Positions 1 to 64,000 of a stretch of 64,000 nucleotides of DNA are shown in pieces. How positions within the stretch are numbered: position 1 is the stretch's first letter; each line of letters opens with the position of its first letter. Under the pieces are notes generated by a model, which saw only the letters and a list, made by a program, of their open reading frames with translations, was not told the origin of the DNA and made no database searches. Origin of the DNA: Streptomyces sp. 6-11-2 (GTDB lineage: Bacteria; Actinomycetota; Actinomycetes; Streptomycetales; Streptomycetaceae); contig NZ_BJOR01000001.1 of assembly GCF_006540305.1 (NCBI RefSeq), positions 6,944,001 through 7,008,000 of the forward strand, read 5' to 3'. The translations under genes and the position numbers were made by a program.

Positions 1-1293
1 ACGACCGGTCACAAGGCGGCCGGAGCCGGAGGGCCGCGCAGCGCACGCCCGGACGCGGCGGGCGGCCTGACCGGTGAGTGGATCCCCCGCGCAGCCGACG
101 GCTCCGCGGAGACCGGGCGGACGCCCGGCGGGTGGCCCGTCCCGCCACCGGAGGCCGTCGGAGCGCTGGCCGACCGGCACCGGGCGGGCCTGAGCCTCGG
201 CCGGCTCGGCCGCTGGGACGAGGCGGCCGAGACGCACCGCGCGGTCGCCGGCGAGCGCGCGCGCCTCCTCGGTCCCGACCACCCCGACACCCTCGCCAGC
301 CGCTACGAACTCGCCTTCGGCCTCAGCCGCACCGGGCGCGCCGCCGAAGCGCTGCGCGAGTACAAGCAGGTGGCCGAGGCGCGGATCAGGGCCCTCGGCT
401 CCGACCACCCGGACACACTCGCCGTGCGCCAGGAGATGGCGTACGTGCTGGGCCGCCTGGGCCGCCACTTCGACGCGCACCAGGTGTACGCCGCGGTGCT
501 CGCCGCGCGCGAGCGCATCATGGGCCCGGACCACCCCGACACCCTGCGCTGCCGGCACAACCTCGCCTTCAGCCTCAGCCGGCTCGGCCGCCTGGACGAC
601 TCCTACCGCATGGCCTCCCAGGTCGCCGCCGCCCGCGCCCGGGTGCTCGGGCCGCAGCACCCCGACACTCTGGTCACCAGGTTCGAAGTCGCCTACGCGC
701 TCGGTCAGTTGGGGCGATGGGTAGAGGCCCTGGAGACCTACCGCGACGTCGCCGAAGCACGCGCCCGGGCACTCGGTGCCGACCACCCGGACACCCTGGC
801 CGCCCGCTACGAGGTCGGCATCAGCCTGGGCCGGCTCGGCCGCAGCGCGGAGGCGCTGCGGCTGTACCGCGCCCTGATCGACGACCGCACCCGGGTGCAC
901 GGCCCCGCGCACCCCGAGACCCTGCGCGCCCGCCACGGTTTCGGGGTCAACCTCGGCCGGCTCGGCCGCTGGGAGGAGGCCCTGGCCGAGTCCCGCGACG
1001 TGTGCGCGATCCGCGGGCGCGAGCTCGGCCCCGACCACCCCGACACCCTGGTCAGCCGCCGCGAGGTCGCGGTGAGCCTCGGCTGGCTCGGCCGCTGGGC
1101 CGACGCGCTCACCGAGTACCGCGCCGTGGCCGACGCCCGCGAGCGCGTCCTGGGCGCCGGCCACCCCGACACCCTCTCCAGCCGCACCGACGAGGCCCAC
1201 TGCCTGGAACAGCTCGGCCGCGGCGGGGAGGCCGTCGAGCTGTACCGCAGGGTCGCCGTCCTGCGCGGACAACGCGCGGCCGACGGGCCCTAG
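1..1293 (+). CDS. Tetratricopeptide-repeat protein, 3' part (5' end outside window)
   Basis: The frame is open from the first base, so only the C-terminal ~430 residues are present. They are almost entirely tandem 42-residue TPR units of the kinesin-light-chain/TPR_10 type, each opening with a motif like LGPDHPDTL and followed by LGRLGRW-type helices. Eight full units and one partial unit can be counted. Such repeats are protein-protein interaction scaffolds; in actinomycetes they often follow NTPase or protease-like N-terminal domains, but that part is not visible here. The TAG stop at 1291-1293 lies inside the target-site duplication of the adjacent IS481-type element. The target hexamer is regenerated, so the stop existed before the insertion and the protein was not shortened by it. 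Confidence 0.85.
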   Translation, partial: TTGHKAAGAGGPRSARPDAAGGLTGEWIPRAADGSAETGRTPGGWPVPPPEAVGALADRHRAGLSLGRLGRWDEAAETHRAVAGERARLLGPDHPDTLASRYELAFGLSRTGRAAEALREYKQVAEARIRALGSDHPDTLAVRQEMAYVLGRLGRHFDAHQVYAAVLAARERIMGPDHPDTLRCRHNLAFSLSRLGRLDDSYRMASQVAAARARVLGPQHPDTLVTRFEVAYALGQLGRWVEALETYRDVAEARARALGADHPDTLAARYEVGISLGRLGRSAEALRLYRALIDDRTRVHGPAHPETLRARHGFGVNLGRLGRWEEALAESRDVCAIRGRELGPDHPDTLVSRREVAVSLGWLGRWADALTEYRAVADARERVLGAGHPDTLSSRTDEAHCLEQLGRGGEAVELYRRVAVLRGQRAADGP

Positions 1294-1294
1294 G
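1289..1294. repeat. 6-bp target-site duplication CCTAGG (second copy 2347-2352)
   Basis: CCTAGG occurs directly outside both ends of the IS481-type element, at 1289-1294 and 2347-2352. IS481-family members are known to prefer NCTAGN targets and duplicate them. Each copy contains the palindrome CTAG, which gives a TAG stop on both strands. The left copy therefore supplies the stop codon of the TPR gene on the plus strand and of the transposase on the minus strand. Confidence 0.9.
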
Positions 1295-2246
1295 TGTATT
1301 GACCCGCAGCGTTGTTGACGCGGCTGATCGGTGGGTGGCCGCCGAGTGCGGTGTGGCAGCGGTGGTGGTTGTAGGTGTGGAGGAAGTCTGCCAGGGCTTC
1401 GGTTCGCTCGCGGTTGCTGGTGTAGGGCCGCAGGTAGGCCCATTCGTCGAGCAGGGTGCGGTTGAAGCGTTCGACCTTGCCGTTGGTCTGCGGCCGGTAG
1501 ACGCGTGTGTGTTTGCCGGCCGCGCCCAGGTCGGCAAGTGCCTGTCGCCAGGCGAAGCTCTTGCGGTAGGGCCAAGCGTTGTCGGTCAGAACCCGTTCGA
1601 TGCGGGTCATGCCGTGGGCGTGGAAGAACGCGGCTGCGCGGGTGAGGAAGGCGGCGCAGGTGGCGGCCTTTTCGTCCGGGTGGATCTCGCTGTAGGCCAG
1701 GCGGCTGTGGTCGTCGACGGCGGAGTGGACGTAGTCGTAGCCCATGCTGTTGCGGGTGGTGCGGCCGGCCTGGCGGCCCAGCACCCTGTGACCGCCGCCG
1801 TCGGGGATTCGGCCGAGTTTCTTGACGTCGACATGGAGCAGCTCGCCGGGTCGGTCGCGTTCATAGCGGCGGATGACCTGGCCGGTGGGCCGGTCCAGGA
1901 AGGCGAGTCGGTTCAGGCCGTGCCGGGTCAGGATGCGGTGCACGGTGGAGGCGGGCATGCCCAGGATCGGTCCGATGCGTGCCGGGCCCAGCTTGCGATC
2001 CCGCCGCAGCCTGCAGACGGCCGCCTCGGTGGTGGCTGCGGTCCGGTGTGGTGTCCTGCGGGGACGACTGGAGCGGTCGAGGAGTCCGCTCTCGCCCTCG
2101 GACCGCCAGCGCCGGATCCACTTGTGGGCGGTGGGGCGGGAGACACCCATCTCCGCAGCGACGTGGGCGACAGGACGGCCGGAACGGACACGTTCGACGA
2201 GCAGCCGCCTGCCGTGAACAGTCAGCCGGGCATTACGGTGGGACAC
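1290..2246 (-). CDS. IS481-family DDE transposase
   Basis: 318 residues from a GTG at 2246, chosen because GGAGG lies five bases upstream and the product then begins MSHRNARL, as in relatives; the frame stays open to 2285. The N-terminal helix-turn-helix region (AHVAAEMGVSRPTAHKW) binds the element ends. The integrase-like core shows the DDE residues in the contexts LLHVDVKK, VLTDNAWPY and NGKVERFN. The last Thr codon straddles the element border, and the TAG stop at 1292-1290 lies wholly in the duplicated target. The element therefore carries no stop codon of its own and depends on CTAG targeting. Confidence 0.93.
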   Translation of the reverse strand: MSHRNARLTVHGRRLLVERVRSGRPVAHVAAEMGVSRPTAHKWIRRWRSEGESGLLDRSSRPRRTPHRTAATTEAAVCRLRRDRKLGPARIGPILGMPASTVHRILTRHGLNRLAFLDRPTGQVIRRYERDRPGELLHVDVKKLGRIPDGGGHRVLGRQAGRTTRNSMGYDYVHSAVDDHSRLAYSEIHPDEKAATCAAFLTRAAAFFHAHGMTRIERVLTDNAWPYRKSFAWRQALADLGAAGKHTRVYRPQTNGKVERFNRTLLDEWAYLRPYTSNRERTEALADFLHTYNHHRCHTALGGHPPISRVNNAAGQYT

Positions 2247-2346
2247 GAAGGCCTCCGTGCGGTGAAGATTCGACACCTCCACCACACACGGAGGCCTTCG
2301 CCACGATCAAGACCAGATCGCGTTAACAACGCTCGTGGTCAATACA
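1295..2346 (-). mobile_element. Intact IS481-family insertion sequence, 1052 bp
   Basis: The ends are imperfect inverted repeats starting TGTATTGACC and continuing for about 27 bases with a few mismatches (1295 onward, and the reverse complement ending at 2346). Both ends are bounded by the direct repeat CCTAGG. The only gene is one DDE transposase read leftward, with no frameshift. The element sits between a TPR gene stop codon and a MITE-like repeat, so it inserted at the junction of the two. Intact ends, target duplication and open frame suggest a fairly recent insertion. Confidence 0.9.
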
Positions 2347-2350
2347 CCTA

Positions 2351-2538
2351 GGGTCTCTCGTTTGGATCATGCCGGGCTCGCGGGCCCTGGCGCCGTTCCC
2401 CCAAGCTCTTCGAGCTGGGGGTACCCCCAGCCGCGTTGTCGTCCGTCGGCAGGGCTCCGCCCTGTCGCCCTCCTCCGCCGTGCGATGCACGGCACCGGAC
2501 CCCGCTCCCTGATCCGGCCTGATCCAAACGAAAGACCC
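2351..2538. repeat. MITE-like element with 19-bp terminal inverted repeats
   Basis: The left end GGGTCTCTCGTTTGGATCA (2351-2369) and the reverse complement of the right end, GGGTCTTTCGTTTGGATCA (2538-2520), differ at one base. The 188-bp interior has no coding frame. It contains a smaller palindromic repeat at about 2396-2432 (CCCCCAAGCTCTT, then GAGCTGGGGG) that recurs inside a broken gene near 55.67 kb. This looks like a non-autonomous miniature element. It abuts the TPR gene stop codon and was itself bordered later by the IS481-type insertion. Confidence 0.75.
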
Positions 2539-2678
2539 CAGTTGTGCTGTGACCGGAAAGGTTCACCGCGGCGAGAGTGACGGTCCCCTGTTGTGGCGCT
2601 GGAACGTCCCTCAACAGCTGGTCTACGACTGGCCGATGGGATGTGCGAGGTTCAGGATCAGGTGGTGACCCATCGCTC

Positions 2679-2816
2679 TCACGCCTTGAGGCCGAATATC
2701 ACCAGCACAACCAACACCATGAACAACGCCCAGCCGAGAGCCAGGGCAACCCCCACATACCCGATCCACCGGCTGACCGTGGCGATTACAGGCTCGTCAT
2801 TGTCCGGGTTCTTCAC
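2679..2816 (-). CDS. Small single-pass membrane protein, 45 aa
   Basis: A short frame read leftward from a GTG preceded by GGGAGGGG at four bases. It encodes a charged start (MKNPDNDEP) followed by one strongly hydrophobic helix (GYVGVALALGWALF and on to LVVLVIFGL) ending in LKA. The good ribosome site, acidic N-terminus and clean membrane segment argue for a real small gene. No family recognised; function unknown. The plus-strand readings over the same bases look non-coding. Confidence 0.5.
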   Translation of the reverse strand: MKNPDNDEPVIATVSRWIGYVGVALALGWALFMVLVVLVIFGLKA

Positions 2817-3102
2817 GATCCCCTCCCAGCGCAGAGGCTACCCGCGTGTCCCGAACTCTTGCGCGGCACGTCCGGCAGCAGGCCCAGCACCAACTACCCC
2901 GCCCGCGGCCTTGGTTCGCCCCGCGCGGATCCGGCCCATGGCCACCTCGAGCGCTTCCCGGCAACGGCCGGGATCTAGGCTGTGACCTGCGACCGCCGGC
3001 TTTTCGTAAGACCACACAATTCACGATGATCGACGGTGGACGTACCCGTCTCCACACCTGCCCCAACCAGCAAATTCACGATCTACAGCGGGAGTGCTAA
3101 GC

Positions 3103-3672
3103 GTGGCCCTGGCCCGAACAGGCCGTGTTTCAGCAGCCGTCACCGCCCTCGCGGTGACGGTTCTGACCGTCTCAGGATGCAGCGGACAGCAAGAAGACGC
3201 CGATCTGTCGGGAACTTCCGCCACCCCGACGCACACCACCACATCGGCAAGCCGCCCCGAGGGGGTGAGCACGACAGAAGACGCATCGCCTGAGCAAACG
3301 CCGGCAGTCTCCTCGATGTCTCCTGATCTTCCTCCCGCCGTAGCGACAGCGCCTGCCGCTGCGCCGACGAGAGACGGAGACACCAAGGTCTACACGTTCG
3401 GCGACATTGAGATTCGGCTCACCCCGAACGAACTCGGCGTCTACACCGCCATCCACATCCCCAACCTGTCGCGAAGGGCCATGTACTTCTCTGTCACAGT
3501 GCGCGTGACAGGGCCGCACGGATACGAGGTGACGATGAAACGCTCCTTCCCCAGCGTGCTGCCAGGGGACTCAGCGCGGGAAGCGGGACTTCTCATTGAC
3601 AAAGACGAAGCTCCGGTACCAGCCGACCCCGTAGCAGAGATCGTCACATTCGAGCAGACCAACAACGGATAA
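3103..3672 (+). CDS. Putative secreted lipoprotein, 189 aa
   Basis: Start GTG 3103 is preferred over the upstream GTG 3094 because GCGGGAG ends about nine bases before it. The N-terminus is a lipoprotein signal: a basic stretch, a hydrophobic core and the lipobox LTVSGC with Cys26. A Thr/Ser/Pro-rich linker of about 65 residues follows. The C-terminal ~95-residue globular part (from KVYTFGDIEIRL) has alternating hydrophobic strands like Ig-fold DUF4352-type domains, though I cannot confirm the family. It is predicted to sit on the outer face of the membrane. It is less GC-extreme than its neighbours. Function unknown. Confidence 0.75.
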   Translation: MALARTGRVSAAVTALAVTVLTVSGCSGQQEDADLSGTSATPTHTTTSASRPEGVSTTEDASPEQTPAVSSMSPDLPPAVATAPAAAPTRDGDTKVYTFGDIEIRLTPNELGVYTAIHIPNLSRRAMYFSVTVRVTGPHGYEVTMKRSFPSVLPGDSAREAGLLIDKDEAPVPADPVAEIVTFEQTNNG

Positions 3673-4401
3673 ATAACCCTCTGCCAAGGCCAAGTAACCG
3701 TGGTGCTCCTCAGCACAGACGAGGCTGCGGCCGCCATCGGGACGGAGCGAGGTCCGCGTCAAGACCCTCAACCTGGCTCCGTCATTGCACCCGACATCGA
3801 CCAACAACGACAGAAGCCCACGGCGTCCGAGCTGGTCAGAGCCGTGGGCTTCTTCTGTCCTGCTGGTCAGCCGGACCGCTGGACCGACCCCAGCACTGCT
3901 GGGTTACGGACTATGTGCGCTCGTGGCACTTCTATGCCGTCGCGCCACTCGCTCCAACCGTGACGAACCGTCTCAGGCCGTGTGCGAGAGGATGATGGCT
4001 GTGGTGAGTTCCTTGCTGGTTGCTGGTCGTCAGATGGTGGCCGGCATCTGTGAAGGCATCGTTGGCGCGGCCTGCTTCGCCTTGACGACGGGTGCAGCAG
4101 TACCGGGCTGAGTCCAGCGTTTTCATATGCTCCCCGACATCCATTGGTCATTCACGGAGTCGATCAACGATGGGATTGAGCCAACGTCGGGCCCCGGCCG
4201 GAGCCGTCGTCATCTGGGGCCGCATCAGGCAACGTTCGCCCTGTCGACCACGGCTTGTAGCCGCTCGTCGCTCGCGTGGCGCACAGCGGTGGACCGGGCA
4301 GCGACGGCGTCCGGTACGCGAGTGCCGCGGCGACCTGGCCGCGCTCGTCGTGGCTGGCCTCCTCCGGGTCGGCGCACCGGGTCAGGCATCGGGCGTGGGA
4401 C
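3673..4401. other. Gene-poor stretch between lipoprotein gene and transposase remnant
   Basis: No convincing gene. Short frames on both strands have no recognisable products. The stretch holds the hairpin listed at 3809-3860. Its right part (about 4160-4401) runs up to the break point of the truncated IS630 transposase, so it is probably unrelated DNA joined there by a deletion or insertion. Confidence 0.4.
3809..3860. terminator. Long hairpin, probable terminator
   Basis: ACAGAAGCCCACGGC is followed after 16 bases by GCCGTGGGCTTCTTCTGT, a near-perfect stem with one 3-base bulge. It lies about 140 bases past the lipoprotein stop and has no U-tract, as is common for actinomycete terminators. 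Confidence 0.55.
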
Positions 4402-4701
4402 GATGACCTGCTCGACGTCGGCGTCGGTGATCTTCCGCGGGACCCCGGGCCGCGGCTCGTCGGACAGGCCGTCCAGGCCGCGTTCGAGGAACCGGCGCCG
4501 CCACGTGCGGACCGAGTCCGGAGAGATGCGCAGCCGGCGGGACACCTCCATGATCGAGTGCCCGTCGGCGCACTCCAGCACGATCCGCGACCGTTGAGCC
4601 AGGGCCTGGGCCGTCGTGCGGCGACGCACCCAGCCCTCCAGCACGGCCCGCTGGGCATCGGTCAACGACAACGGCGGAATCTTCGGACCCGGACGACTCA
4701 T
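4402..4701 (-). pseudogene. Truncated IS630-family transposase (N-terminal part)
   Basis: From ATG 4701 leftward the frame gives an IS630-type start (MSRPGPKIPPLSLTDAQRAV). A helix-turn-helix and the hinge LDGLSDEPRPG follow, then ITDADVEQVIV. After about 100 residues the similarity stops near 4402. The frame runs on to 4225 with Arg/Pro-rich, non-homologous sequence, and the whole DDE catalytic half is missing. Only one transposon end could survive, on the right side before 4736. An intact but different IS630 element begins 36 bases beyond its start codon. Confidence 0.8.
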
Positions 4702-4737
4702 ACCGAACCAACGGCAAATCTCCGACTCAGGTCACTA

Positions 4738-6158
4738 GTGTGATGCGCCTGAAATGGTGGCTCTAAGTCTGTAGGCTAATTTCATGGCGTCTCGGGGTCC
4801 TCGTGCAGTCGAAGTCGTGCTGTCTGCCGAGGAGCGTGCGGAGTTGGCACGTTGGGCGGGTGGCGCGGTGTCGGCCCGTGTGGCGGAGCGGGCCCGGATC
4901 ATTCTGGCCTGTGCGGAAGGTGTCTCAAATACCGGTGTAGCAGCGGACTTCGGGGTATCCACGGAGACAGTGCGCAAGTGGCGCTCGCGATTCGTAGCCC
5001 GGCGGATGGCTGGCCTGGTGGACGAGCCGCGGCCGGGCCGGCGCAAGCCGGAGCTGGTGCTTTCCGAGGCCGAGCGGGCAGAGCTGACGCGCTGGGCGCG
5101 GCGGGCCAAGACCGCGCAGTTCCTGGCGCTGCGGGCGAGGATCGTGCTGCGGTGCGCGGAAGGCGGGTCGAACAAGGAGGTCGCCGCCGAACTCGGTGTG
5201 TCGCACGGAACGGTTAACCGCTGGCGGTCGAGGTTCATCCGCTTGAGGCTGGACGGGCTGAGCGATGAGCCGCGTCCCGGCAGGCCGCCCTCGATTCTGC
5301 TGGACCAGGTCGAGGATGTGCTCACGGCGACGTTGGAGTCCACCCCGGGCAAGGACACGCACTGGTCGCGGGCCTCGATGGCGAAGCACTCTGGGCTGTC
5401 GAAGTCCACCATCGGGCGGATCTGGAAGAGGTTCGACCTCAAGCCTCATCTCCAGGACGCGTTCAAGCTCTCCACCGACCCGCAGTTCATCGCGAAGGTC
5501 GTCGACGTCGTCGGCCTGTATCACCATCCGCCCGAGAAAGCGGTAGTGCTGTGCGTGGACGAGAAGAGCCAAATCCAGGCGCTGGACCGGTCTCAGCCGG
5601 TGCTGCCGATGATGCCGGGCATGCCCGAGCGGCGCACCCACGATTACTACCGCCACGGCATCACCAGTCTGTTCGCTGCCTTCAACATCGCCGATGGCAG
5701 CGTCATATCGGAGCTGCACCGCCGTCACCGGGCCATCGAGTTCAAGAAGTTCCTTGTCACGATCGACAAGGCCGTGCCCGCCAGCCTCGACGTCCACCTG
5801 GTCTGTGACAATTACGCCACCCACAACACCGCCGAGATCAAGACGTGGCTCGGAAAACACCCCCGCTTCCACGTCCACTTCACCCCCACCGGCTCCTCGT
5901 GGATGAACCAGGTCGAGCGGTGGTTCGGCCTGCTGACGGACAAGCTCATCCGCCGCGGCGTGCACACCTCCGTGAAGGCACTGGAGCAAGACATCAGGGC
6001 CTGGATCGACTCATGGAACGAGAACCCCAGGCCCTTCACCTGGACCAAGACCGCCGACGAGATCCTCAACTCCCTCGCCGACTACCTCACCAAGGTCACT
6101 CCGCCAGCCACCGAGAACCAGCGAGAGACTTAAGGTTGTGATTTCGGGCGCATCACAC
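4738..6158 (+). mobile_element. Intact IS630-family insertion sequence, 1421 bp
   Basis: Terminal inverted repeats start GTGTGATGCGCC at 4738 and as the reverse complement ending at 6158. Further matches run into GAAAT and TAAGTCT. Both ends are flanked by TA (4736-4737 and 6159-6160), the duplication expected for the IS630/Tc1-mariner group. One full-length transposase gene fills the element. It lies between the IS630 remnant and the FAD oxidoreductase gene. Confidence 0.9.
4784..6133 (+). CDS. IS630-family transposase with duplicated N-terminal HTH domain
   Basis: 449 residues, about 90 longer than usual for this family. The extra length is an N-terminal duplication: residues ~11-88 and ~91-168 are two related helix-turn-helix/hinge modules, each running from LSxxERAEL to DEPRPGR (WRSRFVARRMAGLVDEPRPG and WRSRFIRLRLDGLSDEPRPG). 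The catalytic part follows, with DDE-type residues in CVDEKSQIQ, LVCDNYATHN and SWMNQVERWF. The frame is open and the element ends are intact, so it may be active. The two modules have diverged, so the duplication is not brand new. Confidence 0.92.
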   Translation: MASRGPRAVEVVLSAEERAELARWAGGAVSARVAERARIILACAEGVSNTGVAADFGVSTETVRKWRSRFVARRMAGLVDEPRPGRRKPELVLSEAERAELTRWARRAKTAQFLALRARIVLRCAEGGSNKEVAAELGVSHGTVNRWRSRFIRLRLDGLSDEPRPGRPPSILLDQVEDVLTATLESTPGKDTHWSRASMAKHSGLSKSTIGRIWKRFDLKPHLQDAFKLSTDPQFIAKVVDVVGLYHHPPEKAVVLCVDEKSQIQALDRSQPVLPMMPGMPERRTHDYYRHGITSLFAAFNIADGSVISELHRRHRAIEFKKFLVTIDKAVPASLDVHLVCDNYATHNTAEIKTWLGKHPRFHVHFTPTGSSWMNQVERWFGLLTDKLIRRGVHTSVKALEQDIRAWIDSWNENPRPFTWTKTADEILNSLADYLTKVTPPATENQRET

Positions 6159-6230
6159 TAGGTCTGCCGTCCCGGATCCGCAGCGGGCCATGCCCTGGCC
6201 GAAGTGGATCACCGCGTGTTACGAAGGACC

Positions 6231-7799
6231 ATGAGCGCACACGAGGGACACGGGACGTACGACGTCGTCATCGTCGGCGGCGGGCACAACGGACTGGTCG
6301 CCGCCGCCTACCTGGCCCGGGCCGGACGGTCGGTGCTCGTGCTGGAGCGGCTGGACCACACCGGGGGCGCCGCCGTCTCCACCCGGCCGTTCGCCGGCGT
6401 GGACGCACGGCTGTCCCGCTACTCCTACCTGGTCAGCCTGCTGCCCCGGAAGATCGTCCAGGACCTGGGCCTGGACTTCCGGCTGCGTACCCGCACGATC
6501 TCCTCGTACACGCCCGTCGAACGCGCGGGGCGGCCCACCGGACTGCTCGTGGGCGGCGGCGAGGAGCGGACCCGCGAGGCGTTCGCCCGGCTCACCGGCT
6601 CCGACCGCGAGTGGGAGGCCTGGCAGTGCTTCTACGCAATGACCGGCCGCCTCGCCCGCAGGGTCTTCCCCACGCTCACCGAGCCGCTGCCCACCCGCGA
6701 GGAACTGCGCCGCCGCGTCGACGACGAGGATGCCTGGCGGATCCTGTTCGAGGAGCCGATCGGCGTCGCCGTCGAGGACCGCTTCGCCGACGACCTCGTA
6801 CGCGGAGTGGTCCTCACCGACGCCCTCATCGGCACCTTCGCCGACGCCCACGACCCGTCCCTGGCACAGAACCGCTGCTTCCTGTACCACGTGATCGGCG
6901 GCGGCACCGGCGACTGGGACGTACCGGTCGGCGGCATGGGTGCCCTGACCGATGCCCTCGCCGCCGCGGCCCGCCGGGCCGGCGCCGTCATCGCCACCGG
7001 CCACGAGGTGGCCCGGGTGGCGAGCGACGGGCGCGCCGCGGAGGTCACGTACCGTACCCGCGACGGCGAGGCCACCGTCGGCGCCCGGCACGTGCTGGTG
7101 AACGCCTCCCCGCAGGTCCTGGCCGCGCTGACCGGCGAGGAGCCGCCGGAGCCCGCCGAGGGCGCCCAGCTGAAGGTGAACATGCTGCTCAAGCGGCTGC
7201 CCAGGCTCCGCGACACCGCCGTCGACCCGCGCGAGGCCTTCGCCGGGACCTTCCACATCGCCGAGGGGTACCGGCAGCTCGCCGACGCCCACGCGCGGGC
7301 CGCCGCGGGCGAGCTGCCCGCCGCGCCGCCCTCCGAGATCTACTGCCACTCCCTGACCGACCCGACCATCCTCGGCCCCGACCTGATCGAACAGGGCTAC
7401 CAGACGCTCACCCTGTTCGGCCTGCACACGCCCGCCCGGCTCTTCGCCCGGGACAACGACGCCGTACGCGGGGAGCTGCTGCAGTCGACCCTCGCGCAGC
7501 TCGACGCGCACCTCGCCGAACCGCTCGCCGACTGCCTGGCCACCGACGCCGACGGACGGCCCTGCATCGAGGCGAAGACCCCGCTGGACCTGGAGCGGGA
7601 CCTGGGCCTGCCCGGCGGCAACATCTTCCACCGGGCGTTGAGCTGGCCATACGCCCAGGAGGGCACCGGCCGCTGGGGCGTGGAGACCCGGCACGCCAAC
7701 GTGCTGCTGTGCGGCGCGGGCGCGGTGCGCGGCGGCGGGGTCAGCGGAGTGCCCGGGCACAACGCCGCCATGGCGGTGCTCGAAGGCCGGGACGCCTGA
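6231..7799 (+). CDS. FAD-dependent oxidoreductase, phytoene desaturase/PYROXD2-like
   Basis: 522 residues from ATG 6231, chosen for the AAGGAC site seven to eight bases upstream. The N-terminal dinucleotide fold VVIVGGGHNGLVAAAYLARAG and VLVLERLDHTGG mark an FAD-binding amine-oxidase/phytoene-desaturase-type enzyme. The C-terminal FAD contact LLCGAGAVRGGGVSGVPGHN is typical of the PYROXD2-like subgroup. Substrate unknown. No carotenoid genes adjoin it, so a carotenoid role is not supported. It converges on the kinase gene that ends at 7933. Confidence 0.85.
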   Translation: MSAHEGHGTYDVVIVGGGHNGLVAAAYLARAGRSVLVLERLDHTGGAAVSTRPFAGVDARLSRYSYLVSLLPRKIVQDLGLDFRLRTRTISSYTPVERAGRPTGLLVGGGEERTREAFARLTGSDREWEAWQCFYAMTGRLARRVFPTLTEPLPTREELRRRVDDEDAWRILFEEPIGVAVEDRFADDLVRGVVLTDALIGTFADAHDPSLAQNRCFLYHVIGGGTGDWDVPVGGMGALTDALAAAARRAGAVIATGHEVARVASDGRAAEVTYRTRDGEATVGARHVLVNASPQVLAALTGEEPPEPAEGAQLKVNMLLKRLPRLRDTAVDPREAFAGTFHIAEGYRQLADAHARAAAGELPAAPPSEIYCHSLTDPTILGPDLIEQGYQTLTLFGLHTPARLFARDNDAVRGELLQSTLAQLDAHLAEPLADCLATDADGRPCIEAKTPLDLERDLGLPGGNIFHRALSWPYAQEGTGRWGVETRHANVLLCGAGAVRGGGVSGVPGHNAAMAVLEGRDA

Positions 7800-7932
7800 G
7801 GACGCGGCGCCCCTCGCCCTCGCACACCCGGTGCGGTGGGGACCGGCGCTTCCGCGTCCCCGCCCGGTGGAGAGCGGCGTCCCGTGCCCCGCACCGTGGA
7901 GACCCGCTCCCGCACACCCGCACCCCCCTCCG

Positions 7933-9894
7933 CTACCGGACCATGGTGGTGTTCGCCGCCGCGGCGGGCAGTGTGTGCAGGGTTCCGCCGGACGAGGCGG
8001 CGTGAACGCTGCGGCCACCGGGGGAGCAGGCCGTGGCCAGGATCTGGCCGCCGAGGTCGAAGCTCTGCAGCGACGCCCCGTCCGCCGCGTCCAGCAGATG
8101 CAGCCGGCCGCTCCAGCCGCCCGCGTACACCGCGGCCCCGTCGGAGCACAGCGCGAAGAACTCCTCCCGCTCCCCGTGGTGCGCGCGCCAGACCGGCTCG
8201 CCGGCCGCGGCGCCCAGGCAGTGGACCGTGCCCGCGACGTCCCCGACGATCACCGTGTCGAGCACCCGGACCGGCGGGGCCACCACCGGCGCGCCGAGCC
8301 GGACCTCCCACACGGCGGAGCCGTCGGCGGCCGCCAGGCACCGCACCGTTCCCTCCCCGTCCGCGACCACCAGGTGCTCCTCCCACGGCAGCGGCGGTGC
8401 CAGGACCGGGGCCGGCAGCCGTGCGGGCGCCTTCCAGGCCAGGGCGCCGTCCTCGTCGTCGACGGCGAGGATCTCCGCGCCCCGCTCGGCCGACAGGTAC
8501 ACGTGCCGGGCGCCGGCGACCACCGGGACGGCCGGGGCGCCCGACGTGTCGGTGAGGGGGTCGGTCTCCCACCACAGCCGGCGGGTGACCGCGTCGAAGT
8601 GGTGCAGCCGGCCGGTCACGTCGCCGAGGAACACGCTCCGCCCGCGCAGCAGCACCCGGGCATGGGCGAGGCTGCCGGTGGCCGAGGACCACCACAGGCG
8701 GTGCTGCCGGATGTCCCAGGACTCCAGCCGGCCGTCGGCGTCGCACACCAGCAGCACGTCGCCGTCCGCGCACAACTGCACCGGAGCGGTGAAGTCCGGC
8801 CTGCGGACCTTCTCCCGGCCCGTGGCCGCGTCCAGCCAGCGCACCGCGCCGCCGCCGTCGGCCACGACCACCCCGTCCTCCTCGGTGGCCACGACGCACT
8901 GCGGCCACTCCCCGACGTCGGCGCTCCAGCTGCGCCGTCCCGGACGGAACGGCACGGTCAGATCGGCGGCGTTGCCCGCCCCGGCCAGGAAGTCCCGCAG
9001 TTCCGCGCGGTAGGCGGTCAGGGTGCGGCCCACGTCCTCCGGCAGCCGCAGCGCGCCCGGCCGGCCGAAGCCGTCGGCGACCTCGTCCAGCCGGGGGCGG
9101 TCGGCCGGATCCTCGGCCAGACAGGCGCGGATCAGCCGGCCCGTGGTGTCGTCCGGCAGCCCGGACAGGTCGGGCGCGGCCCCGCTGACCCGGCGCACCA
9201 GCATGGCCCGGGCGTCGTTCTCGGCCGTGTACGGCGGGTGGCCGGTGAGGGCGTACAGGACGATGCCGGCGATGCCGAAGACGTCGGTCGCGAGCCCGGT
9301 CCTGGCCAGCCCCCGCACCTGCTCGGGGGCGCAGAAGTGCGGGTGGCCGATGACCATGTCGAGGGTGAGCGTGACCCGCTGGCCGCGGATCCGGGTCAGC
9401 CCGAAGTCGATGATCCACGGACCGTCGTGGGTCAGCAGGATGTTCCCCGGGTGCAGGTCCCGGTGCAGCAGCCCCTTGCGGTGCGCGGTGCCGAGGGTGT
9501 CGAGGAGTTCGGCGGCGAGCGTGTGCACCGTGTCGCGGGGCAGCGGGCCGCCGTGCTCCTCCACGACCCGGTACAGCGACAGGCCGGGGATGAAGCGGGT
9601 GGCCAGCGTGGGCCGCCGCCCGGCGCCGAAGTCGAGCGCGAGCAGTTCGGGGATGCGCGCGCCCCTGCAGCGCTCAAGCGCCTTGCTCTCCTGGTGGAAG
9701 CGCTGCATGTGCTGGGCGTCGTCGGTGAACTCGTGTTTGAGGAGCTTCACGGCCGCCAGCGTGTCCGGGCCGTGCCGTTCACCCGGCCGCCGGCCGAGGT
9801 AGACCGTGCCGAACCCGCCCGTGCCCAGTCTGCCCAGCAGCCGGAAACCGGCGGCCTCCGGCGGATCGCCGTCCGCATCCAGCGGCATCACCAT
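7933..9894 (-). CDS. Serine/threonine protein kinase with C-terminal PQQ-like beta-propeller
   Basis: 653 residues. Start taken at ATG 9894, seven bases after AAGGA; ATG 9888 is possible. The kinase domain covers about residues 15-270: glycine loop LGTGGFGTVYLG, lysine in AAVKLLK, catalytic HRDLHPGNILL, metal-binding DFGL and a HPHFCAPEQ activation segment. The C-terminal half has repeated WxxD and LDAATG-type blades of a PQQ/WD-like propeller. No membrane helix is seen, so it is probably cytosolic. It is last in a minus-strand run with VWA, GAP1 and GTPase genes, 49 bases after the VWA gene. The propeller could sense a ligand or dock partners. Confidence 0.9.
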   Translation of the reverse strand: MVMPLDADGDPPEAAGFRLLGRLGTGGFGTVYLGRRPGERHGPDTLAAVKLLKHEFTDDAQHMQRFHQESKALERCRGARIPELLALDFGAGRRPTLATRFIPGLSLYRVVEEHGGPLPRDTVHTLAAELLDTLGTAHRKGLLHRDLHPGNILLTHDGPWIIDFGLTRIRGQRVTLTLDMVIGHPHFCAPEQVRGLARTGLATDVFGIAGIVLYALTGHPPYTAENDARAMLVRRVSGAAPDLSGLPDDTTGRLIRACLAEDPADRPRLDEVADGFGRPGALRLPEDVGRTLTAYRAELRDFLAGAGNAADLTVPFRPGRRSWSADVGEWPQCVVATEEDGVVVADGGGAVRWLDAATGREKVRRPDFTAPVQLCADGDVLLVCDADGRLESWDIRQHRLWWSSATGSLAHARVLLRGRSVFLGDVTGRLHHFDAVTRRLWWETDPLTDTSGAPAVPVVAGARHVYLSAERGAEILAVDDEDGALAWKAPARLPAPVLAPPLPWEEHLVVADGEGTVRCLAAADGSAVWEVRLGAPVVAPPVRVLDTVIVGDVAGTVHCLGAAAGEPVWRAHHGEREEFFALCSDGAAVYAGGWSGRLHLLDAADGASLQSFDLGGQILATACSPGGRSVHAASSGGTLHTLPAAAANTTMVR

Positions 9895-9943
9895 GTCCAC
9901 GTCCTTTCTCCGGGCCGCTCCGTGGCGCCCGGCTGGGAGGGGG

Positions 9944-11536
9944 TCACTGAAGGACGACCGCCTCGTTCTCCGTCGCGTGGGAGAAGCCGATGCCGCACAG
10001 CACGGTGGACTTGCCCAGCTCGCAGGTGCCGGTGTCGCGCAGCCGCTCCCCGCCCGCGCGCGGGGCGTCGCGTTCGCACCGCACGACGAGGACCGGGCGT
10101 CCGGCCTCCTGCCGGCCGCGTACGGTGACCCTGGCCCGCACCTGCCCGGCGTCCGTCTCCTGGGTGACCTCCCGGCCGTGCAGCGGGATCGTCCGGCGGT
10201 TCCCGGTCCGCAGGTCGGTGACAACCAGGAACCCGCTCAGCTCGGGGTTGCGCCGCCGGTGGACGTGCCAGACGAGGGCGGAGCCCAGCAGCAGGACGAG
10301 CAGCACGAGGGGGTAGAGCCAGCCGGGCGGGCGGCCGGGCACCGTGCCCCGCAGGTCCAGCGCGGTGACGACCGGCTCGCCGGTGGAGAACGTCGACTCG
10401 CCGAGGGAGCCGCGGACCGTCGTCGTCCACGCCGAGGAGACCTCGGCGCGCAGACCCACCCGCGCCTGGAAGTCGCGGGAGCCGGGGACGAGGCTGAACC
10501 GGGGCTCCTGACGCCAGGTCAGCGTCATCGGCACGGTCTTCTTCTCACCCGGACGCAGGGTGACGGGAGCGGTCGGCCCGGCCGGGGTCGACCGCGGACC
10601 GCCGGCGCTCCCGGTGGTCGTCAGCCGGACGGTCAGCGGCACGTGCCGGGCTTTCGACTCCAGCGTCACCCGCAGCGTCCGGGAGCGGACACCGGTACGG
10701 TCCCCGGTGCCCACGGTGACGTGTTCGCCACCCGCCCCGCGCACCCCCTCGCCGGCGACCGACACGGTGACCGTGCCGCCCTGGTCGGCGCGGAGCAGGG
10801 ACACCGCCTTCTGCGCGCGGACCTGGTCCTTGGCGGCGCTGAGCTGCGAGCCGAGGGCCGTGGGGTCGACCGGCAGGATCCTCGGGGCGCCGAAGGCGTT
10901 GCCGAGGACGTCGGAGACCCCGGTGCCCTCGGCGAGCGGAAGCCCGTAGCCCATGATCTTGCGGTCCGCGCCCAGCGCGGCGTAGCGCGACTTCAGCCGC
11001 TGCCAGGCCGTGCTGCCCGGACGGGCGTAAGGGCTGCCCGGCGCGTTGACGGCGCCGTCGGTGAGCATCAGCACCGCGCCGACCGGGGCCGCGCTGTGGT
11101 CGAGCTGGTCGGCGGCGGCGTCCAGCGCGGCGCCGTGGTCGCTCGCCGACTCCTTGGCGGACTGGGGGAGTTCCCTGGTGAACAGGCCGTCCGTGCGGTT
11201 CGCCGGGGACATCGGGTGGACGACGCCGGTCGCCCGGCCGAAGGTGACGACGGCGACCTGGTCGGCGGGCGTCAGCGAGTCGAGGAAGTCGGCCAGGCGC
11301 CGCTTGACCGTGGTGTAGAGCGGTACGCCGTCGGGGCCCCGGTCCTGCATGGAGCTGGAGACGTCGACGAGGACGACGTAGGCCGCCGGGACGTCGTCGA
11401 CCTTCAGCGCGCGGTAGATGTCGTCGCGCGGCGCCGGTGGGTCCGCGGCCGCGGCGGGCGCCGCGCCGCTCAGAGCCAGCAGGAAGGTAAGGGTGAGCAG
11501 CGCGGCTCGGTGGGCCGTGGCCCGGGTGGTGGGCAT
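9944..11536 (-). CDS. Membrane-anchored VWA-domain protein
   Basis: 530 residues. A signal peptide (residues 1-30, ending PAAAA) precedes a VWA domain (about 50-225) with an intact MIDAS: VDVSSSM, then LMLTDGAVN. Beta-rich domains follow. One transmembrane helix near 405-425 (YPLVLLVLLLGSALVW) is followed by HRRR and a cytosolic tail of about 100 residues with conserved-looking CELGKSTVLCGIGF near the end. It would display a metal-dependent ligand-binding domain outside and a tail inside. It lies between GAP1 (46-base gap) and the kinase (49-base gap), which suggests one transcription unit. Confidence 0.88.
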   Translation of the reverse strand: MPTTRATAHRAALLTLTFLLALSGAAPAAAADPPAPRDDIYRALKVDDVPAAYVVLVDVSSSMQDRGPDGVPLYTTVKRRLADFLDSLTPADQVAVVTFGRATGVVHPMSPANRTDGLFTRELPQSAKESASDHGAALDAAADQLDHSAAPVGAVLMLTDGAVNAPGSPYARPGSTAWQRLKSRYAALGADRKIMGYGLPLAEGTGVSDVLGNAFGAPRILPVDPTALGSQLSAAKDQVRAQKAVSLLRADQGGTVTVSVAGEGVRGAGGEHVTVGTGDRTGVRSRTLRVTLESKARHVPLTVRLTTTGSAGGPRSTPAGPTAPVTLRPGEKKTVPMTLTWRQEPRFSLVPGSRDFQARVGLRAEVSSAWTTTVRGSLGESTFSTGEPVVTALDLRGTVPGRPPGWLYPLVLLVLLLGSALVWHVHRRRNPELSGFLVVTDLRTGNRRTIPLHGREVTQETDAGQVRARVTVRGRQEAGRPVLVVRCERDAPRAGGERLRDTGTCELGKSTVLCGIGFSHATENEAVVLQ

Positions 11537-11582
11537 GAGGTGGCGTCCCCCTGGGGTCGTGCGTGGTGGGGTCGTGCGTCGT

Positions 11583-14183
11583 TCAGGTACGGGTGCGGGC
11601 GGCGAGGGAGTCGAGCTTGCGCAGCCGGGCGATCTCCCGGTCGCACTGCCGGCTCTGCCGGTCGAGTTCGTCCTTCAGGCGTGCCTGCCTGCCGATCGCG
11701 TGATCGCGGTAGTGCGACCAGATCCGGTGGCCCGTACTGCCCCGGATGAGGGCGAGTTCCAGGTGCTCGCGCTCCTCGGCGGCGCGGCCGGTCGCGTCGT
11801 ACGAGGTCCAGGCCAGCTCGTACGCCTCGAGCAGGGCGAGGACGCGTTCGCCGACGCGTCCGTGGGCGGCCCAGGTCTGCAGGGCCGCGGCGAGCTGGTC
11901 GTTCTCCGCGCCCGTTCGTCGTGCCGCGCAGGCCTGCACGGCCAGCTTCTCGCAGTCCTCCGGGATGCCCGAGCAGCGCGCCGCCAGGCGGTAGACCTCG
12001 CGCAGGGCGATCACGGGCCGCAGCCGGGGCAGGCGGTCGGCGATGCGCGGGAGCCACCGCTGGTCCTCGGGCGTCTCGCGCCAGTGCGGCGCCTCGGTGG
12101 CGAGCCGGTGCACGGCGTCGAGGACGATCCGCGGGCAGGGGTCGGGCCAGTCCGACAGGCGCAGGGTGAGGTCGCGGCCGGCCTGTCCCGGACCGGCACC
12201 GGTGGTCCTGTCGACCGACAGGGCCTGGTCGAGCAGGAGGTGGACCACAGTGGTCGCGTGCTGCTGCGCGGGGCGTGGGTGGAGCGCCGCCCGCAGGGCC
12301 GAGACATAGGTGTCGACCCGCCCCGAGGGGCCCGCGGCGCCGGGCTGCGGCGCCGCGGCGGCCAGGGTGAGGAAGCCCGACGGAGGCAGGCCGGCCAGGA
12401 GGCACAGCACGTCCCAGTGGGCCGCGGTCTCCGGCCGCATCCGGGCGGGCGGCCGGTCCAGAGTGCGCCGGAGCGGCGAGTGGGTCGGGGCGTCGTCCGC
12501 CGTGGAGGGGGAGCGGAGTACACAGCCGAGGAGCCCCTGGAAGAAGCCGGGCAGCAGGACTTCGTCGACGGCTCCGCAGACGACCGCGCCCTCCAGCAGA
12601 CGTGCAGCCGCCTCGGGGTGGCCCACGGCCCACTTCCTGTCGGCCTCGGCCGGTCCGGTGCCGGAACGCAACAGGGCGTACAGCAGCGGGAGTTCCGGGC
12701 TGCCTGCGATGTCCGTCCGGCGTTCGGGCCCGGCTTCACCGCACAGCCACCGCAGCCAGGCGCGGACGAGGACGCCCGGGTCGGTCTGTTCGTACAGGGC
12801 CCGGACCAGGCCGCCCGCCAGGCCGGGGACCTGACGCAGCATGGACTGCGTGAAGCGCATGGTGCCCTCGGTGAACGGAGCGACGGCGGGCAGCAGCCGC
12901 TCGGTCACGGGATCCGGCACGCCCTGCGGGCAGCGGGCCCGGACCTCGTCCATGACGCCGGCCAGGACCTCGTCCAGGGGATCCAGGCTCCGCCCGGTGG
13001 AGGTGAGGGCGGCGCGCATGTTCTCGAAGTCGCGGCGGGCCACGTCCGTCCGCCCGTGCAGCAGATCGTCGAAGAGCTGGTCGCGGAAGGCCTGGGAGAC
13101 GACGGGGCTCGACATCAGGGGCGCCAGGGCCTCCATTCCGGTGTCCGGGTCCGTCAGTGCCTTCCCCGCGAGGACGGCGAGCGCTCCGGTGCTGATCCCG
13201 GGCGTGCGCAGGGCCTGGTTGATCCGGTCGGCGCCCACCTCCTGGCCCTCGGAGACGGCCTGGACGACCGCCAGCGAGGGGTCCAGGGCCTCCAGTACCT
13301 CCAGCGCCCGCGCGTGCGCCTCGGGCCCCGAGATGTCCAACGGCTCGCGGGCGTCGGCCAGATGCCGGACGACGGCGTCGCCGCCGTGCGCGGTCCAGTT
13401 CTCGATGAGCAGATCGTGGTAGCTGCGCGCCTGCGGGGACAGCTCGCCGAGATCGGGCAGTTCGCCGCTCAGGGTCAGGCCGGTCACCCCGGGGGAGCCG
13501 TCGGCGTCACCCCAGTACAGCCGCATGGGCACCTCGGAGCCCGAGGACGTCGAGCTGGCCGCGGACAGGGTGCTGCGCATGCCGAAGGGCAGCAGGGCGG
13601 CCACGGAGTCCAGGACGCGCAGCAGTTGGAACGGCTCGTGGTGGCGGTCGCCCGTCACCGCCACCGGGCCGTCCAGCAGATGGGCCGCGGCGGCCGCCAG
13701 CCACCGGGTGAGCTCCGAGACCCGGGGGGTGATGTTGGCGCTGACATCGGTGACCAGCAGGTCCTCCTCGTGGAAGGCGAGGTGCGCGGGTCCGGCGCCG
13801 GCGCCGGACAGGCCCGCGGCCGCGGCCGCGGTGTGGGCGGCCCGGGCCAGCGCGCACCAGCCGATGCCCGCCGCCCCGATCGCCGCGTAGGGGACGGCGA
13901 AGTGGTTGATCCGGTGGATCGCACGGTTGCTGCCGTCCACGCCGTCCGTGCCGTCCAGCAGGAAGACCCCGACCGTGCCGGCCCCGTCCGGGCCCCCGGC
14001 GCATCCGATGGTGATCCACGGCAACGGGTCGCCGGGCTCCGGAGTACCCGGCGACCAGTGGTGGACGGCGGCGTTGAACTCGGCGCTGCGGCCGGGCGGG
14101 TGGGCGGCGAGAACCCCGTATCCGCTGCTGGTGTGGGGCTCCTTGCCCCACAGGGCCCAGTCGGCGATCAGCCCCGGTGCCAT
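11583..14183 (-). CDS. GTPase-associated protein 1 (GAP1)-like protein
   Basis: 866 residues from ATG 14183 with AAGGA six bases upstream. The N-terminal ~250 residues (from IADWALWGKEPHTSSGYGVLAA) resemble the N-terminal domain of GAP1-related proteins. These were named for consistent linkage to a P-loop GTPase in bacterial loci predicted to act in conflict or signalling. The remainder is mostly alpha-helical. The C-terminus carries charged, coiled-coil-like helices (ARLKDELDRQSRQCDREIA). No signal peptide or catalytic motif is seen. It sits 36 bases after the GTPase gene, as in known GAP1 loci. The family call rests on resemblance and context. Confidence 0.7.
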   Translation of the reverse strand: MAPGLIADWALWGKEPHTSSGYGVLAAHPPGRSAEFNAAVHHWSPGTPEPGDPLPWITIGCAGGPDGAGTVGVFLLDGTDGVDGSNRAIHRINHFAVPYAAIGAAGIGWCALARAAHTAAAAAGLSGAGAGPAHLAFHEEDLLVTDVSANITPRVSELTRWLAAAAAHLLDGPVAVTGDRHHEPFQLLRVLDSVAALLPFGMRSTLSAASSTSSGSEVPMRLYWGDADGSPGVTGLTLSGELPDLGELSPQARSYHDLLIENWTAHGGDAVVRHLADAREPLDISGPEAHARALEVLEALDPSLAVVQAVSEGQEVGADRINQALRTPGISTGALAVLAGKALTDPDTGMEALAPLMSSPVVSQAFRDQLFDDLLHGRTDVARRDFENMRAALTSTGRSLDPLDEVLAGVMDEVRARCPQGVPDPVTERLLPAVAPFTEGTMRFTQSMLRQVPGLAGGLVRALYEQTDPGVLVRAWLRWLCGEAGPERRTDIAGSPELPLLYALLRSGTGPAEADRKWAVGHPEAAARLLEGAVVCGAVDEVLLPGFFQGLLGCVLRSPSTADDAPTHSPLRRTLDRPPARMRPETAAHWDVLCLLAGLPPSGFLTLAAAAPQPGAAGPSGRVDTYVSALRAALHPRPAQQHATTVVHLLLDQALSVDRTTGAGPGQAGRDLTLRLSDWPDPCPRIVLDAVHRLATEAPHWRETPEDQRWLPRIADRLPRLRPVIALREVYRLAARCSGIPEDCEKLAVQACAARRTGAENDQLAAALQTWAAHGRVGERVLALLEAYELAWTSYDATGRAAEEREHLELALIRGSTGHRIWSHYRDHAIGRQARLKDELDRQSRQCDREIARLRKLDSLAARTRT

Positions 14184-14219
14184 GGCGTGTCCTTCCTCAT
14201 GCGGGTGTTCGGTGCCGGA

Positions 14220-15635
14220 TCAGGACTGCGTCGGGCCGAAGCCCCGCAGGAAGAGGAACGGTTCGAGGACGTTGACGGGCCTGGGCGGCGCCACGAAGCG
14301 CACGCTGTCCTCGACGTGGTTGATCAGGTACGGGTTCTCGAAGTCGAACCCCCGCTCGGGGTCGACCCAGAAACCGACGGCGGAGCAGACGAAGTAGCCG
14401 ACGCGCTCGGGTGCGAAGAACTGCTCGATCTGCTGCCGGATCTCGTGCAGGCTGCCGTGCGGGAACGCGTGGCACAACCCGTCGAACAGCCGCTTGGCGT
14501 CCATGACCTCGGGTTGTCCGGTACGGGGGTTGACCCGGACGTTGCCCTGCTCGCAGGCGAAGCGGAAGACCCGGTCGTCGTCGAACTTCGCCAGGCACAC
14601 GGCGATGCTGTGCGGCAGGAAGTTGCCCTGGCGCTCACGGCGCATGTTGATCTCGGTGGCCACCCCGCCGAGGACGTCGGTGAAGAAGTCCGCGTTCTGC
14701 CGGGCGTCCTTGGTCACCGGTCCGTCGTCGCCGTTGACCTGCCACTCGCGGACGGGATCGACCACGTAGACCATGGCCCGCGAGGCGCCGAGGTCCTTGA
14801 TCAGCCTGCTTCCGTAGGCGGCCCCGGTCTGCGAGCGCAGGTCGAACGCCTCCCCGGGCAGGTCGCGGACGGTGACCTTGAACTCCGTCAGGTCGCGTCC
14901 GCGGTCGCCGCCGCGCCGGAAGAGTCTGCGTCCGGCGCGGGAGAAGCGGGTCCCGGTGAGGTCCCCGGCCAGCGTGAAGCGGACCGGGCGCTGCTCGGTC
15001 AGCGTCGCGTTGGGGAACTTGCGCTCGCGGTACAGGAGACGCGCCAGGTCGCCCAGGAACTTCTGGGAGACGTGGTCGTCCGGATAGATGGTCCACTTTC
15101 CGTACAGCGGGTCCTGAACGGCCCGGGAGAGGGCGGCCAGCAGCGTGGACTTGCCGCTCTGCATACCGCCCCAGAGGGTGATCGTCGACTCGGGCGAGGA
15201 GGTCCGGTCCTCCGGCTCCTGCGGGGCCGCGTCCTGCTTCTCGCGCTGCTCCGCGGCCGCCCCCTTCCGGCCGGACTTGGCGGGCTTGGCGGGTTTGTCG
15301 GCGCGTGCGGGCGCGGCCGGCTCGTCCAGCTTCTCCAGGAAGACGCTGGGCAGCGCCTCGTCCTCCGGCGCGGACCGGGGCGCGGGCGCGGTGGACGGGC
15401 GCGCCCGGTCCTTCCGCGCGCCCGGGTTTCCCGGACGGAGGCGAGGGGGCGCGGTTCCGGTGCCGGCCGCGGAACCGGCGGGCGGGGCGGCGGTCGGCGG
15501 TGGGGGCAGGGCCGCCAGGCCCCCGACGAGGGTGGACCGGCCCAGGACGTCCAACGGCCCCTGCTCCCGGTCCTGTTGCCTGCGGTCCGGTTCGGCTTCC
15601 CGGGCGCGCTCGGACCGCGCGTCGTCGTCGACCAT
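14220..15635 (-). CDS. P-loop GTPase of a GAP1-linked system (TRAFAC/double-GTPase-like)
   Basis: 471 residues from ATG 15635 with GCGGGAG eight bases upstream. Residues 1-150 are a disordered Pro/Ala/Lys-rich tail. The GTPase domain has Walker A GGMQSGKST (156-164) and a switch-II-like motif RDLPGE (257-262). Downstream are VVDPVREW and an AVCLAKFDD segment that may serve as the guanine-specificity motif. No membrane helix. Length and motifs fit the GTPases paired with GAP1. It lies between the degenerate-VWA gene (98-base gap) and the GAP1 gene. A conflict or stress role is inferred from family context only. Confidence 0.8.
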   Translation of the reverse strand: MVDDDARSERAREAEPDRRQQDREQGPLDVLGRSTLVGGLAALPPPPTAAPPAGSAAGTGTAPPRLRPGNPGARKDRARPSTAPAPRSAPEDEALPSVFLEKLDEPAAPARADKPAKPAKSGRKGAAAEQREKQDAAPQEPEDRTSSPESTITLWGGMQSGKSTLLAALSRAVQDPLYGKWTIYPDDHVSQKFLGDLARLLYRERKFPNATLTEQRPVRFTLAGDLTGTRFSRAGRRLFRRGGDRGRDLTEFKVTVRDLPGEAFDLRSQTGAAYGSRLIKDLGASRAMVYVVDPVREWQVNGDDGPVTKDARQNADFFTDVLGGVATEINMRRERQGNFLPHSIAVCLAKFDDDRVFRFACEQGNVRVNPRTGQPEVMDAKRLFDGLCHAFPHGSLHEIRQQIEQFFAPERVGYFVCSAVGFWVDPERGFDFENPYLINHVEDSVRFVAPPRPVNVLEPFLFLRGFGPTQS

Positions 15636-15733
15636 GGATGTGCTCCCGCTTGACGGGCGGCGGATGTCGTCCGCCGCACGGTGGTGGTCCGGTCCGCGCG
15701 TGCGCGCGCACCGGTGTGTGGGTGAGGTCCTCG

Positions 15734-17590
15734 TCAGCCGGCCACGGCGTGCTGCCAGTCGGCGGCCGTGCCGTCGGCGACGACCAGCCGGATCGGCGCG
15801 CCGTCCTGGGGCAGGCACAGCGCGGGTGCGGCGACGGCGGCGGCGATCTGCCGCGGATCGTGCCCCGCGATGAACCGCCCCTCGGTGCCGAACGCGCCCC
15901 AGGCGTGGTCGGCCCAGTACGCCAGGTGGGGTTCGCCCACCAGCTCGTCCATCCAGGCCGGTTCGTCCACGACCGCCACGCAGGCGACGCCCTCGTGGCG
16001 GCGTGCCGCGTCCAGTTCGGCCTGCCAGTCCAGCCGGTCGGGGCAGATGCGTACGGGGGCGCCGCGCCGCAGGACCTGGGGCGGGCGGGCCCGCGGGTGC
16101 GGCGGCCGGGAGCCGACGACGAGCAGCACCCGGTGGCTGTCGGTGCGCCACTGGTGGCGCCACCCGGGCAGTTCCCCGGGCACGTGCTCCAGCCCGGTGG
16201 CGAAGTCGTGCCGCAGGGGGCAGGGGCGCCAGGACTCCAGCGCCCGTGCCGCGTCCGGCGCCGCCGACATCCCCACCCGGTGCACGACGGGGTCGTGGTC
16301 GCGAGGCCGGTGGAGCGGGTCGTGGTCGCGGTAGCCGATCAGGCCCACCCGGAGCGTGTCCTCGCCGCCGACGGCGTCCTGTACGGCGGTGACGACGGCC
16401 GCGGCCTCCTGGAGGCGCTCCTCGACCGCGGTGCCCCCGTCGGCCTGCGGACCGGAGACCTCCACGGCGACCATCAGGTCGACCGGGCAGGGCCGGGAGA
16501 GCTGCCGGGGGGTGCTGGAGGCCAGCGCGGTCCAGGGGGAGGTCTCGGGTTCGTGGTGGCCGTCGTAGCCCAGTTCCACCCGGCTTCTTCCACGCAGGGA
16601 GTAGGACAGCGTGGTCCGGGAGCCGGGCGGCAGTTCGAGCCGGTCGATGCGCAGCGAGCGCCACCGGGACGCCGGTTCGTCCCGCCCGGCGGAGACGACG
16701 GCGGCGACGCTCTCGCCGGTGGTCGCGCCGGGCGGCGGCGCGGTGACCGGCACCCGTACGACGGGTCCCGCGGCGGTGCGGTCGTCCGCGCGGCTGCCCG
16801 CGGGGAACAGCGGCCGGCGCACCAGGTCCACCGTCCCCGAGGCGCCGTCGACTTGGGCGGCGGCGAGCCACACCGTGGTGCGCAGCGGCAGTTCGGCCGT
16901 CAGGTCCTCCGGTGCCAGGGGCCAGTGCGCGGGCAGCCGCAGGCACAGCAGCGCGCCCGACTGTGCCCGAACCGCCTCCGCCGCCCGCTCCAGCGGCTGC
17001 CAGCCGGCGGCCCTGACGGCGAGCACGAGCGGCTCCGTCGCGTCGCGGTGCGTGCTCCTCACGAAGGCGGCCAGGGAGCTCCGCAGGGCGGCGCCCACCC
17101 CGGCCGCGGCGTCGTCCGCACCGCCGGCGAGCAGGAACAGGCGGCTCGGCCGCTCCTGCGGGAGCGCCGCGGACACGGGGGCCAGTTCCGTCCAGGACGT
17201 CTCGGCCAGCCGGATCAGCTCCGGACCGGTCGCGCCGGGGGCGTAGGCCAGCCGGTGCAGGCGCAGCCGCTCACAGCCGACCTCCAGGACGTCCAGGGCG
17301 GGGAAGTCGCCGGAGGCGAGGCGGGTGAGCACCCATCCCAGGCCCGCCCGTGACCGCCTGGCACGTTCCTGGGCGAGCACGTCCTCCCAGGCGGACCGCC
17401 AGGCGGGCGGCGGGGCCGCCGCGGGCAGGAGCCGCGCCACCGCGTACCGGTCGGGCGGCGCCGGCCGGTCGCTCCGCTCGCCGTCCTGTTCCGTGTCGCG
17501 CGCGGCGGGCCCGCCGGCCAGCAGGTCCGTGACGCGGAGCGCGGCCCGAAGGTCGGCCGGCCGCACCTTCGCACCGTGGTCCGACTGCAC
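15734..17590 (-). CDS. Large protein with degenerate VWA-like domain, first gene of the GTPase block
   Basis: 618 residues from GTG 17590, preceded by GTGAGG. The N-terminal half is helical and not recognised. Around residues 370-430 a VWA-like fold is suggested by DLMVAVEVSG, then DTLRVGLIGYRDHD, which matches the GYRDH strand of many VWA proteins. The DxSxS metal site is replaced by an ExSxP arrangement, so metal binding is doubtful. The C-terminal part (to QHAVAG) is unassigned. No signal peptide or membrane helix, so probably cytosolic. Being first in the run, it may scaffold the GTPase and GAP1 proteins. Specific function unknown. Confidence 0.65.
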   Translation of the reverse strand: MQSDHGAKVRPADLRAALRVTDLLAGGPAARDTEQDGERSDRPAPPDRYAVARLLPAAAPPPAWRSAWEDVLAQERARRSRAGLGWVLTRLASGDFPALDVLEVGCERLRLHRLAYAPGATGPELIRLAETSWTELAPVSAALPQERPSRLFLLAGGADDAAAGVGAALRSSLAAFVRSTHRDATEPLVLAVRAAGWQPLERAAEAVRAQSGALLCLRLPAHWPLAPEDLTAELPLRTTVWLAAAQVDGASGTVDLVRRPLFPAGSRADDRTAAGPVVRVPVTAPPPGATTGESVAAVVSAGRDEPASRWRSLRIDRLELPPGSRTTLSYSLRGRSRVELGYDGHHEPETSPWTALASSTPRQLSRPCPVDLMVAVEVSGPQADGGTAVEERLQEAAAVVTAVQDAVGGEDTLRVGLIGYRDHDPLHRPRDHDPVVHRVGMSAAPDAARALESWRPCPLRHDFATGLEHVPGELPGWRHQWRTDSHRVLLVVGSRPPHPRARPPQVLRRGAPVRICPDRLDWQAELDAARRHEGVACVAVVDEPAWMDELVGEPHLAYWADHAWGAFGTEGRFIAGHDPRQIAAAVAAPALCLPQDGAPIRLVVADGTAADWQHAVAG

Positions 17591-17947
17591 TGTTCCTCAC
17601 CCCCCGATACGGTCGCCGGCGCCCGCGGGGGCGGCCCGCGACCGCTGTTGCACGTGAATCAGGCATGGAACGGCCCTGACACAGAGGTCACTGAGGCAGC
17701 CACGACTGATCGCAGAACCCGGAATCCCCCATCCGGTTGCGGATTCACATTATCGCCCGCTGTGCGGATGGGACCCGTATTCGTGAGCTTTTATTTCCGT
17801 CGCTTCCGTGCTGGTGGGGGGCTGGAAGGAATCTGAAAGGAACCTGAAAGAAAGGCAGGGGAATGGGGCTTGTCTTTTTCTGTTGTCGACGGTTTTCCGG
17901 GTGCGGGAAAGCTGGAATTGATCGAATTCGACCGGGTGTCGATCTCC
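17591..17947. other. Upstream region of the five-gene GTPase block
   Basis: About 357 bases between the starts and ends of two minus-strand genes. It is locally AT-richer (17,700-17,930, with runs such as CTTTTATTT and GTCTTTTTCTG) than its surroundings, which fits a promoter region for the leftward block. No clear sigma-factor boxes could be assigned with confidence. No gene seen. Confidence 0.4.
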
Positions 17948-19735
17948 TCAGTCCGCGGAGGCCGTCCAGCCCTTCGCCTCGACCCGGGCCGAGTCCGTCG
18001 GGCGCGCCTCGTCGAACAAAACGGCGCGGCCCGTCTCGACCCGCTGGGCGTCGACGTAGGCGCCGCGGCCCACGTACAGGCGGTCGGTCGTGTACCGCCA
18101 GCGCAGGGTCAGCCGTCCGGCCGCCGGGAGACCGGCCGTGAGCCCGTGCCAGACCCGGCCCGAGTAGCCGGTGGCGGTGCCCGTGGGGTGCGGCTCCGGC
18201 TCCTCGCCCCGGCGCGTGGTGGTGAACGGCACCGGCTGCCAGGTGGCGCCCCCGTCCGTCGTGCACTCCAGGACGAGCACGTCCGACCCGGGCTCGGTGT
18301 CCCACCACAGGGCGCACCGCAGCCGGGCGCCGCCCGCGGAGGTGTCGAGCGCGGGAAGGGCCAGAGACGCCGTCGTGGCGCTCGCCATCCCGGAGAACCA
18401 CGCCGTGCGGCCCCGCGTCGGCCGGACCGGTACGGCCCGTGCCAGATCGTTGCCGGTGGCGACGCGCGGAGCGGAGCCGGAACGCCAGTTGCGCACCGGG
18501 TGCACGGAGTTGCCGAGGACGACCAGGAACGAGTCGGTGGTCGGGTCGAGGACCAGCGACGTGCCCGTGAAGCCGGTGTGCCCCGCGGTGCGCGGAGTGG
18601 CCATCGCGCCCATGTACCAGTGCTGGTGGAGCTCGAAGCCCAGGCCGTGCTCGTTGCCGGGAAAGGCGGTGTTGAAGTCGGTGAACATCAGCTCCACCGA
18701 CTCGGGCCGCAGGATGCGGGTGCGCCCGTACGCGCCGCCGTTGAGCAGCGTACGGCCCAGGACCGCGAGGTCCCACGCGCACGAGAACACACCCGCGTGC
18801 CCGGCCACACCGCCGAGGCTGAAGGCGTTCTCGTCGTGCACCTCGCCCCACACCAGACCGCGGTCCAGGCCCGACCAGGGCTTGCGGGCGTCCTCGGTGG
18901 CCGCGATCCGCGGCTTCCAGGAGGCGGGCGGGTTGTAGCGCGTGCGGTCGAGACCCAGCGGCCCGGTGATCCGCTCGTGCAGCAGGGTGTCCAGGGCGCG
19001 CCCGGTGACCGCCTCCAGAACCAGCTGCATGGAGATCATGTTCAGGTCCGAGTACAGGTACGCGGTGCCGGGCGGGTTGATCGGCGCCTCGTTCCAGACG
19101 AGTTCCAGCTTCCGCTCGTACGTCGGCGCGTCGTACAGCGGGATCCAGGCCCGGAATCCCGAGGTGTGGGTGAGGAGTTGGCGGATGGTGACGTCCTGCT
19201 TGCCCGCGCGCCCGAACTCCGGGAGGTACAACGCGACCCTGCCCTCCAGCTCCAGCGTGCCCCGCTCGAGTTCCTGCACCGCGAGCATCGAGGTGAACAG
19301 CTTGGAGACCGAGGCCAGGTCGAAGACGGTGTCCCGGGTCATCGGGATCCGCCGGTCCGCAGGGAACTCCACGGCAGTGTCGGTCTTCTCGTCGTACGCC
19401 GAGTAGCGCACCGCCATGCCGATCGGCTCGTGCAGCGCCACGGTTCCGCCGCGCCCGGCGAGCAGCACGGCACCCGCGTACCAGGGATGTGTGGGGGACG
19501 GGCCGAGGAACGCCTCGGCGTCCTCCACGAGTTGGCGCAGCGGGGCGGCGAGCAGGCCGGCCCGCTCGGGGGATCCGTGCCGCAGGGTGGGGCTGCCGTT
19601 CGCCTGGGCTGCGGCGGCCGGGCCCGCGGGAAGGGCCGCGAGCGCGAAAGCCCCGCCCAACGCCAGTGCCCCCAAACCCAGTTGGCGGCGGGTCAGCCCG
19701 CCCGCTGTTCTGCCTGCCGCGTCGTCGCTCGTCAT
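17948..19735 (-). CDS. Tat-exported serine hydrolase (class C beta-lactamase/esterase family)
   Basis: 595 residues from ATG 19735 with GGGAGG four bases upstream. The N-terminus has a twin-arginine signal (LTRRQLGLGALALGG) and an Ala-rich cleavage region. The beta-lactamase-like domain has the SxxK nucleophile motif SVSK within FDLASVSKLFTS, a YSD motif as second catalytic element, and HTGFTG near the third. The C-terminal ~150 residues are a beta-rich extension, possibly carbohydrate- or wall-binding. It would act outside the cell on esters, peptides or cell-wall material; this fold alone does not imply drug resistance. Two GAAA...TTTC palindromes lie 20-60 bases upstream. Confidence 0.87.
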   Translation of the reverse strand: MTSDDAAGRTAGGLTRRQLGLGALALGGAFALAALPAGPAAAAQANGSPTLRHGSPERAGLLAAPLRQLVEDAEAFLGPSPTHPWYAGAVLLAGRGGTVALHEPIGMAVRYSAYDEKTDTAVEFPADRRIPMTRDTVFDLASVSKLFTSMLAVQELERGTLELEGRVALYLPEFGRAGKQDVTIRQLLTHTSGFRAWIPLYDAPTYERKLELVWNEAPINPPGTAYLYSDLNMISMQLVLEAVTGRALDTLLHERITGPLGLDRTRYNPPASWKPRIAATEDARKPWSGLDRGLVWGEVHDENAFSLGGVAGHAGVFSCAWDLAVLGRTLLNGGAYGRTRILRPESVELMFTDFNTAFPGNEHGLGFELHQHWYMGAMATPRTAGHTGFTGTSLVLDPTTDSFLVVLGNSVHPVRNWRSGSAPRVATGNDLARAVPVRPTRGRTAWFSGMASATTASLALPALDTSAGGARLRCALWWDTEPGSDVLVLECTTDGGATWQPVPFTTTRRGEEPEPHPTGTATGYSGRVWHGLTAGLPAAGRLTLRWRYTTDRLYVGRGAYVDAQRVETGRAVLFDEARPTDSARVEAKGWTASAD

Positions 19736-19756
19736 GAGGCCTCCCGCCCACCGTCT

Positions 19757-19797
19757 GAAAGTATCTTTCGGGGATGGTCGTGTGCGGTGAAACTTTC
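19757..19797. promoter_or_regulatory. Two GAAA-TTTC palindromes, candidate operator
   Basis: GAAAGTATCTTTC (19757-19769) and GAAACTTTC (19789-19797) lie 22-62 bases before the start of the serine hydrolase gene. They resemble operators of RpiR/MurR-type regulators, which often control cell-wall sugar genes; this link is inference. They could equally affect the divergent ligase gene. Confidence 0.4.
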
Positions 19798-19928
19798 GTG
19801 TCAGGCGGGGGCTGTGTCAACGGTGCGTGCCCTCCCGGAGCGATCCGACGATACGTCAACTGACTGCGGGTGGGCGGAATCACGGAGATTCTTGACCTCT
19901 CACCGCGCCGGACCCAGGATCATCTGTC

Positions 19929-21428
19929 ATGACGCCTGGACACGGCAGTACGGTCGACGGAGTCCTGCGGCGCAGCGCCCGCCGCACCCCGGCACGCGTC
20001 GCCGTCGAGTACGGCGAGCGCTCCTGGACGTACGCCGAACTCGACGACGCCGTCTCCCGCGCGGCGAACGTCCTGCTCGGCCAGGGCCTCGCCCCCGGCG
20101 ACCGGGTCGCCTCCTACGGTCACAACTCCGACGCCTACCTGATCGGCTTCCTCGCCTGCGCCCGCGCGGGCCTGGTGCACGTGCCCGTCAACCAGAGCCT
20201 CACCGGCGACGACCTCGCGTACATCGTCGGTCAGTCCGGCAGCGCCCTGGTCCTCACGGACCCGGATCTGGCCGTTCGGCTCCCGGCCACCGCGAGGGCG
20301 TTGCCCCTGCGGGACGCCGGGGACTCGCTGCTCGCCCGGCTGCCGTCCACGCCGCCGTACGACGGCCCCGAACCGCGCTCCGAGGACCTCGTGCAGCTGC
20401 TGTACACCTCGGGCACCACCGCCCTGCCCAAGGGCGCGATGATGACCCACCGGGCACTGGTCCACGAGTACCTGAGCGCGATCACCGCCCTCGACCTCAG
20501 CGCGGGCGACCGCCCCGTCCACGCGCTGCCCCTCTACCACTCCGCGCAGATGCACGTGTTCCTGCTGCCGTACCTCGCCGTGGGCGCGACGAACATCGTC
20601 CTCGACGCGCCCGACGGCGACCGGATCCTCGACCTGGTCGAGGCCGGGCGCGCGGACAGCCTGTTCGCCCCGCCCACGGTCTGGATCGGGCTGGCCGACC
20701 GCCCCGACTTCGCCACCCGCGACCTCGGCGGACTGCGCAAGGCGTACTACGGCGCGTCGATCATGCCGGTGCCGGTCCTGGAACGCCTCCGGGAACGCCT
20801 GCCGGAACTCGCCTTCTACAACTGCTTCGGCCAGAGCGAGATCGGCCCCCTGGCCATGGTGCTCGGACCCGACGAGCACAAGGGCCGCATGGACTCCTGC
20901 GGCCGGCCGGTGCTCTTCGTGGACGCCCGCGTCGTCGACGAGGACGGCAAGGACGTCCCCGACGGCACACCCGGCGAAATCGTCTACCGCTCACCGCAGT
21001 TGTGCCAGGGCTACTGGGACAGGCCCGAGGAGACCGCGGAGGCGTTCCGCGAGGGCTGGTTCCGCTCCGGCGACCTCGCCGTGCGCGATCCGCACGGCTA
21101 CCACACGGTCGTCGACCGGGTGAAGGACGTCATCAACTCCGGTGGTGTACTGGTGGCTTCGCGCCAGGTCGAGGACGTTCTGTACGCTCATCCGCAGGTC
21201 GCCGAGGCGGCCGTGATCGGCCTTCCCGACGAGCGGTGGATCGAGGCCGTCACCGCGTTCGTCGTCCCCCGCGGCGAGGTCACCGAGGCCGAACTGATCG
21301 CCCATGCCCGCGAGAAGCTGGCGTCGTTCAAGACTCCCAAGAAAGTGATCTTCGTGGACGAACTGCCGCGCAACGCCAGCGGGAAGATCCTCAAGAGGGA
21401 ACTGCGCGACCGGTTCGGTGCGCGGTGA
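19929..21428 (+). CDS. Acyl-CoA synthetase / AMP-dependent ligase
   Basis: 499 residues. ANL-superfamily motifs are all present: P-loop-like LLYTSGTTALPKGAMMTHR, NCFGQSEIGP (A5), GWFRSGDLA, and the C-terminal lysine motif PRNASGKILKREL. It should activate a carboxylic acid, probably a fatty or aryl acid, to an acyl-adenylate and then the CoA ester in the cytosol. Normal length for the family. The stop overlaps the GTG of the following acetyltransferase by four bases, so the two are translationally coupled. Transcribed divergently from the serine hydrolase. Confidence 0.9.
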   Translation: MTPGHGSTVDGVLRRSARRTPARVAVEYGERSWTYAELDDAVSRAANVLLGQGLAPGDRVASYGHNSDAYLIGFLACARAGLVHVPVNQSLTGDDLAYIVGQSGSALVLTDPDLAVRLPATARALPLRDAGDSLLARLPSTPPYDGPEPRSEDLVQLLYTSGTTALPKGAMMTHRALVHEYLSAITALDLSAGDRPVHALPLYHSAQMHVFLLPYLAVGATNIVLDAPDGDRILDLVEAGRADSLFAPPTVWIGLADRPDFATRDLGGLRKAYYGASIMPVPVLERLRERLPELAFYNCFGQSEIGPLAMVLGPDEHKGRMDSCGRPVLFVDARVVDEDGKDVPDGTPGEIVYRSPQLCQGYWDRPEETAEAFREGWFRSGDLAVRDPHGYHTVVDRVKDVINSGGVLVASRQVEDVLYAHPQVAEAAVIGLPDERWIEAVTAFVVPRGEVTEAELIAHAREKLASFKTPKKVIFVDELPRNASGKILKRELRDRFGAR

Positions 21429-22021
21429 CGGTGTACCCGTCGGCGGAGGCCACCCCCGGCACCCCCGCGCTGACCCTGCGCCCCTGGCGCGCGGCGGACG
21501 CCGCCGACCTGGTCGCGACGTACCAGGACGAGACACTGCGCCGCTGGGCGGGTCCGGCCGTGGACGACGAGACCGGCGCGGCCCGGTGGATCCGGGAGCG
21601 GCAACGGGACTGGGAGACGGGGGACCGCTTCGCGTTCGCCGTCCTGGAGGAACAGGGCCCCGACGGGCACGAGGACCGGGAGGGGCCCGAGGCGCGCGAG
21701 CGGTTGGTGGGCCACGCCGTCGTCAAGGGCCTCCGCCCCGGTGCCCCGTCCGCCGAGGTGGGCTACTGGACCGCGGCGCACGCGCGCGGCAGGGGAGTGG
21801 CCCCGCGGGCCCTGCTGGCCCTGACCGACTGGACCTTCGCCCTGTTCGCGGACCGGGGACCGACCCGGCTGGAGCTGCTGCACCAGGTGGACAACACGGC
21901 CTCCTGCCGGGTCGCGCGGAAATGCGGCTACGAGCAGGCCGGGGTCCTGCCGGCGGCGCCGCCCGACTACCCGCTCGACGGTCACCTGCACATCCGCACA
22001 CGGCTCCCCGACGGGGCCTGA
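21425..22021 (+). CDS. GNAT-family N-acetyltransferase
   Basis: 198 residues from GTG 21425, which overlaps the ligase stop in GTGA. It has the features of the RimJ/RimL-like subgroup: LTLRPWRAADAADLV at the start, VGYWTAAHARGRGVAPRALLAL containing the acetyl-CoA loop (RGRGVA), and NTASCRVARKCGY, the conserved Asn/Arg segment of this group. A Glu/Asp/Gly-rich insert follows the second strand. It acetylates an amino group of an unknown substrate. Coupling to the acyl-CoA ligase suggests a shared pathway, but no product is evident. Confidence 0.87.
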   Translation: MTVYPSAEATPGTPALTLRPWRAADAADLVATYQDETLRRWAGPAVDDETGAARWIRERQRDWETGDRFAFAVLEEQGPDGHEDREGPEARERLVGHAVVKGLRPGAPSAEVGYWTAAHARGRGVAPRALLALTDWTFALFADRGPTRLELLHQVDNTASCRVARKCGYEQAGVLPAAPPDYPLDGHLHIRTRLPDGA

Positions 22022-22116
22022 CGCCCCTCCTGAAAAGTCCCCCTCACGTGGCCTGTTGACGCCGGGACTCGATGGCTAGGCTGACCCGCGGACGACGATT
22101 GGGGAGGAGCACGGAC

Positions 22117-22359
22117 GTGGCCGAGAGCACTGTCCAGGAGCACCCGCTCGCGGGATGGGACAAGCCGGAACTGGATCTCAGCAGCGCGCAGTGGCAGTCC
22201 AGCAGCGGCGGGCTGGGAGATGTCCAGATCGCCTTCGTCGAGGGATTCATCGCGATGCGCAACGGCGGCAGCCCGGAAAGCCCGTCCCTGATCTTCACCC
22301 CCGCGGAGTGGGGCGCGTTCATGTCAGGGGCACGGCACGGGGAGTTCGATCTCACCTGA
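22117..22359 (+). CDS. DUF397-domain protein (80 aa)
   Basis: Start GTG 22117 follows GGGGAGGAG by seven bases; an in-frame ATG at 22072 lacks a site. The second half matches DUF397: VQIAFVEGFIAMRNG, then LIFTPAEWGAFMSGARHGEFD. These small streptomycete proteins are usually encoded beside an XRE-type regulator and influence development. No such regulator adjoins this copy, so it is an orphan. Cytosolic, no membrane segment. Confidence 0.8.
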   Translation: MAESTVQEHPLAGWDKPELDLSSAQWQSSSGGLGDVQIAFVEGFIAMRNGGSPESPSLIFTPAEWGAFMSGARHGEFDLT

Positions 22360-23091
22360 CCGGACACGGACAGGGGGAGTTTCCCTCGTGTTCGGGGACA
22401 GGGGACCTTGAAAGCCCCGCAGGGGCCGGCGGCCGAGCGGCGCCGGGCCCGCGGGGAGGTCGCCATCCGGAGGAGAGGAACTCATGAGCACCCCACCGGT
22501 CGTCGCCGCCGTCGACGGCTCCGACGACAGTCTGCGCGCCCTGGACTGGGCCCTCGACGCCGCCCGGCGGCGCGGGGCGCCCCTGCGGGCGGTACACGTC
22601 CGTCAGTACGCGGCCCTGGCCCAGCCCGACGTCCTCGTCGCCGGACCGCCCGGCGACGACGGCGATCCGGTGCTCGACCTGGCACGCGCCCACCTGGGCG
22701 AGCGCACCTCCGGGACCGAAGTCGAGTACGCCGGTCTTGACGGGCTTCCGGGCGCGCTGTTGCCCGAACTCGGCTCCACCGCCCAGCTGTTGGTACTCGG
22801 CTCACGGGGGCGCGGCGGCTTCGCCAGCCTGCTGCTCGGCTCCAGCAGCCTGGCCGCGGCCCGCGACGCCGCGTGCCCGGTCGTCGTGGTGCCCCGGCCC
22901 GGCCGCGAGGTCCACGGCGAGACGGCGGCCGGCCCGGGGCCACGCGTGGTCGTCGGCGTCAACGTCGACAGCCCCGACGACGCCTTGCTCGACTTCGCCT
23001 TCACGGAGGCCGCCCTGCGCGGGGCCCGGCTCCAAGTGCTCGCCGCCTACCCGTGGCCGCCCCCGGCCTGGGTGGCCCCGGCGGAAGTCAC

Positions 23092-24469
23092 CAAAACCTC
23101 CGAGGGATGCCCCGGCCTTCAGGCCGGGGAGGAATTCGGTCGCCCGCGGAGCGGGTCAGGGAAAGCCGTTTCGCGGACAGGCGAAACGGCGTCGACTGTC
23201 GTACCGCGCCGATAGGTTGGCGCTCGTGACGGCGGAGCAGCAGGAGACGGAGGACGCCGGGTGTGCCCGGTACGTTTTCCGGCTGCGTGTGTCCGCCACT
23301 GCCGAGAGGCAGCTGACGGGCGAGTGGGGGCGCTGCCGCTGGATCTGGAACGAGTGCGTCGCCCGGTCCAAGAAGGCGTTCGCCGGGGGCGAGATGTGCG
23401 GTCCGGCGCGGTTGGACAGGATGCTGACCGAGGCCCGCGCCGGCAACGCCTGGCTGCGCGAGGGCTCCTCGGTTCCGCAGCAGCAGATCATCCGGGACTT
23501 CGGCAGGTCCCGCGCGAAGGCGTTGAAGGACGTCAAGGCGGGACTGCCGATGCGCCGGCGCGCGGGGATGCCCGGGCATAAGAAGCTCAAGGACTCCCGG
23601 CCGAGCCTGAACTACACGCGGCGCGGTTTCCGGCTCAAGGACGGGCGGCTGCGCCTGGCGGGCGGCATCAGTCTGACGGTGGTGTGGTCGCGGCAGCTTC
23701 CGGCCGGCCCGTCGTCGGTGCGCGTGTACCGCGATGGCGTCGGCCATTGGTACGCGAGCTTTGTCCTTCCGGCCGAGGTGCAGCCGCTGCCGCGCACTGG
23801 TGCGGTGATCGGTATCGACTGGGGTGTGAAGGAGCTTGCGACCACCACGTCCGATGCCCACGATCTTCCGCATCCGCAGCACGGGAGGAAGGCTGCGGGG
23901 AAGCTGGCGCGCTACCAGCGGATGATGTCCCGTAGGAAGCCGAACAGGGGCCAGGCCGCCTCGAACGGCTACCGCAAGGCGCAGCGGCAGGCTGCGAAGC
24001 TGCATCGGAAGATCGCCCGGCAGCGGCAGGACACTGGCCGCAAGTGGGCCAAGGCAGTGGTTCGCGACCACGATGCCATCGCGGTGGAGGATTTCCGTCC
24101 GAAGTTCCTCGCCAAGTCCTCGATGGCCAGCAAGGCGGCTGACGCGGCGATCGGCGCCACGAAGAAGGCCCTGGTCGAAATGGGCCGCAAGCACGGCCGT
24201 GCCGTGCACCTGGTCAACCCCGCGCACACCACGATGGACTGCGCACGGTGCGGTGCGAGAGCCAAGCACGCACTCCTCCTTTCGGAACGTACCTACACGT
24301 GCACCGCATGCGGAGCCCTCTCGCCGAGAGACAAGAACTCCGCATCCGTGATGCTCGTCCGGGCTGGTCTGACCCCGGCTGGTGCTGAGGGCGTAAGACC
24401 GTCTGGAGCGCTGCTCCAGGGGGCTGCCTGAGCCAGGAATCCCCTGCCTTCAGGCGAGGGAGCAGTCAA
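23092..24469 (+). mobile_element. IS200/IS605-type TnpB-only element, 1378 bp
   Basis: The left end follows TCAC (23088-23091) and starts with a hairpin (CCCCGGCC-TTCA-GGCCGGGG at 23110-23129). The right end has a similar imperfect hairpin (24441-24460) and finishes in TCAA (24466-24469). IS608 is known to insert after TTAC and to end in TCAA, so these borders fit single-strand Y1-type transposition without target duplication. No tnpA is present; mobility would need a transposase in trans. The borders are confirmed by in-frame restoration of the host gene. Confidence 0.9.
23226..24431 (+). CDS. tnpB: TnpB RNA-guided nuclease
   Basis: 401 residues from GTG 23226; an in-frame TTG lies at 23217. 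The N-terminal ~190 residues are the RNA- and DNA-recognition part. The RuvC domain has all three acidic residues: D198 in GIDWGVKE, E288 in AVEDF and D369 in SPRDKNSA. The zinc finger C339-x2-C342 and C359-x2-C362 is intact. TnpB proteins cut DNA next to a target-adjacent motif guided by an RNA from the element's right end. This helps the element persist and is ancestral to Cas12. All catalytic residues are present, so activity is plausible. Confidence 0.95.
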   Translation: MTAEQQETEDAGCARYVFRLRVSATAERQLTGEWGRCRWIWNECVARSKKAFAGGEMCGPARLDRMLTEARAGNAWLREGSSVPQQQIIRDFGRSRAKALKDVKAGLPMRRRAGMPGHKKLKDSRPSLNYTRRGFRLKDGRLRLAGGISLTVVWSRQLPAGPSSVRVYRDGVGHWYASFVLPAEVQPLPRTGAVIGIDWGVKELATTTSDAHDLPHPQHGRKAAGKLARYQRMMSRRKPNRGQAASNGYRKAQRQAAKLHRKIARQRQDTGRKWAKAVVRDHDAIAVEDFRPKFLAKSSMASKAADAAIGATKKALVEMGRKHGRAVHLVNPAHTTMDCARCGARAKHALLLSERTYTCTACGALSPRDKNSASVMLVRAGLTPAGAEGVRPSGALLQGAA

Positions 24470-24487
24470 CACGCTCATGGTCGACCA
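24330..24487 (+). ncRNA. Predicted omegaRNA (TnpB guide RNA) over the right end
   Basis: In IS200/IS605 elements the guide RNA overlaps the 3' end of tnpB, runs through the right end and takes its guide from the flanking DNA. The corresponding scaffold here would end at TCAA (24469), with guide bases from 24470 onward (CACGCTCATGGTCGACCA). Those bases are universal-stress-protein coding sequence, so the RNA would target the empty donor site next to TCAC. The 5' limit is a guess. Confidence 0.5.
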
Positions 24488-24764
24488 GGACGCCGTGGAG
24501 AGCGAGACCCGGACCCTGACCGAGGGCTTCCTCGCCCCGCACCGCGCCCGCCACCCCGACGTGCTCGCCGAGCCCCATGTGGCGCCCGGCGACGCGGCCG
24601 GGCTGCTGGTCGCCGCCTCCCGCGACGCCGGACTGGTCGTGGTCGGCCGCCACCGCCGGCGCCTGCTGGCACCGGCCCGCATGATGGGCTCCGTCACCCA
24701 GGCCGTCCTGCTGCACGCGGCGAGCCCGATCGCGGTGATCCCCCCGTCCCCGCCGGAGGAGTGA

Positions 24765-25501
24765 CGGCGGCCGCTCGGGTGACGCGGCAGGGCGGCGTCC
24801 TCGGCCGGTGGCGCTGTCGCGTCGAGGGGGGCGCTGGTCACCGGGCAGCACGACGGGTTCCTGTCGCAAGGGGCGCGGTCGTGGTCGGGGGAGACCAGGA
24901 GTCGCGGCACACTCCCGCGTTCGGCGGTGTCGCTGTCGTCGTCGCTGTGAGAGGGGGTGACGGCGAGACCGCCTGGTCACGGCGACCGGTTTCCCTGCCG
25001 TGAGTACGAGGCCGGACTCGCCGGGCCGGGACGCGCGGCGGTTCGCTCGGGGCCTCGCCCCGACCACCTCCGCCACGACGGCCCGCGTGGCACCCTGTCG
25101 ACCGGCCGATGGGACCGAACCGAGCGGGGGGATGGGGGACCCGCCCGCGCCGCCGACCCCGCGTTCCTCACCCCCGCAGTGCGGCCTCCTCGCCCCCGCC
25201 GTGCGATCCGGCCCGTCGAGCGACGCCGGCATCGACCCGCCCGCGGCCCGCACTCCCGCCATGCACGTACCGCACCGGACCAAGAAGGCGGGCCGCACCG
25301 CAGACGCGGTGGGGCCCGCTCACACCGCGGACGCAGCGGGCCCCGCCCACGCCGCTGATCGCCCTCCCGACCAGCCCCGACGGGCAGTGGCGGCGTGCCG
25401 CCACCACACGCGGCACCGCGTGCGCGGCACCGGGTGATTCCACCCCCGGCCGGTGGCCGCCCTCACGCCACGTGGCAGGCCGGGGCACGTACCATGGCGG
25501 C
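24765..25501. other. 737-bp intergenic stretch
   Basis: No gene with recognisable product or codon pattern on either strand; open frames here are Arg/Pro-rich shadows. It contains the hairpin listed at 25311-25344. Confidence 0.45.
25311..25344. terminator. Perfect 10-bp GC-rich hairpin
   Basis: GGGGCCCGCT (25311-25320) and AGCGGGCCCC (25335-25344) form a perfect stem with a 14-base loop. It lies in a gene-free region and probably ends transcription from the universal stress protein locus. Confidence 0.45.
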
Positions 25502-25999
25502 ATGTCGTTCCTCCGCCGCCGCAACGCCACGCCCGCCGGGCCCGACTTCGACGTCCTGGCCATGGACCCGGGCGACTGGCCCGGCAACCTGGGCGCCGGT
25601 CTGCTGCCCGCGCCCGACGGCACCTGCCAGGGCGTGTTCCTGCGTTACGACCTGTTCGGCGGCCGCGGCACCGCGATGATCATCGGCAATCTGCCCGAGG
25701 GCTCGGTCGCCCGCGAGGTCGCCGAGGGCGAGGTGCCCTTCGAGGTGGCGCAGCTGCTGCTGGCCCTGGAGAACGACGAGGAGGTCACCGTCGTCGGAAG
25801 CGAGGACATGCCCGTGCTCCAGGGCGACAACCTCCTGATCGTGCGCCGGCTGAAGCTCTCCGAGAGCCGTATCTCCTGCGTGCAGTTCGACCGCAGCGAC
25901 GGCGTCCTGGTCACCATCGCCGCCTGGGACCGGCCGATCACCGACGACCTGTACGCCCTGCTCAAGCCGCTGCCCGCGGAGCTGTTCCAGCAGGGCTGA
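25502..25999 (+). CDS. Conserved hypothetical protein, 165 aa
   Basis: Starts MSFLRRRNATPAGPDFDVL. It is an acidic, soluble protein with alternating strands (VFLRYDLFGGRGTAMIIGNL, EEVTVVGSEDMPVL, GVLVTIAAWDRPITDDLYALLKPLP). No signal peptide, membrane segment or known catalytic motif. ATG 25502 has no strong ribosome site, so translation may be leaderless. The coding look (GC-rich third positions, steady composition) is strong. It converges on the amidase gene with a hairpin between them. Function not recognised. Confidence 0.75.
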   Translation: MSFLRRRNATPAGPDFDVLAMDPGDWPGNLGAGLLPAPDGTCQGVFLRYDLFGGRGTAMIIGNLPEGSVAREVAEGEVPFEVAQLLLALENDEEVTVVGSEDMPVLQGDNLLIVRRLKLSESRISCVQFDRSDGVLVTIAAWDRPITDDLYALLKPLPAELFQQG

Positions 26000-26014
26000 C
26001 CCGGCGCCACGCGC

Positions 26015-26043
26015 AAGGGCCGGCCCCCACGGGACCGGCCCCT
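26015..26043. terminator. Bidirectional terminator hairpin
   Basis: GGGCCGG and CCGGCCC arms around a 10-base loop lie between the convergent hypothetical gene and amidase gene, so they can serve both. Confidence 0.6.
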
Positions 26044-26075
26044 CACGTTCTCGTACGACGGACGACCTCGGCCCG

Positions 26076-28055
26076 CTACCGGGACGACGGCTCCACCCGT
26101 ACGTCCGCGGCCCGCACGAACGCCACCCGGTGGCCGAACTGGATCTGGTAGTACATGTCCTTGCCGACCACCACCCGGTGCGACGCCGTGGTGAAGGTGG
26201 CCGAGTAGTAGTACTCACCCGGCTGCAGGCCGCCCACCACGTACTTCTGGCCCGCGAGCAGCTTGTACGGCAGCGGCGACACCGCTTGGACGGGCACGCC
26301 CGCCGGATAGGCCTCCGTCTCCGGGTAGGCCCTGCCGTACACCGGCACGCTGTCCAGCCCGGCCTTCGGCGTCACCACCGTTCCGGCCGCGTCCACCGCC
26401 GCCGGCTGCTTCGCCGGGTTCTGGAACCAGGCCTTGTGGCCCAGGTACCAGATCGCCGTCCAGTCGCCCTGCCGGCCGGCGACCGCGTACTGCTGCCCGG
26501 TCTCCACCCGCGAGGCCACGTCGTTCACGTCGATCGTCGACGGGCTGCCGTCCGGCCTGAGGCCGAGGTCCTTGATCAGCGGCGAGGTGGTGTCGGGCTG
26601 CGAGTAGAGCCGCACCTCGCTGGAGCCGTGCGCGGCGCAGGGCCGGCCGCTGGTGACGCAGCCCGTGTACTCGGGCTGGTTCGTCGCGTAGTCGGGGCGG
26701 ATCGTCACCAGGCCGCCGTTCTTGCCCGCGGACGGCTCGAACGGGCGGCCCAGCAGCTTGAAGTAGTGCTGCCAGTCCCAGTACGGGCCCGGGTCGGTGT
26801 GCATGCCCGGGATGCTCGCGGAGGTCGGCCCGGGCACGGTGTCATGGCCGAGGATGTGCTGCCGGTCCAGCGGGATGTCGTACTTGCGCGCGAGGTACTT
26901 CACCAGGCGCGCCGAGGACCGGTACATCGCCTCCGTGTACCAGGCGTCCGGCGAGGCGAGGAAACCTTCGTGCTCCAGGCCGATCGACTTGGCGTTGATG
27001 TACCAGTTGCCCGCGTGCCAGGCCACGTCCTTGGCCTTCACATGCTGGGCGATGTGCCCGTCGGTGGAGCGCAGCGTGTAGTTCCAGGACACATAGGTGG
27101 GGTCCTGGATCAGATTGAGGACGCCGTCCCAGCGGCCCTCCGTGTCGTGGATGACGATGTACCGGATGGACTGCGTCTTCGGCCGGTCGCCCAGGTCGTG
27201 GTTGCCGTAGTCGTCACCGCCGAACTCCTCGTACGGTGCCGGGATCCACTCGCAGGACACCGAGGCCGGGCACTCCGTACCCTCCGCCGAACGGTGCGGC
27301 AGGGCCGTCAGCGTCAACTGGTCGGTGCGCGGGGCGACGCCGGGCCGCGCGGCCAGGACGACCAACTGGCCGGAATCGGTGGTGCGCCGCTCACCGGAGC
27401 GGATCACGTTGTACACGTCGTCGGCGTAGGCCGCCGCCGTGGCGCTGTCGTCCGCGCCGGAGAACCGGGCCACCGCGCCGTACCAGGCGGCCGGATCCGC
27501 GCTCAGCGGTTCGCCGAGCTTCTTCTGGGCGGCCGCCAGCAGGGCCGCGCCACCCGCGATGTTCGCCGACTCGTCCGCACGCAGCCGCGCGGCGGGGATC
27601 CCGGTCAGCCCGGCCGCCTTGGGCAGCGTCTTCAGCCGGGCGGGCACGGCTGATTCCGCCGGCGTCTTCGTCTCGGGGTGCAGGGCCGGCCGCGCGTCGT
27701 CCCCGCGCGCGTCCTCCGTGCCCTCACTGTGGTGCGGGGCTTCGGCGAGCGCGGTGCGTGCGTCGGTCAGGTGCATCGGGCCGTAGCCGCCGGTCACGCT
27801 CGGGGCGCCGCTGTGCCCGTCCCAGCGCGACTGCAGATAGGACACGCCCAGCAGGACGCTGAGCGGCACGTGGTATTCGGCGGACGCGGAGGCGAACGCC
27901 CGCTGCAACCTTCCGGTGTCGTCCGTGGCGGCGCCTGCGGACGGGGTGCCGCCCAGCAGCGGCAGCAGCAGCGCCGCCGAGGCGACGACCCCCGCCGCGC
28001 TGCGCGCGCTTCTGCGTCCCGGCACGGGTCTGGGGTCGATGGCGGATCCTCGCAA
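26076..28055 (-). CDS. Secreted N-acetylmuramoyl-L-alanine amidase (PGRP/Amidase_2 type)
   Basis: 659 residues from TTG 28055, chosen because AGGAGG lies five bases upstream. A basic N-terminus and a hydrophobic signal (VVASAALLLPLL) end near AGA-AT. Residues ~50-270 resemble a lysozyme-like/transglycosylase helical module (PLSVLLGVSYLQSRWDG). The zinc amidase domain follows, with IVIHDTEG, VAWHAGNW and ILGHDTVPGP as likely zinc and catalytic contexts. Tandem SH3-like stretches (RLYSQPDTTSPLI, VTPKAGLDSVPVYGRAY) end the protein. It cleaves the bond between muramic acid and the stem peptide outside the membrane. Confidence 0.9.
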   Translation of the reverse strand: MRGSAIDPRPVPGRRSARSAAGVVASAALLLPLLGGTPSAGAATDDTGRLQRAFASASAEYHVPLSVLLGVSYLQSRWDGHSGAPSVTGGYGPMHLTDARTALAEAPHHSEGTEDARGDDARPALHPETKTPAESAVPARLKTLPKAAGLTGIPAARLRADESANIAGGAALLAAAQKKLGEPLSADPAAWYGAVARFSGADDSATAAAYADDVYNVIRSGERRTTDSGQLVVLAARPGVAPRTDQLTLTALPHRSAEGTECPASVSCEWIPAPYEEFGGDDYGNHDLGDRPKTQSIRYIVIHDTEGRWDGVLNLIQDPTYVSWNYTLRSTDGHIAQHVKAKDVAWHAGNWYINAKSIGLEHEGFLASPDAWYTEAMYRSSARLVKYLARKYDIPLDRQHILGHDTVPGPTSASIPGMHTDPGPYWDWQHYFKLLGRPFEPSAGKNGGLVTIRPDYATNQPEYTGCVTSGRPCAAHGSSEVRLYSQPDTTSPLIKDLGLRPDGSPSTIDVNDVASRVETGQQYAVAGRQGDWTAIWYLGHKAWFQNPAKQPAAVDAAGTVVTPKAGLDSVPVYGRAYPETEAYPAGVPVQAVSPLPYKLLAGQKYVVGGLQPGEYYYSATFTTASHRVVVGKDMYYQIQFGHRVAFVRAADVRVEPSSR

Positions 28056-28381
28056 TGCAGCCTCCTGGGGCGCTCGGGCGTAGCGGGGCGTGCGGGGCCG
28101 GCGTGGATCAGTGGTACCGGCTGTCCGACGATCCGTCAATCATGTGCACAGGAAGGCGATTCCCCATGTCAAACGGCATCTCGGCGAGTTTCTGCACGGC
28201 ACCCCCGAGGCCTGCGCGGCGTCAGTGGCTTACACCAATGGCCCCTACGGCCACTGCTCCGAAAGAGCTGAACGAGAGCCGGGCCGGGGACGGGGCGAAG
28301 GGGGCGAGCGGCGGAGCTGTCAGGGCATGACAAAGGACCGCGGGCACCCGGTCGATGGGTGCCCGCGGACCGTTGTCCCCG
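28056..28381. other. 326-bp intergenic stretch before the amidase gene
   Basis: It holds the amidase promoter region, a possible 54-codon plus-strand frame at 28166-28330 (ATG preceded by AGGAAGG at nine to ten bases; product unrecognised, weak support), and the terminator hairpin at 28335-28371. Confidence 0.35.
28335..28371 (-). terminator. Terminator of the APH-like gene
   Basis: A perfect 12-bp stem CCGCGGGCACCC / GGGTGCCCGCGG with a 7-base loop lies just past the stop codon of the minus-strand phosphotransferase gene. Confidence 0.7.
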
Positions 28382-29521
28382 TCAGCGAGTGCCGACGGCT
28401 GCGCGTACGGCCCGGCGGGCCAGTTGGCAGTCGTCGTGGAGCCGCCGCAGCAGCAGCCGCTGTTCCTCGCCGGACGGCGCAGCACCCGGGTGGGCCGTGC
28501 CCGGTGCCGCCGGGGCCGTATCGTGCATGGAGCGCTGCACGGCCGTCTCGTAGGTGCGGATCTCCCGGGTGAGCACGAGCATCAGGTTCACCAGGAACGC
28601 GTCCCGCGTGGCCGGGCCGGCCGACTGGGCGAGCTGGCTGATCTGCCGCCGCGCCGCCGGAGCGTCGCCGAGCACCGACCACAGCGTCGCCAGGTCGTAG
28701 CCCGGCAGGTACCAGCCCGCGTGCTCCCAGTCCACCAGCACGGGGCCGGCCGGGGAGAGCAGGACGTTCGCGAGCAACGCGTCGCCGTGGCAGAACTGGC
28801 CCATGCCCTGCCGGCCCGCGGCGTGCGCGATGCCGTGCAGCAGCTTCTGCAGGTCACCCAGGTCGCGGTCGGTGAGCAGACCCAGCTCGTGGTACCGGGA
28901 GATACGGGCGGCGTAGTCCAGCGGGGCGTCGAACGTGCCCGCCGGCGGCCGCCATGCGTTCAGCCGGCAGATCGCGCCCAGGGCAGCCCCGATGTCCGCC
29001 CGGGGCGGGGCCTCCACCGGGTGCCGTTGCAGGGCGGCCACCCGTCCCGGCGTCCGTTCGATCACCAGCGTGCAGTTGTCCGGGTCCGCCGCGATCAGCC
29101 GGGGCACCCGGACCGGCGGCCGGTGCCGGACGAACGAGCGGTATGCGGCTATTTCGTGCCGGTAGCGCTCCGCCCACGCGGGGGAGTGGTCGAGTAAGCA
29201 CTTGGCGACAGCGGTGCTGCGCCCGATGGTGCCGACCAGGAGCACGGACCGCCCGCTGCGGCGCAGCACCTGCACCGGAGCGAACTCCGGGCAGATCCGG
29301 TGCACCGAGGCGATCGCCGTGCGCAGTTGCGCGCCCTGCGGGCCGGACAAGTCGAGTCTCCCGCTCAGCGTTTGCGTGCCGGGCCCCATGGCGTGCCGCG
29401 CCCGGCCGGCACCGAGCGGGGGGGCCGCCGGACGCAGGGGGTCGAGGTGGGGGCCGCCGGTGCCCTGACGGGTGCGCAGCGACCGGGGCGGGGCGGACAC
29501 GGAGGACGATGCTGCATACAT
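28382..29521 (-). CDS. Aminoglycoside-phosphotransferase-fold protein
   Basis: 379 residues from ATG 29521. No strong ribosome site is seen, and an internal ATG at [10 protein letters not shown] is possible. Kinase-like motifs: VAKCLLDH (ATP lysine), [12 protein letters not shown] (catalytic HGDxxxxN) and [18 protein letters not shown] (metal Asp). The APH fold phosphorylates small molecules or sugars. Without closer resemblance to a resistance enzyme this is best read as a housekeeping or specialised kinase of unknown substrate, not as drug resistance. It is divergent from the NsdA-like regulator. Confidence 0.82.
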
Positions 29522-29755
29522 GGGGCGGGACCGATCCCTTCGTGTGCCTGATACTTCAGCGCGCTCCCGGCCCGGACGCCCGGGTGCACCCTGGGGAATG
29601 TCCCTCGGCGACCGGGTCGGGGTGGCGCGTTCCTACCTGACACCCGGTGCGCACTGGCACACCATGTGGCGCACCCTGGCGAACCCTGGCGAATAGTCGC
29701 CCGGCAAGTCGCGGCGGGTCTACTGTCAACTCAGCCGAGTACCTGGGGGCTTGAC

Positions 29756-31249
29756 GTGACAGGACAACCCAACACCCGTCTCGCGGACCTGTTCGGCCTG
29801 GCCGGCTGGTCCAAAGGGGAACTCGCGAGGCTGGTCAACCGGCAGGCGGCGGCCATGGGCCACCCCCAGCTGGCGACCGACACCTCTCGGGTGCGGCGCT
29901 GGATCGACATGGGAGAGATCCCGCGCGATCCCGTACCGCGGGTGCTGGCGGCCCTGTTCACCGAGCGTCTCGGCCGTGTCGTGACCATCGAGGACCTCGG
30001 TCTGGTACGGCACGGGCGTACAGGGAAACGGCAGGGCGACGGGAGTGCGGAACATCCCGACGGAGTGCCGTGGGCGCCCGAGCGGACCGCCGCGGTCCTC
30101 ACCGAATTCACGGGAATGGACCTCATGCTCAACCGACGCGGCTTGGTGGGCGCGGGCGCCGCGCTCGCCGCGGGCTCCGCACTCAGCAGCGCCATGCACG
30201 ACTGGCTGCAATCCGATCCGACACTCAAGACCGAAACCCCCGCCCTCGACCATCCCCTGCACGCCGACCCCGCTGGGTTCGACCGCTACGACGCCGCCCC
30301 CATCGGGTCGCAGGAGATCGAGGAACTCGAACGCTCGGTGGAGGTGTTCCGAGCCTGGGACGCCGCCCGCGGCGGCGGGCTGCAACGCAAGGCGGTGGTC
30401 GGCCAGCTCAACGAGGTGGGCGGCATGCTCGCCTACCGCCACCCACCCCATCTCCAGCGGCGCCTGTGGGGCGTCGCCGCCAACCTCTCGGTGCTCGCCG
30501 GCTGGATGTCCCACGACGTCGGCCTGGAACCCACCGCCCAGAAGTACTTCGTCATCGCCGCCCACGCCGCCAGGGAGGGCGGCGACCGGCCGCGCGCCGG
30601 GGAGGCGCTGTCCCGCGCGGCGCGCCAGATGGTGCACCTGGGCCGGCCCGACGACGCGCTGGACCTGATGAAGCTCGCCCACTCCGGCGCGGGCGACCGC
30701 CTCCAGCCGCGCACCAAGGCGATGTTCCACACCATCGAGGCCTGGGCGCAGGCCTCGATGGGCAAGGGCCAGGCGATGCGCCGCACCCTCGGACAGGCGG
30801 AGGACCTCTTCGTCTCGGACACCGGCAACGCGGAGCCGCTCGACTGGATGCAGACCTTCAAGGACGAGGATCTGTACGGCATGACGGCGCTCGCGTACCG
30901 CACGCTGGCGGAGCACGACCCGAACGCGGCCGCGCACGCCCAGCACTACGCGGAGAAGGCCTTGGCCCTGCGCGTCGACGGACGCGAGCGGTCGAAGATC
31001 TTCGACCATCTGTCCATGGCCTCCGCCTGCTTCATCGCGGACGACCCCGAGCAGGCGGACCGGTACGCACGGCTGGCTCTGATGGCGATGGGATCGAACT
31101 CCTCCCGCCGCACCTGGGACCGGCTGCGCGAGATGTACCGGCTCACCGCCGAGTACGCCACCTATCCGAAGGTCGGCGAGTTGCGGGAGGAGATCCGGTT
31201 GGCCCTGCCCAAGCCGAAGGGCAGGAACACCGGCAGCGCACCGGCGTAG
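29756..31249 (+). CDS. NsdA/NsdB-like TPR regulatory protein
   Basis: 497 residues from GTG 29756. The N-terminal ~90 residues (ADLFGLAGWSKGELARLVNRQ and WIDMGEIPRDPVP) form a helix-turn-helix-like module. A hydrophobic stretch (LVGAGAALAAGSALSSAM) follows, and then a long alpha-helical TPR-like region (residues ~185-480). This layout matches the NsdA/NsdB family, known in S. coelicolor as negative regulators of sporulation and antibiotic production. Which paralogue it is cannot be settled by eye. It probably acts in the cytosol or at the membrane as a signalling adaptor. Confidence 0.8.
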   Translation: MTGQPNTRLADLFGLAGWSKGELARLVNRQAAAMGHPQLATDTSRVRRWIDMGEIPRDPVPRVLAALFTERLGRVVTIEDLGLVRHGRTGKRQGDGSAEHPDGVPWAPERTAAVLTEFTGMDLMLNRRGLVGAGAALAAGSALSSAMHDWLQSDPTLKTETPALDHPLHADPAGFDRYDAAPIGSQEIEELERSVEVFRAWDAARGGGLQRKAVVGQLNEVGGMLAYRHPPHLQRRLWGVAANLSVLAGWMSHDVGLEPTAQKYFVIAAHAAREGGDRPRAGEALSRAARQMVHLGRPDDALDLMKLAHSGAGDRLQPRTKAMFHTIEAWAQASMGKGQAMRRTLGQAEDLFVSDTGNAEPLDWMQTFKDEDLYGMTALAYRTLAEHDPNAAAHAQHYAEKALALRVDGRERSKIFDHLSMASACFIADDPEQADRYARLALMAMGSNSSRRTWDRLREMYRLTAEYATYPKVGELREEIRLALPKPKGRNTGSAPA

Positions 31250-31270
31250 GGTCCCGGTTCCGTACGCGGG

Positions 31271-32725
31271 TTACGACGTCACTCGGGCGACCAGCACGCA
31301 GGCGTCGTCCTCGCGCCCGGTTCCGCCGAACTCCTCCACGACCGTCCGTACGCACTCCTGCGCGCGGCGCGCCGCGGCGAACCGCGGGGCCAGGTCGAGC
31401 AGACGGTGTGCGGTGGCCGTGCTTCCCTCGGTCTCGGCTGCGCTGGAGCGCGCAGACTCCCGTCGCGGCACCAGTCCGTCGGTGTGCAGCAGGAGCAGGT
31501 CGCCCGTCTCCAGGGTCTCCTCGGCCTGCCCGTAGGAGGCTCCCGGAGCGGCGCCGAGCAGGACGCCGTCCGGGGCGTCCAGGATCCGCCCCGTCCCGCC
31601 GCGGAACAGCAGCGGGGCGGGGTGTCCTGCTCGCGCCCAGGTCAGGGTGCGGGTGGCGGGCCGGTAACGGCAGCAGACGGCGCTGCCCAGAGCCGGCTGC
31701 ACGGTGGCGTCCAGCAGCTGGTCGAGCCAGGTCATCAGCTGGCCCGGCCGGGCCCCCGCCATCGCCATGCCGCGCAGGGCACCCAGCAGCAGCGCCGTGC
31801 CCGAGGCCACCCCCGGCCCGCGGCCGGTGAGTCCGCCGACGCTGAGCAGGGTGTCGCCGTCGGACAGCTCCAGCGCGTCGTACCAGTCGGCCCCGATCGG
31901 CGTGCCGGTCGGGGACGGCAGGTGGTGGGCGGCCAGGTCGAGCCTCGGGCGGCCTCGGCGCGGGAGCCGCAGGGAGCCGCGCCACGGGGGGAGCGCGGCT
32001 TCCTGCGGCTCGACCGCGAGCCGGTGCTCTGTCTGCGTGCGACGCCGGTGGCGGTGCAGCGAGTCACGGGTCTCGCGCACCGCCGACTGACTGAGCCGCA
32101 GTTCGCTGACGTCCCGCAGCACCGCCCACATCGAGGTGGTGCCGCCGTCGGCGTCGAGCACGGGCTCGCCCATCATGTGCACCGCGCGGACGGCTCCGTC
32201 GGGCCGCACGATGCGGAACTCCCCGTCGATCGGCCTGGCGTCGACCAGGCAGTCGGTGACCATGGCGGTCAGCCGGGGCCGGTCCTCCTCCAGCACCACG
32301 GAGGGCAGCTCGTCGAGGGTGAGCGGGGGAACGGCGGGGTCGCGGCCGAGGATCAGGAACAGCTCGCCCGACCAGGCGGCCTCGTCCGTCAGCAGGTTCC
32401 ACTCGGCGCTGCCGACCCGGCTGAGCAGCGGACCGCGCGACGGGACGGCCGGTGTGCCGGGTTCGGCCGCCGGTGCCGCGGGCACCGGTGGCGGGCCGTC
32501 CCGTAACTGCGCCAGGTGTTCGTCCAGATCGTTGAGTTGGCGCAGCGCCAGATCGCACAGCGCACGCTCCCACCGGCCCCGCGGATCCGAGGCGTCGCCC
32601 TCCGCGTCCCGCCGTACGGCGTCCACCTCGCCCCTGAGCCGGCGCGCCTGTGAGATCAGCGCGTCGACCGACCCGCCCCTTGGTGGCTGGGCGGGGGAGC
32701 GGTCCGCGGACACGTGGGGCGGCAT
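31271..32725 (-). CDS. PAS-domain PP2C-type (SpoIIE-like) protein phosphatase
   Basis: 484 residues from ATG 32725, with GGAG six bases upstream. A coiled-coil-like start (LISQARRLRGEVDAVRRDAE) precedes a PAS domain (~residues 100-220; SAEWNLLTDEAAWSGELF, FRIVRPDGAVRAVH). The SpoIIE phosphatase domain follows: IGADWYDALELSDGDTLL with metal Asp, GRGPGVAS, ARAGHPAPLLF, LLLHTDGLVPRR and REDDACVLV. Such enzymes dephosphorylate anti-anti-sigma factors in partner-switching stress pathways. No STAS or HATPase gene is adjacent. It converges on the NsdA-like gene. Confidence 0.9.
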   Translation of the reverse strand: MPPHVSADRSPAQPPRGGSVDALISQARRLRGEVDAVRRDAEGDASDPRGRWERALCDLALRQLNDLDEHLAQLRDGPPPVPAAPAAEPGTPAVPSRGPLLSRVGSAEWNLLTDEAAWSGELFLILGRDPAVPPLTLDELPSVVLEEDRPRLTAMVTDCLVDARPIDGEFRIVRPDGAVRAVHMMGEPVLDADGGTTSMWAVLRDVSELRLSQSAVRETRDSLHRHRRRTQTEHRLAVEPQEAALPPWRGSLRLPRRGRPRLDLAAHHLPSPTGTPIGADWYDALELSDGDTLLSVGGLTGRGPGVASGTALLLGALRGMAMAGARPGQLMTWLDQLLDATVQPALGSAVCCRYRPATRTLTWARAGHPAPLLFRGGTGRILDAPDGVLLGAAPGASYGQAEETLETGDLLLLHTDGLVPRRESARSSAAETEGSTATAHRLLDLAPRFAAARRAQECVRTVVEEFGGTGREDDACVLVARVTS

Positions 32726-33142
32726 GGCGCACTCCGATACGGGGACGGTACGGCCGAGGCGGTGGGAGGGACCGCTATGACTGTTGCACAGCCGACGGCG
32801 CCCCGTAAGGCATTTGGCAAGACGCGATGCGAGGGTGCACCTGGCATATGCCACAGTCTTCCCGTGGCGGCTGACCGGCACTTTCGGCGTAGCCGCCCCG
32901 GTGGCCAAGACGTAGACGGCGTACGTGATTTGGCGGTCGTCCGGAGGTGGTACCCGGACGTTCAAGCGTGTGTTCTACGGTCGTGTGTTCCCTCCCGGTC
33001 GACCGCCCGAGGTCGATCGTCGAAGGAGTGACACAGGTCACATGGATTGGTGGGGGGTCATGCGTAATGCGAACGGCCCCTTCGGGCTCCTAAGGACAAC
33101 GGCACAACCGGCCGACCTGACGACCCGCAGGGGAGACCGATC
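32726..33142. other. 417-bp divergent regulatory region
   Basis: Lies between the phosphatase gene (minus) and the SsgA-like gene (plus). No gene is supported; the frames here lack recognisable products. Expected to hold both promoters, but no motif could be assigned with confidence. Confidence 0.4.
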
Positions 33143-33556
33143 ATGGACACCACTCTCGAGCAGCCCGCCCGCGCCCGCCTGATCACCGCGGACGGGCGGG
33201 AACTCCCCGTGCCCGCCACCCTGCGCTACGTCTCCACCGACCCGCTGGCCGTGCACGTGGACTTCCCGCCCGAGGCCTCTCTCGACGGCGCGGCGGTCTC
33301 GTGGACCTTCGCCCGTGTCCTGCTGGAGGAAGGACTCGAAGGGCAGGCCGGGGCCGGGGACGTGCACCTGTGGCCGTGCGGAGGGGCCCGTACGGTGCTG
33401 GAACTGCACTCGCCCTCCGGCCTGGCCCTGCTCCAGTTCGAGACCCCGGCGCTGCGCCGCTTCCTGCTGCGCAGCTACGCGGTGGTCGCGGCCGGCCAGG
33501 AGGACCTCGCCACGGCCGTCGACCGCGGTCTGAGCACCCTCTTCGGCACGGTCTGA
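33143..33556 (+). CDS. SsgA-like sporulation/cell division protein (SALP)
   Basis: 137 residues, preceded by AGGGGAGA. The pattern LPVPATLRYVSTDPLAVHVDFP, WTFARVLLEEGL and GDVHLWPCG, with a C-terminal FETPALRRFLLRSY, is that of SsgA-like proteins. These are small soluble proteins of sporulating actinomycetes that control septum placement, wall synthesis and spore separation. The exact paralogue (SsgB-G type) is not clear. Length is normal for the family. Its own upstream region of over 400 bases suggests independent control. Confidence 0.92.
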   Translation: MDTTLEQPARARLITADGRELPVPATLRYVSTDPLAVHVDFPPEASLDGAAVSWTFARVLLEEGLEGQAGAGDVHLWPCGGARTVLELHSPSGLALLQFETPALRRFLLRSYAVVAAGQEDLATAVDRGLSTLFGTV

Positions 33557-33639
33557 CCCGGCGGCCCCGCCGCGCCGGGCGCCGCCGGGCCTCCCCGGAG
33601 GGGCCCCGGTGCCCGGCACGGCCGTGCCCGCGTCCGGCG

Positions 33640-34740
33640 TCAGTAGCGCAGCACTCCGGCGATCCCCTGCGCGTCGCCCAGGGTGCCGTCGGGGACGAAG
33701 CGCACGTCGGCGCCCGTCTCCAGGCACTGCTCGACGATCTCGTCCACGATGTCCTCGCGGGCGCCCGGCTCCTCGCTCTCCGCCGGAACCAGATGGCCGC
33801 CGGCGGAGTCGCGCACCGTCACGCGGTAGTTCTCCTCGACGGCCAGCAGCCGGATCCGGCCCTCCCGCGCGGTCTGCCAGACCTCGTCGACACCGGCCGC
33901 GTACTCCTTGCGCCCACGGGCCCCCTCCAGTTCCCGGGCCACCGCCTCGGTGTCGCCCCGCGTCTCCTCGCCGTGCACGGGCCCGATGGCCCGCCAGACG
34001 GCCTCGGGGGTGGCGTGCGCCAGGCCGCCGTGCTGGACGGGCACCGCGCACTTGGCGACGCTGCCGACCTCCTCCAGGGCGGACAGCGCGGCCGGCTCGC
34101 CCGTGATGTACAGCCGGCGCGGATGCTCCCGCAGGACCGCGCTCATCGCGCTGTCCGCCTCCCGCAGGAACTGGCGGGTGCTCTGGTCCCGGAACGTGCT
34201 CGGCGCGTCGCCGATCTGCATCCGGCGTTCGGCGTCGAAGTTCTCGACGAGTTTCCTGGTCAGCGGGAAGCCGCCGGTGTGGTCCTCCGTGACGCGGTCG
34301 ACGCCGCCGGTCCACAGCGTCACGCGGTCCGCGGAGACGGACAGTATCCAGAACGGGCGCTCGGCGGTCCGCGCGGAGACCAGGTTGCGGGTCAGGAAGG
34401 TGTCCGAGAGGACCACGCGCTCCGGGACGGTACGGGACAGTGACCACACCTGGTGCTCGCCCGGGGCCGCGAAGATCGCCAGTCCGTCCTCGGCATACGT
34501 CAGGTCCACCTCGGCGAGGGCCTGGTCGAGCTGCCGGACGACGTCGTTGCGCTGCTCCCGGGTGACCTGAGGGTTGGTCTCCAGCTGCCGCTTGGCCTCG
34601 GCCACGACGTTGCGCAGCCGGACCGGATCCTGCGCGTTGTCGGGCTCGCGGCGGTGTGTCGGCGTCAGCACCGACACCGCCGGGTAGGGGCGCGGACGCC
34701 GCAGCTCGGTGAGGATCGAGGGACTCAGCTCGTGCTCCAT
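33640..34740 (-). CDS. Bacterial archaeo-eukaryotic release-factor-like protein (baeRF family 3)
   Basis: 366 residues from MEHELSPSILTELRRP. The pattern PYPAVSVLTPTHRREPDN, GLAIFAAPGEHQVWSL, RPFWILSVSADRVTLWTG and RRLYITGEPAALSAL followed by a C-terminal VRFVPDGTLGDAQGIAGVLRY matches the baeRF proteins. These are eRF1-like domains predicted to act on stalled or hibernating ribosomes. The usual GGQ release motif is not seen. Cytosolic. It is divergent from asnB. The subfamily number is from memory of the motif set. Confidence 0.75.
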   Translation of the reverse strand: MEHELSPSILTELRRPRPYPAVSVLTPTHRREPDNAQDPVRLRNVVAEAKRQLETNPQVTREQRNDVVRQLDQALAEVDLTYAEDGLAIFAAPGEHQVWSLSRTVPERVVLSDTFLTRNLVSARTAERPFWILSVSADRVTLWTGGVDRVTEDHTGGFPLTRKLVENFDAERRMQIGDAPSTFRDQSTRQFLREADSAMSAVLREHPRRLYITGEPAALSALEEVGSVAKCAVPVQHGGLAHATPEAVWRAIGPVHGEETRGDTEAVARELEGARGRKEYAAGVDEVWQTAREGRIRLLAVEENYRVTVRDSAGGHLVPAESEEPGAREDIVDEIVEQCLETGADVRFVPDGTLGDAQGIAGVLRY

Positions 34741-35176
34741 GACAGCACGATAGGTCCGATTCGCACTTCAGGCATTCGGGGCAACTCGGCTCGCGCGCGG
34801 GGTCTTTCGATGGTAGGGCGCCGGAGGCGCCGCAGGGCCCGCGGCGTGCCCCGCCCGAGGCCGTCCGGCATGTGGGCCGCCCGGGCCGGCGCCGCCCCGT
34901 TCGCGCGCATTGGAGAAGTCTTTGCCCTTGGCCGGTTCCCGGTGCTCCGCCCCTGGTGCGAGGCCCCTTCCGTGATGTTCCGGGAGCAAAGTGCGGCCGG
35001 AGTGAGCGGGTCATGGTGGCAACCGGGTGACGGCCGCGTTGACCGCCACCGCCCCGGTGGCACACGCTCGTCATATAGATGCTCGATGCAACTGGTTCGC
35101 CCGGGCGTCGGGCGCTCACCCGGCTCGGTGCCGGTGAGCGATCCCTTCCGGCGGGCCGGAGGGCAGGAGGTAGCGG
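34741..35176. other. 436-bp divergent intergenic region upstream of asnB
   Basis: No gene supported. CATATAGAT near 35073 could be a -10-like element. GGAGGGCAGGAGG just before 35177 is the asnB ribosome-binding site. Confidence 0.35.
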
Positions 35177-37021
35177 ATGTGCGGCATCACCGGCTGGGTC
35201 TCCTACGACCGCGATCTGCGCGCCGAGGCCGCGACCCTGCGAGCCATGACCGAGACGATGGCCTGCCGCGGCCCCGACGACCGCGGCACCTGGACCGAGG
35301 GACCGGCGGCTCTCGGGCACCGCAGGCTCGCGATCATCGACCTGCCCGGCGGCCGGCAGCCCATGACCGCCGGCACCCCCGACGGCACGGTGGCGCTCGT
35401 CTACTCCGGCGAGGCCTACAACTTCACCGAGCTGCGCGCCGAACTGGCCGCGCGCGGCCACCGCTTCACCACCGACTCCGACACCGAGGTCGTCCTGCGC
35501 GGCTACCTGGAGTGGGGCGACGCCGTGGCCGAGCACCTCAACGGCATGTACGCCTTCGCGATCTGGGACGGCCGCCACGACGAACTCGTCATGATCCGCG
35601 ACCGGATGGGCATCAAGCCCTTCTACTACCACCCCACCCCCGACGGCGTCCTCTTCGGCTCCGAGCCCAAGGCCATCCTCGCCAACCCCATGGTCCGACC
35701 CCGGGTCACCCTGGACGGCCTGCGCGAGCTGTTCACTTTCGTCAAGACCCCGGGCCACGCCGTCTGGGACGGCATGCGCGAGGTCGAGCCCGGAACCGTC
35801 GTCACCGTCGGCCGCACCGGCCTGCGCACCCGCGTCTACTGGCGGCTGCGGACCCTGCCCCACCCCGACGACCGCGACACCACCGTCGCCACGGTGCGCA
35901 CCCTGCTGGACGACATCGTGCGCCGCCAGCTCGTGGCCGACGTACCCCGCTGCACCCTGCTCTCCGGCGGCCTGGACTCCTCCGCCATGACCGCGCTGGC
36001 CGCCCGCCGCCTGGCCGAGCAGGGCGAGAAGGTGCGCAGCTTCGCCGTCGACTTCGTCGGACAGAGCGACCACTTCGTCGCGGACGACCTGCGCGCCACC
36101 CCCGACACGCCGTTCGTGCACGACGTGGCGCGCGCCGCCGACACCGACCACCAGGACATCGTGCTCGACGCGCACACCCTCGCCGACCCGGAGATCCGCC
36201 GGAAGGTGGTCCACGCCCGAGACCTGCCGATGGGCTTCGGCGACATGGACGCCTCCCTGTACCTGCTGTTCCGCAGCATCCGGGACCACTCCACCGTCGC
36301 CCTGTCCGGCGAGTCCGCCGACGAGGTCTTCGGCGGCTACCAGCACTTCTTCGACGAGGAGGCGCGCCGCGCCGACACCTTCCCCTGGCTGGTGCGCTTC
36401 CAGCGCGACTTCGGCGACGACGCCGGTGTCCTGCGCCCCGACCTCGCCCGGGCCCTCGACCTGCGCGCCTACGTCGCCGACGGCTACCGCGCCGCCATCG
36501 CCGCCGTCAGCCGCCTCGACGGCGAGAGCGACTTCGAGTTCCGGATGCGGCAGATCTGCCACCTCCACCTGACCCGCTTCGTCCGGGCCCTGCTCGACCG
36601 CAAGGACCGGATGAGCATGGCGGTCGGCCTGGAGGTCCGCGTCCCCTACTGCGACCACCGCCTGGTCGAGTACGTCTACAACGCGCCCTGGGCCCTGAAG
36701 TCCTTCGACGGCCGGGAGAAGAGCCTGCTGCGGGAGGCGACCGCGGACCTGCTGCCCAAGTCCGTCTACGACAGGGTCAAGAGCCCCTACCCGTCCACCC
36801 AGGACCCCAAGTACGCCCTCGCCCTCCAGGACCACGCCAAGGACCTGCTCGGCCGGCCGGGGCACCCGGTCTTCGACCTCGTGGATCAGGAACGGCTGCG
36901 CCGCCTCGCGCACAGCGACACCCCCCTCGGCGGCAACCAGGCGGCGCGACGCGGCCTGGAGCGGACCCTCGACCTGGCCGTCTGGCTGGACCTGTACCGG
37001 CCCCGGATCGTCACCGGCTGA
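35177..37021 (+). CDS. asnB: Asparagine synthase (glutamine-hydrolysing)
   Basis: 614 residues starting MCGITGWVS; Cys2 is the N-terminal nucleophile of the class II glutaminase domain (residues 1-~210, with RGPDDRGTW, GHRRLAIIDL and YNFTELRAEL). The C-terminal synthetase domain has the ATP-pyrophosphatase loop LLSGGLDSSAM and GESADEVFGGY. It converts aspartate, glutamine and ATP to asparagine and glutamate. Start supported by GCAGGAGG seven to eight bases upstream. No peptide-biosynthesis neighbours are seen, so primary metabolism is likely, although AsnB paralogues can amidate other acids. Confidence 0.93.
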   Translation: MCGITGWVSYDRDLRAEAATLRAMTETMACRGPDDRGTWTEGPAALGHRRLAIIDLPGGRQPMTAGTPDGTVALVYSGEAYNFTELRAELAARGHRFTTDSDTEVVLRGYLEWGDAVAEHLNGMYAFAIWDGRHDELVMIRDRMGIKPFYYHPTPDGVLFGSEPKAILANPMVRPRVTLDGLRELFTFVKTPGHAVWDGMREVEPGTVVTVGRTGLRTRVYWRLRTLPHPDDRDTTVATVRTLLDDIVRRQLVADVPRCTLLSGGLDSSAMTALAARRLAEQGEKVRSFAVDFVGQSDHFVADDLRATPDTPFVHDVARAADTDHQDIVLDAHTLADPEIRRKVVHARDLPMGFGDMDASLYLLFRSIRDHSTVALSGESADEVFGGYQHFFDEEARRADTFPWLVRFQRDFGDDAGVLRPDLARALDLRAYVADGYRAAIAAVSRLDGESDFEFRMRQICHLHLTRFVRALLDRKDRMSMAVGLEVRVPYCDHRLVEYVYNAPWALKSFDGREKSLLREATADLLPKSVYDRVKSPYPSTQDPKYALALQDHAKDLLGRPGHPVFDLVDQERLRRLAHSDTPLGGNQAARRGLERTLDLAVWLDLYRPRIVTG

Positions 37022-37027
37022 GCCCGG

Positions 37028-38635
37028 TCAGCCGCTCGCGTCCGGCTCCCGGTCCGCGCCGCACGAGCTGCCGTCGGCCGGCAGGGAGCCGTACAGCAGG
37101 AACTCGTTCACCTTCTTGTGCACGCACCGGGAGGACAGGTACCCGGTGTGCCCGTCGGCCCGGTTGTCGAGCACCACGGCGGACGGGCCGAGCCGCCGCG
37201 CCGTCTCCAGCGTCCAGCGGTACGGGGTCGCCGGGTCGCCGCGGGTACCGACCAGCAGCATCCTCGCCGTGTCGACGTTCTTCACCTTCTCGCGGATGAA
37301 GCCGGTGCCCTTGGGACGGCCGTAGCACATCAGGAGCTCGTTCAGCCGGGCGCGGCCGAAGACCGGCGAGGCCTGCTCGTACTCGGCGCTCAGCCGGCCG
37401 AGGTCCCTGGTGAGCTGCGCGGCACCGGGCCGGTCGGGATCGTCGGCGCAGTTGACCGCCATGGTCGCGGCGGGCTGGTTGTCCGGCGGTATCCCGGCGG
37501 GGCCGACCAGACCACCGTCCGCCGGACGCGGCGCGCTCCGCCGTCCCGGCAGGGTGCCGCCCCCCAGGGTGAAGGCCTCGATGCCGTGCGTGTCGCCGTC
37601 CTCCACCAGGGAGGCCATCGCCCGTTCCAGGGTGGGCCACAACCGCCTGCTGTAGAGCGCCTGCCCGACCGCCCGGGCGAGGTCCTGGCCCGACAGCCGG
37701 CCGCCGAACCCGTTCGGCACCGGGTTCGCGTCGAGCGAGCGGACGAGCTGGACCATCTGGTCACCGGCCGCGCGGCGGTCGTCGCCCAGCGGGCAGGCGA
37801 GGTCCTGTACGCACCAGTCGAGGAAGTCGTCGAGCGCCGTCTGCTGCGCCTCGGCGGCGACCAGCCCCTGCTCCGCCAGTGGCTCGGTCAGGGTGTCGAC
37901 CCCGTCGAGGGCCATCCTGCCGACCTTGCCGGGGAACAGCGCCGCGTACACCGCGCCGAGCCGGGTCCCGTAGGAGAAGCCCAGGTAGTCGAGCCGGTCG
38001 TCGCCGAGCGCCTGACGGATCACGTCCAGGTCCCGGGCCGCGTCGACGGTGCCCATGTGCGCCTGGACCGGGCCCGAGCGCCGGGCACACTCGGCGGCCA
38101 TCCGCTGCCACGCCGTGATTTTCTCGCGGGCGGCCTTCGGGTCGCCGAGGTTCGCGTTCCCGCCGGTCGTCCGTGCGGCCCGGTCGTCCGTGCCCAGGCC
38201 GCAGCCGACCGGAGAGGACCTGCCGACGCCCCGCGGGTCGAACGCGACCACGTCGTAACCGTTGGTCAGGTCCATGAACCGTCTGCCGTCGGTGGTCAGT
38301 CCGGGCACGCCCGCGACGCCGGGGCCGCCGAAGTCGAGCAGCACCGAGCCCCGGGAGGGGCCGGTGGCCCGGTAGCGGGCCAGGGCGAGGTCGAGGGTGC
38401 CGGCGCCGGGGTGCGCGTAGTCGAGGGGCACGGTGACCTTGCCGCACTGCAGGTCCGGCGGGGCGCCCGCCTCGCACGCCGACCACGTCACCTTCTGGCG
38501 GTAGAACCGGCTCAGGCCACCCGGCGTGTCGCTGCCGGCCCCCGCGGGCAGTCCCGCGCCGAGGACGACGAGCGTGACGGCCCCGACGCACGCGCCGCGC
38601 CGGGCCGTGCGCCGCGTCGACAGTTTGGCCGGCAT
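37028..38635 (-). CDS. Secreted tripeptidyl aminopeptidase (S33, alpha/beta hydrolase)
   Basis: 535 residues from ATG 38635 with GGAGG five bases upstream. Basic signal peptide (STRRTARRGA, then AVTLVVLGAGLPAGAG). The fold shows oxyanion strand LLDFGGPGVAG, nucleophile elbow GFSYGT and the C-terminal cap plus catalytic region LLVGTRGDPATPYRWT and ADGHTGYL, typical of the Tap/SlpD/SlpE family. It removes tripeptides from the N-terminus of extracellular proteins and may be anchored to the cell surface. Convergent with asnB, only six bases apart. Confidence 0.9.
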   Translation of the reverse strand: MPAKLSTRRTARRGACVGAVTLVVLGAGLPAGAGSDTPGGLSRFYRQKVTWSACEAGAPPDLQCGKVTVPLDYAHPGAGTLDLALARYRATGPSRGSVLLDFGGPGVAGVPGLTTDGRRFMDLTNGYDVVAFDPRGVGRSSPVGCGLGTDDRAARTTGGNANLGDPKAAREKITAWQRMAAECARRSGPVQAHMGTVDAARDLDVIRQALGDDRLDYLGFSYGTRLGAVYAALFPGKVGRMALDGVDTLTEPLAEQGLVAAEAQQTALDDFLDWCVQDLACPLGDDRRAAGDQMVQLVRSLDANPVPNGFGGRLSGQDLARAVGQALYSRRLWPTLERAMASLVEDGDTHGIEAFTLGGGTLPGRRSAPRPADGGLVGPAGIPPDNQPAATMAVNCADDPDRPGAAQLTRDLGRLSAEYEQASPVFGRARLNELLMCYGRPKGTGFIREKVKNVDTARMLLVGTRGDPATPYRWTLETARRLGPSAVVLDNRADGHTGYLSSRCVHKKVNEFLLYGSLPADGSSCGADREPDASG

Positions 38636-38899
38636 GGACGCCTCCAGCAACGCTCCGCCGCGGGCCGGGAACAGGCCTTCGCCCACCCTAGGCGGCCCCT
38701 CCGAACGCCGCCTCCCGGCGGCCGGCCGCACGGTCGCCGCACCGGGACCCGCCGCCCGGCGCCGGCGGCTTCGTGCATCGTTCGATAACAGGCCCCCCGA
38801 TGGGGTGAAAGGACGACAGGCCATAACCCCGAATCCTTCACCAGCGTTTTACGGGGTGCGGGTGAGCGCCCGCGACCATGTCTGGAAGGCAGGGAACCT

Positions 38900-39562
38900 A
38901 TGAAACGGGTCACCCGGAACAGTGTGATCGCCGTGGCCGCCGCCTCCGGCGCGATGGCGATGGCCATGCCGGTGTCCGCCTTCGCGGCGGACGGGGCCGC
39001 GGCGGAGGGTGTCGCGGCCGGCTCACCCGGTGTGCTCTCCGGCAACACCATCCAGCTGCCGGTGGACGTTCCGGTGAACGTGTGCGGGAACACCGTGGAC
39101 GTGGTGGGGCTTCTCAACCCCGCGGCGGGCAACCGGTGCGCCAACGCGTCCGACGGGAGGGACCGGACGCCGGCAGCCGACGGTGCGGCGGCACAGGCGA
39201 GCACAGAGGATTCCCCGGGTGTGGTCTCCGGCAACACCATCCAGCTGCCCGTGCACGTTCCGGTGAACGTCACCGGCAACAGCGTGAACGTGGGGGGCAT
39301 CGGCAACGCGGCCTCCGGCAACACGTCGACGAACACCCCGGGGCACCACGTCGCCCCGACGCCCGCGCCGCCCGTGCGGTCCGAACCGCAGCGGCAGCCG
39401 AGGCCCGTGACCGACATCGAGCCCGCGGCCGTGCCGCAGGCGCAGGCGACGCTCGCCCACACCGGCGCGGATCAGACCGTGCCGGTGGTGGCCGCGGGGG
39501 CGGCCCTGGTGCTCGGCGGAGCCGTCCTGTACCGGCGTTGCCGGCCCGGCGCGTACCGCTGA
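38900..39562 (+). CDS. Long chaplin with sortase sorting signal
   Basis: 220 residues: signal peptide (1-29/30), chaplin domain 1 (~42-82, SPGVLSGNTIQLPVDVPVNV with Cys62 and Cys80), chaplin domain 2 (~105-145, SPGVVSGNTIQLPVHVPVNV), a Pro-rich linker, LAHTG (185-189), a hydrophobic helix and an Arg-rich tail. LAxTG is the class E sortase signal that links long chaplins (ChpA-C) to peptidoglycan. Chaplins assemble into amyloid-like films on aerial hyphae. Domain 2 has lost both cysteines. Start backed by GGAAGGCAGGGA. Confidence 0.95.
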   Translation: MKRVTRNSVIAVAAASGAMAMAMPVSAFAADGAAAEGVAAGSPGVLSGNTIQLPVDVPVNVCGNTVDVVGLLNPAAGNRCANASDGRDRTPAADGAAAQASTEDSPGVVSGNTIQLPVHVPVNVTGNSVNVGGIGNAASGNTSTNTPGHHVAPTPAPPVRSEPQRQPRPVTDIEPAAVPQAQATLAHTGADQTVPVVAAGAALVLGGAVLYRRCRPGAYR

Positions 39563-39693
39563 AGCGGCCCGCGACCGCGGCGCAGGCTCACCGGACCTGG
39601 CCGGTGGGCCTCCGCCCGGTGCGGCCCCCGGGGCGCGGGTCCCGCACCGAAAACCTGTTGCCGTGGACGTCCGCGGTCTGTTCCAGTCGGGGT

Positions 39694-40470
39694 ATGGATC
39701 ACGCTGCGGTACTCGCCCTGTACGACCGGGACCTGCGCGAGGGCGCTCGCCCCGACGGCCCCGGCATGCGCGTGGAGCGCGCCGGGAAGGTGGTGCGCCA
39801 GGTCGGCTCGGAGCAGGACTGGAACGGCGTGCTGTGGTCGGACCTCGACGAGGCCTGCGTGGACGCCGCGATCGCCGAGCAGACGGCCCGCTACGGCGAG
39901 TCCGGCCTCGCCTTCGAGTGGAAGGTGTACGGGCACGACCGCCCCGCGGACCTCGGGCGGCGTCTGCTGGGCGCCGGCTTCGCCCCCGAGCCGCGGGAGA
40001 CGCTGATGGTCGGCGAGATCACCGATCTGCACCTCGACGGCGAGCCGCCCGAGGGCGTTCGCCTGCGCACGGTCACCGACGAGGCGGGTGTCGACCTGCT
40101 GGTCGGCGTGCACGAGCAGGCGTTCGGTACGGACGGCTCCCGTCTGCGCCACCGCCTCCTCGACCGGCTCGCCGCCGAGCCGGACACGCTCGTCGCCGTC
40201 GTCGCCCTCGCCGGTGACGTGCCGGTGAGCGCGGCGCGCATGGAGCTGGTGCCCGGGACACCGTTCGCGGGCCTGTGGGGCGGTGGTACCGCAGAGGGCT
40301 GGCGGGGCCGCGGCATCTATCGCGCCCTCGTCGCCCACCGCGCCCGTGCCGCCGCCGACCGCGGCTACCGCTACCTCCAGGTCGACGCCTCCAGCCAGAG
40401 CCGCCCCATCCTCGAACGCCTCGGCTTCGTCGCGCTGACCACCACGACGCCGTACGTGTACGAGCCGTGA
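39694..40470 (+). CDS. GNAT-family N-acetyltransferase
   Basis: 258 residues from MDHAAVLALYDRDL. The C-terminal half is a GNAT domain with VSAARMELV, LWGGGTAEGWRGRGIYRALVAH containing the acetyl-CoA loop WRGRGIY, and YLQVDASSQSRPILERLGF. The N-terminal half (residues 1-120) is a divergent GNAT-like or lid domain common in this actinobacterial group. Substrate unknown. No ribosome site is obvious, and the gene is preceded by a 131-bp gap after the chaplin gene. Confidence 0.85.
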   Translation: MDHAAVLALYDRDLREGARPDGPGMRVERAGKVVRQVGSEQDWNGVLWSDLDEACVDAAIAEQTARYGESGLAFEWKVYGHDRPADLGRRLLGAGFAPEPRETLMVGEITDLHLDGEPPEGVRLRTVTDEAGVDLLVGVHEQAFGTDGSRLRHRLLDRLAAEPDTLVAVVALAGDVPVSAARMELVPGTPFAGLWGGGTAEGWRGRGIYRALVAHRARAAADRGYRYLQVDASSQSRPILERLGFVALTTTTPYVYEP

Positions 40471-40501
40471 GCCGTCTGCCGGTCCGAGCGGGGTCGCCGG
40501 C

Positions 40502-40768
40502 TCAGCGGTGACCCGCCTTCGCCCGGTCCAGCGCGGTGACCCCCACCGCGGCGAGGGCGATCTGGATGAGCCACTCGATCCAGTCGACCCCCTTGGTGTC
40601 GGCGACACCGAGCGCGGAGGCGATCGCCGCGCCGACCAGGGCGGCCACGATGCCGATGAGGATCGTCCAGAGAACGCCTATGTGCTGGCGGCCGGGAACG
40701 ACGAGCCGTCCCAGGACACCGATGATCAAGCCGATGACGATGGCACTGATGATGCCCGTGATCTCCAT
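40502..40768 (-). CDS. GlsB/YeaQ/YmgE-type membrane stress protein
   Basis: 88 residues from MEITGIISAIVIGLIIGVLG. Three membrane helices with glycine-zipper character (VLWTILIGIVAALVGAAIAS, LIQIALAAVGVTAL) and GRLVVPGRQ between the first two mark the transglycosylase-associated/YeaQ family. These small membrane proteins are often induced in stress. The start is preceded by GAGGGG. It converges on the acetyltransferase gene. Confidence 0.85.
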   Translation of the reverse strand: MEITGIISAIVIGLIIGVLGRLVVPGRQHIGVLWTILIGIVAALVGAAIASALGVADTKGVDWIEWLIQIALAAVGVTALDRAKAGHR

Positions 40769-40912
40769 CTTCCGCCCCTCTGCGTCGTGACCCCCGCGCC
40801 CTTCGAATGCCCGCTGGAACCGGAGCCACACCGATCGGATCCACCGCCCCGGCTTGACGTGCAGGTGACTGCCTGCGCAACTGGAGTAGGGGATCACGCG
40901 GGTGACTCGGGG

Positions 40913-41069
40913 ATGGACAGGGTCTCCAAGGCACTCGCCGACGAGATCCGCAGGGGGGCGGGAGAAGCTGCACCACCTCGATCCGGTCCCGCTCCACGGG
41001 ATCCAGGAGCGATGGATCGACAAGTTCGAGCGCCCGCGTCCGAGCGTGTTGGGCGCCGTGAAGCGATGA
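40913..41069 (+). pseudogene. ArsR-family regulator gene with internal deletion
   Basis: The first 14 codons from ATG 40913 (MDRVSKALADEIRR) match the start of ArsR regulators that pair with SRPBCC genes. They run directly into a second frame that reads GREKLHHLDPVPLHGIQERW and WIDKFERP, then VLGAVKR and TGA at 41067-41069, the classic C-terminus of the same family. About 50-60 central codons carrying the DNA-binding helices are missing and the two parts are out of frame. It lies 12 bases before the SRPBCC gene, its normal operon partner. Confidence 0.85.
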
Positions 41070-41081
41070 GCCGAGGAAGCC

Positions 41082-41543
41082 ATGCCCGACCCGCCGAGCT
41101 ATGTGTACGTCATCTACATCGAGAGCACGCCCGAAACGGCCTGGGACGCCCTCACGGACGCCGATCTGACCGCCGTGTACTGGTGCCACAGCAATGTCTC
41201 GGACTGGCGGCCCGGCTCCCGCTGGGAGCATGTCCGCACCGACGGTTCGGGCGTCGCCGACGTGGTCGGCACGGTGGTCGAGGCCGACCGCCCCACCCGT
41301 CTGGTGACGACCTGGGCCGCGCCCGAGGACGCGGAGCGGCCGGACAGGCACTCCCGGGTCACCTTCGACATCCGGCCGCACGGGGACATCGTCCGCCTCA
41401 CCGTCACCCACGAGGACCTCAACGACGAGGGCGAACTCGCCGACGTCGCGGGCGGCTGGCCGGCGGTCCTGTCCAATCTCAAGTCCCTCGTGGAGACCGG
41501 CAGTCCGCTTCCCCAGGACCCCTGGCTGGTGCCCGGTCACTGA
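41082..41543 (+). CDS. SRPBCC/AHSA1-family protein
   Basis: 153 residues, start backed by CCGAGGAAG. The START-like fold is recognised from YVYVIYIESTPETAWDALTD, VSDWRPGSRWEH and LTVTHEDL, ending in GGWPAVLSNLKSLVETG. The AHSA1-like subgroup binds hydrophobic ligands or acts as an accessory protein, with no fixed activity. Such genes usually follow an ArsR repressor; here the repressor gene is broken, so expression may be unregulated. Confidence 0.88.
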   Translation: MPDPPSYVYVIYIESTPETAWDALTDADLTAVYWCHSNVSDWRPGSRWEHVRTDGSGVADVVGTVVEADRPTRLVTTWAAPEDAERPDRHSRVTFDIRPHGDIVRLTVTHEDLNDEGELADVAGGWPAVLSNLKSLVETGSPLPQDPWLVPGH

Positions 41544-41563
41544 CCCGGGGAGAGCCGGTCCGC

Positions 41564-42292
41564 TCACGCGCGGGCCGGACCGGGCTTCTCGCACCGTTCG
41601 TGCATCGCATACCGGTCCTCACCGCACGCCTGCTGCTCCAGGCGGCGGCGCAACTGGTGCAGGCCCCGGCGGGCGTGGCTCTTGACGGTGCCCAGCGGCC
41701 AGCCTGTGCGCGCCGCGATCTGCGTCTGGGTCAGGTCCTCGAAGAAGGCCAGGCGCAGCACGCGCCGCTGAGCGGTCGGGAGCCGGTCCAGCTCGTACCG
41801 GACCAGCACGCGGTCCAGGGCGGCCTCCGGCCGGCCGCAGGACGGATCGGCGGTGCCCAGGGCCGCCCCGGCGGCCGCGACCAGCTCCCCGCGACGGGTC
41901 CTGGCGGACAGCGCGTCGGCGATCCTGCGCCGGGTGATGCCGACGATCCACCCGGCGAGCGGGCCGCGTTCGGGCCGGTAGCCGTGCCTGCCCCGCCAGA
42001 CACCGAGGAAGACCTGCTGGGTCACGTCCTCCGCCTCCTTGGAGTCCCCCAGGGACCGCCAGGCCAGCGTGTGGACCAGGGCCGACCAGCGGTGGTAGGC
42101 GGCGGCCAGGCAGGCGTCGTCGCCCGCCACCAGGCCGCGCGCGAGCTCCTCGTCGGGCTCCCGCGCGGACACTTCCGTGAGACGGTCCGCAGCGCAAGGG
42201 CAAGCGCAAGCGGAAGCCGACGCGGCAGCGGCAGCGGCAGCGGCAGCGGGATGCGCGGTGTCGGTCGGGACGGAGGTCGGATGCGGTGTCAT
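41564..42292 (-). CDS. ECF-type sigma factor with Ala-rich N-terminus
   Basis: 242 residues from ATG 42292, with AGGAGCC six bases upstream. Region 2 is seen in AWRSLGDSKEAEDVTQQVFL and GWIVGITRRRIADAL; region 4 in LPTAQRRVLRLAFFEDLTQT and GWPLGTVKSHARRGLHQLRR. The first ~40 residues are Ala-rich and Cys-containing (SASACACPC), encoded partly by a GCAGCG repeat. No anti-sigma gene is adjacent. It is downstream of and co-oriented with a photolyase and a DUF2867-type oxidoreductase gene, a grouping reminiscent of LitS-like light-responsive sigma factors; that link is inference. Confidence 0.88.
   Translation of the reverse strand: MTPHPTSVPTDTAHPAAAAAAAAASASACACPCAADRLTEVSAREPDEELARGLVAGDDACLAAAYHRWSALVHTLAWRSLGDSKEAEDVTQQVFLGVWRGRHGYRPERGPLAGWIVGITRRRIADALSARTRRGELVAAAGAALGTADPSCGRPEAALDRVLVRYELDRLPTAQRRVLRLAFFEDLTQTQIAARTGWPLGTVKSHARRGLHQLRRRLEQQACGEDRYAMHERCEKPGPARA
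42225..42248. repeat. (GCAGCG)x4 hexanucleotide repeat
   Basis: Four perfect copies lie within the 5' end of the sigma factor gene and encode alternating alanine codons on the minus strand. Slippage would add or remove Ala-Ala pairs without breaking the frame. Confidence 0.8.
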
Positions 42293-42410
42293 GACGACGG
42301 CTCCTGTGACGGTTCCCGGGGCTCGCCCCCGTTCCGCCATCGTGTGATCCCCGGCGCGTCGTCCTCAACTTGCATCGATGCTGCGTCGTTTTCGGGGTGC
42401 CCGCGGATCC

Positions 42411-43784
42411 TCACTCGCGTCCGCGGGCACGCTTGAAGCGGGCCAGCCCCTCGGACAGTTCCACGACCGGGTCCGGGTAGTCGAGGGCGGCCCGCGCCGG
42501 ACCCCGGAGCTTCCACGGCTCGTGCACGGCCGGCCCGTCCAGTCCGGCGAGTTCGGGCACCCAGCGGCGTACGTACGTGCCGTCGGGGTCGTACCGCTTG
42601 GCCTGGGTGACGGGGTTGAGCACCCGGTTGGGCCGGGTGTCCGTGCCGGTGCCCGCCATCCACTGCCAGTTGAGCTGGTTGTTGGCGATGTCGCCGTCGA
42701 CCAGGTACCGCAGGAAGTGCCGCGCGCCCACCCGCCAGTCGACGTACAGGGTCTTGGTGAGGAAGCTCGCGGTCAGCAGGCGGCCCCGGTTGTGCATCCA
42801 GCCCTCGTGCAGCAGCTGGCGCATGGCCGCGTCGACGATCGGGTAGCCGGTGCGGCCCTCCCGCCACGCCTCGACGTCCTCGCGCGCGGACCGCTCGGAC
42901 CGCCACCGGTCGTGCTTCGTGCGGTAGTCGGCGCTCGCCGCGGCGGGCCGCGCCGCCAGCACCTGGCGGTGGAAGTCGCGCCAGGCGACCTGCCGTACGA
43001 AGGCCTCCGCGCCCGGACCGCCCGCGCCGCGCGCCCGGTGCACGAGCTCGACCGGGGAGAGGGTGCCGAAATGCAGGTGCGGGGAGAGCCGGGACGTGGC
43101 GTCGCCGGCCAGGTCGTCGTGGCGCTCCTCGTAGGCGCCGACGCCGGAGCGCAGCCAGGCCGCCAACCGCTTGCGGCCCTCCGCCTCGCCGCCCGGCGCC
43201 AGTCCCGCCGACAGGTCCGCGGCGGCCGGCCGGGAAGGCAGCTCCTCGGAGGTGACGCCGTCCGGCACGCGGACGGTGCGGGGGGCGCCGCGCGGAGCGC
43301 GCAGCCGCTGTGCCGACCACTGCCGGAAGTAGGGAGTGAAGACGGCGAAGTGGTCCGAGGAGGACGGTGTCAGCGCGCCGGGCGTGACCGCCGTGGTCAC
43401 TGTGTCGTGCACGTGCAGCCGGCGTCCGTCCGCCTCCAACGCGCGCCGCAGGCGCTCCTCGCGGCGGTGGGCGAAGCCGCTGACGTCGGACGCCATGTGG
43501 ACCTCGTCGGCGTCCGCCTCGCGGGCCACCTCGCACACCTGGTCCACGAGGTCGCCGCCGCGGACGACCAGCCGGCCGCCGCGCCGGCGCAGTTCCGCGT
43601 CGAGGCCGTGGAGGCAGTCGGCGAGGAACGCCAGCCGGTTCGGGGCGGCGAAGCCGGCCGCGTCCACGGCCCGGTCGCGGACGAACAGCGGGACGACGTG
43701 CCGGGAGCCGTCGAGGGCGGCGCGCAGCGGCGGGTGGTCGTGCACCCGCAGGTCGGCGGTGAACAGGACGACCGAGACGTTCAT
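42411..43784 (-). CDS. phr: Deoxyribodipyrimidine photolyase
   Basis: 457 residues from ATG 43784 (GGAG six bases upstream). The N-terminal antenna-binding Rossmann domain begins VSVVLFTADLRVHDHPPL. The C-terminal FAD domain has SRLSPHLHFGTLSP, FVRQVAWRDFHRQVL, GRTGYPIVDAAMRQL, WMHNRGRLLTASFLTK and GDIANNQLNWQWMAGTGTD, the class I CPD photolyase signature. It repairs UV pyrimidine dimers using blue light. It lies between the oxidoreductase (102-bp gap) and ECF sigma (118-bp gap) genes on the same strand. Confidence 0.95.
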   Translation of the reverse strand: MNVSVVLFTADLRVHDHPPLRAALDGSRHVVPLFVRDRAVDAAGFAAPNRLAFLADCLHGLDAELRRRGGRLVVRGGDLVDQVCEVAREADADEVHMASDVSGFAHRREERLRRALEADGRRLHVHDTVTTAVTPGALTPSSSDHFAVFTPYFRQWSAQRLRAPRGAPRTVRVPDGVTSEELPSRPAAADLSAGLAPGGEAEGRKRLAAWLRSGVGAYEERHDDLAGDATSRLSPHLHFGTLSPVELVHRARGAGGPGAEAFVRQVAWRDFHRQVLAARPAAASADYRTKHDRWRSERSAREDVEAWREGRTGYPIVDAAMRQLLHEGWMHNRGRLLTASFLTKTLYVDWRVGARHFLRYLVDGDIANNQLNWQWMAGTGTDTRPNRVLNPVTQAKRYDPDGTYVRRWVPELAGLDGPAVHEPWKLRGPARAALDYPDPVVELSEGLARFKRARGRE

Positions 43785-43816
43785 GGGGGTCTCCGTGGAC
43801 GGGACGGGAAGGCCGG

Positions 43817-43850
43817 ACGGATCGCTCCGGATCGCTCCGGATCGCTCGGA
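43817..43850. repeat. Tandem 10-bp repeat GATCGCTCCG
   Basis: About three and a half head-to-tail copies lie in the gap between the oxidoreductase stop and the photolyase start. They could be a regulator-binding array or simple slippage. Confidence 0.6.
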
Positions 43851-43886
43851 TCGTTTCGGGCGCGGGGCGTCCGGCGGATGCGGGGG

Positions 43887-45419
43887 TCAGCGCACGGAGG
43901 TGCGTTCCCCCGCCCGGGTGAGCCGGGCCTGCTCGGCCGCCGCGCCGGCGATGTTGCGGGCCATCCCGCCGAACACGAGCGCGTGGAAGGGCGAGACACT
44001 CCACCAGTAGGCGTGCCCCAGCAGCCCGTGCGGATAGAACACCGCGCGCTGGCGGTACAGCGTGCGGCCCCGGGCGTCGGTGCCGACGCGCATCTCCAGC
44101 CAGGCCAGCCCCGGCAGCCGCATCTCGGCCCGCAGCCGGAGCAGCCGTCCCGGCTCGATCTCCTCCACGCGCCAGAAGTCGAGCGAGTCCCCGGCCCGCA
44201 GCCGCTGCGCGTCACGGCGGCCGCGGCGCAGCCCGACCCCGCCCGCCAGCCGGTCGAGGCCGCCGCGCAGTGCCCAGGCGAGGGGGAAGGAGTACCAGCC
44301 GTGGTCGCCGCCGATGCCCTCGACGACCCGCCACAGGGCCTCGGGCGGGGCGTCCACCGTGCGTTCCCGCCGGTCCGTGTAGAGGCTGCCGCCGGCCCAG
44401 TCGGGGTCGGTGGGCAGGGGATCGCTGGGCGCGCCGGGCACCGACGCGGACGACCACCGGGTCGTCACCTGCGCGTCGCGGACCCGGCGCAGGGCCAGCC
44501 GCACCGCCTCGTCGAAGCCGATCGGATGCCCGGGAGGGTCGGGCACGTACCGCAGGATGTCGTGCTCGCGGCAGACCACCTCGTGGCGCAGCGACTCGGC
44601 GAGCGGCCGCGCGATGGCCGCCGGTACGGGGGTGACCAGGCCGATCCAGTGACTGGACAGACGGGGGGTGAGCACCGGGACGGGGACGATGACCCGGCGG
44701 GGCAGGCCCGCCACCGCCGCGTACCGCAGCATCATGTCCCGGTACGTCAGGACGTCCGGCCCGCCGATGTCGAAGGCCCGGTTCACGTCGGCGGGCATCC
44801 GCGCGCTGCCCACCAGGACGCGCAGCACGTCGCGCACGGCGATGGGCTGGATGCGGGTGCCCACCCAGCTGGGGGTGACCATCACGGGCAGGCGCTCGGT
44901 GAGGTAGCGCAGCATCTCGAAGGAGGCGGAGCCGGAGCCGATGATGACGGCGGCGCGCAGGACGGTGGTCGGCACACCCGAGGCCAGCAGGATGCGGCCG
45001 ACCTCCGCACGGGAGCGCAGATGCGGGGACAGCTCCCGCCGCGGCACGCCCGTGGGGGTCAGGCCGCCGAGGTAGACGACGCGCCGCACGCCCGCGGCCC
45101 GGGCCCGTTCCCCGAAGACACGCGCGGCCCGGCGGTCGGTCTCCTCGAAGTGCTTGCCGGTGCCGAGGGCGTGCACCAGGTAGTAGGCGACGTCGACGTC
45201 CCGCAGGGCCGCGGCGACCGACTCCGGGTCGGTGACGTCCCCGCGCACCACCTCCGTGCGAGCCGCCCACGGATGGTCGCGCAGCTTGCCGGGGGAGCGG
45301 GCCATGCAGCGCACCCGGTGGCCGGCGTCGAGCAGCTCGGGGACCAGCCGGCCGCCGATGTACCCCGTGGCGCCCGTCACCAGGCAGCGCGGCCCGTCGC
45401 CCGTGTCCTCACCGTTCAT
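43887..45419 (-). CDS. NAD(P)-binding SDR/epimerase with C-terminal DUF2867
   Basis: 510 residues from ATG 45419 with AAGGA eight bases upstream. The N-terminal dinucleotide fold CLVTGATGYIGGRLVPELL and VAYYLVHALG are typical of atypical SDRs. Residues ~350-510 are a DUF2867/SRPBCC-like domain (TVDAPPEALWRVVEGIGG, WRVEEIEPGRLLRLRAEM). In S. coelicolor an oxidoreductase (LitQ) accompanies the light-induced sigma factor LitS; this gene sits upstream of photolyase and ECF sigma genes, so a similar role is possible. Substrate unknown. Confidence 0.85.
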   Translation of the reverse strand: MNGEDTGDGPRCLVTGATGYIGGRLVPELLDAGHRVRCMARSPGKLRDHPWAARTEVVRGDVTDPESVAAALRDVDVAYYLVHALGTGKHFEETDRRAARVFGERARAAGVRRVVYLGGLTPTGVPRRELSPHLRSRAEVGRILLASGVPTTVLRAAVIIGSGSASFEMLRYLTERLPVMVTPSWVGTRIQPIAVRDVLRVLVGSARMPADVNRAFDIGGPDVLTYRDMMLRYAAVAGLPRRVIVPVPVLTPRLSSHWIGLVTPVPAAIARPLAESLRHEVVCREHDILRYVPDPPGHPIGFDEAVRLALRRVRDAQVTTRWSSASVPGAPSDPLPTDPDWAGGSLYTDRRERTVDAPPEALWRVVEGIGGDHGWYSFPLAWALRGGLDRLAGGVGLRRGRRDAQRLRAGDSLDFWRVEEIEPGRLLRLRAEMRLPGLAWLEMRVGTDARGRTLYRQRAVFYPHGLLGHAYWWSVSPFHALVFGGMARNIAGAAAEQARLTRAGERTSVR

Positions 45420-45662
45420 CGGTCTTCGTCCTTCGTGTGTCGGTGCCTTGTGACGCTCCGGATCACCTCCACATGACTTCCACCGGGACGGCTCTCGCGG
45501 ATGCGTGTCCGGTGCTTTCCGTGGGCCGATCGCGTGGCCGGGGCTGCCGCACCGCGATGGCCGGGGAAAGGATTCCGCCGAGGCCGTCGGGCGAGGTGCC
45601 GGTGCGGTGGCCCGCCGTTCGTGTACGAGGTGGGACGACGGCACGACGCCAAGGAGAACGTC

Positions 45663-46019
45663 ATGAAGTACTACCTGCTCAGCGTGATCCAGCCGGCCGA
45701 GGGCGAGCCGCCCTCGGCCGAGGCGCTCGCGCGGATCATGCGCGACGTCGAGGGCTTCCACCAGGAGCTGCGCGAGGCGGGCGCCTGGGTCTTCGCCGGC
45801 GGGCTGCACGGCCCGGAGACCGCCGTCGTCCTGCGTCCCGGGGGCGGTGAGGTGCGGGTCACCGACGGCCCCTACACCCAGGGTGACGAGTACCTGGGCG
45901 GCCTGTGCCTCATCAAGGCGCCCGACCTGGACGCGGCCCTGGAATGGGGCCGGAAGGCAGGCCTGGCCACCACCCTCCCCATCGAGGTGCGGCCGTTCCT
46001 GCATCCGGCCGGGGACTGA
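45663..46019 (+). CDS. YCII-domain (DGPF-type) protein
   Basis: 118 residues from ATG 45663, with AAGGAGAA four bases upstream. MKYYLLSVIQPAEGEPP, REAGAWVFAGGLHGPET, VTDGPYTQGDEYLGGLCLI and the C-terminal IEVRPFL are the DGPF/YCII family pattern. These are small dimeric proteins of uncertain activity, often encoded by ECF sigma factor genes of the SigJ group, but no such partner adjoins it. Divergent from the oxidoreductase gene. Confidence 0.9.
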   Translation: MKYYLLSVIQPAEGEPPSAEALARIMRDVEGFHQELREAGAWVFAGGLHGPETAVVLRPGGGEVRVTDGPYTQGDEYLGGLCLIKAPDLDAALEWGRKAGLATTLPIEVRPFLHPAGD

Positions 46020-46095
46020 TGCCCGGCGCATGCGTCGTCGAGGCCGGCGCCGAGTGCGGCGGCGCCGTCTCCGGCCCGCCGGAGCAAGGGATTTG

Positions 46096-46128
46096 ACTGG
46101 TCTATACCCTTGACTGGTACAGGCCATT
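46096..46128. promoter_or_regulatory. Tandem DasR-like (dre) sites
   Basis: ACTGGTCTATACCCTT (46096) and ACTGGTACAGGCCATT (46113) are 17-bp-spaced direct repeats resembling the DasR consensus ACTGGTCTAGACCAGT. TTGACT within the array can double as a -35 box. They lie about 275 bases before the secreted phospholipase-like gene. A link to N-acetylglucosamine control is inferred. Confidence 0.5.
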
Positions 46129-46402
46129 GCGGTTGAGTGCCCCCAACCCCCCACCGCGGTCGCCCCCCACACCGTGCCCGGTACCACCGGCGCATGCGCA
46201 CGAGGACCGGCTCCGTCCGGCCTCGCGGGGGTGCGGCCGTGCTCGCCGGGCCCTCGACGTCGCGCCGGATGCCGACCGGTTCCGCTGACGTCCGGCCGCC
46301 GAGCGTGGTGTCATGCACCTGACCATCCTGGCCGACGGTGTCCTCGGCCGCCGGGGCGCTCCCCCGGGGTACGGCCACCGTCCGGACGAAGGGCACACCG
46401 CC

Positions 46403-47770
46403 ATGCGCACCCCCCACGCGCTGCTCGCCACGACCGCGGCGCTCGCCGCCGTGGCGCCCCCCGCTCCAGCGAGCGCCACGGCACAGGCTCCGGCCGCCGG
46501 GGCGTACTACGTCCAGAGCGTCACGACCGGTCTGGCCGCGGCGGCCGCCGGTGCCGGCGCCGTGGAACAGCACAACCCCAGGGGCGACGAGGACCACCAG
46601 CAGTGGAACCTGAGGGCGAACGGGCCGTCGTACGTCCTGGAGAACGCCGATCTGACCGGGACCTGCCTCGGCCGCTCGGGCGACCAGGCGCGCACCGTCG
46701 CCTGTACCGACACGGAGGCGGCCTGGGAGATCGCACCGGCCGGGGACGACCAGTACACGCTCAAGTCACCCGGCACCGAACGCTATTTGACCGTCGCCGC
46801 CAAGCCGTCCGGCGCCAACTACCCGGCCCCGTTGGCCATCGGGCCCGCGGGCGATCCGGCCCGCTGGTACCTCACCCCGGTGACACCGAACACCCGGCCC
46901 ATGCCGCCGGCGGACCGGCGCACCCTCGACCAGGTCACCTTCCTCACCGCCCACAACGCCTACGCCAACGGAGTCGACGGCGGTTTCGCCCCGCCGTTCG
47001 TCAACCTCTTCCCCAACCAGAGCCGTGGCATCAACCAGCAACTCGCCGACGGAGTACGGGGGTTCATGCTGGACATCCACCAGACCCCGGACGGCGCGAT
47101 CCTCTGCCACAACAGCTGCACCCTGGTCAGCAGGCCGGTCGCCCTGTGGGTGGACCTCCAGCGCATGGTGGACTTCCTGGAGGCGCACCCCGACCAGTTC
47201 GTCACCGTGTTCCTGGAGGACTACGTCGATCCGGGCGTCCTGCGCGCCGAACTCGCCCGCGTCCGGGGCCTGTCCGACGTGCTCTACCGGCCCGACCGGA
47301 CCGGAGTGCGCAACGGCGGCTGGCCCAGGATGGCCGACCTGATCGCGGCGAACGACCGGCTGCTGATCCTCACCGACCACAGCCGCTCCGCCGACGAGGC
47401 CGCGGGCCTGCCCCGGGACGGCTTCGGCGTGATGTACCAGCGCGAGTGGACGGTCGAGAACCACTGGTCGATGGGGCCGGGCCTCGGCGCGTCCGACTGG
47501 TCCTGCCACAGCCGCTGGTACGGCGCCGACCTCAACATCCCGCTGACGCACACCGAACCGGGCTTCCGGCCGCTGTTCGTGATGAACCACTTCCGCGACA
47601 GCACGATCGCCGCCACGGCACAGACCGACAACACCAAACTCGCCGACCGCGCCCAGCGGTTCTGCGAGCCCGCCGCACGCAAGAAGCCCAACTTCCTCGC
47701 CGTGGACCGCTACGACCTGGGCAACCCGGCGTCCGCCGTCGACGCGCTGAACACCCACACATATCCCTGA
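46403..47770 (+). CDS. Secreted PI-PLC-like phosphodiesterase with lectin-like N-domain
   Basis: 455 residues from ATG 46403. Signal peptide (MRTPHALLATTAALAAVAPP to the Ala-rich site). Residues ~30-165 have a ricin-type beta-trefoil look (YYVQSVTTGLAAAAA, WNLRANGPSYVLENA, CLGRSGDQARTVAC). The C-terminal domain is a TIM-barrel phosphodiesterase of the PI-PLC X type: LTAHNAYANG with the first catalytic His, RGFMLDIHQTPDGAILCHN with the second. It would act outside the cell on phospholipid or polyol-phosphate diesters. An upstream ATG at 46313 lacks a signal. Confidence 0.85.
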   Translation: MRTPHALLATTAALAAVAPPAPASATAQAPAAGAYYVQSVTTGLAAAAAGAGAVEQHNPRGDEDHQQWNLRANGPSYVLENADLTGTCLGRSGDQARTVACTDTEAAWEIAPAGDDQYTLKSPGTERYLTVAAKPSGANYPAPLAIGPAGDPARWYLTPVTPNTRPMPPADRRTLDQVTFLTAHNAYANGVDGGFAPPFVNLFPNQSRGINQQLADGVRGFMLDIHQTPDGAILCHNSCTLVSRPVALWVDLQRMVDFLEAHPDQFVTVFLEDYVDPGVLRAELARVRGLSDVLYRPDRTGVRNGGWPRMADLIAANDRLLILTDHSRSADEAAGLPRDGFGVMYQREWTVENHWSMGPGLGASDWSCHSRWYGADLNIPLTHTEPGFRPLFVMNHFRDSTIAATAQTDNTKLADRAQRFCEPAARKKPNFLAVDRYDLGNPASAVDALNTHTYP

Positions 47771-47825
47771 CATCCGCCCGTACGGCGCACGGGGCCGCGG
47801 CACGCGGGTGTGCGAGACTCCGCCG

Positions 47826-48734
47826 ATGACCTCCGAAACGATCACCGCGGACGCCGCGGGCACCTGGGAACTCGGCGACCTGCCCGTCCACCGCATCGGC
47901 CTCGGCGCGATGCGGCTGACGGGCAGCGCCGCCTTCCATCTCGGCACACCGAGCGACCGGACCCGTTCGATCGCCGTCCTGCGCCGCGCGGTCGAGCTCG
48001 GCGTGAACCACATCGACACGGCGGCCTTCTACTTCTCCGCCCGGCGCTCCGCCAACGAGCTGATCAACAGCGCCCTGTCCCCGTACCCGGACGGTCTGGT
48101 CGTCGTCACGAAGGTCGGTCCGTTCCGGAACTGCTCGGGGGAGTGGGGTCCGTCCGCGCGCCCCGACGACCTGCGCGGCCACGTCGAGGAGAACCTGCGT
48201 CAGCTCGGCCGCGACCACCTGGACGTGGTGAACCTGCGCCGGATGGGGCAGGACTCCATCGCCGAGCACTTCGGCGCGCTCGCCGAACTGCGCGAGGAGG
48301 GCCTGATCCGCCACCTCGGCGTCTCCGACGTGGAGCCGCGCCACCTCGAAGAGGCCCGAGCCATCGCGCCGGTGGTGTGCGTGCAGAACCGCTTCGGGCT
48401 CGATCTCCACGATCCCGGCACCGACGAACTGCTGCGGGTCTGCGGCGAGGCGGGCATCGCCTTCGTGCCGTTCTTCGCCATCGCGGGCGAGGGCGGCTCC
48501 CAGGGGGCGGCGGACGGTGCGCACGACGAGGAGGTCGCGGCCGTCGCGAAGGCCCACGACGCGACACCCGCACAGGTCCGGATCGCCTGGACCCTCCAGC
48601 AGGGCCCGCACGTACTGGCCATCCCCGGCACCGGCAACCCCGACCACCTCGTGGAGAACGTGGCCGCGGGCGCCCTTCGCCTCACCGACGAGGAGATGGC
48701 CCGTCTCGACGCGCTGCACGCCGGGACCGACTGA
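47826..48734 (+). CDS. Aldo/keto reductase
   Basis: 302 residues. AKR barrel: IGLGAMRLTG, HIDTAAFYFSARRSANELI (catalytic Asp and Tyr), VVVTKVGPF (Lys), then LDVVNLRRMG where the usual active-site His is Asn, as in a known subgroup of actinobacterial AKRs. NADPH contacts near the end: AIPGTGNPDHLVENVAAG. Substrate unknown; possible oxidoreductase of aldehydes or ketones. Ends convergent with the dienelactone hydrolase gene. Confidence 0.88.
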   Translation: MTSETITADAAGTWELGDLPVHRIGLGAMRLTGSAAFHLGTPSDRTRSIAVLRRAVELGVNHIDTAAFYFSARRSANELINSALSPYPDGLVVVTKVGPFRNCSGEWGPSARPDDLRGHVEENLRQLGRDHLDVVNLRRMGQDSIAEHFGALAELREEGLIRHLGVSDVEPRHLEEARAIAPVVCVQNRFGLDLHDPGTDELLRVCGEAGIAFVPFFAIAGEGGSQGAADGAHDEEVAAVAKAHDATPAQVRIAWTLQQGPHVLAIPGTGNPDHLVENVAAGALRLTDEEMARLDALHAGTD

Positions 48735-48774
48735 GCGTTCTCCCGCGCCCGCCGGTCCCGGCGCGCGGTCCCGG

Positions 48775-49482
48775 TCAGTCCAGCTGCCGGTGCAGGAACG
48801 CCACAGTGCTCTGCCAGGCGCGATCGGCCGATCCTGGGTCGTGGCTGGGGCGGCGGTCGTTGAAGAAGGCGTGGCCGGCCGGGTACAGGCGGAAGTCCGC
48901 GGTGACGCCCGACTGCCGCCGGATCGTCTCGCCCAGCTCCTCGACCTGCTCCGGCGGGATGCTCCGGTCCTGCGCCCCGTAGTGGCCGAGGAGCTGGGCG
49001 CGCAGCCCGGAGAAGTCGGGCAGCTCGCCGCGGACGACGCCGTAGAACGGCACGGCCGCGCTCACCCGCGGCTCGACCGCCGCGAGGTACAGCACGAACC
49101 CGCCGCCCATGCAGAAGCCGACCGCGCCGACCGTGCCGGAGGTGACCTCGGGCAGGGACAGCAGGTGGCCGACGGCGCCGGAGAGCAGTTCGACACCGCG
49201 GGAGACCGGCAGGGCCTTCATCATCCGCAGGGCCTCGTCGGCGTCGTGCGCCACGCTGCCGCCGTACAGGTCGGGTGCCAGGGCGACGAAGCCCTCGGCG
49301 GCGAGCCGGTCGGCCACGTCGGCGATGTGGTCCGTCAGCCCCCACCACTCCTGGATGACGAGGACGCCCGGACCGCTTCCCGAAGGGGGCAGCGCGAGGT
49401 AGCCGTGCGCGGTGGCTCCCGCGCTCGGGAAGGTGACGTTCTGCCGGGCGGGCGTCTCGGCGGGCCTGGGCCGCTCGGACAT
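48775..49482 (-). CDS. Dienelactone hydrolase-family protein
   Basis: 235 residues from ATG 49482, nine bases after AAGGAG; an in-frame TTG at 49491 has no spacing from that site. Alpha/beta hydrolase with the Cys nucleophile in GFCMGGGF, Asp in GAQDRSIP and His in YPAGHAFFND, plus VIQEWWGLTDHI, which is diagnostic of the family. It hydrolyses dienelactones or related esters in the cytosol. No aromatic-degradation genes adjoin, so its substrate is open. Confidence 0.9.
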   Translation of the reverse strand: MSERPRPAETPARQNVTFPSAGATAHGYLALPPSGSGPGVLVIQEWWGLTDHIADVADRLAAEGFVALAPDLYGGSVAHDADEALRMMKALPVSRGVELLSGAVGHLLSLPEVTSGTVGAVGFCMGGGFVLYLAAVEPRVSAAVPFYGVVRGELPDFSGLRAQLLGHYGAQDRSIPPEQVEELGETIRRQSGVTADFRLYPAGHAFFNDRRPSHDPGSADRAWQSTVAFLHRQLD

Positions 49483-49754
49483 GGCGCTCAACTCCTTGCC
49501 GGGGTGTGGATCGGGCCCCGCCGGGGGTGACGGAGGGCCTCCCCGGATCCTTACCGCGTTCGCCGTGCCGATTCCGCCCGCCGTTCACGGTCCGGTTCGC
49601 GCCCCTTCGTACGCTGGTGCCGGCGGTCCGGTCGCGCGGCCGGCCGCCGGAGCGCACCGGGGCGCGGGTGCGCGCATCCCCGCGGCCGTTCCCGGCGGCT
49701 CCTTCCATAATGGGCGGGCGGCGAGGCCGCGAGCGGATCACGGCGCCAGACTGA

Positions 49755-49768
49755 CTACAATCATGTAG
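49755..49768. promoter_or_regulatory. CTACA-ATCA-TGTAG palindrome, probable BlaI-type operator
   Basis: A perfect 5-bp inverted repeat with a 4-base centre lies 42 bases before the BlaI-like start codon, with a further partial copy (ATCTACGACT) beside it. BlaI/MecI repressors bind TACA-N-TGTA palindromes and usually control their own promoter. Confidence 0.6.
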
Positions 49769-49810
49769 ACGATCTACGACTGTGGGCGACGACGGGGTGA
49801 GGAAGTACCC

Positions 49811-50185
49811 ATGACCGACGACGACAAGGACGAACGCAGGCCGGCCGGCGAGCTCGAAGCCAGCGTCATGGCCGTCCTGTGGGCGGCCGGCGCGCCCCGG
49901 ACCCCCGGCCAGGTCCAGCTGGGCCTCGGCGCCGGCCTGGCCCGCACCACGGTCACCACCATCCTGACCCGGCTGCACGACAAGGGCGTGGTCGACCGCC
50001 GCCGCCAGGGGCGCGGGTACGCCTACTACCCGGTCCAGGACGCGCACGGGCTGACCGCCCGCCGCATGCACTCCGAGCTCGACCGCGACACCGACCGCGA
50101 GACGGTCCTCGCCCGCTTCGTCGCCCAGCTCAGCCCCGACGACGAGCGCGTCCTGCGCGACCTGCTCGAACCAGGTGAGCGATGA
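49811..50185 (+). CDS. BlaI/MecI-family transcriptional repressor
   Basis: 124 residues. Winged-helix pattern GELEASVMAVLWAAGAPRTP, LARTTVTTILTRLHDKGVV and RRRQGRGYAYYPV, followed by a helical dimerisation C-terminus, defines the family. Such repressors are released when a partner membrane protease cleaves them. Its stop overlaps the start of the M56 peptidase gene (ATGA), so the pair is coupled. No beta-lactamase or other obvious target gene is next to it, so the regulon is unknown. Confidence 0.93.
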   Translation: MTDDDKDERRPAGELEASVMAVLWAAGAPRTPGQVQLGLGAGLARTTVTTILTRLHDKGVVDRRRQGRGYAYYPVQDAHGLTARRMHSELDRDTDRETVLARFVAQLSPDDERVLRDLLEPGER

Positions 50186-51117
50186 CCGCGGCCCTGCTCC
50201 TGCTCCTGCCCCTGCTGCTGCCGTTCGCCGCGCCGGCGCTGGCCCGGCGCGCGCTCGACCGCCTCGCCCCCGTCACCGCGCTGTGGATGATCACTCTCTT
50301 CGCGGTCGTGCTCGCCGGCTGCTCCCTCGCCGCGCTCGGCGCCTTCGTCCTCACCGGCCTGCTCAAGCTGCCCCTCGTCGCGGCGCTGGGCGAACTCGTC
50401 CACCCGCTGCCCACCGCCTCCGACCTGGTGGTCGTCCCGGCGGCCGCGATCTCCGTCGGGGTGCTCGCCGTGTGCGCGTGGACGCTCGGGCGCGCCGCGC
50501 TCAGGGAGTTCCGCGCCTTCCGCAGCGCGCACACGGAGGCCGGCCGCAGGCCCGCCGCCGGCGACCTGTGCGTGGTGGACTCCCCGCACCCGGACGCCTA
50601 CGCGCTGCCCGGCCGTCCGCACCGCATCGTCGTCACCACCGCGATGCTCCGCAGCCTCGACGCGGCCGAGCGTGAGGCGCTCTTCGCCCACGAGCGGGCC
50701 CACAATCGGGGCGGCCACCACTACTTCCTGGCCGCCGCCGAGCTCGCCGCCCACTGCCATCCCGCGCTGCGACGCGTCCGCGGGGCGATCCGCCTCGCGG
50801 CCGAGCGCGCCGCCGACGAGGCCGCGGCCGCGGCCGTCGGCGACCGCCGACTGACCGCCCGTGCCATCGCGCGCGCCGCCCTGGCCGGACAGGAGGCCCG
50901 CTCCGTGCGCCCGGAGTTCGCCCCCGCCGCCACCTCCGGCCCGGTCCCGCACCGCGTCAAGGCCCTGCTGGCCGCCCCGCACGTCACACGCCGCGCCGCG
51001 ACCCGGATCGCCGCGCTGCTGATGGCCTGCGCCGCGGTCTCCTTCGCCGCCTCGGCGACCGGCATGATCGACTTCCATCACCGGGTCGAGGTCGCCCAGG
51101 GCGACACCTCCCGCTGA
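50182..51117 (+). CDS. M56/M48-type membrane metalloprotease (BlaR-like, no sensor domain)
   Basis: 311 residues overlapping the blaI-like stop. Two to three N-terminal membrane helices (LLLLLPLLLPFAAPAL, ITLFAVVLAGCSLAALGAFV, VVVPAAAISVGVLAVCAW) precede the protease part, with zinc motif HERAH at 170-174 and a likely third ligand in AERAADEAA. A final helix (AALLMACAAVSFAASAT) ends the protein. It lacks the penicillin-binding sensor of true BlaR1, as usual in actinomycetes. It probably cleaves the BlaI-like repressor after an unknown signal. Confidence 0.9.
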   Translation: MTAALLLLLPLLLPFAAPALARRALDRLAPVTALWMITLFAVVLAGCSLAALGAFVLTGLLKLPLVAALGELVHPLPTASDLVVVPAAAISVGVLAVCAWTLGRAALREFRAFRSAHTEAGRRPAAGDLCVVDSPHPDAYALPGRPHRIVVTTAMLRSLDAAEREALFAHERAHNRGGHHYFLAAAELAAHCHPALRRVRGAIRLAAERAADEAAAAAVGDRRLTARAIARAALAGQEARSVRPEFAPAATSGPVPHRVKALLAAPHVTRRAATRIAALLMACAAVSFAASATGMIDFHHRVEVAQGDTSR

Positions 51118-51206
51118 GCCCCTGCCGACCGGTCCCCGAGAAGACTGGCGCCGGTGACGTTTTACGTATAACCTCACCCGACGATCGCCCGTTCCGAAAG
51201 GCCCCA

Positions 51207-51605
51207 GTGAGACGCATCGCCCTGATCACCCTCGTCGTCGACGACTACGACGAGGCGATCCGCTTCTACACCGGAGCGCTCGGCTTCCGTCTCGCCGAGG
51301 ACGCCCCGCGCCCGGACGGCTCCCGCTGGGTCGTCGTCGAACCGGGCGACGGGACCGGGACCGCCCTGCTGCTGGCCCGCGCCCGGACCGGGCCCCAGCG
51401 CGCCCGGGTGGGCGACCAGACCGGCGGACGCGTCGGGTTCTTCCTGCACACCGGCGACTTCGCCCGCGACCACGCCCGGATGCGGGCGGCGGGCGTGACC
51501 TTCCTGGAGGAGCCGCGCCGGGAGCCGTACGGCACGGTCGCCGTCTTCGAGGACCTGTACGGCAACCGCTGGGACCTGCTCCAGCCCGCCCCCGACGCCG
51601 ACTGA
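51207..51605 (+). CDS. VOC-family (glyoxalase/bleomycin-resistance fold) protein
   Basis: 132 residues from GTG 51207, with AAAGG upstream. The two babbab modules are seen in [20 protein letters not shown] and [17 protein letters not shown], ending [14 protein letters not shown]. Metal-binding Glu and His positions are plausible. It may be a dioxygenase, isomerase or binding protein; the fold alone does not show which. It precedes adenosine deaminase by 44 bases and may be cotranscribed with it. Confidence 0.88.
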
Positions 51606-51649
51606 CCCGCCGCACACCACCACCGCTCGACTGCCCTAGGAAACGCCCC

Positions 51650-52720
51650 ATGACCGCGCCCCGCATCGACACCGACACCCTCCGCCGGCTCCCCAAGGCC
51701 GTGCTGCACGACCACCTCGACGGCGGCCTGCGCCCCGCCACCGTCGTGGAACTCGCGGACGCGGTCGGCCACACCCTGCCCACCACCGACCCCGCCGAGC
51801 TCGCCGCCTGGTACTACGACGCGGCCAACTCCGGCGACCTGGTCCGCTACATAGCCACCTTCGAGCACACCCTCGCCGTGATGCAGACCCGCGAGGGCCT
51901 GCTGCGCACCGCCGAGGAGTACGTCCTGGACCTGGCCGAGGACGGCGTCGTCTACGGCGAGGTCCGCTACGCCCCCGAACTGATGGTCAACGGCGGGCTG
52001 ACCCTCACCGAGGTCGTGGAGACCGTCCAGGAGGGCCTCGCGGCGGGCATGGCCAAGGCGGCGGCCCAGGGCACGCCCGTCCGGGTCGGCACGCTGCTGT
52101 GCGGCATGCGGATGTTCGACCGCACCCGGGAGATCGCCGACCTGGCCGTCGCCCACCGCGACGCCGGTGTCGTCGGCTTCGACATCGCCGGCGCCGAGGA
52201 CGGCTTCCCGCCCGCCGACCACCTGGACGCGTTCGAGCATCTGCGCCGCGAGAGCGTGCCGTTCACCATCCACGCCGGCGAGGCGCACGGCCTGCCCAGC
52301 ATCCACCAGGCCCTCCAGGTGTGCGGCGCCCTGCGCATCGGGCACGGCGTGCGCATCACCGAGGACATCGTCGACGGCAAGCTGGGGCCGCTGGCCGGCT
52401 GGGTGCGCGACCGCCGGATCGCCCTGGAGATGTGCCCGACCTCCAACCTCCAGACCGGCGCCGCCACCTCGATCGCCGAGCACCCCATCACCGCGCTGAA
52501 GGACCTCGGCTTCCGGGTCACCCTCAACACCGACAACCGCCTGGTGTCCGGCACCACGATGACCCGCGAGATGTCGCTGCTGGTCGAGCAGGCGGGCTGG
52601 ACGGTCGAGGACCTGCGCACGGTCACGGTCAACGCCGTCAAGAGCGCGTTCATCCCCTTCGACGAGCGGGTGAGCCTGATCCGCGACGTGGTGCTGCCGG
52701 GCTACGAGTCCGCACTCTGA
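51650..52720 (+). CDS. add: Adenosine deaminase
   Basis: 356 residues. All zinc and catalytic motifs are present: [11 protein letters not shown] (metal His pair), [13 protein letters not shown] (His and Glu), RIGHGVRI (His) and [13 protein letters not shown], where the usual final Asp pair is represented by NTDNR. It deaminates adenosine to inosine in purine salvage. Length normal. The final 19 bases overlap the end of the convergent DinB-like gene. Confidence 0.93.
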
Positions 52721-53217
52721 AGCAGCCCCCTGACGTAGGCGGCCTGTCCGGCGTGCTGGAGATCGTCGGACAGGACGCTGACCAGGCGCACGCCCAGCGT
52801 GACCGGGGGGTCCCAGCCCTCGTCGACGACGCTTTCCAGGTCCTTGGCGGTCACTTGGCGCAGGGCCGTCAGGGTCTGCTCGTGCACGGCGTCGTAGTAG
52901 CCGGTCAGCAGCTGACCGGAGTCGACCCGCACCTCCGCGACCTGCGCCGGACTGTGCCCGTAGCCGGTGTCGCGGCGGTTCAGGGGGAGCCCGAAGCGCT
53001 TCTGCCAGTCCCGCGCCAGCCACACCTGGTCGAGACCGAAGGCGTCGGCGACATGGTCGTCCTGCACGCGCGCGAGGTGCCAGACGAGCCAGGTCACGGA
53101 GTTGGCGTCGGCGGCGGGACGGGCGTTGAGCCATGCGGCCGGCAGGCCGCTGACGACGGCATGGACCCCTTCCCGGATGCGGCCGTAGCCCTCGATGAGG
53201 ATGTCCTTCGCATGCAT
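52702..53217 (-). CDS. DinB-like/DUF664 four-helix protein
   Basis: 171 residues from ATG 53217, five bases after [47 protein letters not shown] and [17 protein letters not shown] are the helical-bundle pattern, with His residues placed as in the DinB metal site. Members include thiol-dependent transferases using mycothiol or bacillithiol. Activity is not demonstrated for this one. The 3' end overlaps the adenosine deaminase gene. Confidence 0.88.
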
Positions 53218-53269
53218 ACGCCCACCTTGGCGCATCACTCCCCGTCCCGCGTCCGGAACACGGTCTCCG

Positions 53270-54163
53270 TCAGACGGTGCCGGGCTCTTCCGGCCCGAGC
53301 AGGGTGATCAGGGCGCGGGCCGCCGGACTGGTGGCCTGTTCGGACGGCAGCAGGGCGACGGTCTCGTACTCCGTCTCCGCGGCGCCCTTGAGCGGCACCG
53401 CGGTGAGCGAGGGCCGCTTGTGCCGGAAGTGCCGGGGGACGACGGCGATGCCCAGGTTCTCGTCGACCAGGTCGAGCAGGCTGTGCACGTCGTTGACCTC
53501 CAGGGCCACCGTGCGCCGGACGCCCGCGGCGGCGAAGGCGGCGTCGGTGGTGCGGCGCGGCCCCCAGTCCGGGTGGAAGTCGACGAAGACCTCGCCGTCC
53601 AGGTCCCGCGGCGTCAGGACGGCCTCGGCCGACGCGAGCCGGTGCCCCGGGTGGCACAGCACCGTCATCGGCTCGCCGGCCAGGGACACCGAGCGCAACT
53701 GGTCGGTGTCCGCGCGGGTCCGGTAGGCGAACGCCAGGTCGAGCCGGCCGGCCGCGACCTCCTCCGCCAGCGCTCCCGAACCCGTCTGCCGCAGCCGTAT
53801 CTCCACATCCGGATGCCGCCGCCGGAACGCGGCGAGCAACCCGGCCACGTGCACCCCGGCGATGCACTGCTCGGTGCCCAGCGAGAGCGTGCCGCGCAGC
53901 ACGCCCTGCACCGCCGCCACCGCCTCGTGCGCCGCCCGCACCTGCGCCAGGATCCGCTGCGCCTCGCCGAGCAGCGCACGTCCGGCCTCCGTGAGCGTCA
54001 CCCGGCGCGTGGTGCGCACGAACAGGGAGGTCTGCAACTCCCGCTCCAGCGCCCGGATCGACGCCGAGAGCCCCGACTGGGAGACCATCAGGCGTTCCGC
54101 CGCCCGCGTGAAGTGCCGGTCCTCGGCGACCGCGACGAAGTGCTGGAGATGACGCAGTTCCAT
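53270..54163 (-). CDS. LysR-family transcriptional regulator
   Basis: 297 residues from ATG 54163. N-terminal winged helix-turn-helix MELRHLQHFVAVAEDRHFTRAAERL, SQSGLSASIRALERELQ, then an effector-binding domain (residues ~90-290). It is divergent from the aldo/keto reductase gene across 129 bases, the classic arrangement for LysR regulators and a target. The effector is unknown. Confidence 0.93.
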   Translation of the reverse strand: MELRHLQHFVAVAEDRHFTRAAERLMVSQSGLSASIRALERELQTSLFVRTTRRVTLTEAGRALLGEAQRILAQVRAAHEAVAAVQGVLRGTLSLGTEQCIAGVHVAGLLAAFRRRHPDVEIRLRQTGSGALAEEVAAGRLDLAFAYRTRADTDQLRSVSLAGEPMTVLCHPGHRLASAEAVLTPRDLDGEVFVDFHPDWGPRRTTDAAFAAAGVRRTVALEVNDVHSLLDLVDENLGIAVVPRHFRHKRPSLTAVPLKGAAETEYETVALLPSEQATSPAARALITLLGPEEPGTV

Positions 54164-54292
54164 GATTGAGCAGCCTAGTCGTTGAATCCCATCGGATTCT
54201 CCTGTTGGACCGCTGTCCACGGGGCGCGCGAGAGTGGGGACACCGGTTCCGCCGGAACCGTTCACCCCCGTGCCAACCCTGATGGAGTCGCG

Positions 54293-55285
54293 TTGTTCAC
54301 CGCCCACCCCGACCGTTACGCGGACATGCCCTACCGGCGCACCGGACGCAGTGGCCTGAAGCTCCCCGCGCTGTCGCTCGGCCTGTGGCACAACTTCGGC
54401 CCGGACCGCCCGGTCGACACCCAGCGCGCCATCCTGCGCCGCGCCTTCGACCTCGGCGTCACCCACTTCGACCTGGCCAACAACTACGGCCCGCCGCCCG
54501 GCGCCGCCGAGTCCGCCCTCGGCGACGCGCTCCGCGCCGACTTCGTGCCGTACCGCGACGAGCTGGTGATCTCCACCAAGGCCGGCTACCTGATGTGGCC
54601 CGGCCCGTACGGCGAATGGGGTTCCCGCAAGTACCTGCTGTCCTCGCTCGACCAGAGCCTGAAGCGGATGGGCCTGGAGTACGTCGACATCTTCTACTCG
54701 CACCGCCCCGACCCGGACACCCCGCTGGAGGAGACCATGGGTGCCCTGCACTCGGCGGTCCAGCAGGGCAAGGCGCTCTACGTCGGCGTCTCCAACTACT
54801 CCCCGGAGCAGACCCGTGAGGCCGCCCGGATCCTGGGCGAACTGGGCACCCCGCTGCTGATCCACCAGCCCCGCTACTCGATGCTCGACCGGCGCCCCGA
54901 GGACGAGGGCCTCCTGGACACCCTGGACGAGCTCCAGGTCGGCTCCATCGCCTACTCCCCGCTGGAGCAGGGCCTGCTCACCGCCCGTTACCTCGACGGC
55001 ATCCCCGAGGACTCCCGGGCGGCGAGCGACAGCCCCTTCCTCGACTCCGCCGCGCTGACCGGCGAACTGGTGGGCAGGCTGCGCGCGCTGGACGAGATCG
55101 CCAAGTCCCGTGGGCAGTCCCTGGCGCAGATGGCGCTGGCCTGGGTGCTGCGCGGCGGACGGGTCACCTCGGCCCTGGTCGGCGCGAGCAGCCCGCGGCA
55201 ACTGGAGGACAGCGTCGCCGCGACGCGGTCCCTGGACTTCGACGCGGAGGAGCTGGCCCGTATCGACGCGGTCGTCGCGCCGTAG
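54293..55285 (+). CDS. YghZ/Gpr-type aldo/keto reductase
   Basis: 330 residues from TTG 54293, which follows GGAG by five bases; ATG 54329 (MPYRRTGRSGLKLP) is an alternative. LSLGLWHNFG, LGVTHFDLANNYGPPPG (Asp and Tyr), VISTKAGYLMWPGPYGEWG (Lys) and VDIFYSHRPDPDTPLEE (His) match L-glyceraldehyde-3-phosphate reductase, an NADPH enzyme linked to methylglyoxal detoxification. Probably controlled by the divergent LysR protein. Confidence 0.9.
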   Translation: MFTAHPDRYADMPYRRTGRSGLKLPALSLGLWHNFGPDRPVDTQRAILRRAFDLGVTHFDLANNYGPPPGAAESALGDALRADFVPYRDELVISTKAGYLMWPGPYGEWGSRKYLLSSLDQSLKRMGLEYVDIFYSHRPDPDTPLEETMGALHSAVQQGKALYVGVSNYSPEQTREAARILGELGTPLLIHQPRYSMLDRRPEDEGLLDTLDELQVGSIAYSPLEQGLLTARYLDGIPEDSRAASDSPFLDSAALTGELVGRLRALDEIAKSRGQSLAQMALAWVLRGGRVTSALVGASSPRQLEDSVAATRSLDFDAEELARIDAVVAP

Positions 55286-55484
55286 GACACCTCCGGCCCA
55301 CGACACGGGCCGGAAGCGCGCTCGTACCGGCCCCGGCGGACGCTCCGCCGGGGCCGGCCCTCATGCCCGGGCGGGCACCCGGTCGCCTCATGCCCCGGCG
55401 GGTACCCGGCCGACGAAGCCGAGGACGGTCCGGATCCTGCCGTCGCCGTCCAGGGTGACCACGTCGGACCCGGCGACCGGCGCG

Positions 55485-55511
55485 GAGCCTCCCCCGGAGG
55501 GGTACCTCCGG
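55485..55511. repeat. Short palindromic insertion (GCCTCCCCC...GAGGGGTACCTCC)
   Basis: A self-complementary GC-rich segment that interrupts the SnoaL-like gene between its EAG and VAGSDV codons. It probably belongs to a small dispersed repeat class. Confidence 0.6.
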
Positions 55512-55652
55512 CCTCGCTCACCAGCTCCCAGGAGAAGCGTGCCGTGTCGTGGTGCCCGTCGACGGCGCCGGTGAGCCGGAAGGCGAACTCGGTGAACTGC
55601 TCGCGGGCGGCGGTGATGACGGCGGTGATCTCCTCGTGGCCGCCGGCGTCGG

Positions 55653-55690
55653 CTGGGGTCCCCCCTGCTCCAAGAGCTTGGGGGAGGAGC
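55653..55690. repeat. Palindromic mini-repeat also present in the MITE at 2.4 kb
   Basis: The reverse complement reads CCCCCAAGCTCTTGGAGC, then GGGGGGACCCC. The MITE at 2396-2432 reads CCCCCAAGCTCTTCGAGC, then TGGGGGTACCCCC. Same unit with few changes; here it splits a gene. Confidence 0.75.
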
Positions 55691-56128
55691 GGTGCAGCTG
55701 CCGTCCGGGGTCCAGGCGTCGGCCAACCGCCTTCGCCCGGGCCTGGGCGTCCGGCGCGTTCCAGGCCTCGAAGCAGCGGGTGACGGCGATCGTGTACCGG
55801 TCGGACTGCGCGGACATGCTGAATCAACCTCCATCGAGGTCGTCAACGCTGGTCGGAGCCCGGGTGCCGGTGATCGGCGACCCTATGGGACCACCCTGCC
55901 GCGCGGGTGTCGCCGGAGTCGATCACCGCGCGGGTCATGCCCGCGTGGTCACGGACTGTCGCGCTTTCGGCCACCTGGCGTGATGAATATGCCAGGAGAC
56001 TGGCTGGAAAGTCGTGGTGACAGTGGTTCAGTAGTGAACATACTCGAATTCAGGGGCACTTCACCGCATAAAAGCCGTACGCAGGGCGAGGCGGGCCGGC
56101 CGGCCGGCGACGCTACGGGGGAGGAGCA

Positions 56129-56539
56129 GTGCACGACGAATTCCTGTGCCATGTCACCGCGTACGGGGTGTGCGACGGCCGCCGCATCGGCGTACCGCTC
56201 GGCACCTACCGGGCGCCCACCCTGGCGCTGGCCCTGTGGTGGCTGCGCGACCGCGCCTCCTGGATCGCCGAGCGGCTCGACCCCGGCCCCGACACCCCCC
56301 ATGTCCCGCCGGGTGCTCTGGTCCCGGTCCCGGAGTCCGTGCCCGACGTCCCCGGCATCCTGCGGGCCTGGTGCGCCGACGCGGCTCAACAGGAGATCGC
56401 GGCCGACGAGTTGACCGAGGGAAGGCTGGTGCGGATCGCCGTCGGCGACGAGACCACGGAGTACGAACTGCTCGCCGAGTCGGTGGACGCCCTGCGCATG
56501 CACCGGACCCTGCCCGCGCTCGTCATGCCGATGGCCTGA
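56129..56539 (+). CDS. Hypothetical protein, 136 aa
   Basis: GTG 56129 follows GGGGGAGGAG closely. The product (HDEFLCHVTAYGVCDGRRIG, ALALWWLRDRASWIAERLDP, VPDVPGILRAWCADAAQQEI) is acidic and soluble with no signal or membrane segment and no family I recognise. Coding character is good. Its last 17 bases overlap the end of the convergent streptophobe gene. Confidence 0.7.
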   Translation: MHDEFLCHVTAYGVCDGRRIGVPLGTYRAPTLALALWWLRDRASWIAERLDPGPDTPHVPPGALVPVPESVPDVPGILRAWCADAAQQEIAADELTEGRLVRIAVGDETTEYELLAESVDALRMHRTLPALVMPMA

Positions 56540-57791
56540 CCGCCCGGTGACGTGACCGGTGCGCCGGCAGAGCCCCCAGGAAGCCCGTGACCAGACCCCA
56601 CAGGGCGGCGAGACCCAGCGCGCTCCAGAACCGGGGACGCAGCAGCAGCTCTCCCGAGAGGTTGCCGCCCACCTCGCCGATGCCGAGGAGCGACAGACCG
56701 TAGTGCGCGGAGATCCGGCCCACGGCACAGATCGTCAGGACCGTCAGCACCAGGGCGACGGCCATGCGCAGGGCGTGCCGCCAGGCCGGCGTCCCGGCCG
56801 GGGAACGCGCGGCCATCAGGAACGCGGCACCCAGCAGCAGCACCGCGTCCACGGCCACCAGCCACCACACCCGCCCGTCGTGCTCGGCGAGCGTGCCCAG
56901 GTTGAGCGTGGAGACGTCCGGAGTGCGCAGCACCTCGTCGAGCAGGTGCGGCATCGGCAGCCCGAACGGGCCGTCCACCCGGCCGTCCCAGGTGGCCCCC
57001 AGGCCGATGGTGAACACCGGCCAGACCACGTTCGGCAGCCCGAGCAGGATCACGGCGAAGTGCTCCGCCGGGCGCCCGCGGGTGGCCGCCGTCACGAGCG
57101 CGACGACCAGTCCCACAGCCACGCACGCGAGCAGCAGGGCCACCATGGCGTACGCCGCCGGACGCACCGGCTCCCGCCATCGCAGCAGCCGCGACGGCAA
57201 CGGTGCCCCGGGTGCCACCAGCAGGGCCAGCACCAGCACGCCCGCCAGCCACAGCAGCCCGAAGACCACGGTCAGCGGCACCTGCGCGGCGAAGCCGACC
57301 TCCGGCGCGGCGCCGAACAGGCCGCCGATGACGCCGAGCACCCCGTCGCCCAGGTCGATGGCGAAGGTCTGCCGGGCACCCAGCGCCAGACCGATCAGGG
57401 CGAGCAGCCACAGGACGGCGATCCGGGCGGCCCACCCGGCCAGTTCCCGCGTCCCGGCCACCGCACGATGCCGCAGCGGCCGCAGAAAGCCCGCGGCGAC
57501 GACGAGCGCGCCGGCGAGCGTGACCGACAGCGGCATCACCGTGATGCCCGCGTGGGTCCGGGCGAGGTCGCCCGCGTCGCCCGACAGCTCCACGCTGCCG
57601 CCGACCGCCGTCACCAGGGTCGCGGCGACCACCCGGGGGAAGGCGTTGTCGGGAAGGCTCGCCGCACCGGCCGCCCACAGCCCGAGCGCGGCGACCACAC
57701 CCATGCCCACCACCGCGGCCAGTACTGTGGCCAGGGCCTGTGCCCAGCCGTGGCGGGCCGCCGACGGGACCGGGGGGCTCACGGGGCTCAC
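56523..57791 (-). CDS. Streptophobe-family polytopic membrane protein
   Basis: 422 residues with about ten hydrophobic helices (for example ALATVLAAVVGMGVVAALGL, LSVTLAGALVVAAGFL, PLTVVFGLLWLAGVLVLALL). The internal pattern (HAGITVMPLSVTLAGAL, ILLGLPNVVWPVFTIGLG, GVWSR-like loops) matches the streptophobe family of actinomycetes, membrane proteins of unknown function. Start near GTG/ATG at 57791. The 3' end overlaps the hypothetical gene by 17 bases. Confidence 0.82.
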   Translation of the reverse strand: MSPVSPPVPSAARHGWAQALATVLAAVVGMGVVAALGLWAAGAASLPDNAFPRVVAATLVTAVGGSVELSGDAGDLARTHAGITVMPLSVTLAGALVVAAGFLRPLRHRAVAGTRELAGWAARIAVLWLLALIGLALGARQTFAIDLGDGVLGVIGGLFGAAPEVGFAAQVPLTVVFGLLWLAGVLVLALLVAPGAPLPSRLLRWREPVRPAAYAMVALLLACVAVGLVVALVTAATRGRPAEHFAVILLGLPNVVWPVFTIGLGATWDGRVDGPFGLPMPHLLDEVLRTPDVSTLNLGTLAEHDGRVWWLVAVDAVLLLGAAFLMAARSPAGTPAWRHALRMAVALVLTVLTICAVGRISAHYGLSLLGIGEVGGNLSGELLLRPRFWSALGLAALWGLVTGFLGALPAHRSRHRAVRPSA

Positions 57792-57937
57792 ACCGCAACG
57801 CTATGCAGGGCCCCGGCGCCGCGCCTGCCGGAAGGTCCGTCCGCGTCCGCCGGCGGGCGGGGACTGCCGGGCGCGGCTCGGGGTAACAGCACACATGCAG
57901 CAGTGTCCGGCCTGGCCGGCTTCCGAGAGAGACACGC

Positions 57938-58393
57938 ATGACCGACCATCTGGACGGGGCAGTGATAGCGACTGGCTTCGACGTTCCCGTGGAACCGCTC
58001 CGGCGGGCGACGCACTACACCGGCGAACCGGGTTGCATCGCCGAGGCGCGTTCCTTCGCCGCGCACTTCCTGGACCAGCTCAGGACCGAGTGGTGCGCCG
58101 AGATCGGCCGCCGTTGCGGCGACGCGCTCCTGCTGGTGGTCAGCGAACTGGTCACCAACGCCGACCGGCACAGCGACGGGCCGTACATCCTGGAACTGGA
58201 GGGTACGGACAGCGCGGTGAACGTGTGTGTGTACGACAGCAGCGCCGTACTGCCCCGGCGCTTCCCCCGGGATCCGCGGCGCGTGGGCCGGCACGGCCTG
58301 GAGATCGTGCACGCGCTGGCGCAGGAAGTGACCGTGGAACGCGTCCCGGTGGGCAAGCGGGTCCGCGCACTGGTCGAGCTCGGCGGGGAGTGA
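57938..58393 (+). CDS. HATPase-type ATP-binding protein (RsbW-like anti-sigma candidate)
   Basis: 151 residues. GHKL ATPase motifs: N-box VVSELVTNADRHS and G-box VGRHGLEIVHAL. The ~130-residue domain stands alone, as in RsbW-type anti-sigma kinases of Streptomyces, which bind sigma or anti-anti-sigma factors. It converges on the SigB/F-like gene 58 bases away, so it is a candidate regulator of that sigma factor, but pairing is not proven. Confidence 0.88.
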   Translation: MTDHLDGAVIATGFDVPVEPLRRATHYTGEPGCIAEARSFAAHFLDQLRTEWCAEIGRRCGDALLLVVSELVTNADRHSDGPYILELEGTDSAVNVCVYDSSAVLPRRFPRDPRRVGRHGLEIVHALAQEVTVERVPVGKRVRALVELGGE

Positions 58394-58451
58394 CCGGCGC
58401 GCGGCCCGCGCGGGCGTCCCCCAGGGTCTGGCGGGGGTCCGGCAGGAGGCG

Positions 58452-59336
58452 TCAGGCGCAGCCCAGTTCGCCGAGCATGCCCTGGCGCAGCTGGGTGATG
58501 ATCCGCTTGATCAGCCGGGAGACGTGCATCTGCGAGCAGCCGAGCCGTTCGCCGATCTCCGCCTGGGTGGCCTCCTCCACGAACCGCAGATGGATGATCT
58601 GCCGGTCGCGTTCACTGAGCCCGGCCACCAGCGGCGCGAGGGAGTGGAAGTCCTCGACCAGCCTGATCCCGTCCTCCTCCACGCCGATGAAGTCGGCGAG
58701 CACCGCCTCGCCGTCCTCGGGTCCTTCACCGGTGAGAGCGGCGTCCAGCGACGCGGAGTTGTAGCCGTTGGAGGCGATCTGGGCCTCGACCACCTGGTCC
58801 TCGGAGATGTTCATGAGCGTGGCGAGTTCGGCCACCGTCGGGTCCCGGTCCAGGCGGCTGGACAGCTCCTCGCGCGCCCGGGCCAGTTCCACCCGCAGCT
58901 CCTGAAGCCGCCGCGGCACGTGCACCGCCCACGTGGTGTCGCGGAAGAACCGCTTGATCTCGCCGACGATGTAGGGCAGGGCGAAGGAGGTGAACTCCAC
59001 CTCGCGCGACAGCTCGAACCGGTCGATGGCCTTGATCAGGCCTATCATCCCGGTCTGGACGATGTCTTCCATGTCGTCGCCGCGGTTGCGGAACCGGCCG
59101 GCCGCGAACCGCACCAGCGACATGTTCATCTCGATGAGTGTGTTGCGGGCGTACTGGTACTCGTGCGTGCCCTCGTCGAGTTCCGTCAGACGCCGGAAGA
59201 AGTGGCGGGACAGCTCGCGCGCGTCACGCGGAGCGACCGACCGCGGATCCGCCACCCCCGGCAGCGGCTCGCCACCCGTCACGGCCTCCCGGGTCTCCTC
59301 GACCGCTGCCCCGGACCGGATCACGGTGGTGTTCAT
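58452..59336 (-). CDS. SigB/SigF/SigG-type RNA polymerase sigma factor
   Basis: 294 residues from ATG 59336 with GGAGAGG two to three bases upstream; an in-frame GTG 12 bases earlier is possible. Region 2 (NMSLVRFAAGRFRNRGDDME, DIVQTGMIGLIKAIDRF, FTSFALPYIVGEIKRFFRD), region 3 (VPRRLQELRVELARAREELS) and region 4 (LSERDRQIIHLRFVEEATQA, CSQMHVSRLIKRI) are intact. This group controls stress and spore development through partner switching. The convergent HATPase gene may encode its regulator. Confidence 0.93.
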   Translation of the reverse strand: MNTTVIRSGAAVEETREAVTGGEPLPGVADPRSVAPRDARELSRHFFRRLTELDEGTHEYQYARNTLIEMNMSLVRFAAGRFRNRGDDMEDIVQTGMIGLIKAIDRFELSREVEFTSFALPYIVGEIKRFFRDTTWAVHVPRRLQELRVELARAREELSSRLDRDPTVAELATLMNISEDQVVEAQIASNGYNSASLDAALTGEGPEDGEAVLADFIGVEEDGIRLVEDFHSLAPLVAGLSERDRQIIHLRFVEEATQAEIGERLGCSQMHVSRLIKRIITQLRQGMLGELGCA

Positions 59337-59662
59337 CGCCTCTCCCACGTAAGTCACGGTTCGCCCTCTGCCTCGTCGGCCTGCGTACGTCTGTTCCGGC
59401 GCCGGCGGCACCGAGCGGTTGCGCGACCCCCGGGTACCCGGCCCGCCGGAATGTATGCGCGCCGCCGGCCTCGGGGGTCGTGCTCCGCTCCCTGCCTGCC
59501 GGGCCGTTGGAGCTGCGGATACCCGGAGTGACCCGGCACATGCCCTTCGTGTGCCGGGCGGCGCGAATTCGCCGGTACGAGGTGGGGAGTTCCGGCCGCG
59601 AATTCACCCAGGGCGCAACCGCCCTCCCCTCCGCCCGTGTCCGGGACTCCTACGCTGAGGGG
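59337..59662. other. Divergent promoter region between sigma factor and popR
   Basis: Contains a perfect 9-bp inverted repeat CCCGGCACA / TGTGCCGGG (59532-59540 and 59550-59558), about 105 bases before popR, and GGCGCGAATTCGCC just after it. Either may be a regulator site. No gene. Confidence 0.45.
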
Positions 59663-60091
59663 ATGAGCGAACGAGCGCCGAACCAAGCCCGCGTCATCCC
59701 CCTGCGCCCGCCGGCCGCGCGCCCGGGGCCGTCCCGTCCGGCATCCGGACGTCCCGCCCAGGGCAGCACCCCGGCGGCCGCGCCCAGGGAACCTCTCTGG
59801 CGCGATCTCGTCGGCGACGTCCTGCGCCGCGAGCGGCAGGCGCAGGAGCGCACACTCAAGGACGTCGCGGACGCGGCGCGGATCTCGATGCCGTATCTGT
59901 CGGAGGTCGAGCGCGGCCGCAAGGAGGCCTCCTCGGAGGTCCTCGCGGCCGCGGCGCAGGCGCTCGGCTTCGGCCTCGGCGACCTGCTCTCACTCGCCCA
60001 GGACGAGCTGGCGCGGACCGCACGAAGCGGCGCCGTGCGCGGCCGCGGCCCGTCCGCCCCCCGTCACGACGGACTGTGCCTGGCCGCCTGA
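59663..60091 (+). CDS. popR: PopR-like XRE-family regulator of clpP3-clpP4
   Basis: 142 residues from ATG 59663. A Pro/Ala-rich N-terminus precedes the XRE helix-turn-helix (LRRERQAQERTLKDVADAAR, MPYLSEVERGRKEASSEVL). The protein ends in CLAA; PopR of S. lividans is known to need its C-terminal alanines for degradation by ClpP1/P2. It is convergent with clpP4, which is in an operon with clpP3, and the clpP3 promoter carries the published PopR palindrome. Together these make the assignment strong. Confidence 0.88.
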   Translation: MSERAPNQARVIPLRPPAARPGPSRPASGRPAQGSTPAAAPREPLWRDLVGDVLRRERQAQERTLKDVADAARISMPYLSEVERGRKEASSEVLAAAAQALGFGLGDLLSLAQDELARTARSGAVRGRGPSAPRHDGLCLAA

Positions 60092-60158
60092 CGGCCGTAC
60101 CCGGGCCGGCGCCTCGGAGCCGCGAGCCGGACCCGTCCGAGGCGCCTGCCCGCGCGGG

Positions 60159-60761
60159 TCAGACCCGTGCGAGGCGCCGGCTCAGCACCTCGTCGGCCAG
60201 CCCGTACGCCACCGCCTCCTCGGCGGTGAACACCTTGTCGCGGTCCATGTCCGCGCGCAGAGTCGCCGCGTCGTGGCCGGTGTGCCGGGACAGCACCTCC
60301 TCGACCTGGGAGCGGATCCGGCTCATCTCCCTGGCCTGGACCGCCAGATCGGAGACCGTGCCCTGCCGGCCGCCGGAGGCCGGCTGCCCCAGCAGCACCC
60401 GGGCGTGTTCCAGCACGAACCGCCGCCCCGGGTCCCCGCCCGCCAGCAGCACCGCCGCCGTGGAGGCCGCCTGTCCCACGCAGAACGTGGAGATCGGCGC
60501 CTGCACGAACGTCATCGTGTCGTAGATGGCCATCAGCGAAGTGAACGATCCACCGGGCGAGTTGAGGTAGATCGCGATCTCCTGGTCCGGGGCCGCCGAC
60601 TCCAGGTGGAGCAGCTGGGCGATGACGACGCCCGCGACGCCGTCGTCGATCTCGGTGCCGAGGAAGACGATGCGTTCGTTCAGCAGCCTGCTGAACACGT
60701 CGTAGGACCGCTCACCCTGCGCGGTCCGCTCGACCACGTACGGAACCGTGTACGACCCCAC
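60159..60761 (-). CDS. clpP4: ClpP4-like protease subunit, catalytic His replaced
   Basis: 200 residues from GTG 60761, one base after the clpP3 stop, so translation is coupled. ClpP fold: [40 protein letters not shown]. The nucleophile Ser is present in [10 protein letters not shown] and the Asp position in ADMDRDKVF. The segment normally NARIMIHQP reads HARVLLGQP, so the catalytic His is Gly. The subunit may therefore be inactive or act only as a partner of ClpP3 in a mixed barrel. Confidence 0.9.
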
Positions 60762-60762
60762 G

Positions 60763-61419
60763 TCACAACCCCATCCGTCGGCGCGAGTTGGCCGGGCGGA
60801 TGTCGGCGAGCGACTCCACCACCCGGTCCACCATCCCGTACTCCCTGGCCTGTTCGGCGGTGAACCAGCGGTCCCGGTCGCCGTCCCGAGAGATCGTCTC
60901 CTCGCTCTGCCCGGTGTGCTCGGCGGTGATCCGCTCGATGGTCCGCTTGGTGTGCTCCAGGTTCTCCGCCTGGATCTCGATGTCCGCGGTGGTGCCGCCG
61001 ATGCCCGCCGACGGCTGGTGCATCATGATCCGCGCGTTCGGCAGCGCGAACCGCTTGCCGCGCGCACCCACCGCGAGCAGGAACTGGCCCATGCTGGCGG
61101 CGAATCCCATCGCCAGCGTCGAGACGTCGTTGGGGATGAGCCGCATCGTGTCGTAGACGGCCAGCCCGGCGGTGACGGATCCGCCCGGGCTGTTGATGTA
61201 CAGGGCGATGTCGGTGTGCGGGTCCTCGGCCGACAACAGCAGCAGTTGGGCGCACACCCGGTTGGCCGACACCTCGTCGACCTGGGTGCCCAGGAACACG
61301 ATCCGCTGGGCGAGCAGCCCGGCCGCGAGGTCGTCGTCGAACCGGCTGGGCGGGATGTCGTGCTCCTCGGCGCGCGGCGCGAGCGCGCCGGGGGAGAGCA
61401 GCGCGGTCGGTGGGGTCAT
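60763..61419 (-). CDS. clpP3: ClpP3 protease subunit
   Basis: 218 residues from ATG 61419 with AAGGAG five bases upstream. Full catalytic triad contexts: Ser in [11 protein letters not shown], His in [12 protein letters not shown], Asp in [11 protein letters not shown]. Forms the proteolytic chamber of Clp proteases with an ATPase partner. First gene of clpP3-clpP4. The upstream PopR palindrome shows control by the PopR activator, which in S. lividans acts when ClpP1/P2 fail. Confidence 0.93.
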
Positions 61420-61490
61420 CGGATCTCCTTGTCGTGCACGGATGCCGTCGACCCCACTGTCGGCCCGGAGCCACCGCCGTGTGCGGTTTC

Positions 61491-61520
61491 TCTGCCCGTG
61501 GCAGATTCGCCACAGGCAGA
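61491..61520 (-). promoter_or_regulatory. PopR operator upstream of clpP3
   Basis: TCTGCC-CGT-GGCAGA at 61491-61505 is an exact match to the palindrome TCTGCC-3N-GGCAGA reported for PopR at the S. lividans clpP3 promoter. A further half-site GGCAGA lies at 61515-61520. It is 72 bases before the clpP3 start codon. Confidence 0.88.
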
Positions 61521-61528
61521 GCGGCCGG

Positions 61529-62731
61529 TCAGCCTTTCTCGCGCAACTGCCGGAAGAACGCCCGCACATCCGCGACCAGCAGGTCCGGCTCCTCCATCGC
61601 CGCGAAGTGCCCGCCCCGGTCGAACCGCGTCCACCGCACGATGTTCTCGGTGCGCTCCGCCCGGTGCCGCAACGGGAGTTGCAGCTCGGCCGGGAAGACG
61701 GCGAGCGCGGTCGGCGCGGTCGACGGCTCGGAGGGCGCGGCGGCCCGGCCGGAGGCGTGCGCCCGTTCGTAGTAGATCCGCGCGGACGAACCGGCCGTCC
61801 CGGTCAGCCAGTACAGCATCACGTCGGTGAGCAGCCGGTCGCGGTCGACGGCCTCCTCGGGCAGCTCCTCGGAGTCCGTCCACTCGCGGAACTTCTCGAC
61901 GATCCAGGCGAGTTGGCCGACCGGCGAGTCGGTCAGCGCGTACGCCAGGGTCTGCGGGCGGGTCGCGTGCAGCATCGCGTAGCCGGTGCCCTCCCTCTGC
62001 CAGGCCTCCCAGCGCCGCCACGACGCGAGCGTCCGCTCCCGCTCCTCCGAGCCGAGCCCGGCCAGCTCCTCCCCGGTCGGTTCGGTGGACTGCTGTGCGC
62101 CCGGCAGCAGGTTCAGGTGCACGCCGATCACCCGGCCGGGGTGGGCGCGGCCCAGCTCGCGGGAGATCATCGCGCCCCAGTCGCCGCCCTGCGCGCCGAA
62201 CCGCTCGTAACCGAGCCGCCGCATCAGCTCGGCCCACGCGTCGGCGACCCGTCCCGCCTCCCAGCCCCGCTCGGTGGTGGGCCCGGACAGTCCGAAGCCC
62301 GGAATGGTCGGCAGCACGACGTGGAAGGCGTCGGCCGGGTCGCCGCCGTGGGCGGCCGGGTCCGTGAGCGGGCCCACGATGTCGAGGAACTCCACGATCG
62401 ATCCCGGCCAGCCGTGCGTGACGACCAGTGCGGTGGCGTCCGGCTCCGGGGAGCGGACGTGGACGAAGTGCACGTTCGCCCCGTCGATCGTGGTCGTGAA
62501 CTGCGGCCACCGGTTCAGCAGCGCCTCGGCCGCCCGCCAGTCGTACTCGTGCCGCCAGTACCGTACGAGCTCGCGCAGGTAGTCGACGGGAACGCCGTAG
62601 TCCCAGCCCGTGTCCGGCAGCTCGTCCGGCCAGCGGGTGCGGTCGAGGCGGTCGTGGAGGTCGTCCAGATCGCTCTGCGGGACGCTGAGCCGGAAGGGCC
62701 GGATGCCGTCGGCGGGCGGTGACGTCGTCAT
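61529..62731 (-). CDS. Epoxide hydrolase (EHN-type alpha/beta hydrolase)
   Basis: 400 residues. The N-terminal EHN domain (IRPFRLSVPQSDLDDLHDRL, WPDELPDTGWDYGVPVDYLR) is diagnostic. The hydrolase core has oxyanion motif THGWPGSIVEF, nucleophile GAQGGDWGAMIS (Asp in GDWG), and the His near FDRGGHFAAMEEPDLL. It opens epoxides to diols in the cytosol. No epoxide-forming neighbour is seen, so substrate is open. Separated from clpP3 by a promoter-bearing gap. Confidence 0.9.
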   Translation of the reverse strand: MTTSPPADGIRPFRLSVPQSDLDDLHDRLDRTRWPDELPDTGWDYGVPVDYLRELVRYWRHEYDWRAAEALLNRWPQFTTTIDGANVHFVHVRSPEPDATALVVTHGWPGSIVEFLDIVGPLTDPAAHGGDPADAFHVVLPTIPGFGLSGPTTERGWEAGRVADAWAELMRRLGYERFGAQGGDWGAMISRELGRAHPGRVIGVHLNLLPGAQQSTEPTGEELAGLGSEERERTLASWRRWEAWQREGTGYAMLHATRPQTLAYALTDSPVGQLAWIVEKFREWTDSEELPEEAVDRDRLLTDVMLYWLTGTAGSSARIYYERAHASGRAAAPSEPSTAPTALAVFPAELQLPLRHRAERTENIVRWTRFDRGGHFAAMEEPDLLVADVRAFFRQLREKG

Positions 62732-62900
62732 GCCCGCGATGCTAGTGGCGACGCCGCTCCCTCACCGGCGACCGGTGCCTGCCGCGGCACTGGTTCCGGC
62801 CCGCCGAAGCGCCCGCGGATTTTCTCCGGAAGCGCCGATGAGTTTCGCGGCGCGGGCCGGTCGATACACATGACCGCGTCGCACACCCCAGGAGGAACCC

Positions 62901-63383
62901 GTGGCCACCGAAGGATTCACCACCTGTCTCTGGTTCGACGGCCAGGCCGAGGAAGCCGCCCACCACTACGTCTCGATCTTCAAGAACTCCACCATCGGGC
63001 GGATCGGCCGCTACACGGAGGCCGGGCCCGGCCCGGCCGGATCGGTGATCGCGGTCGACTTCGTGGCCAACGGCCAGAAGTTCGTGGCGCTGAACGGCGG
63101 TCCCCAGTTCACCTTCAACGAGTCGATCTCCTTCCAGATCCACTGCGAGAACCAGGAGGAGATCGACCACTACTGGACCAAGCTCACCGAGAACGGCGGC
63201 GAGCCCGGCCCCTGCGGCTGGCTCAAGGACAAGTACGGCGTCTCCTGGCAGGTGGTCCCGGACAAGCTCATCGACATGATCGGCGACCCCGACGCCGAGA
63301 AGGCGGCCCGCACCACGCGGGCGATGCTCGCCATGCGCAAGCTCGACATCGCCGCCCTGGAAAGGGTGTACGCGGGCGAGTGA
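62901..63383 (+). CDS. VOC-family PhnB/3-demethylubiquinone-like protein
   Basis: 160 residues from GTG 62901 with AGGAGGAA upstream. FTTCLWFDGQAEEAAHHYVS, FKNSTIGRIGRYTEAG, VDFVANGQKFVALNGGP and CGWLKDKYGVSWQVVPDKL are the signature of the PhnB-type VOC group. Function of the group is unsettled; a cytosolic metal-binding dimer is likely. Confidence 0.92.
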   Translation: MATEGFTTCLWFDGQAEEAAHHYVSIFKNSTIGRIGRYTEAGPGPAGSVIAVDFVANGQKFVALNGGPQFTFNESISFQIHCENQEEIDHYWTKLTENGGEPGPCGWLKDKYGVSWQVVPDKLIDMIGDPDAEKAARTTRAMLAMRKLDIAALERVYAGE

Positions 63384-63393
63384 CGGCGGGCGA

Positions 63394-63433
63394 CGGGGCC
63401 GGTCCACCCATCCGGGGGAGTGGACCGGCCCCG
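63394..63433. terminator. Bidirectional terminator
   Basis: CGGGGCCGGTCCAC and GTGGACCGGCCCCG form a perfect 14-bp stem between the VOC gene and the convergent dehydrogenase gene. Confidence 0.75.
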
Positions 63434-63473
63434 CCATCCTGTGCAGGGGCCGGGCGTGAGGTGCGGGCCCCGG

Positions 63474-64000
63474 TCAGGGCAGGTCGTTCACCAGCACCGC
63501 GGCCCCGTCGAAGCGGCCGGCCTTGAGGTCCTCCAGTGCCTGCGGGGCCCGGGAGAGCGGATAGGCGTGCGTGGTGGCGCGCACCCCGTGCCGGGCGGCC
63601 AGGGCGAGGAAGTCCCGGCCGTCCTCGCGTGTGTTCGAGGTGACGCTGCGCAGCTCCTTCTCGTAGAAGAGCTCGCTCTCGTAGCGCAGCGGCGGTGTGT
63701 CGCTCAGGTGGATACCGGCCACGGACAGGACACCGCCGCGGTCGAGGGCCCGCAGCGCCACGGGCACCAGATCGCCCACGGGGGCGAACAGGATCGCGCT
63801 GTCCAGCGGCTCGGGCGGCACCGCGTACGCGTCCTGGGCCGAGGCCGCGCCCAGCTCCAGAGCGAGTCGCCGCGCGGCCGCCCCGCGGGTCATGACGTGC
63901 ACCCTGGCGCCCTCCGCGAGTGCCACCTGCGCGCACAGGTGGGCGCTGCCGCCGAACCCGTACAGGCCGAGGCGTCCGCCGGGCGGCAGGGCGGCCCGGC
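63474..64000 (-). CDS. Zinc-type alcohol dehydrogenase, C-terminal part
   Basis: The frame is open to the window edge. The visible C-terminal ~175 residues contain the end of the NAD(P) fold ([20 protein letters not shown]), [39 protein letters not shown] and [12 protein letters not shown], matching zinc-dependent medium-chain ADHs of the GroES type. The catalytic zinc half lies outside the window. Cytosolic NAD(P)-linked oxidation of an unknown alcohol is expected. Confidence 0.88.

Follow-up and report, generated by a model that had tools for sequence, protein, structure and literature searches.

The window, a 64,000-nucleotide stretch of the genome of the soil actinomycete Streptomyces sp. 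6-11-2, carries a block of five minus-strand genes that runs from position 17590 to 7933 and encodes, in order, a degenerate VWA protein (degVWA), a GTPase, a GAP1-like protein, a membrane VWA protein (mVWA), and a kinase–propeller fusion (Table 1). The gaps between these genes measured 98, 36, 46, and 43–49 bases from 5′ to 3′; the kinase start at 9894 was chosen by comparison with the related locus L019, the gene caller's start being 9900. All five open reading frames displayed a codon-position GC of the coding type, which bears out the compact minus-strand layout described in an earlier note on this DNA. The same note had reported that no hairpin intervenes, and zero terminator-like sites were indeed detected between positions 7500 and 18200, against a mean of 1.4 in shuffled sequence. 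Judged by these features, the block appears to be a single operon. Since three of the five genes are annotated only as "hypothetical protein" in one annotated record, systems of this type are easily overlooked.

Table 1. Genes of the five-gene block, with positions in the window.
Gene	Position	Strand	Product
degVWA	15734..17590	-	618 aa; predicted beta-rich middle and C-terminal VWA fold, MIDAS DxSxS replaced by EVSGP
GTPase	14220..15635	-	471 aa; low-complexity N-terminus
GAP1-like protein	11583..14183	-	866 aa
mVWA	9944..11536	-	530 aa; secreted/TM VWA protein
Kinase–propeller	7933..9894	-	653 aa; Ser/Thr kinase fused to a PQQ-type propeller

The products of the two distal genes matched known families clearly. 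mVWA matched the Pfam family VWA_2 (3.3e-9) with DVSSS at residue 58, and has a signal-like hydrophobic segment (residues 11–29) and a TM segment (residues 407–425) followed by a tail of about 105 residues. The tail would by inference be cytosolic, in agreement with the proposed surface VWA protein with a cytosolic tail. The kinase–propeller matched both the Pfam kinase (1.4e-28) and PQQ propeller (3.7e-34) families, as had been predicted, and all of its kinase motifs (AAVKLL, HRDLHPGN, IIDFGL, and CAPEQ) are present. HRD and DFG are kept in all seven class I kinases; because the lysine pattern was unmatched in L049, L050, and L107, only these two motifs are claimed for the whole class. Two PADLOC matches, PD-T4-6 and mad6, came from generic kinase models and were given no weight.

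The degenerate, metal-less VWA reading of the first gene product gained support from structure prediction, within the limits of the model. A model built from four sequences had low confidence (mean pLDDT 44.6; a single-sequence model, at pLDDT 34, was unusable), and a Foldseek search with it returned VWA/I-domains, with 58 PDB chains at E <= 0.001 and a majority of VWA-type titles among the best 50 of these 58. Weak profile matches to VWA were obtained as well. To the eye, the degVWA middle region resembled an HSP70 substrate domain; this reading was rejected, since HSP70-like proteins produced no match when the profiles were compared.

The second gene product carries a Walker A motif (GGMQSGKST) together with DLPG, KFD, and SA, which we take to be the motifs of a GTPase. 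Pfam applied to the window protein alone gave a weak AAA_16 match and nothing else; PF19993 (DO-GTPase2) did not match it, and the protein was also absent from the 20 sub-cut-off places for this family in the genome. The same profile matched five of the 12 relatives in GTPase set A2 (best 1.2e-9), and the L054 GTPase exceeded its cut-off (32.3 versus 27 bits). In a profile–profile comparison, the block GTPase family matched the canonical DO-GTPase2 proteins that adjoin GAP1-N2 genes at E 1e-18, confirming the predicted GTPase identity. In the GTPase tree, the block-type clade was separate from five canonical DO-GTPase2 relatives with 100/100 support; the backbone was unresolved, so that the tree gives no ancestral class. 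Together, these comparisons firmly point to a DO-GTPase2 homologue, for which membership of the DO-GTPase2 subfamily itself appears doubtful.

The earlier note had treated the third gene product as a homologue of GAP1, and this part of its claim fared less well than the GTPase part. Neither GAP1-N2 (PF20013) nor GAP1-C matched the window protein or any relative scanned (sets A1, A4, and A7) at E 1; PF20013 also gave three matches below its cut-off in other parts of the genome. GAP1-M (PF20014), which did not match the window protein, recurred weakly in 10 of 28 relatives: two of 13 in A1, five of 14 in A4 (best 5.8e-4), and five of 14 in A7 (best 0.013), six proteins being common to A1 and A4 and the related sequences not being independent. 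The one GAP1-M score given, for L054, was 16 bits against a cut-off of 24. Comparing the family's profile with that of genuine GAP1-N2 proteins gave no significant match, whether at full length (E 0.17) or, in a single comparison, for the first 330 residues (E 0.019). Rank tests with 18 and 17 GAP1-N2 targets among 535 and 524 other proteins, which included four and two true homologues of the query family, showed no enrichment (p 0.93 and 0.17). Direct comparison gave no significant sign of homology, leaving the GAP1-M recurrence, which weakly suggests a GAP1 protein.

We then compared the block with related loci. The same five genes occur in the same order in seven loci, the window and six others, which exceeds chance and shows that the block is one conserved unit, as proposed. 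The window's flanking genes accompany the block in L019/L048, L020, and L049, and at the window's own site it has been inherited together with its flanks in L019, L020, and L049; L011, L050, and L051 lie elsewhere. A near copy (98.5% of L050) resides on a 678-kb linear plasmid; a plasmid search with degVWA as query returned one record, and a phage collection searched with the GAP1-like protein yielded none.

Across 34 loci, the trio of degVWA, GTPase, and GAP1-like genes is adjacent and in this order in 27, covering three families. In L125, the GAP1-like gene had been missed by the gene caller and was then located in place; in four loci (L015–L018), it lies one gene further along; and two loci are without the genes, L058 being a remnant and L136 a weak match. 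The modules around the trio vary, comprising mVWA plus kinase–propeller (the seven loci above), a kinase plus DUF4407, CHAT/RES, or a MoxR–vWA–VMAP caspase system, in which VMAP-C occurs with caspase or trypsin. The expectation that relatives keep the genes together thus holds for the trio, whereas the kinase and mVWA genes are exchangeable. Gene order shows that degVWA, GTPase, and the fast-evolving GAP1-like gene form a constant core, and the surface VWA and kinase–propeller are the variable part in the window block. Class II loci carry a gene of 440–470 residues that presumably begins like an HSP70/actin-type protein; no Pfam family matched the L054 copy or the L124 gene found by its profile. 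CxxC pairs sit on degVWA, not on the GTPase, in L012–L015 and L055. The distribution is patchy: the system was present in nine of 150 family genomes, 13 of 293 order genomes (one a remnant), and 16 of 296 class genomes (one a weak match), in draws that overlap.

Among the pairs compared, the GAP1-like gene evolved faster than any other gene in the block. By NG86, which is crude at high GC, its dN/dS was 0.52–0.70 versus 0.09–0.20 for orthologous flanks; this set left out the window–L049 serine-hydrolase pair (27% identical, not orthologous) and, for degVWA, the comparison with L020. YN00, with results from the L019 pairs and a single further pair, gave lower values (0.146 against L019, with flanks at 0.018–0.051), and the GAP1-like gene was highest again. 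No gene exceeded a dN/dS of 1, and relaxed constraint would give the same picture.

The link to GAP1–GTPase conflict loci that the earlier note had drawn was borne out: the block is related to the GTPase-centred systems of Kaur et al. 2020 (PMC7159879). In that account, GAP1-N2 systems include an FNIII-repeat protein and GTPase zinc ribbons, the latter usual but not universal, and their kinase theme combines an active kinase, a vWA protein, and usually PP2C. A block that is a somewhat diverged form of this theme would explain the GTPase gene followed by a GAP1-like gene, the kinase and vWA genes, the membrane link, and the occurrence in actinomycetes. We nevertheless consider this very unlikely. 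The block differs in opening with degVWA and in being without GAP1-N2, TM-GTPase, a GTPase zinc ribbon (the window protein has none, and its N-terminal region is without cysteine), FNIII, and PP2C (the last two unmatched in all five block proteins), and its GTPase falls in the separate clade. Moreover, seven of 18 canonical GAP1-N2 loci (L089–L095) have what looks, from gene position and appearance, like the kinase-theme set, and their kinases have YRD in place of HRD.

The relatives also link the core to the VMAP MoxR–vWA ternary systems treated in the same source. Genes for a MoxR-like protein, vWA, and VMAP-C adjoin the trio in seven relatives (G048, G118, G020, G031, G004, G038, and Actinomadura macra); the MoxR-like AAA was Pfam-tested in L014 and L018 and the propeller in L018, the rest being assigned with profiles built for this analysis. 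In three of these seven (G048, G118, and A. macra), the vWA protein carries a block-clade GTPase, and in four it has a propeller-like part; fusion of the GTPase to the vWA protein of a MoxR system has taken place at least twice. Unlike these systems, the window block is without MoxR, VMAP, or the ternary vWA, and the sole VMAP-C match of the genome lies at C1:3016726, 3.9 Mb from the block. Kaur et al. (PMC7159879) report MoxR–vWA and DO-GTPase–GAP1 core pairs as not exchanged between systems; here, relatives of both cores meet in single operons, and GTPase and vWA even in single proteins.

The kinase–propeller resembles the AfsK-type proteins of Streptomyces in joining a Ser/Thr kinase to a PQQ propeller, and AfsK was its best NCBIfam match, though far below the AfsK equivalog cut-off (191 versus 1300 bits); unlike those proteins, it is encoded in a GTPase operon. 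The block could be read as a membrane-to-kinase cassette for envelope stress or development, in which an AfsK-like kinase–propeller is read by a surface VWA protein and the GTPase acts as a switch in polarity or assembly, with no role in conflict. Intact catalytic motifs and inheritance at the window site with conserved flanks would suit such a role, but the patchy presence, the rapid GAP1-like evolution, and the fact that some relatives have caspase, CHAT, and RES genes as the changing neighbour modules make it rather unlikely. It is quite unlikely, too, that the trio and the mVWA–kinase pair are independent units travelling alongside each other. In 11 of the 12 f19/f20 loci, no mVWA could be identified next to the trio, and no kinase gene was detected there in L053–L056, L124, L125, L127, and L128; however, gene order is fixed in all seven class I loci, mVWA also lies near the trio in L053–L056, L013, and L015–L018, a kinase gene is divergent to it in all six f19 loci, and the GAP1-like protein is fused to mVWA in three genomes, with the VWA placed after a TM segment.

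The reading we prefer, with about an even chance of being right, assigns the block to an as yet unnamed kind of GTPase-centric conflict-type system that is widespread in actinomycetes, apparently a third and previously undescribed GTPase-centric conflict/signalling system. The cassette is probably an uncatalogued immunity or danger-sensing system, because the core adjoins caspase-like or RES-toxin-type genes in some relatives. No known toxin or nuclease was found among the five block proteins; the earlier remark that no output protein is evident is amended by the presence, next to the trio in some relatives, of genes for caspase-like VMAP, CHAT/RES, or kinases, which are plausible outputs. Weighing against the preferred reading are the missing GAP1-N2, GAP1-C, FNIII, PP2C, toxin, and nuclease matches, the empty phage-collection search, and the inheritance of the block together with its flanks at the window's own site. 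Defence or altruistic cell death appears more likely than housekeeping.

In such a system, the surface VWA protein, or the variable half of GAP1, may sense damage or an invader, and the signal would cross the membrane to GAP1, a link supported by the GAP1–mVWA fusions, with the direction presumed. GAP1 would flip the GTPase, with degVWA as a putative scaffold, and the GTPase would then release an effector, which here may be the kinase phosphorylating its targets, as output or modulator; in relatives, the caspase-like VMAP, CHAT/RES, or DUF4407–kinase genes would occupy this position. A complete sense-and-respond chain, as first envisaged, may fairly be inferred. We further propose, with somewhat less than even confidence, that the third class is a portable outside-in trigger in which a GAP1-fused or GAP1-coupled surface VWA protein senses the outside, the module having been plugged at least twice into MoxR–vWA caspase- or trypsin-type systems via GTPase–vWA fusion, joining two core switches. 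The GAP1–mVWA fusion offers a concrete route by which a surface signal could reach a GTPase inside the cell that is encoded close to genes for caspase-like proteins, RES, or kinases.

The five minus-strand genes of the block lie where the earlier note placed them and have third-position GC of the coding type. They are separated by gaps of 98, 36, 46 and 43–49 bases, and no terminator-like site was found in the block region. The genome holding the window is 8.7 Mb in size, and the named relatives sharing the block's flanks are Streptomyces.

Genes of the block and its setting, with NG86 dN/dS for the window versus the relatives' loci L019, L020 and L049
Feature	Position	Strand	Evidence	dN/dS
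degVWA (metal-less VWA-fold protein)	17590-15734	minus	coding-typical third-position GC	0.32-0.42 (two pairs)
GTPase	15635-14220	minus	coding-typical third-position GC	0.26-0.34
GAP1-like	14183-11583	minus	coding-typical third-position GC	0.52-0.70
mVWA (membrane VWA)	11536-9944	minus	coding-typical third-position GC	0.40-0.55
kinase-propeller	9894-7933	minus	coding-typical third-position GC	0.18-0.35
serine-hydrolase-like gene	357 bases upstream of block	same as block	sequence look	
FAD-type oxidoreductase	downstream of block	convergent	sequence look	
orthologous flanks				0.09-0.20

The 34 loci examined were drawn in by GAP1-like and degVWA searches, so that each was picked by a match to one of the two. 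In 27 of them, the degVWA, GTPase and GAP1 genes adjoined on the same strand and in this order, frequently with 4-base overlaps between neighbors. Besides the window's own family, the loci represent Actinomadura macra and two further families of the class, f19 and f20. In L125, tblastn located in place a GAP1 gene that the gene caller had missed; the mVWA gene precedes the GAP1 gene in L015–L018 (one genus), L058 has a degVWA remnant alone, and L136 is a weak match without trio genes. The degVWA start annotated in L107 (14616-15914) is probably about 600 bases too late, tblastn covering residues 1–618 from 14001, and the L020 frame (7202-8440) starts only at residue ~207.

The neighbors of this trio changed. 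Class I, in which mVWA and kinase-propeller genes follow the trio, comprised seven loci (the window, L011, L020, L048 (= L019), L049, L050 and L051); a further one, L107, is a near copy of L050 (98.5% identical) on a 678-kb linear plasmid. Class II (L053–L056) has a 440–470-aa gene, mVWA, a radical-SAM-type gene (Fer4_12, 9e-29 in the L054 copy) and a 450–465-aa gene. In three of these four loci, L054 (12676-17004), L055 and L056, the trio has a RES-type gene upstream together with a linked ~227-aa gene; the L054 RES copy, the sole one Pfam-tested, scored 1e-17. The L054 upstream region also contains a CHAT gene (7.8e-42), of which no counterpart was seen in L055. RES-type and ~227-aa genes also adjoin the degVWA remnant of L058.

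In class III (genomes G048 and G118, the four loci L015–L018, and A. macra), MoxR-like AAA, ternary vWA and VMAP genes adjoin. Pfam detected VMAP-C with caspase in L018 (1.6e-19) and with trypsin in L021 (1e-39), and a genome search placed VMAP-C at matching positions in G048, G118, G020, G031, G004 and G038. Since VMAP-C genes occurred somewhere in 17 of the 18 genomes tested, including the window's, VMAP partners acting in trans are possible. L012 has the kinase-propeller gene ahead of the trio. In all six f19 loci, a kinase gene and its neighbor, a DUF4407 gene (Pfam 1.4e-82 in L132, by look in the other five), are divergent to the trio. The f20 loci include AAA genes (L124 and L127, Pfam), radical-SAM-type genes (L124, L127 and L128) and DUF4407 (L124, Pfam). 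DUF4407 membrane-protein-type genes adjoin the trio in L130–L135, L021 and L124 (Pfam-tested in L132 and L124 only).

Pfam scanning identified kinase (1.4e-28) and PQQ_2 (3.7e-34) domains in the 653-aa fifth protein, VWA_2 (3.3e-9) in the 530-aa protein and a weak AAA_16 match in the GTPase. Of the GTPase-family motifs that we take to be Walker A, KxD, SA and DxPG, the first three are kept, and DxPG is found in most members, being absent from L015–L018. In profile comparisons, the profile of this family matched GTPases adjoining bona fide GAP1-N2 genes (276 columns, E 1e-18), TM-GTPases of GAP1-N2 loci (E 5e-10) and the GTPase-carrying ternary vWA (E 1.3e-40), with the remaining profiles at E 4e-4 or worse. 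The Pfam scan gave no match for degVWA. Foldseek matched its low-confidence model to VWA chains such as integrin I, Ku and Rpn10, and its sequence agreed weakly with the mVWA family (E 0.0022) and with a VWA-looking PDB protein (E 0.15); EVSGP or ELGG occupies the MIDAS DxSxS position. In two MoxR-associated loci, the kinase-propellers lack, by pattern, DFG (L014, 7026-9068) or both DFG and HRD (L013, 14387-16396), and may be pseudokinases, unlike those of class I.

The earlier note had regarded the 866-aa protein as GAP1-type. Direct tests of this assignment failed, and the protein's single Pfam match was weak and unrelated (B12-binding_2, 0.15). Leaving aside the VWA families of three fused proteins, the family matched by most GAP1-like members was GAP1-M (5 of 14 proteins in set A4, 5 of 14 in A7 and 2 of 13 in A1, A1 and A4 having six proteins in common). 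Because the direct tests failed and only GAP1-M recurred, its position and a weak similarity justify calling the third protein GAP1-like but do not establish it as a GAP1.

GAP1 and mVWA form one protein of 1238–1284 aa in L015–L017, with GAP1 followed by a TM segment and a VWA with DxSxS. This fusion argues that the two would work jointly, and suggests that GAP1 lies inside and VWA outside. The ternary vWA protein bears a GTPase of the block's clade in L013/L057 (one gene of G048), L014 and L021. Since the tree separated these GTPases of G048 and G118 from that of A. macra, which paired with its own neighbor (support 98/92), the fusion probably arose at least twice. Support of 100/100 divides the block's whole GTPase clade from the five canonical DO-GTPase2 relatives. 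Within it, the class I GTPases group together on a long stem, again at 100/100, and the tree gave no supported order for the other branches.

The conceptual frame for the block is provided by the GTPase-centric systems of Kaur et al. 2020 (PMC7159879). According to the consulted parts of that paper, core pairs are not exchanged between systems, and membrane-bound vWA proteins are present in the GAP1-N2 tubulin theme; no degVWA, no GAP1–mVWA fusion and no protein joining a DO-GTPase to the vWA of VMAP systems was met there. We infer the function of the block from gene context. Canonical GAP1-N2 genes were detected in 40 of 147 genomes of the order, with none above the cut-off in the window genome. 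In 8 of 18 canonical loci (L096, L098, L099, L101 and L103–L106), no GTPase gene adjoined the GAP1-N2 gene by profile; these are possibly orphan GAP1-N2 genes.

No orthologue pair compared had a dN/dS above 1. YN00 gave 0.146 for GAP1 and 0.018–0.051 for the flanks (window versus L019), and residues 601–866 were the least conserved part of GAP1 in all three pairs. This pattern would fit a component, for instance a sensor, on which the demands change; relaxed constraint would give a similar pattern.

Elsewhere in the window, a universal-stress-type gene (22484-24764) is in two parts (22484-23215 and 24477-24764) separated by a 401-aa transposase-like gene with a TnpB look (23226-24431); its L019 counterpart is single (300 aa, 730-1632). 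At the window start is the TPR part of a kinase-TPR gene, which two genes that look transposase-like (1290-6133) separate from the oxidoreductase gene, whereas the kinase-TPR and oxidoreductase genes adjoin in L019.
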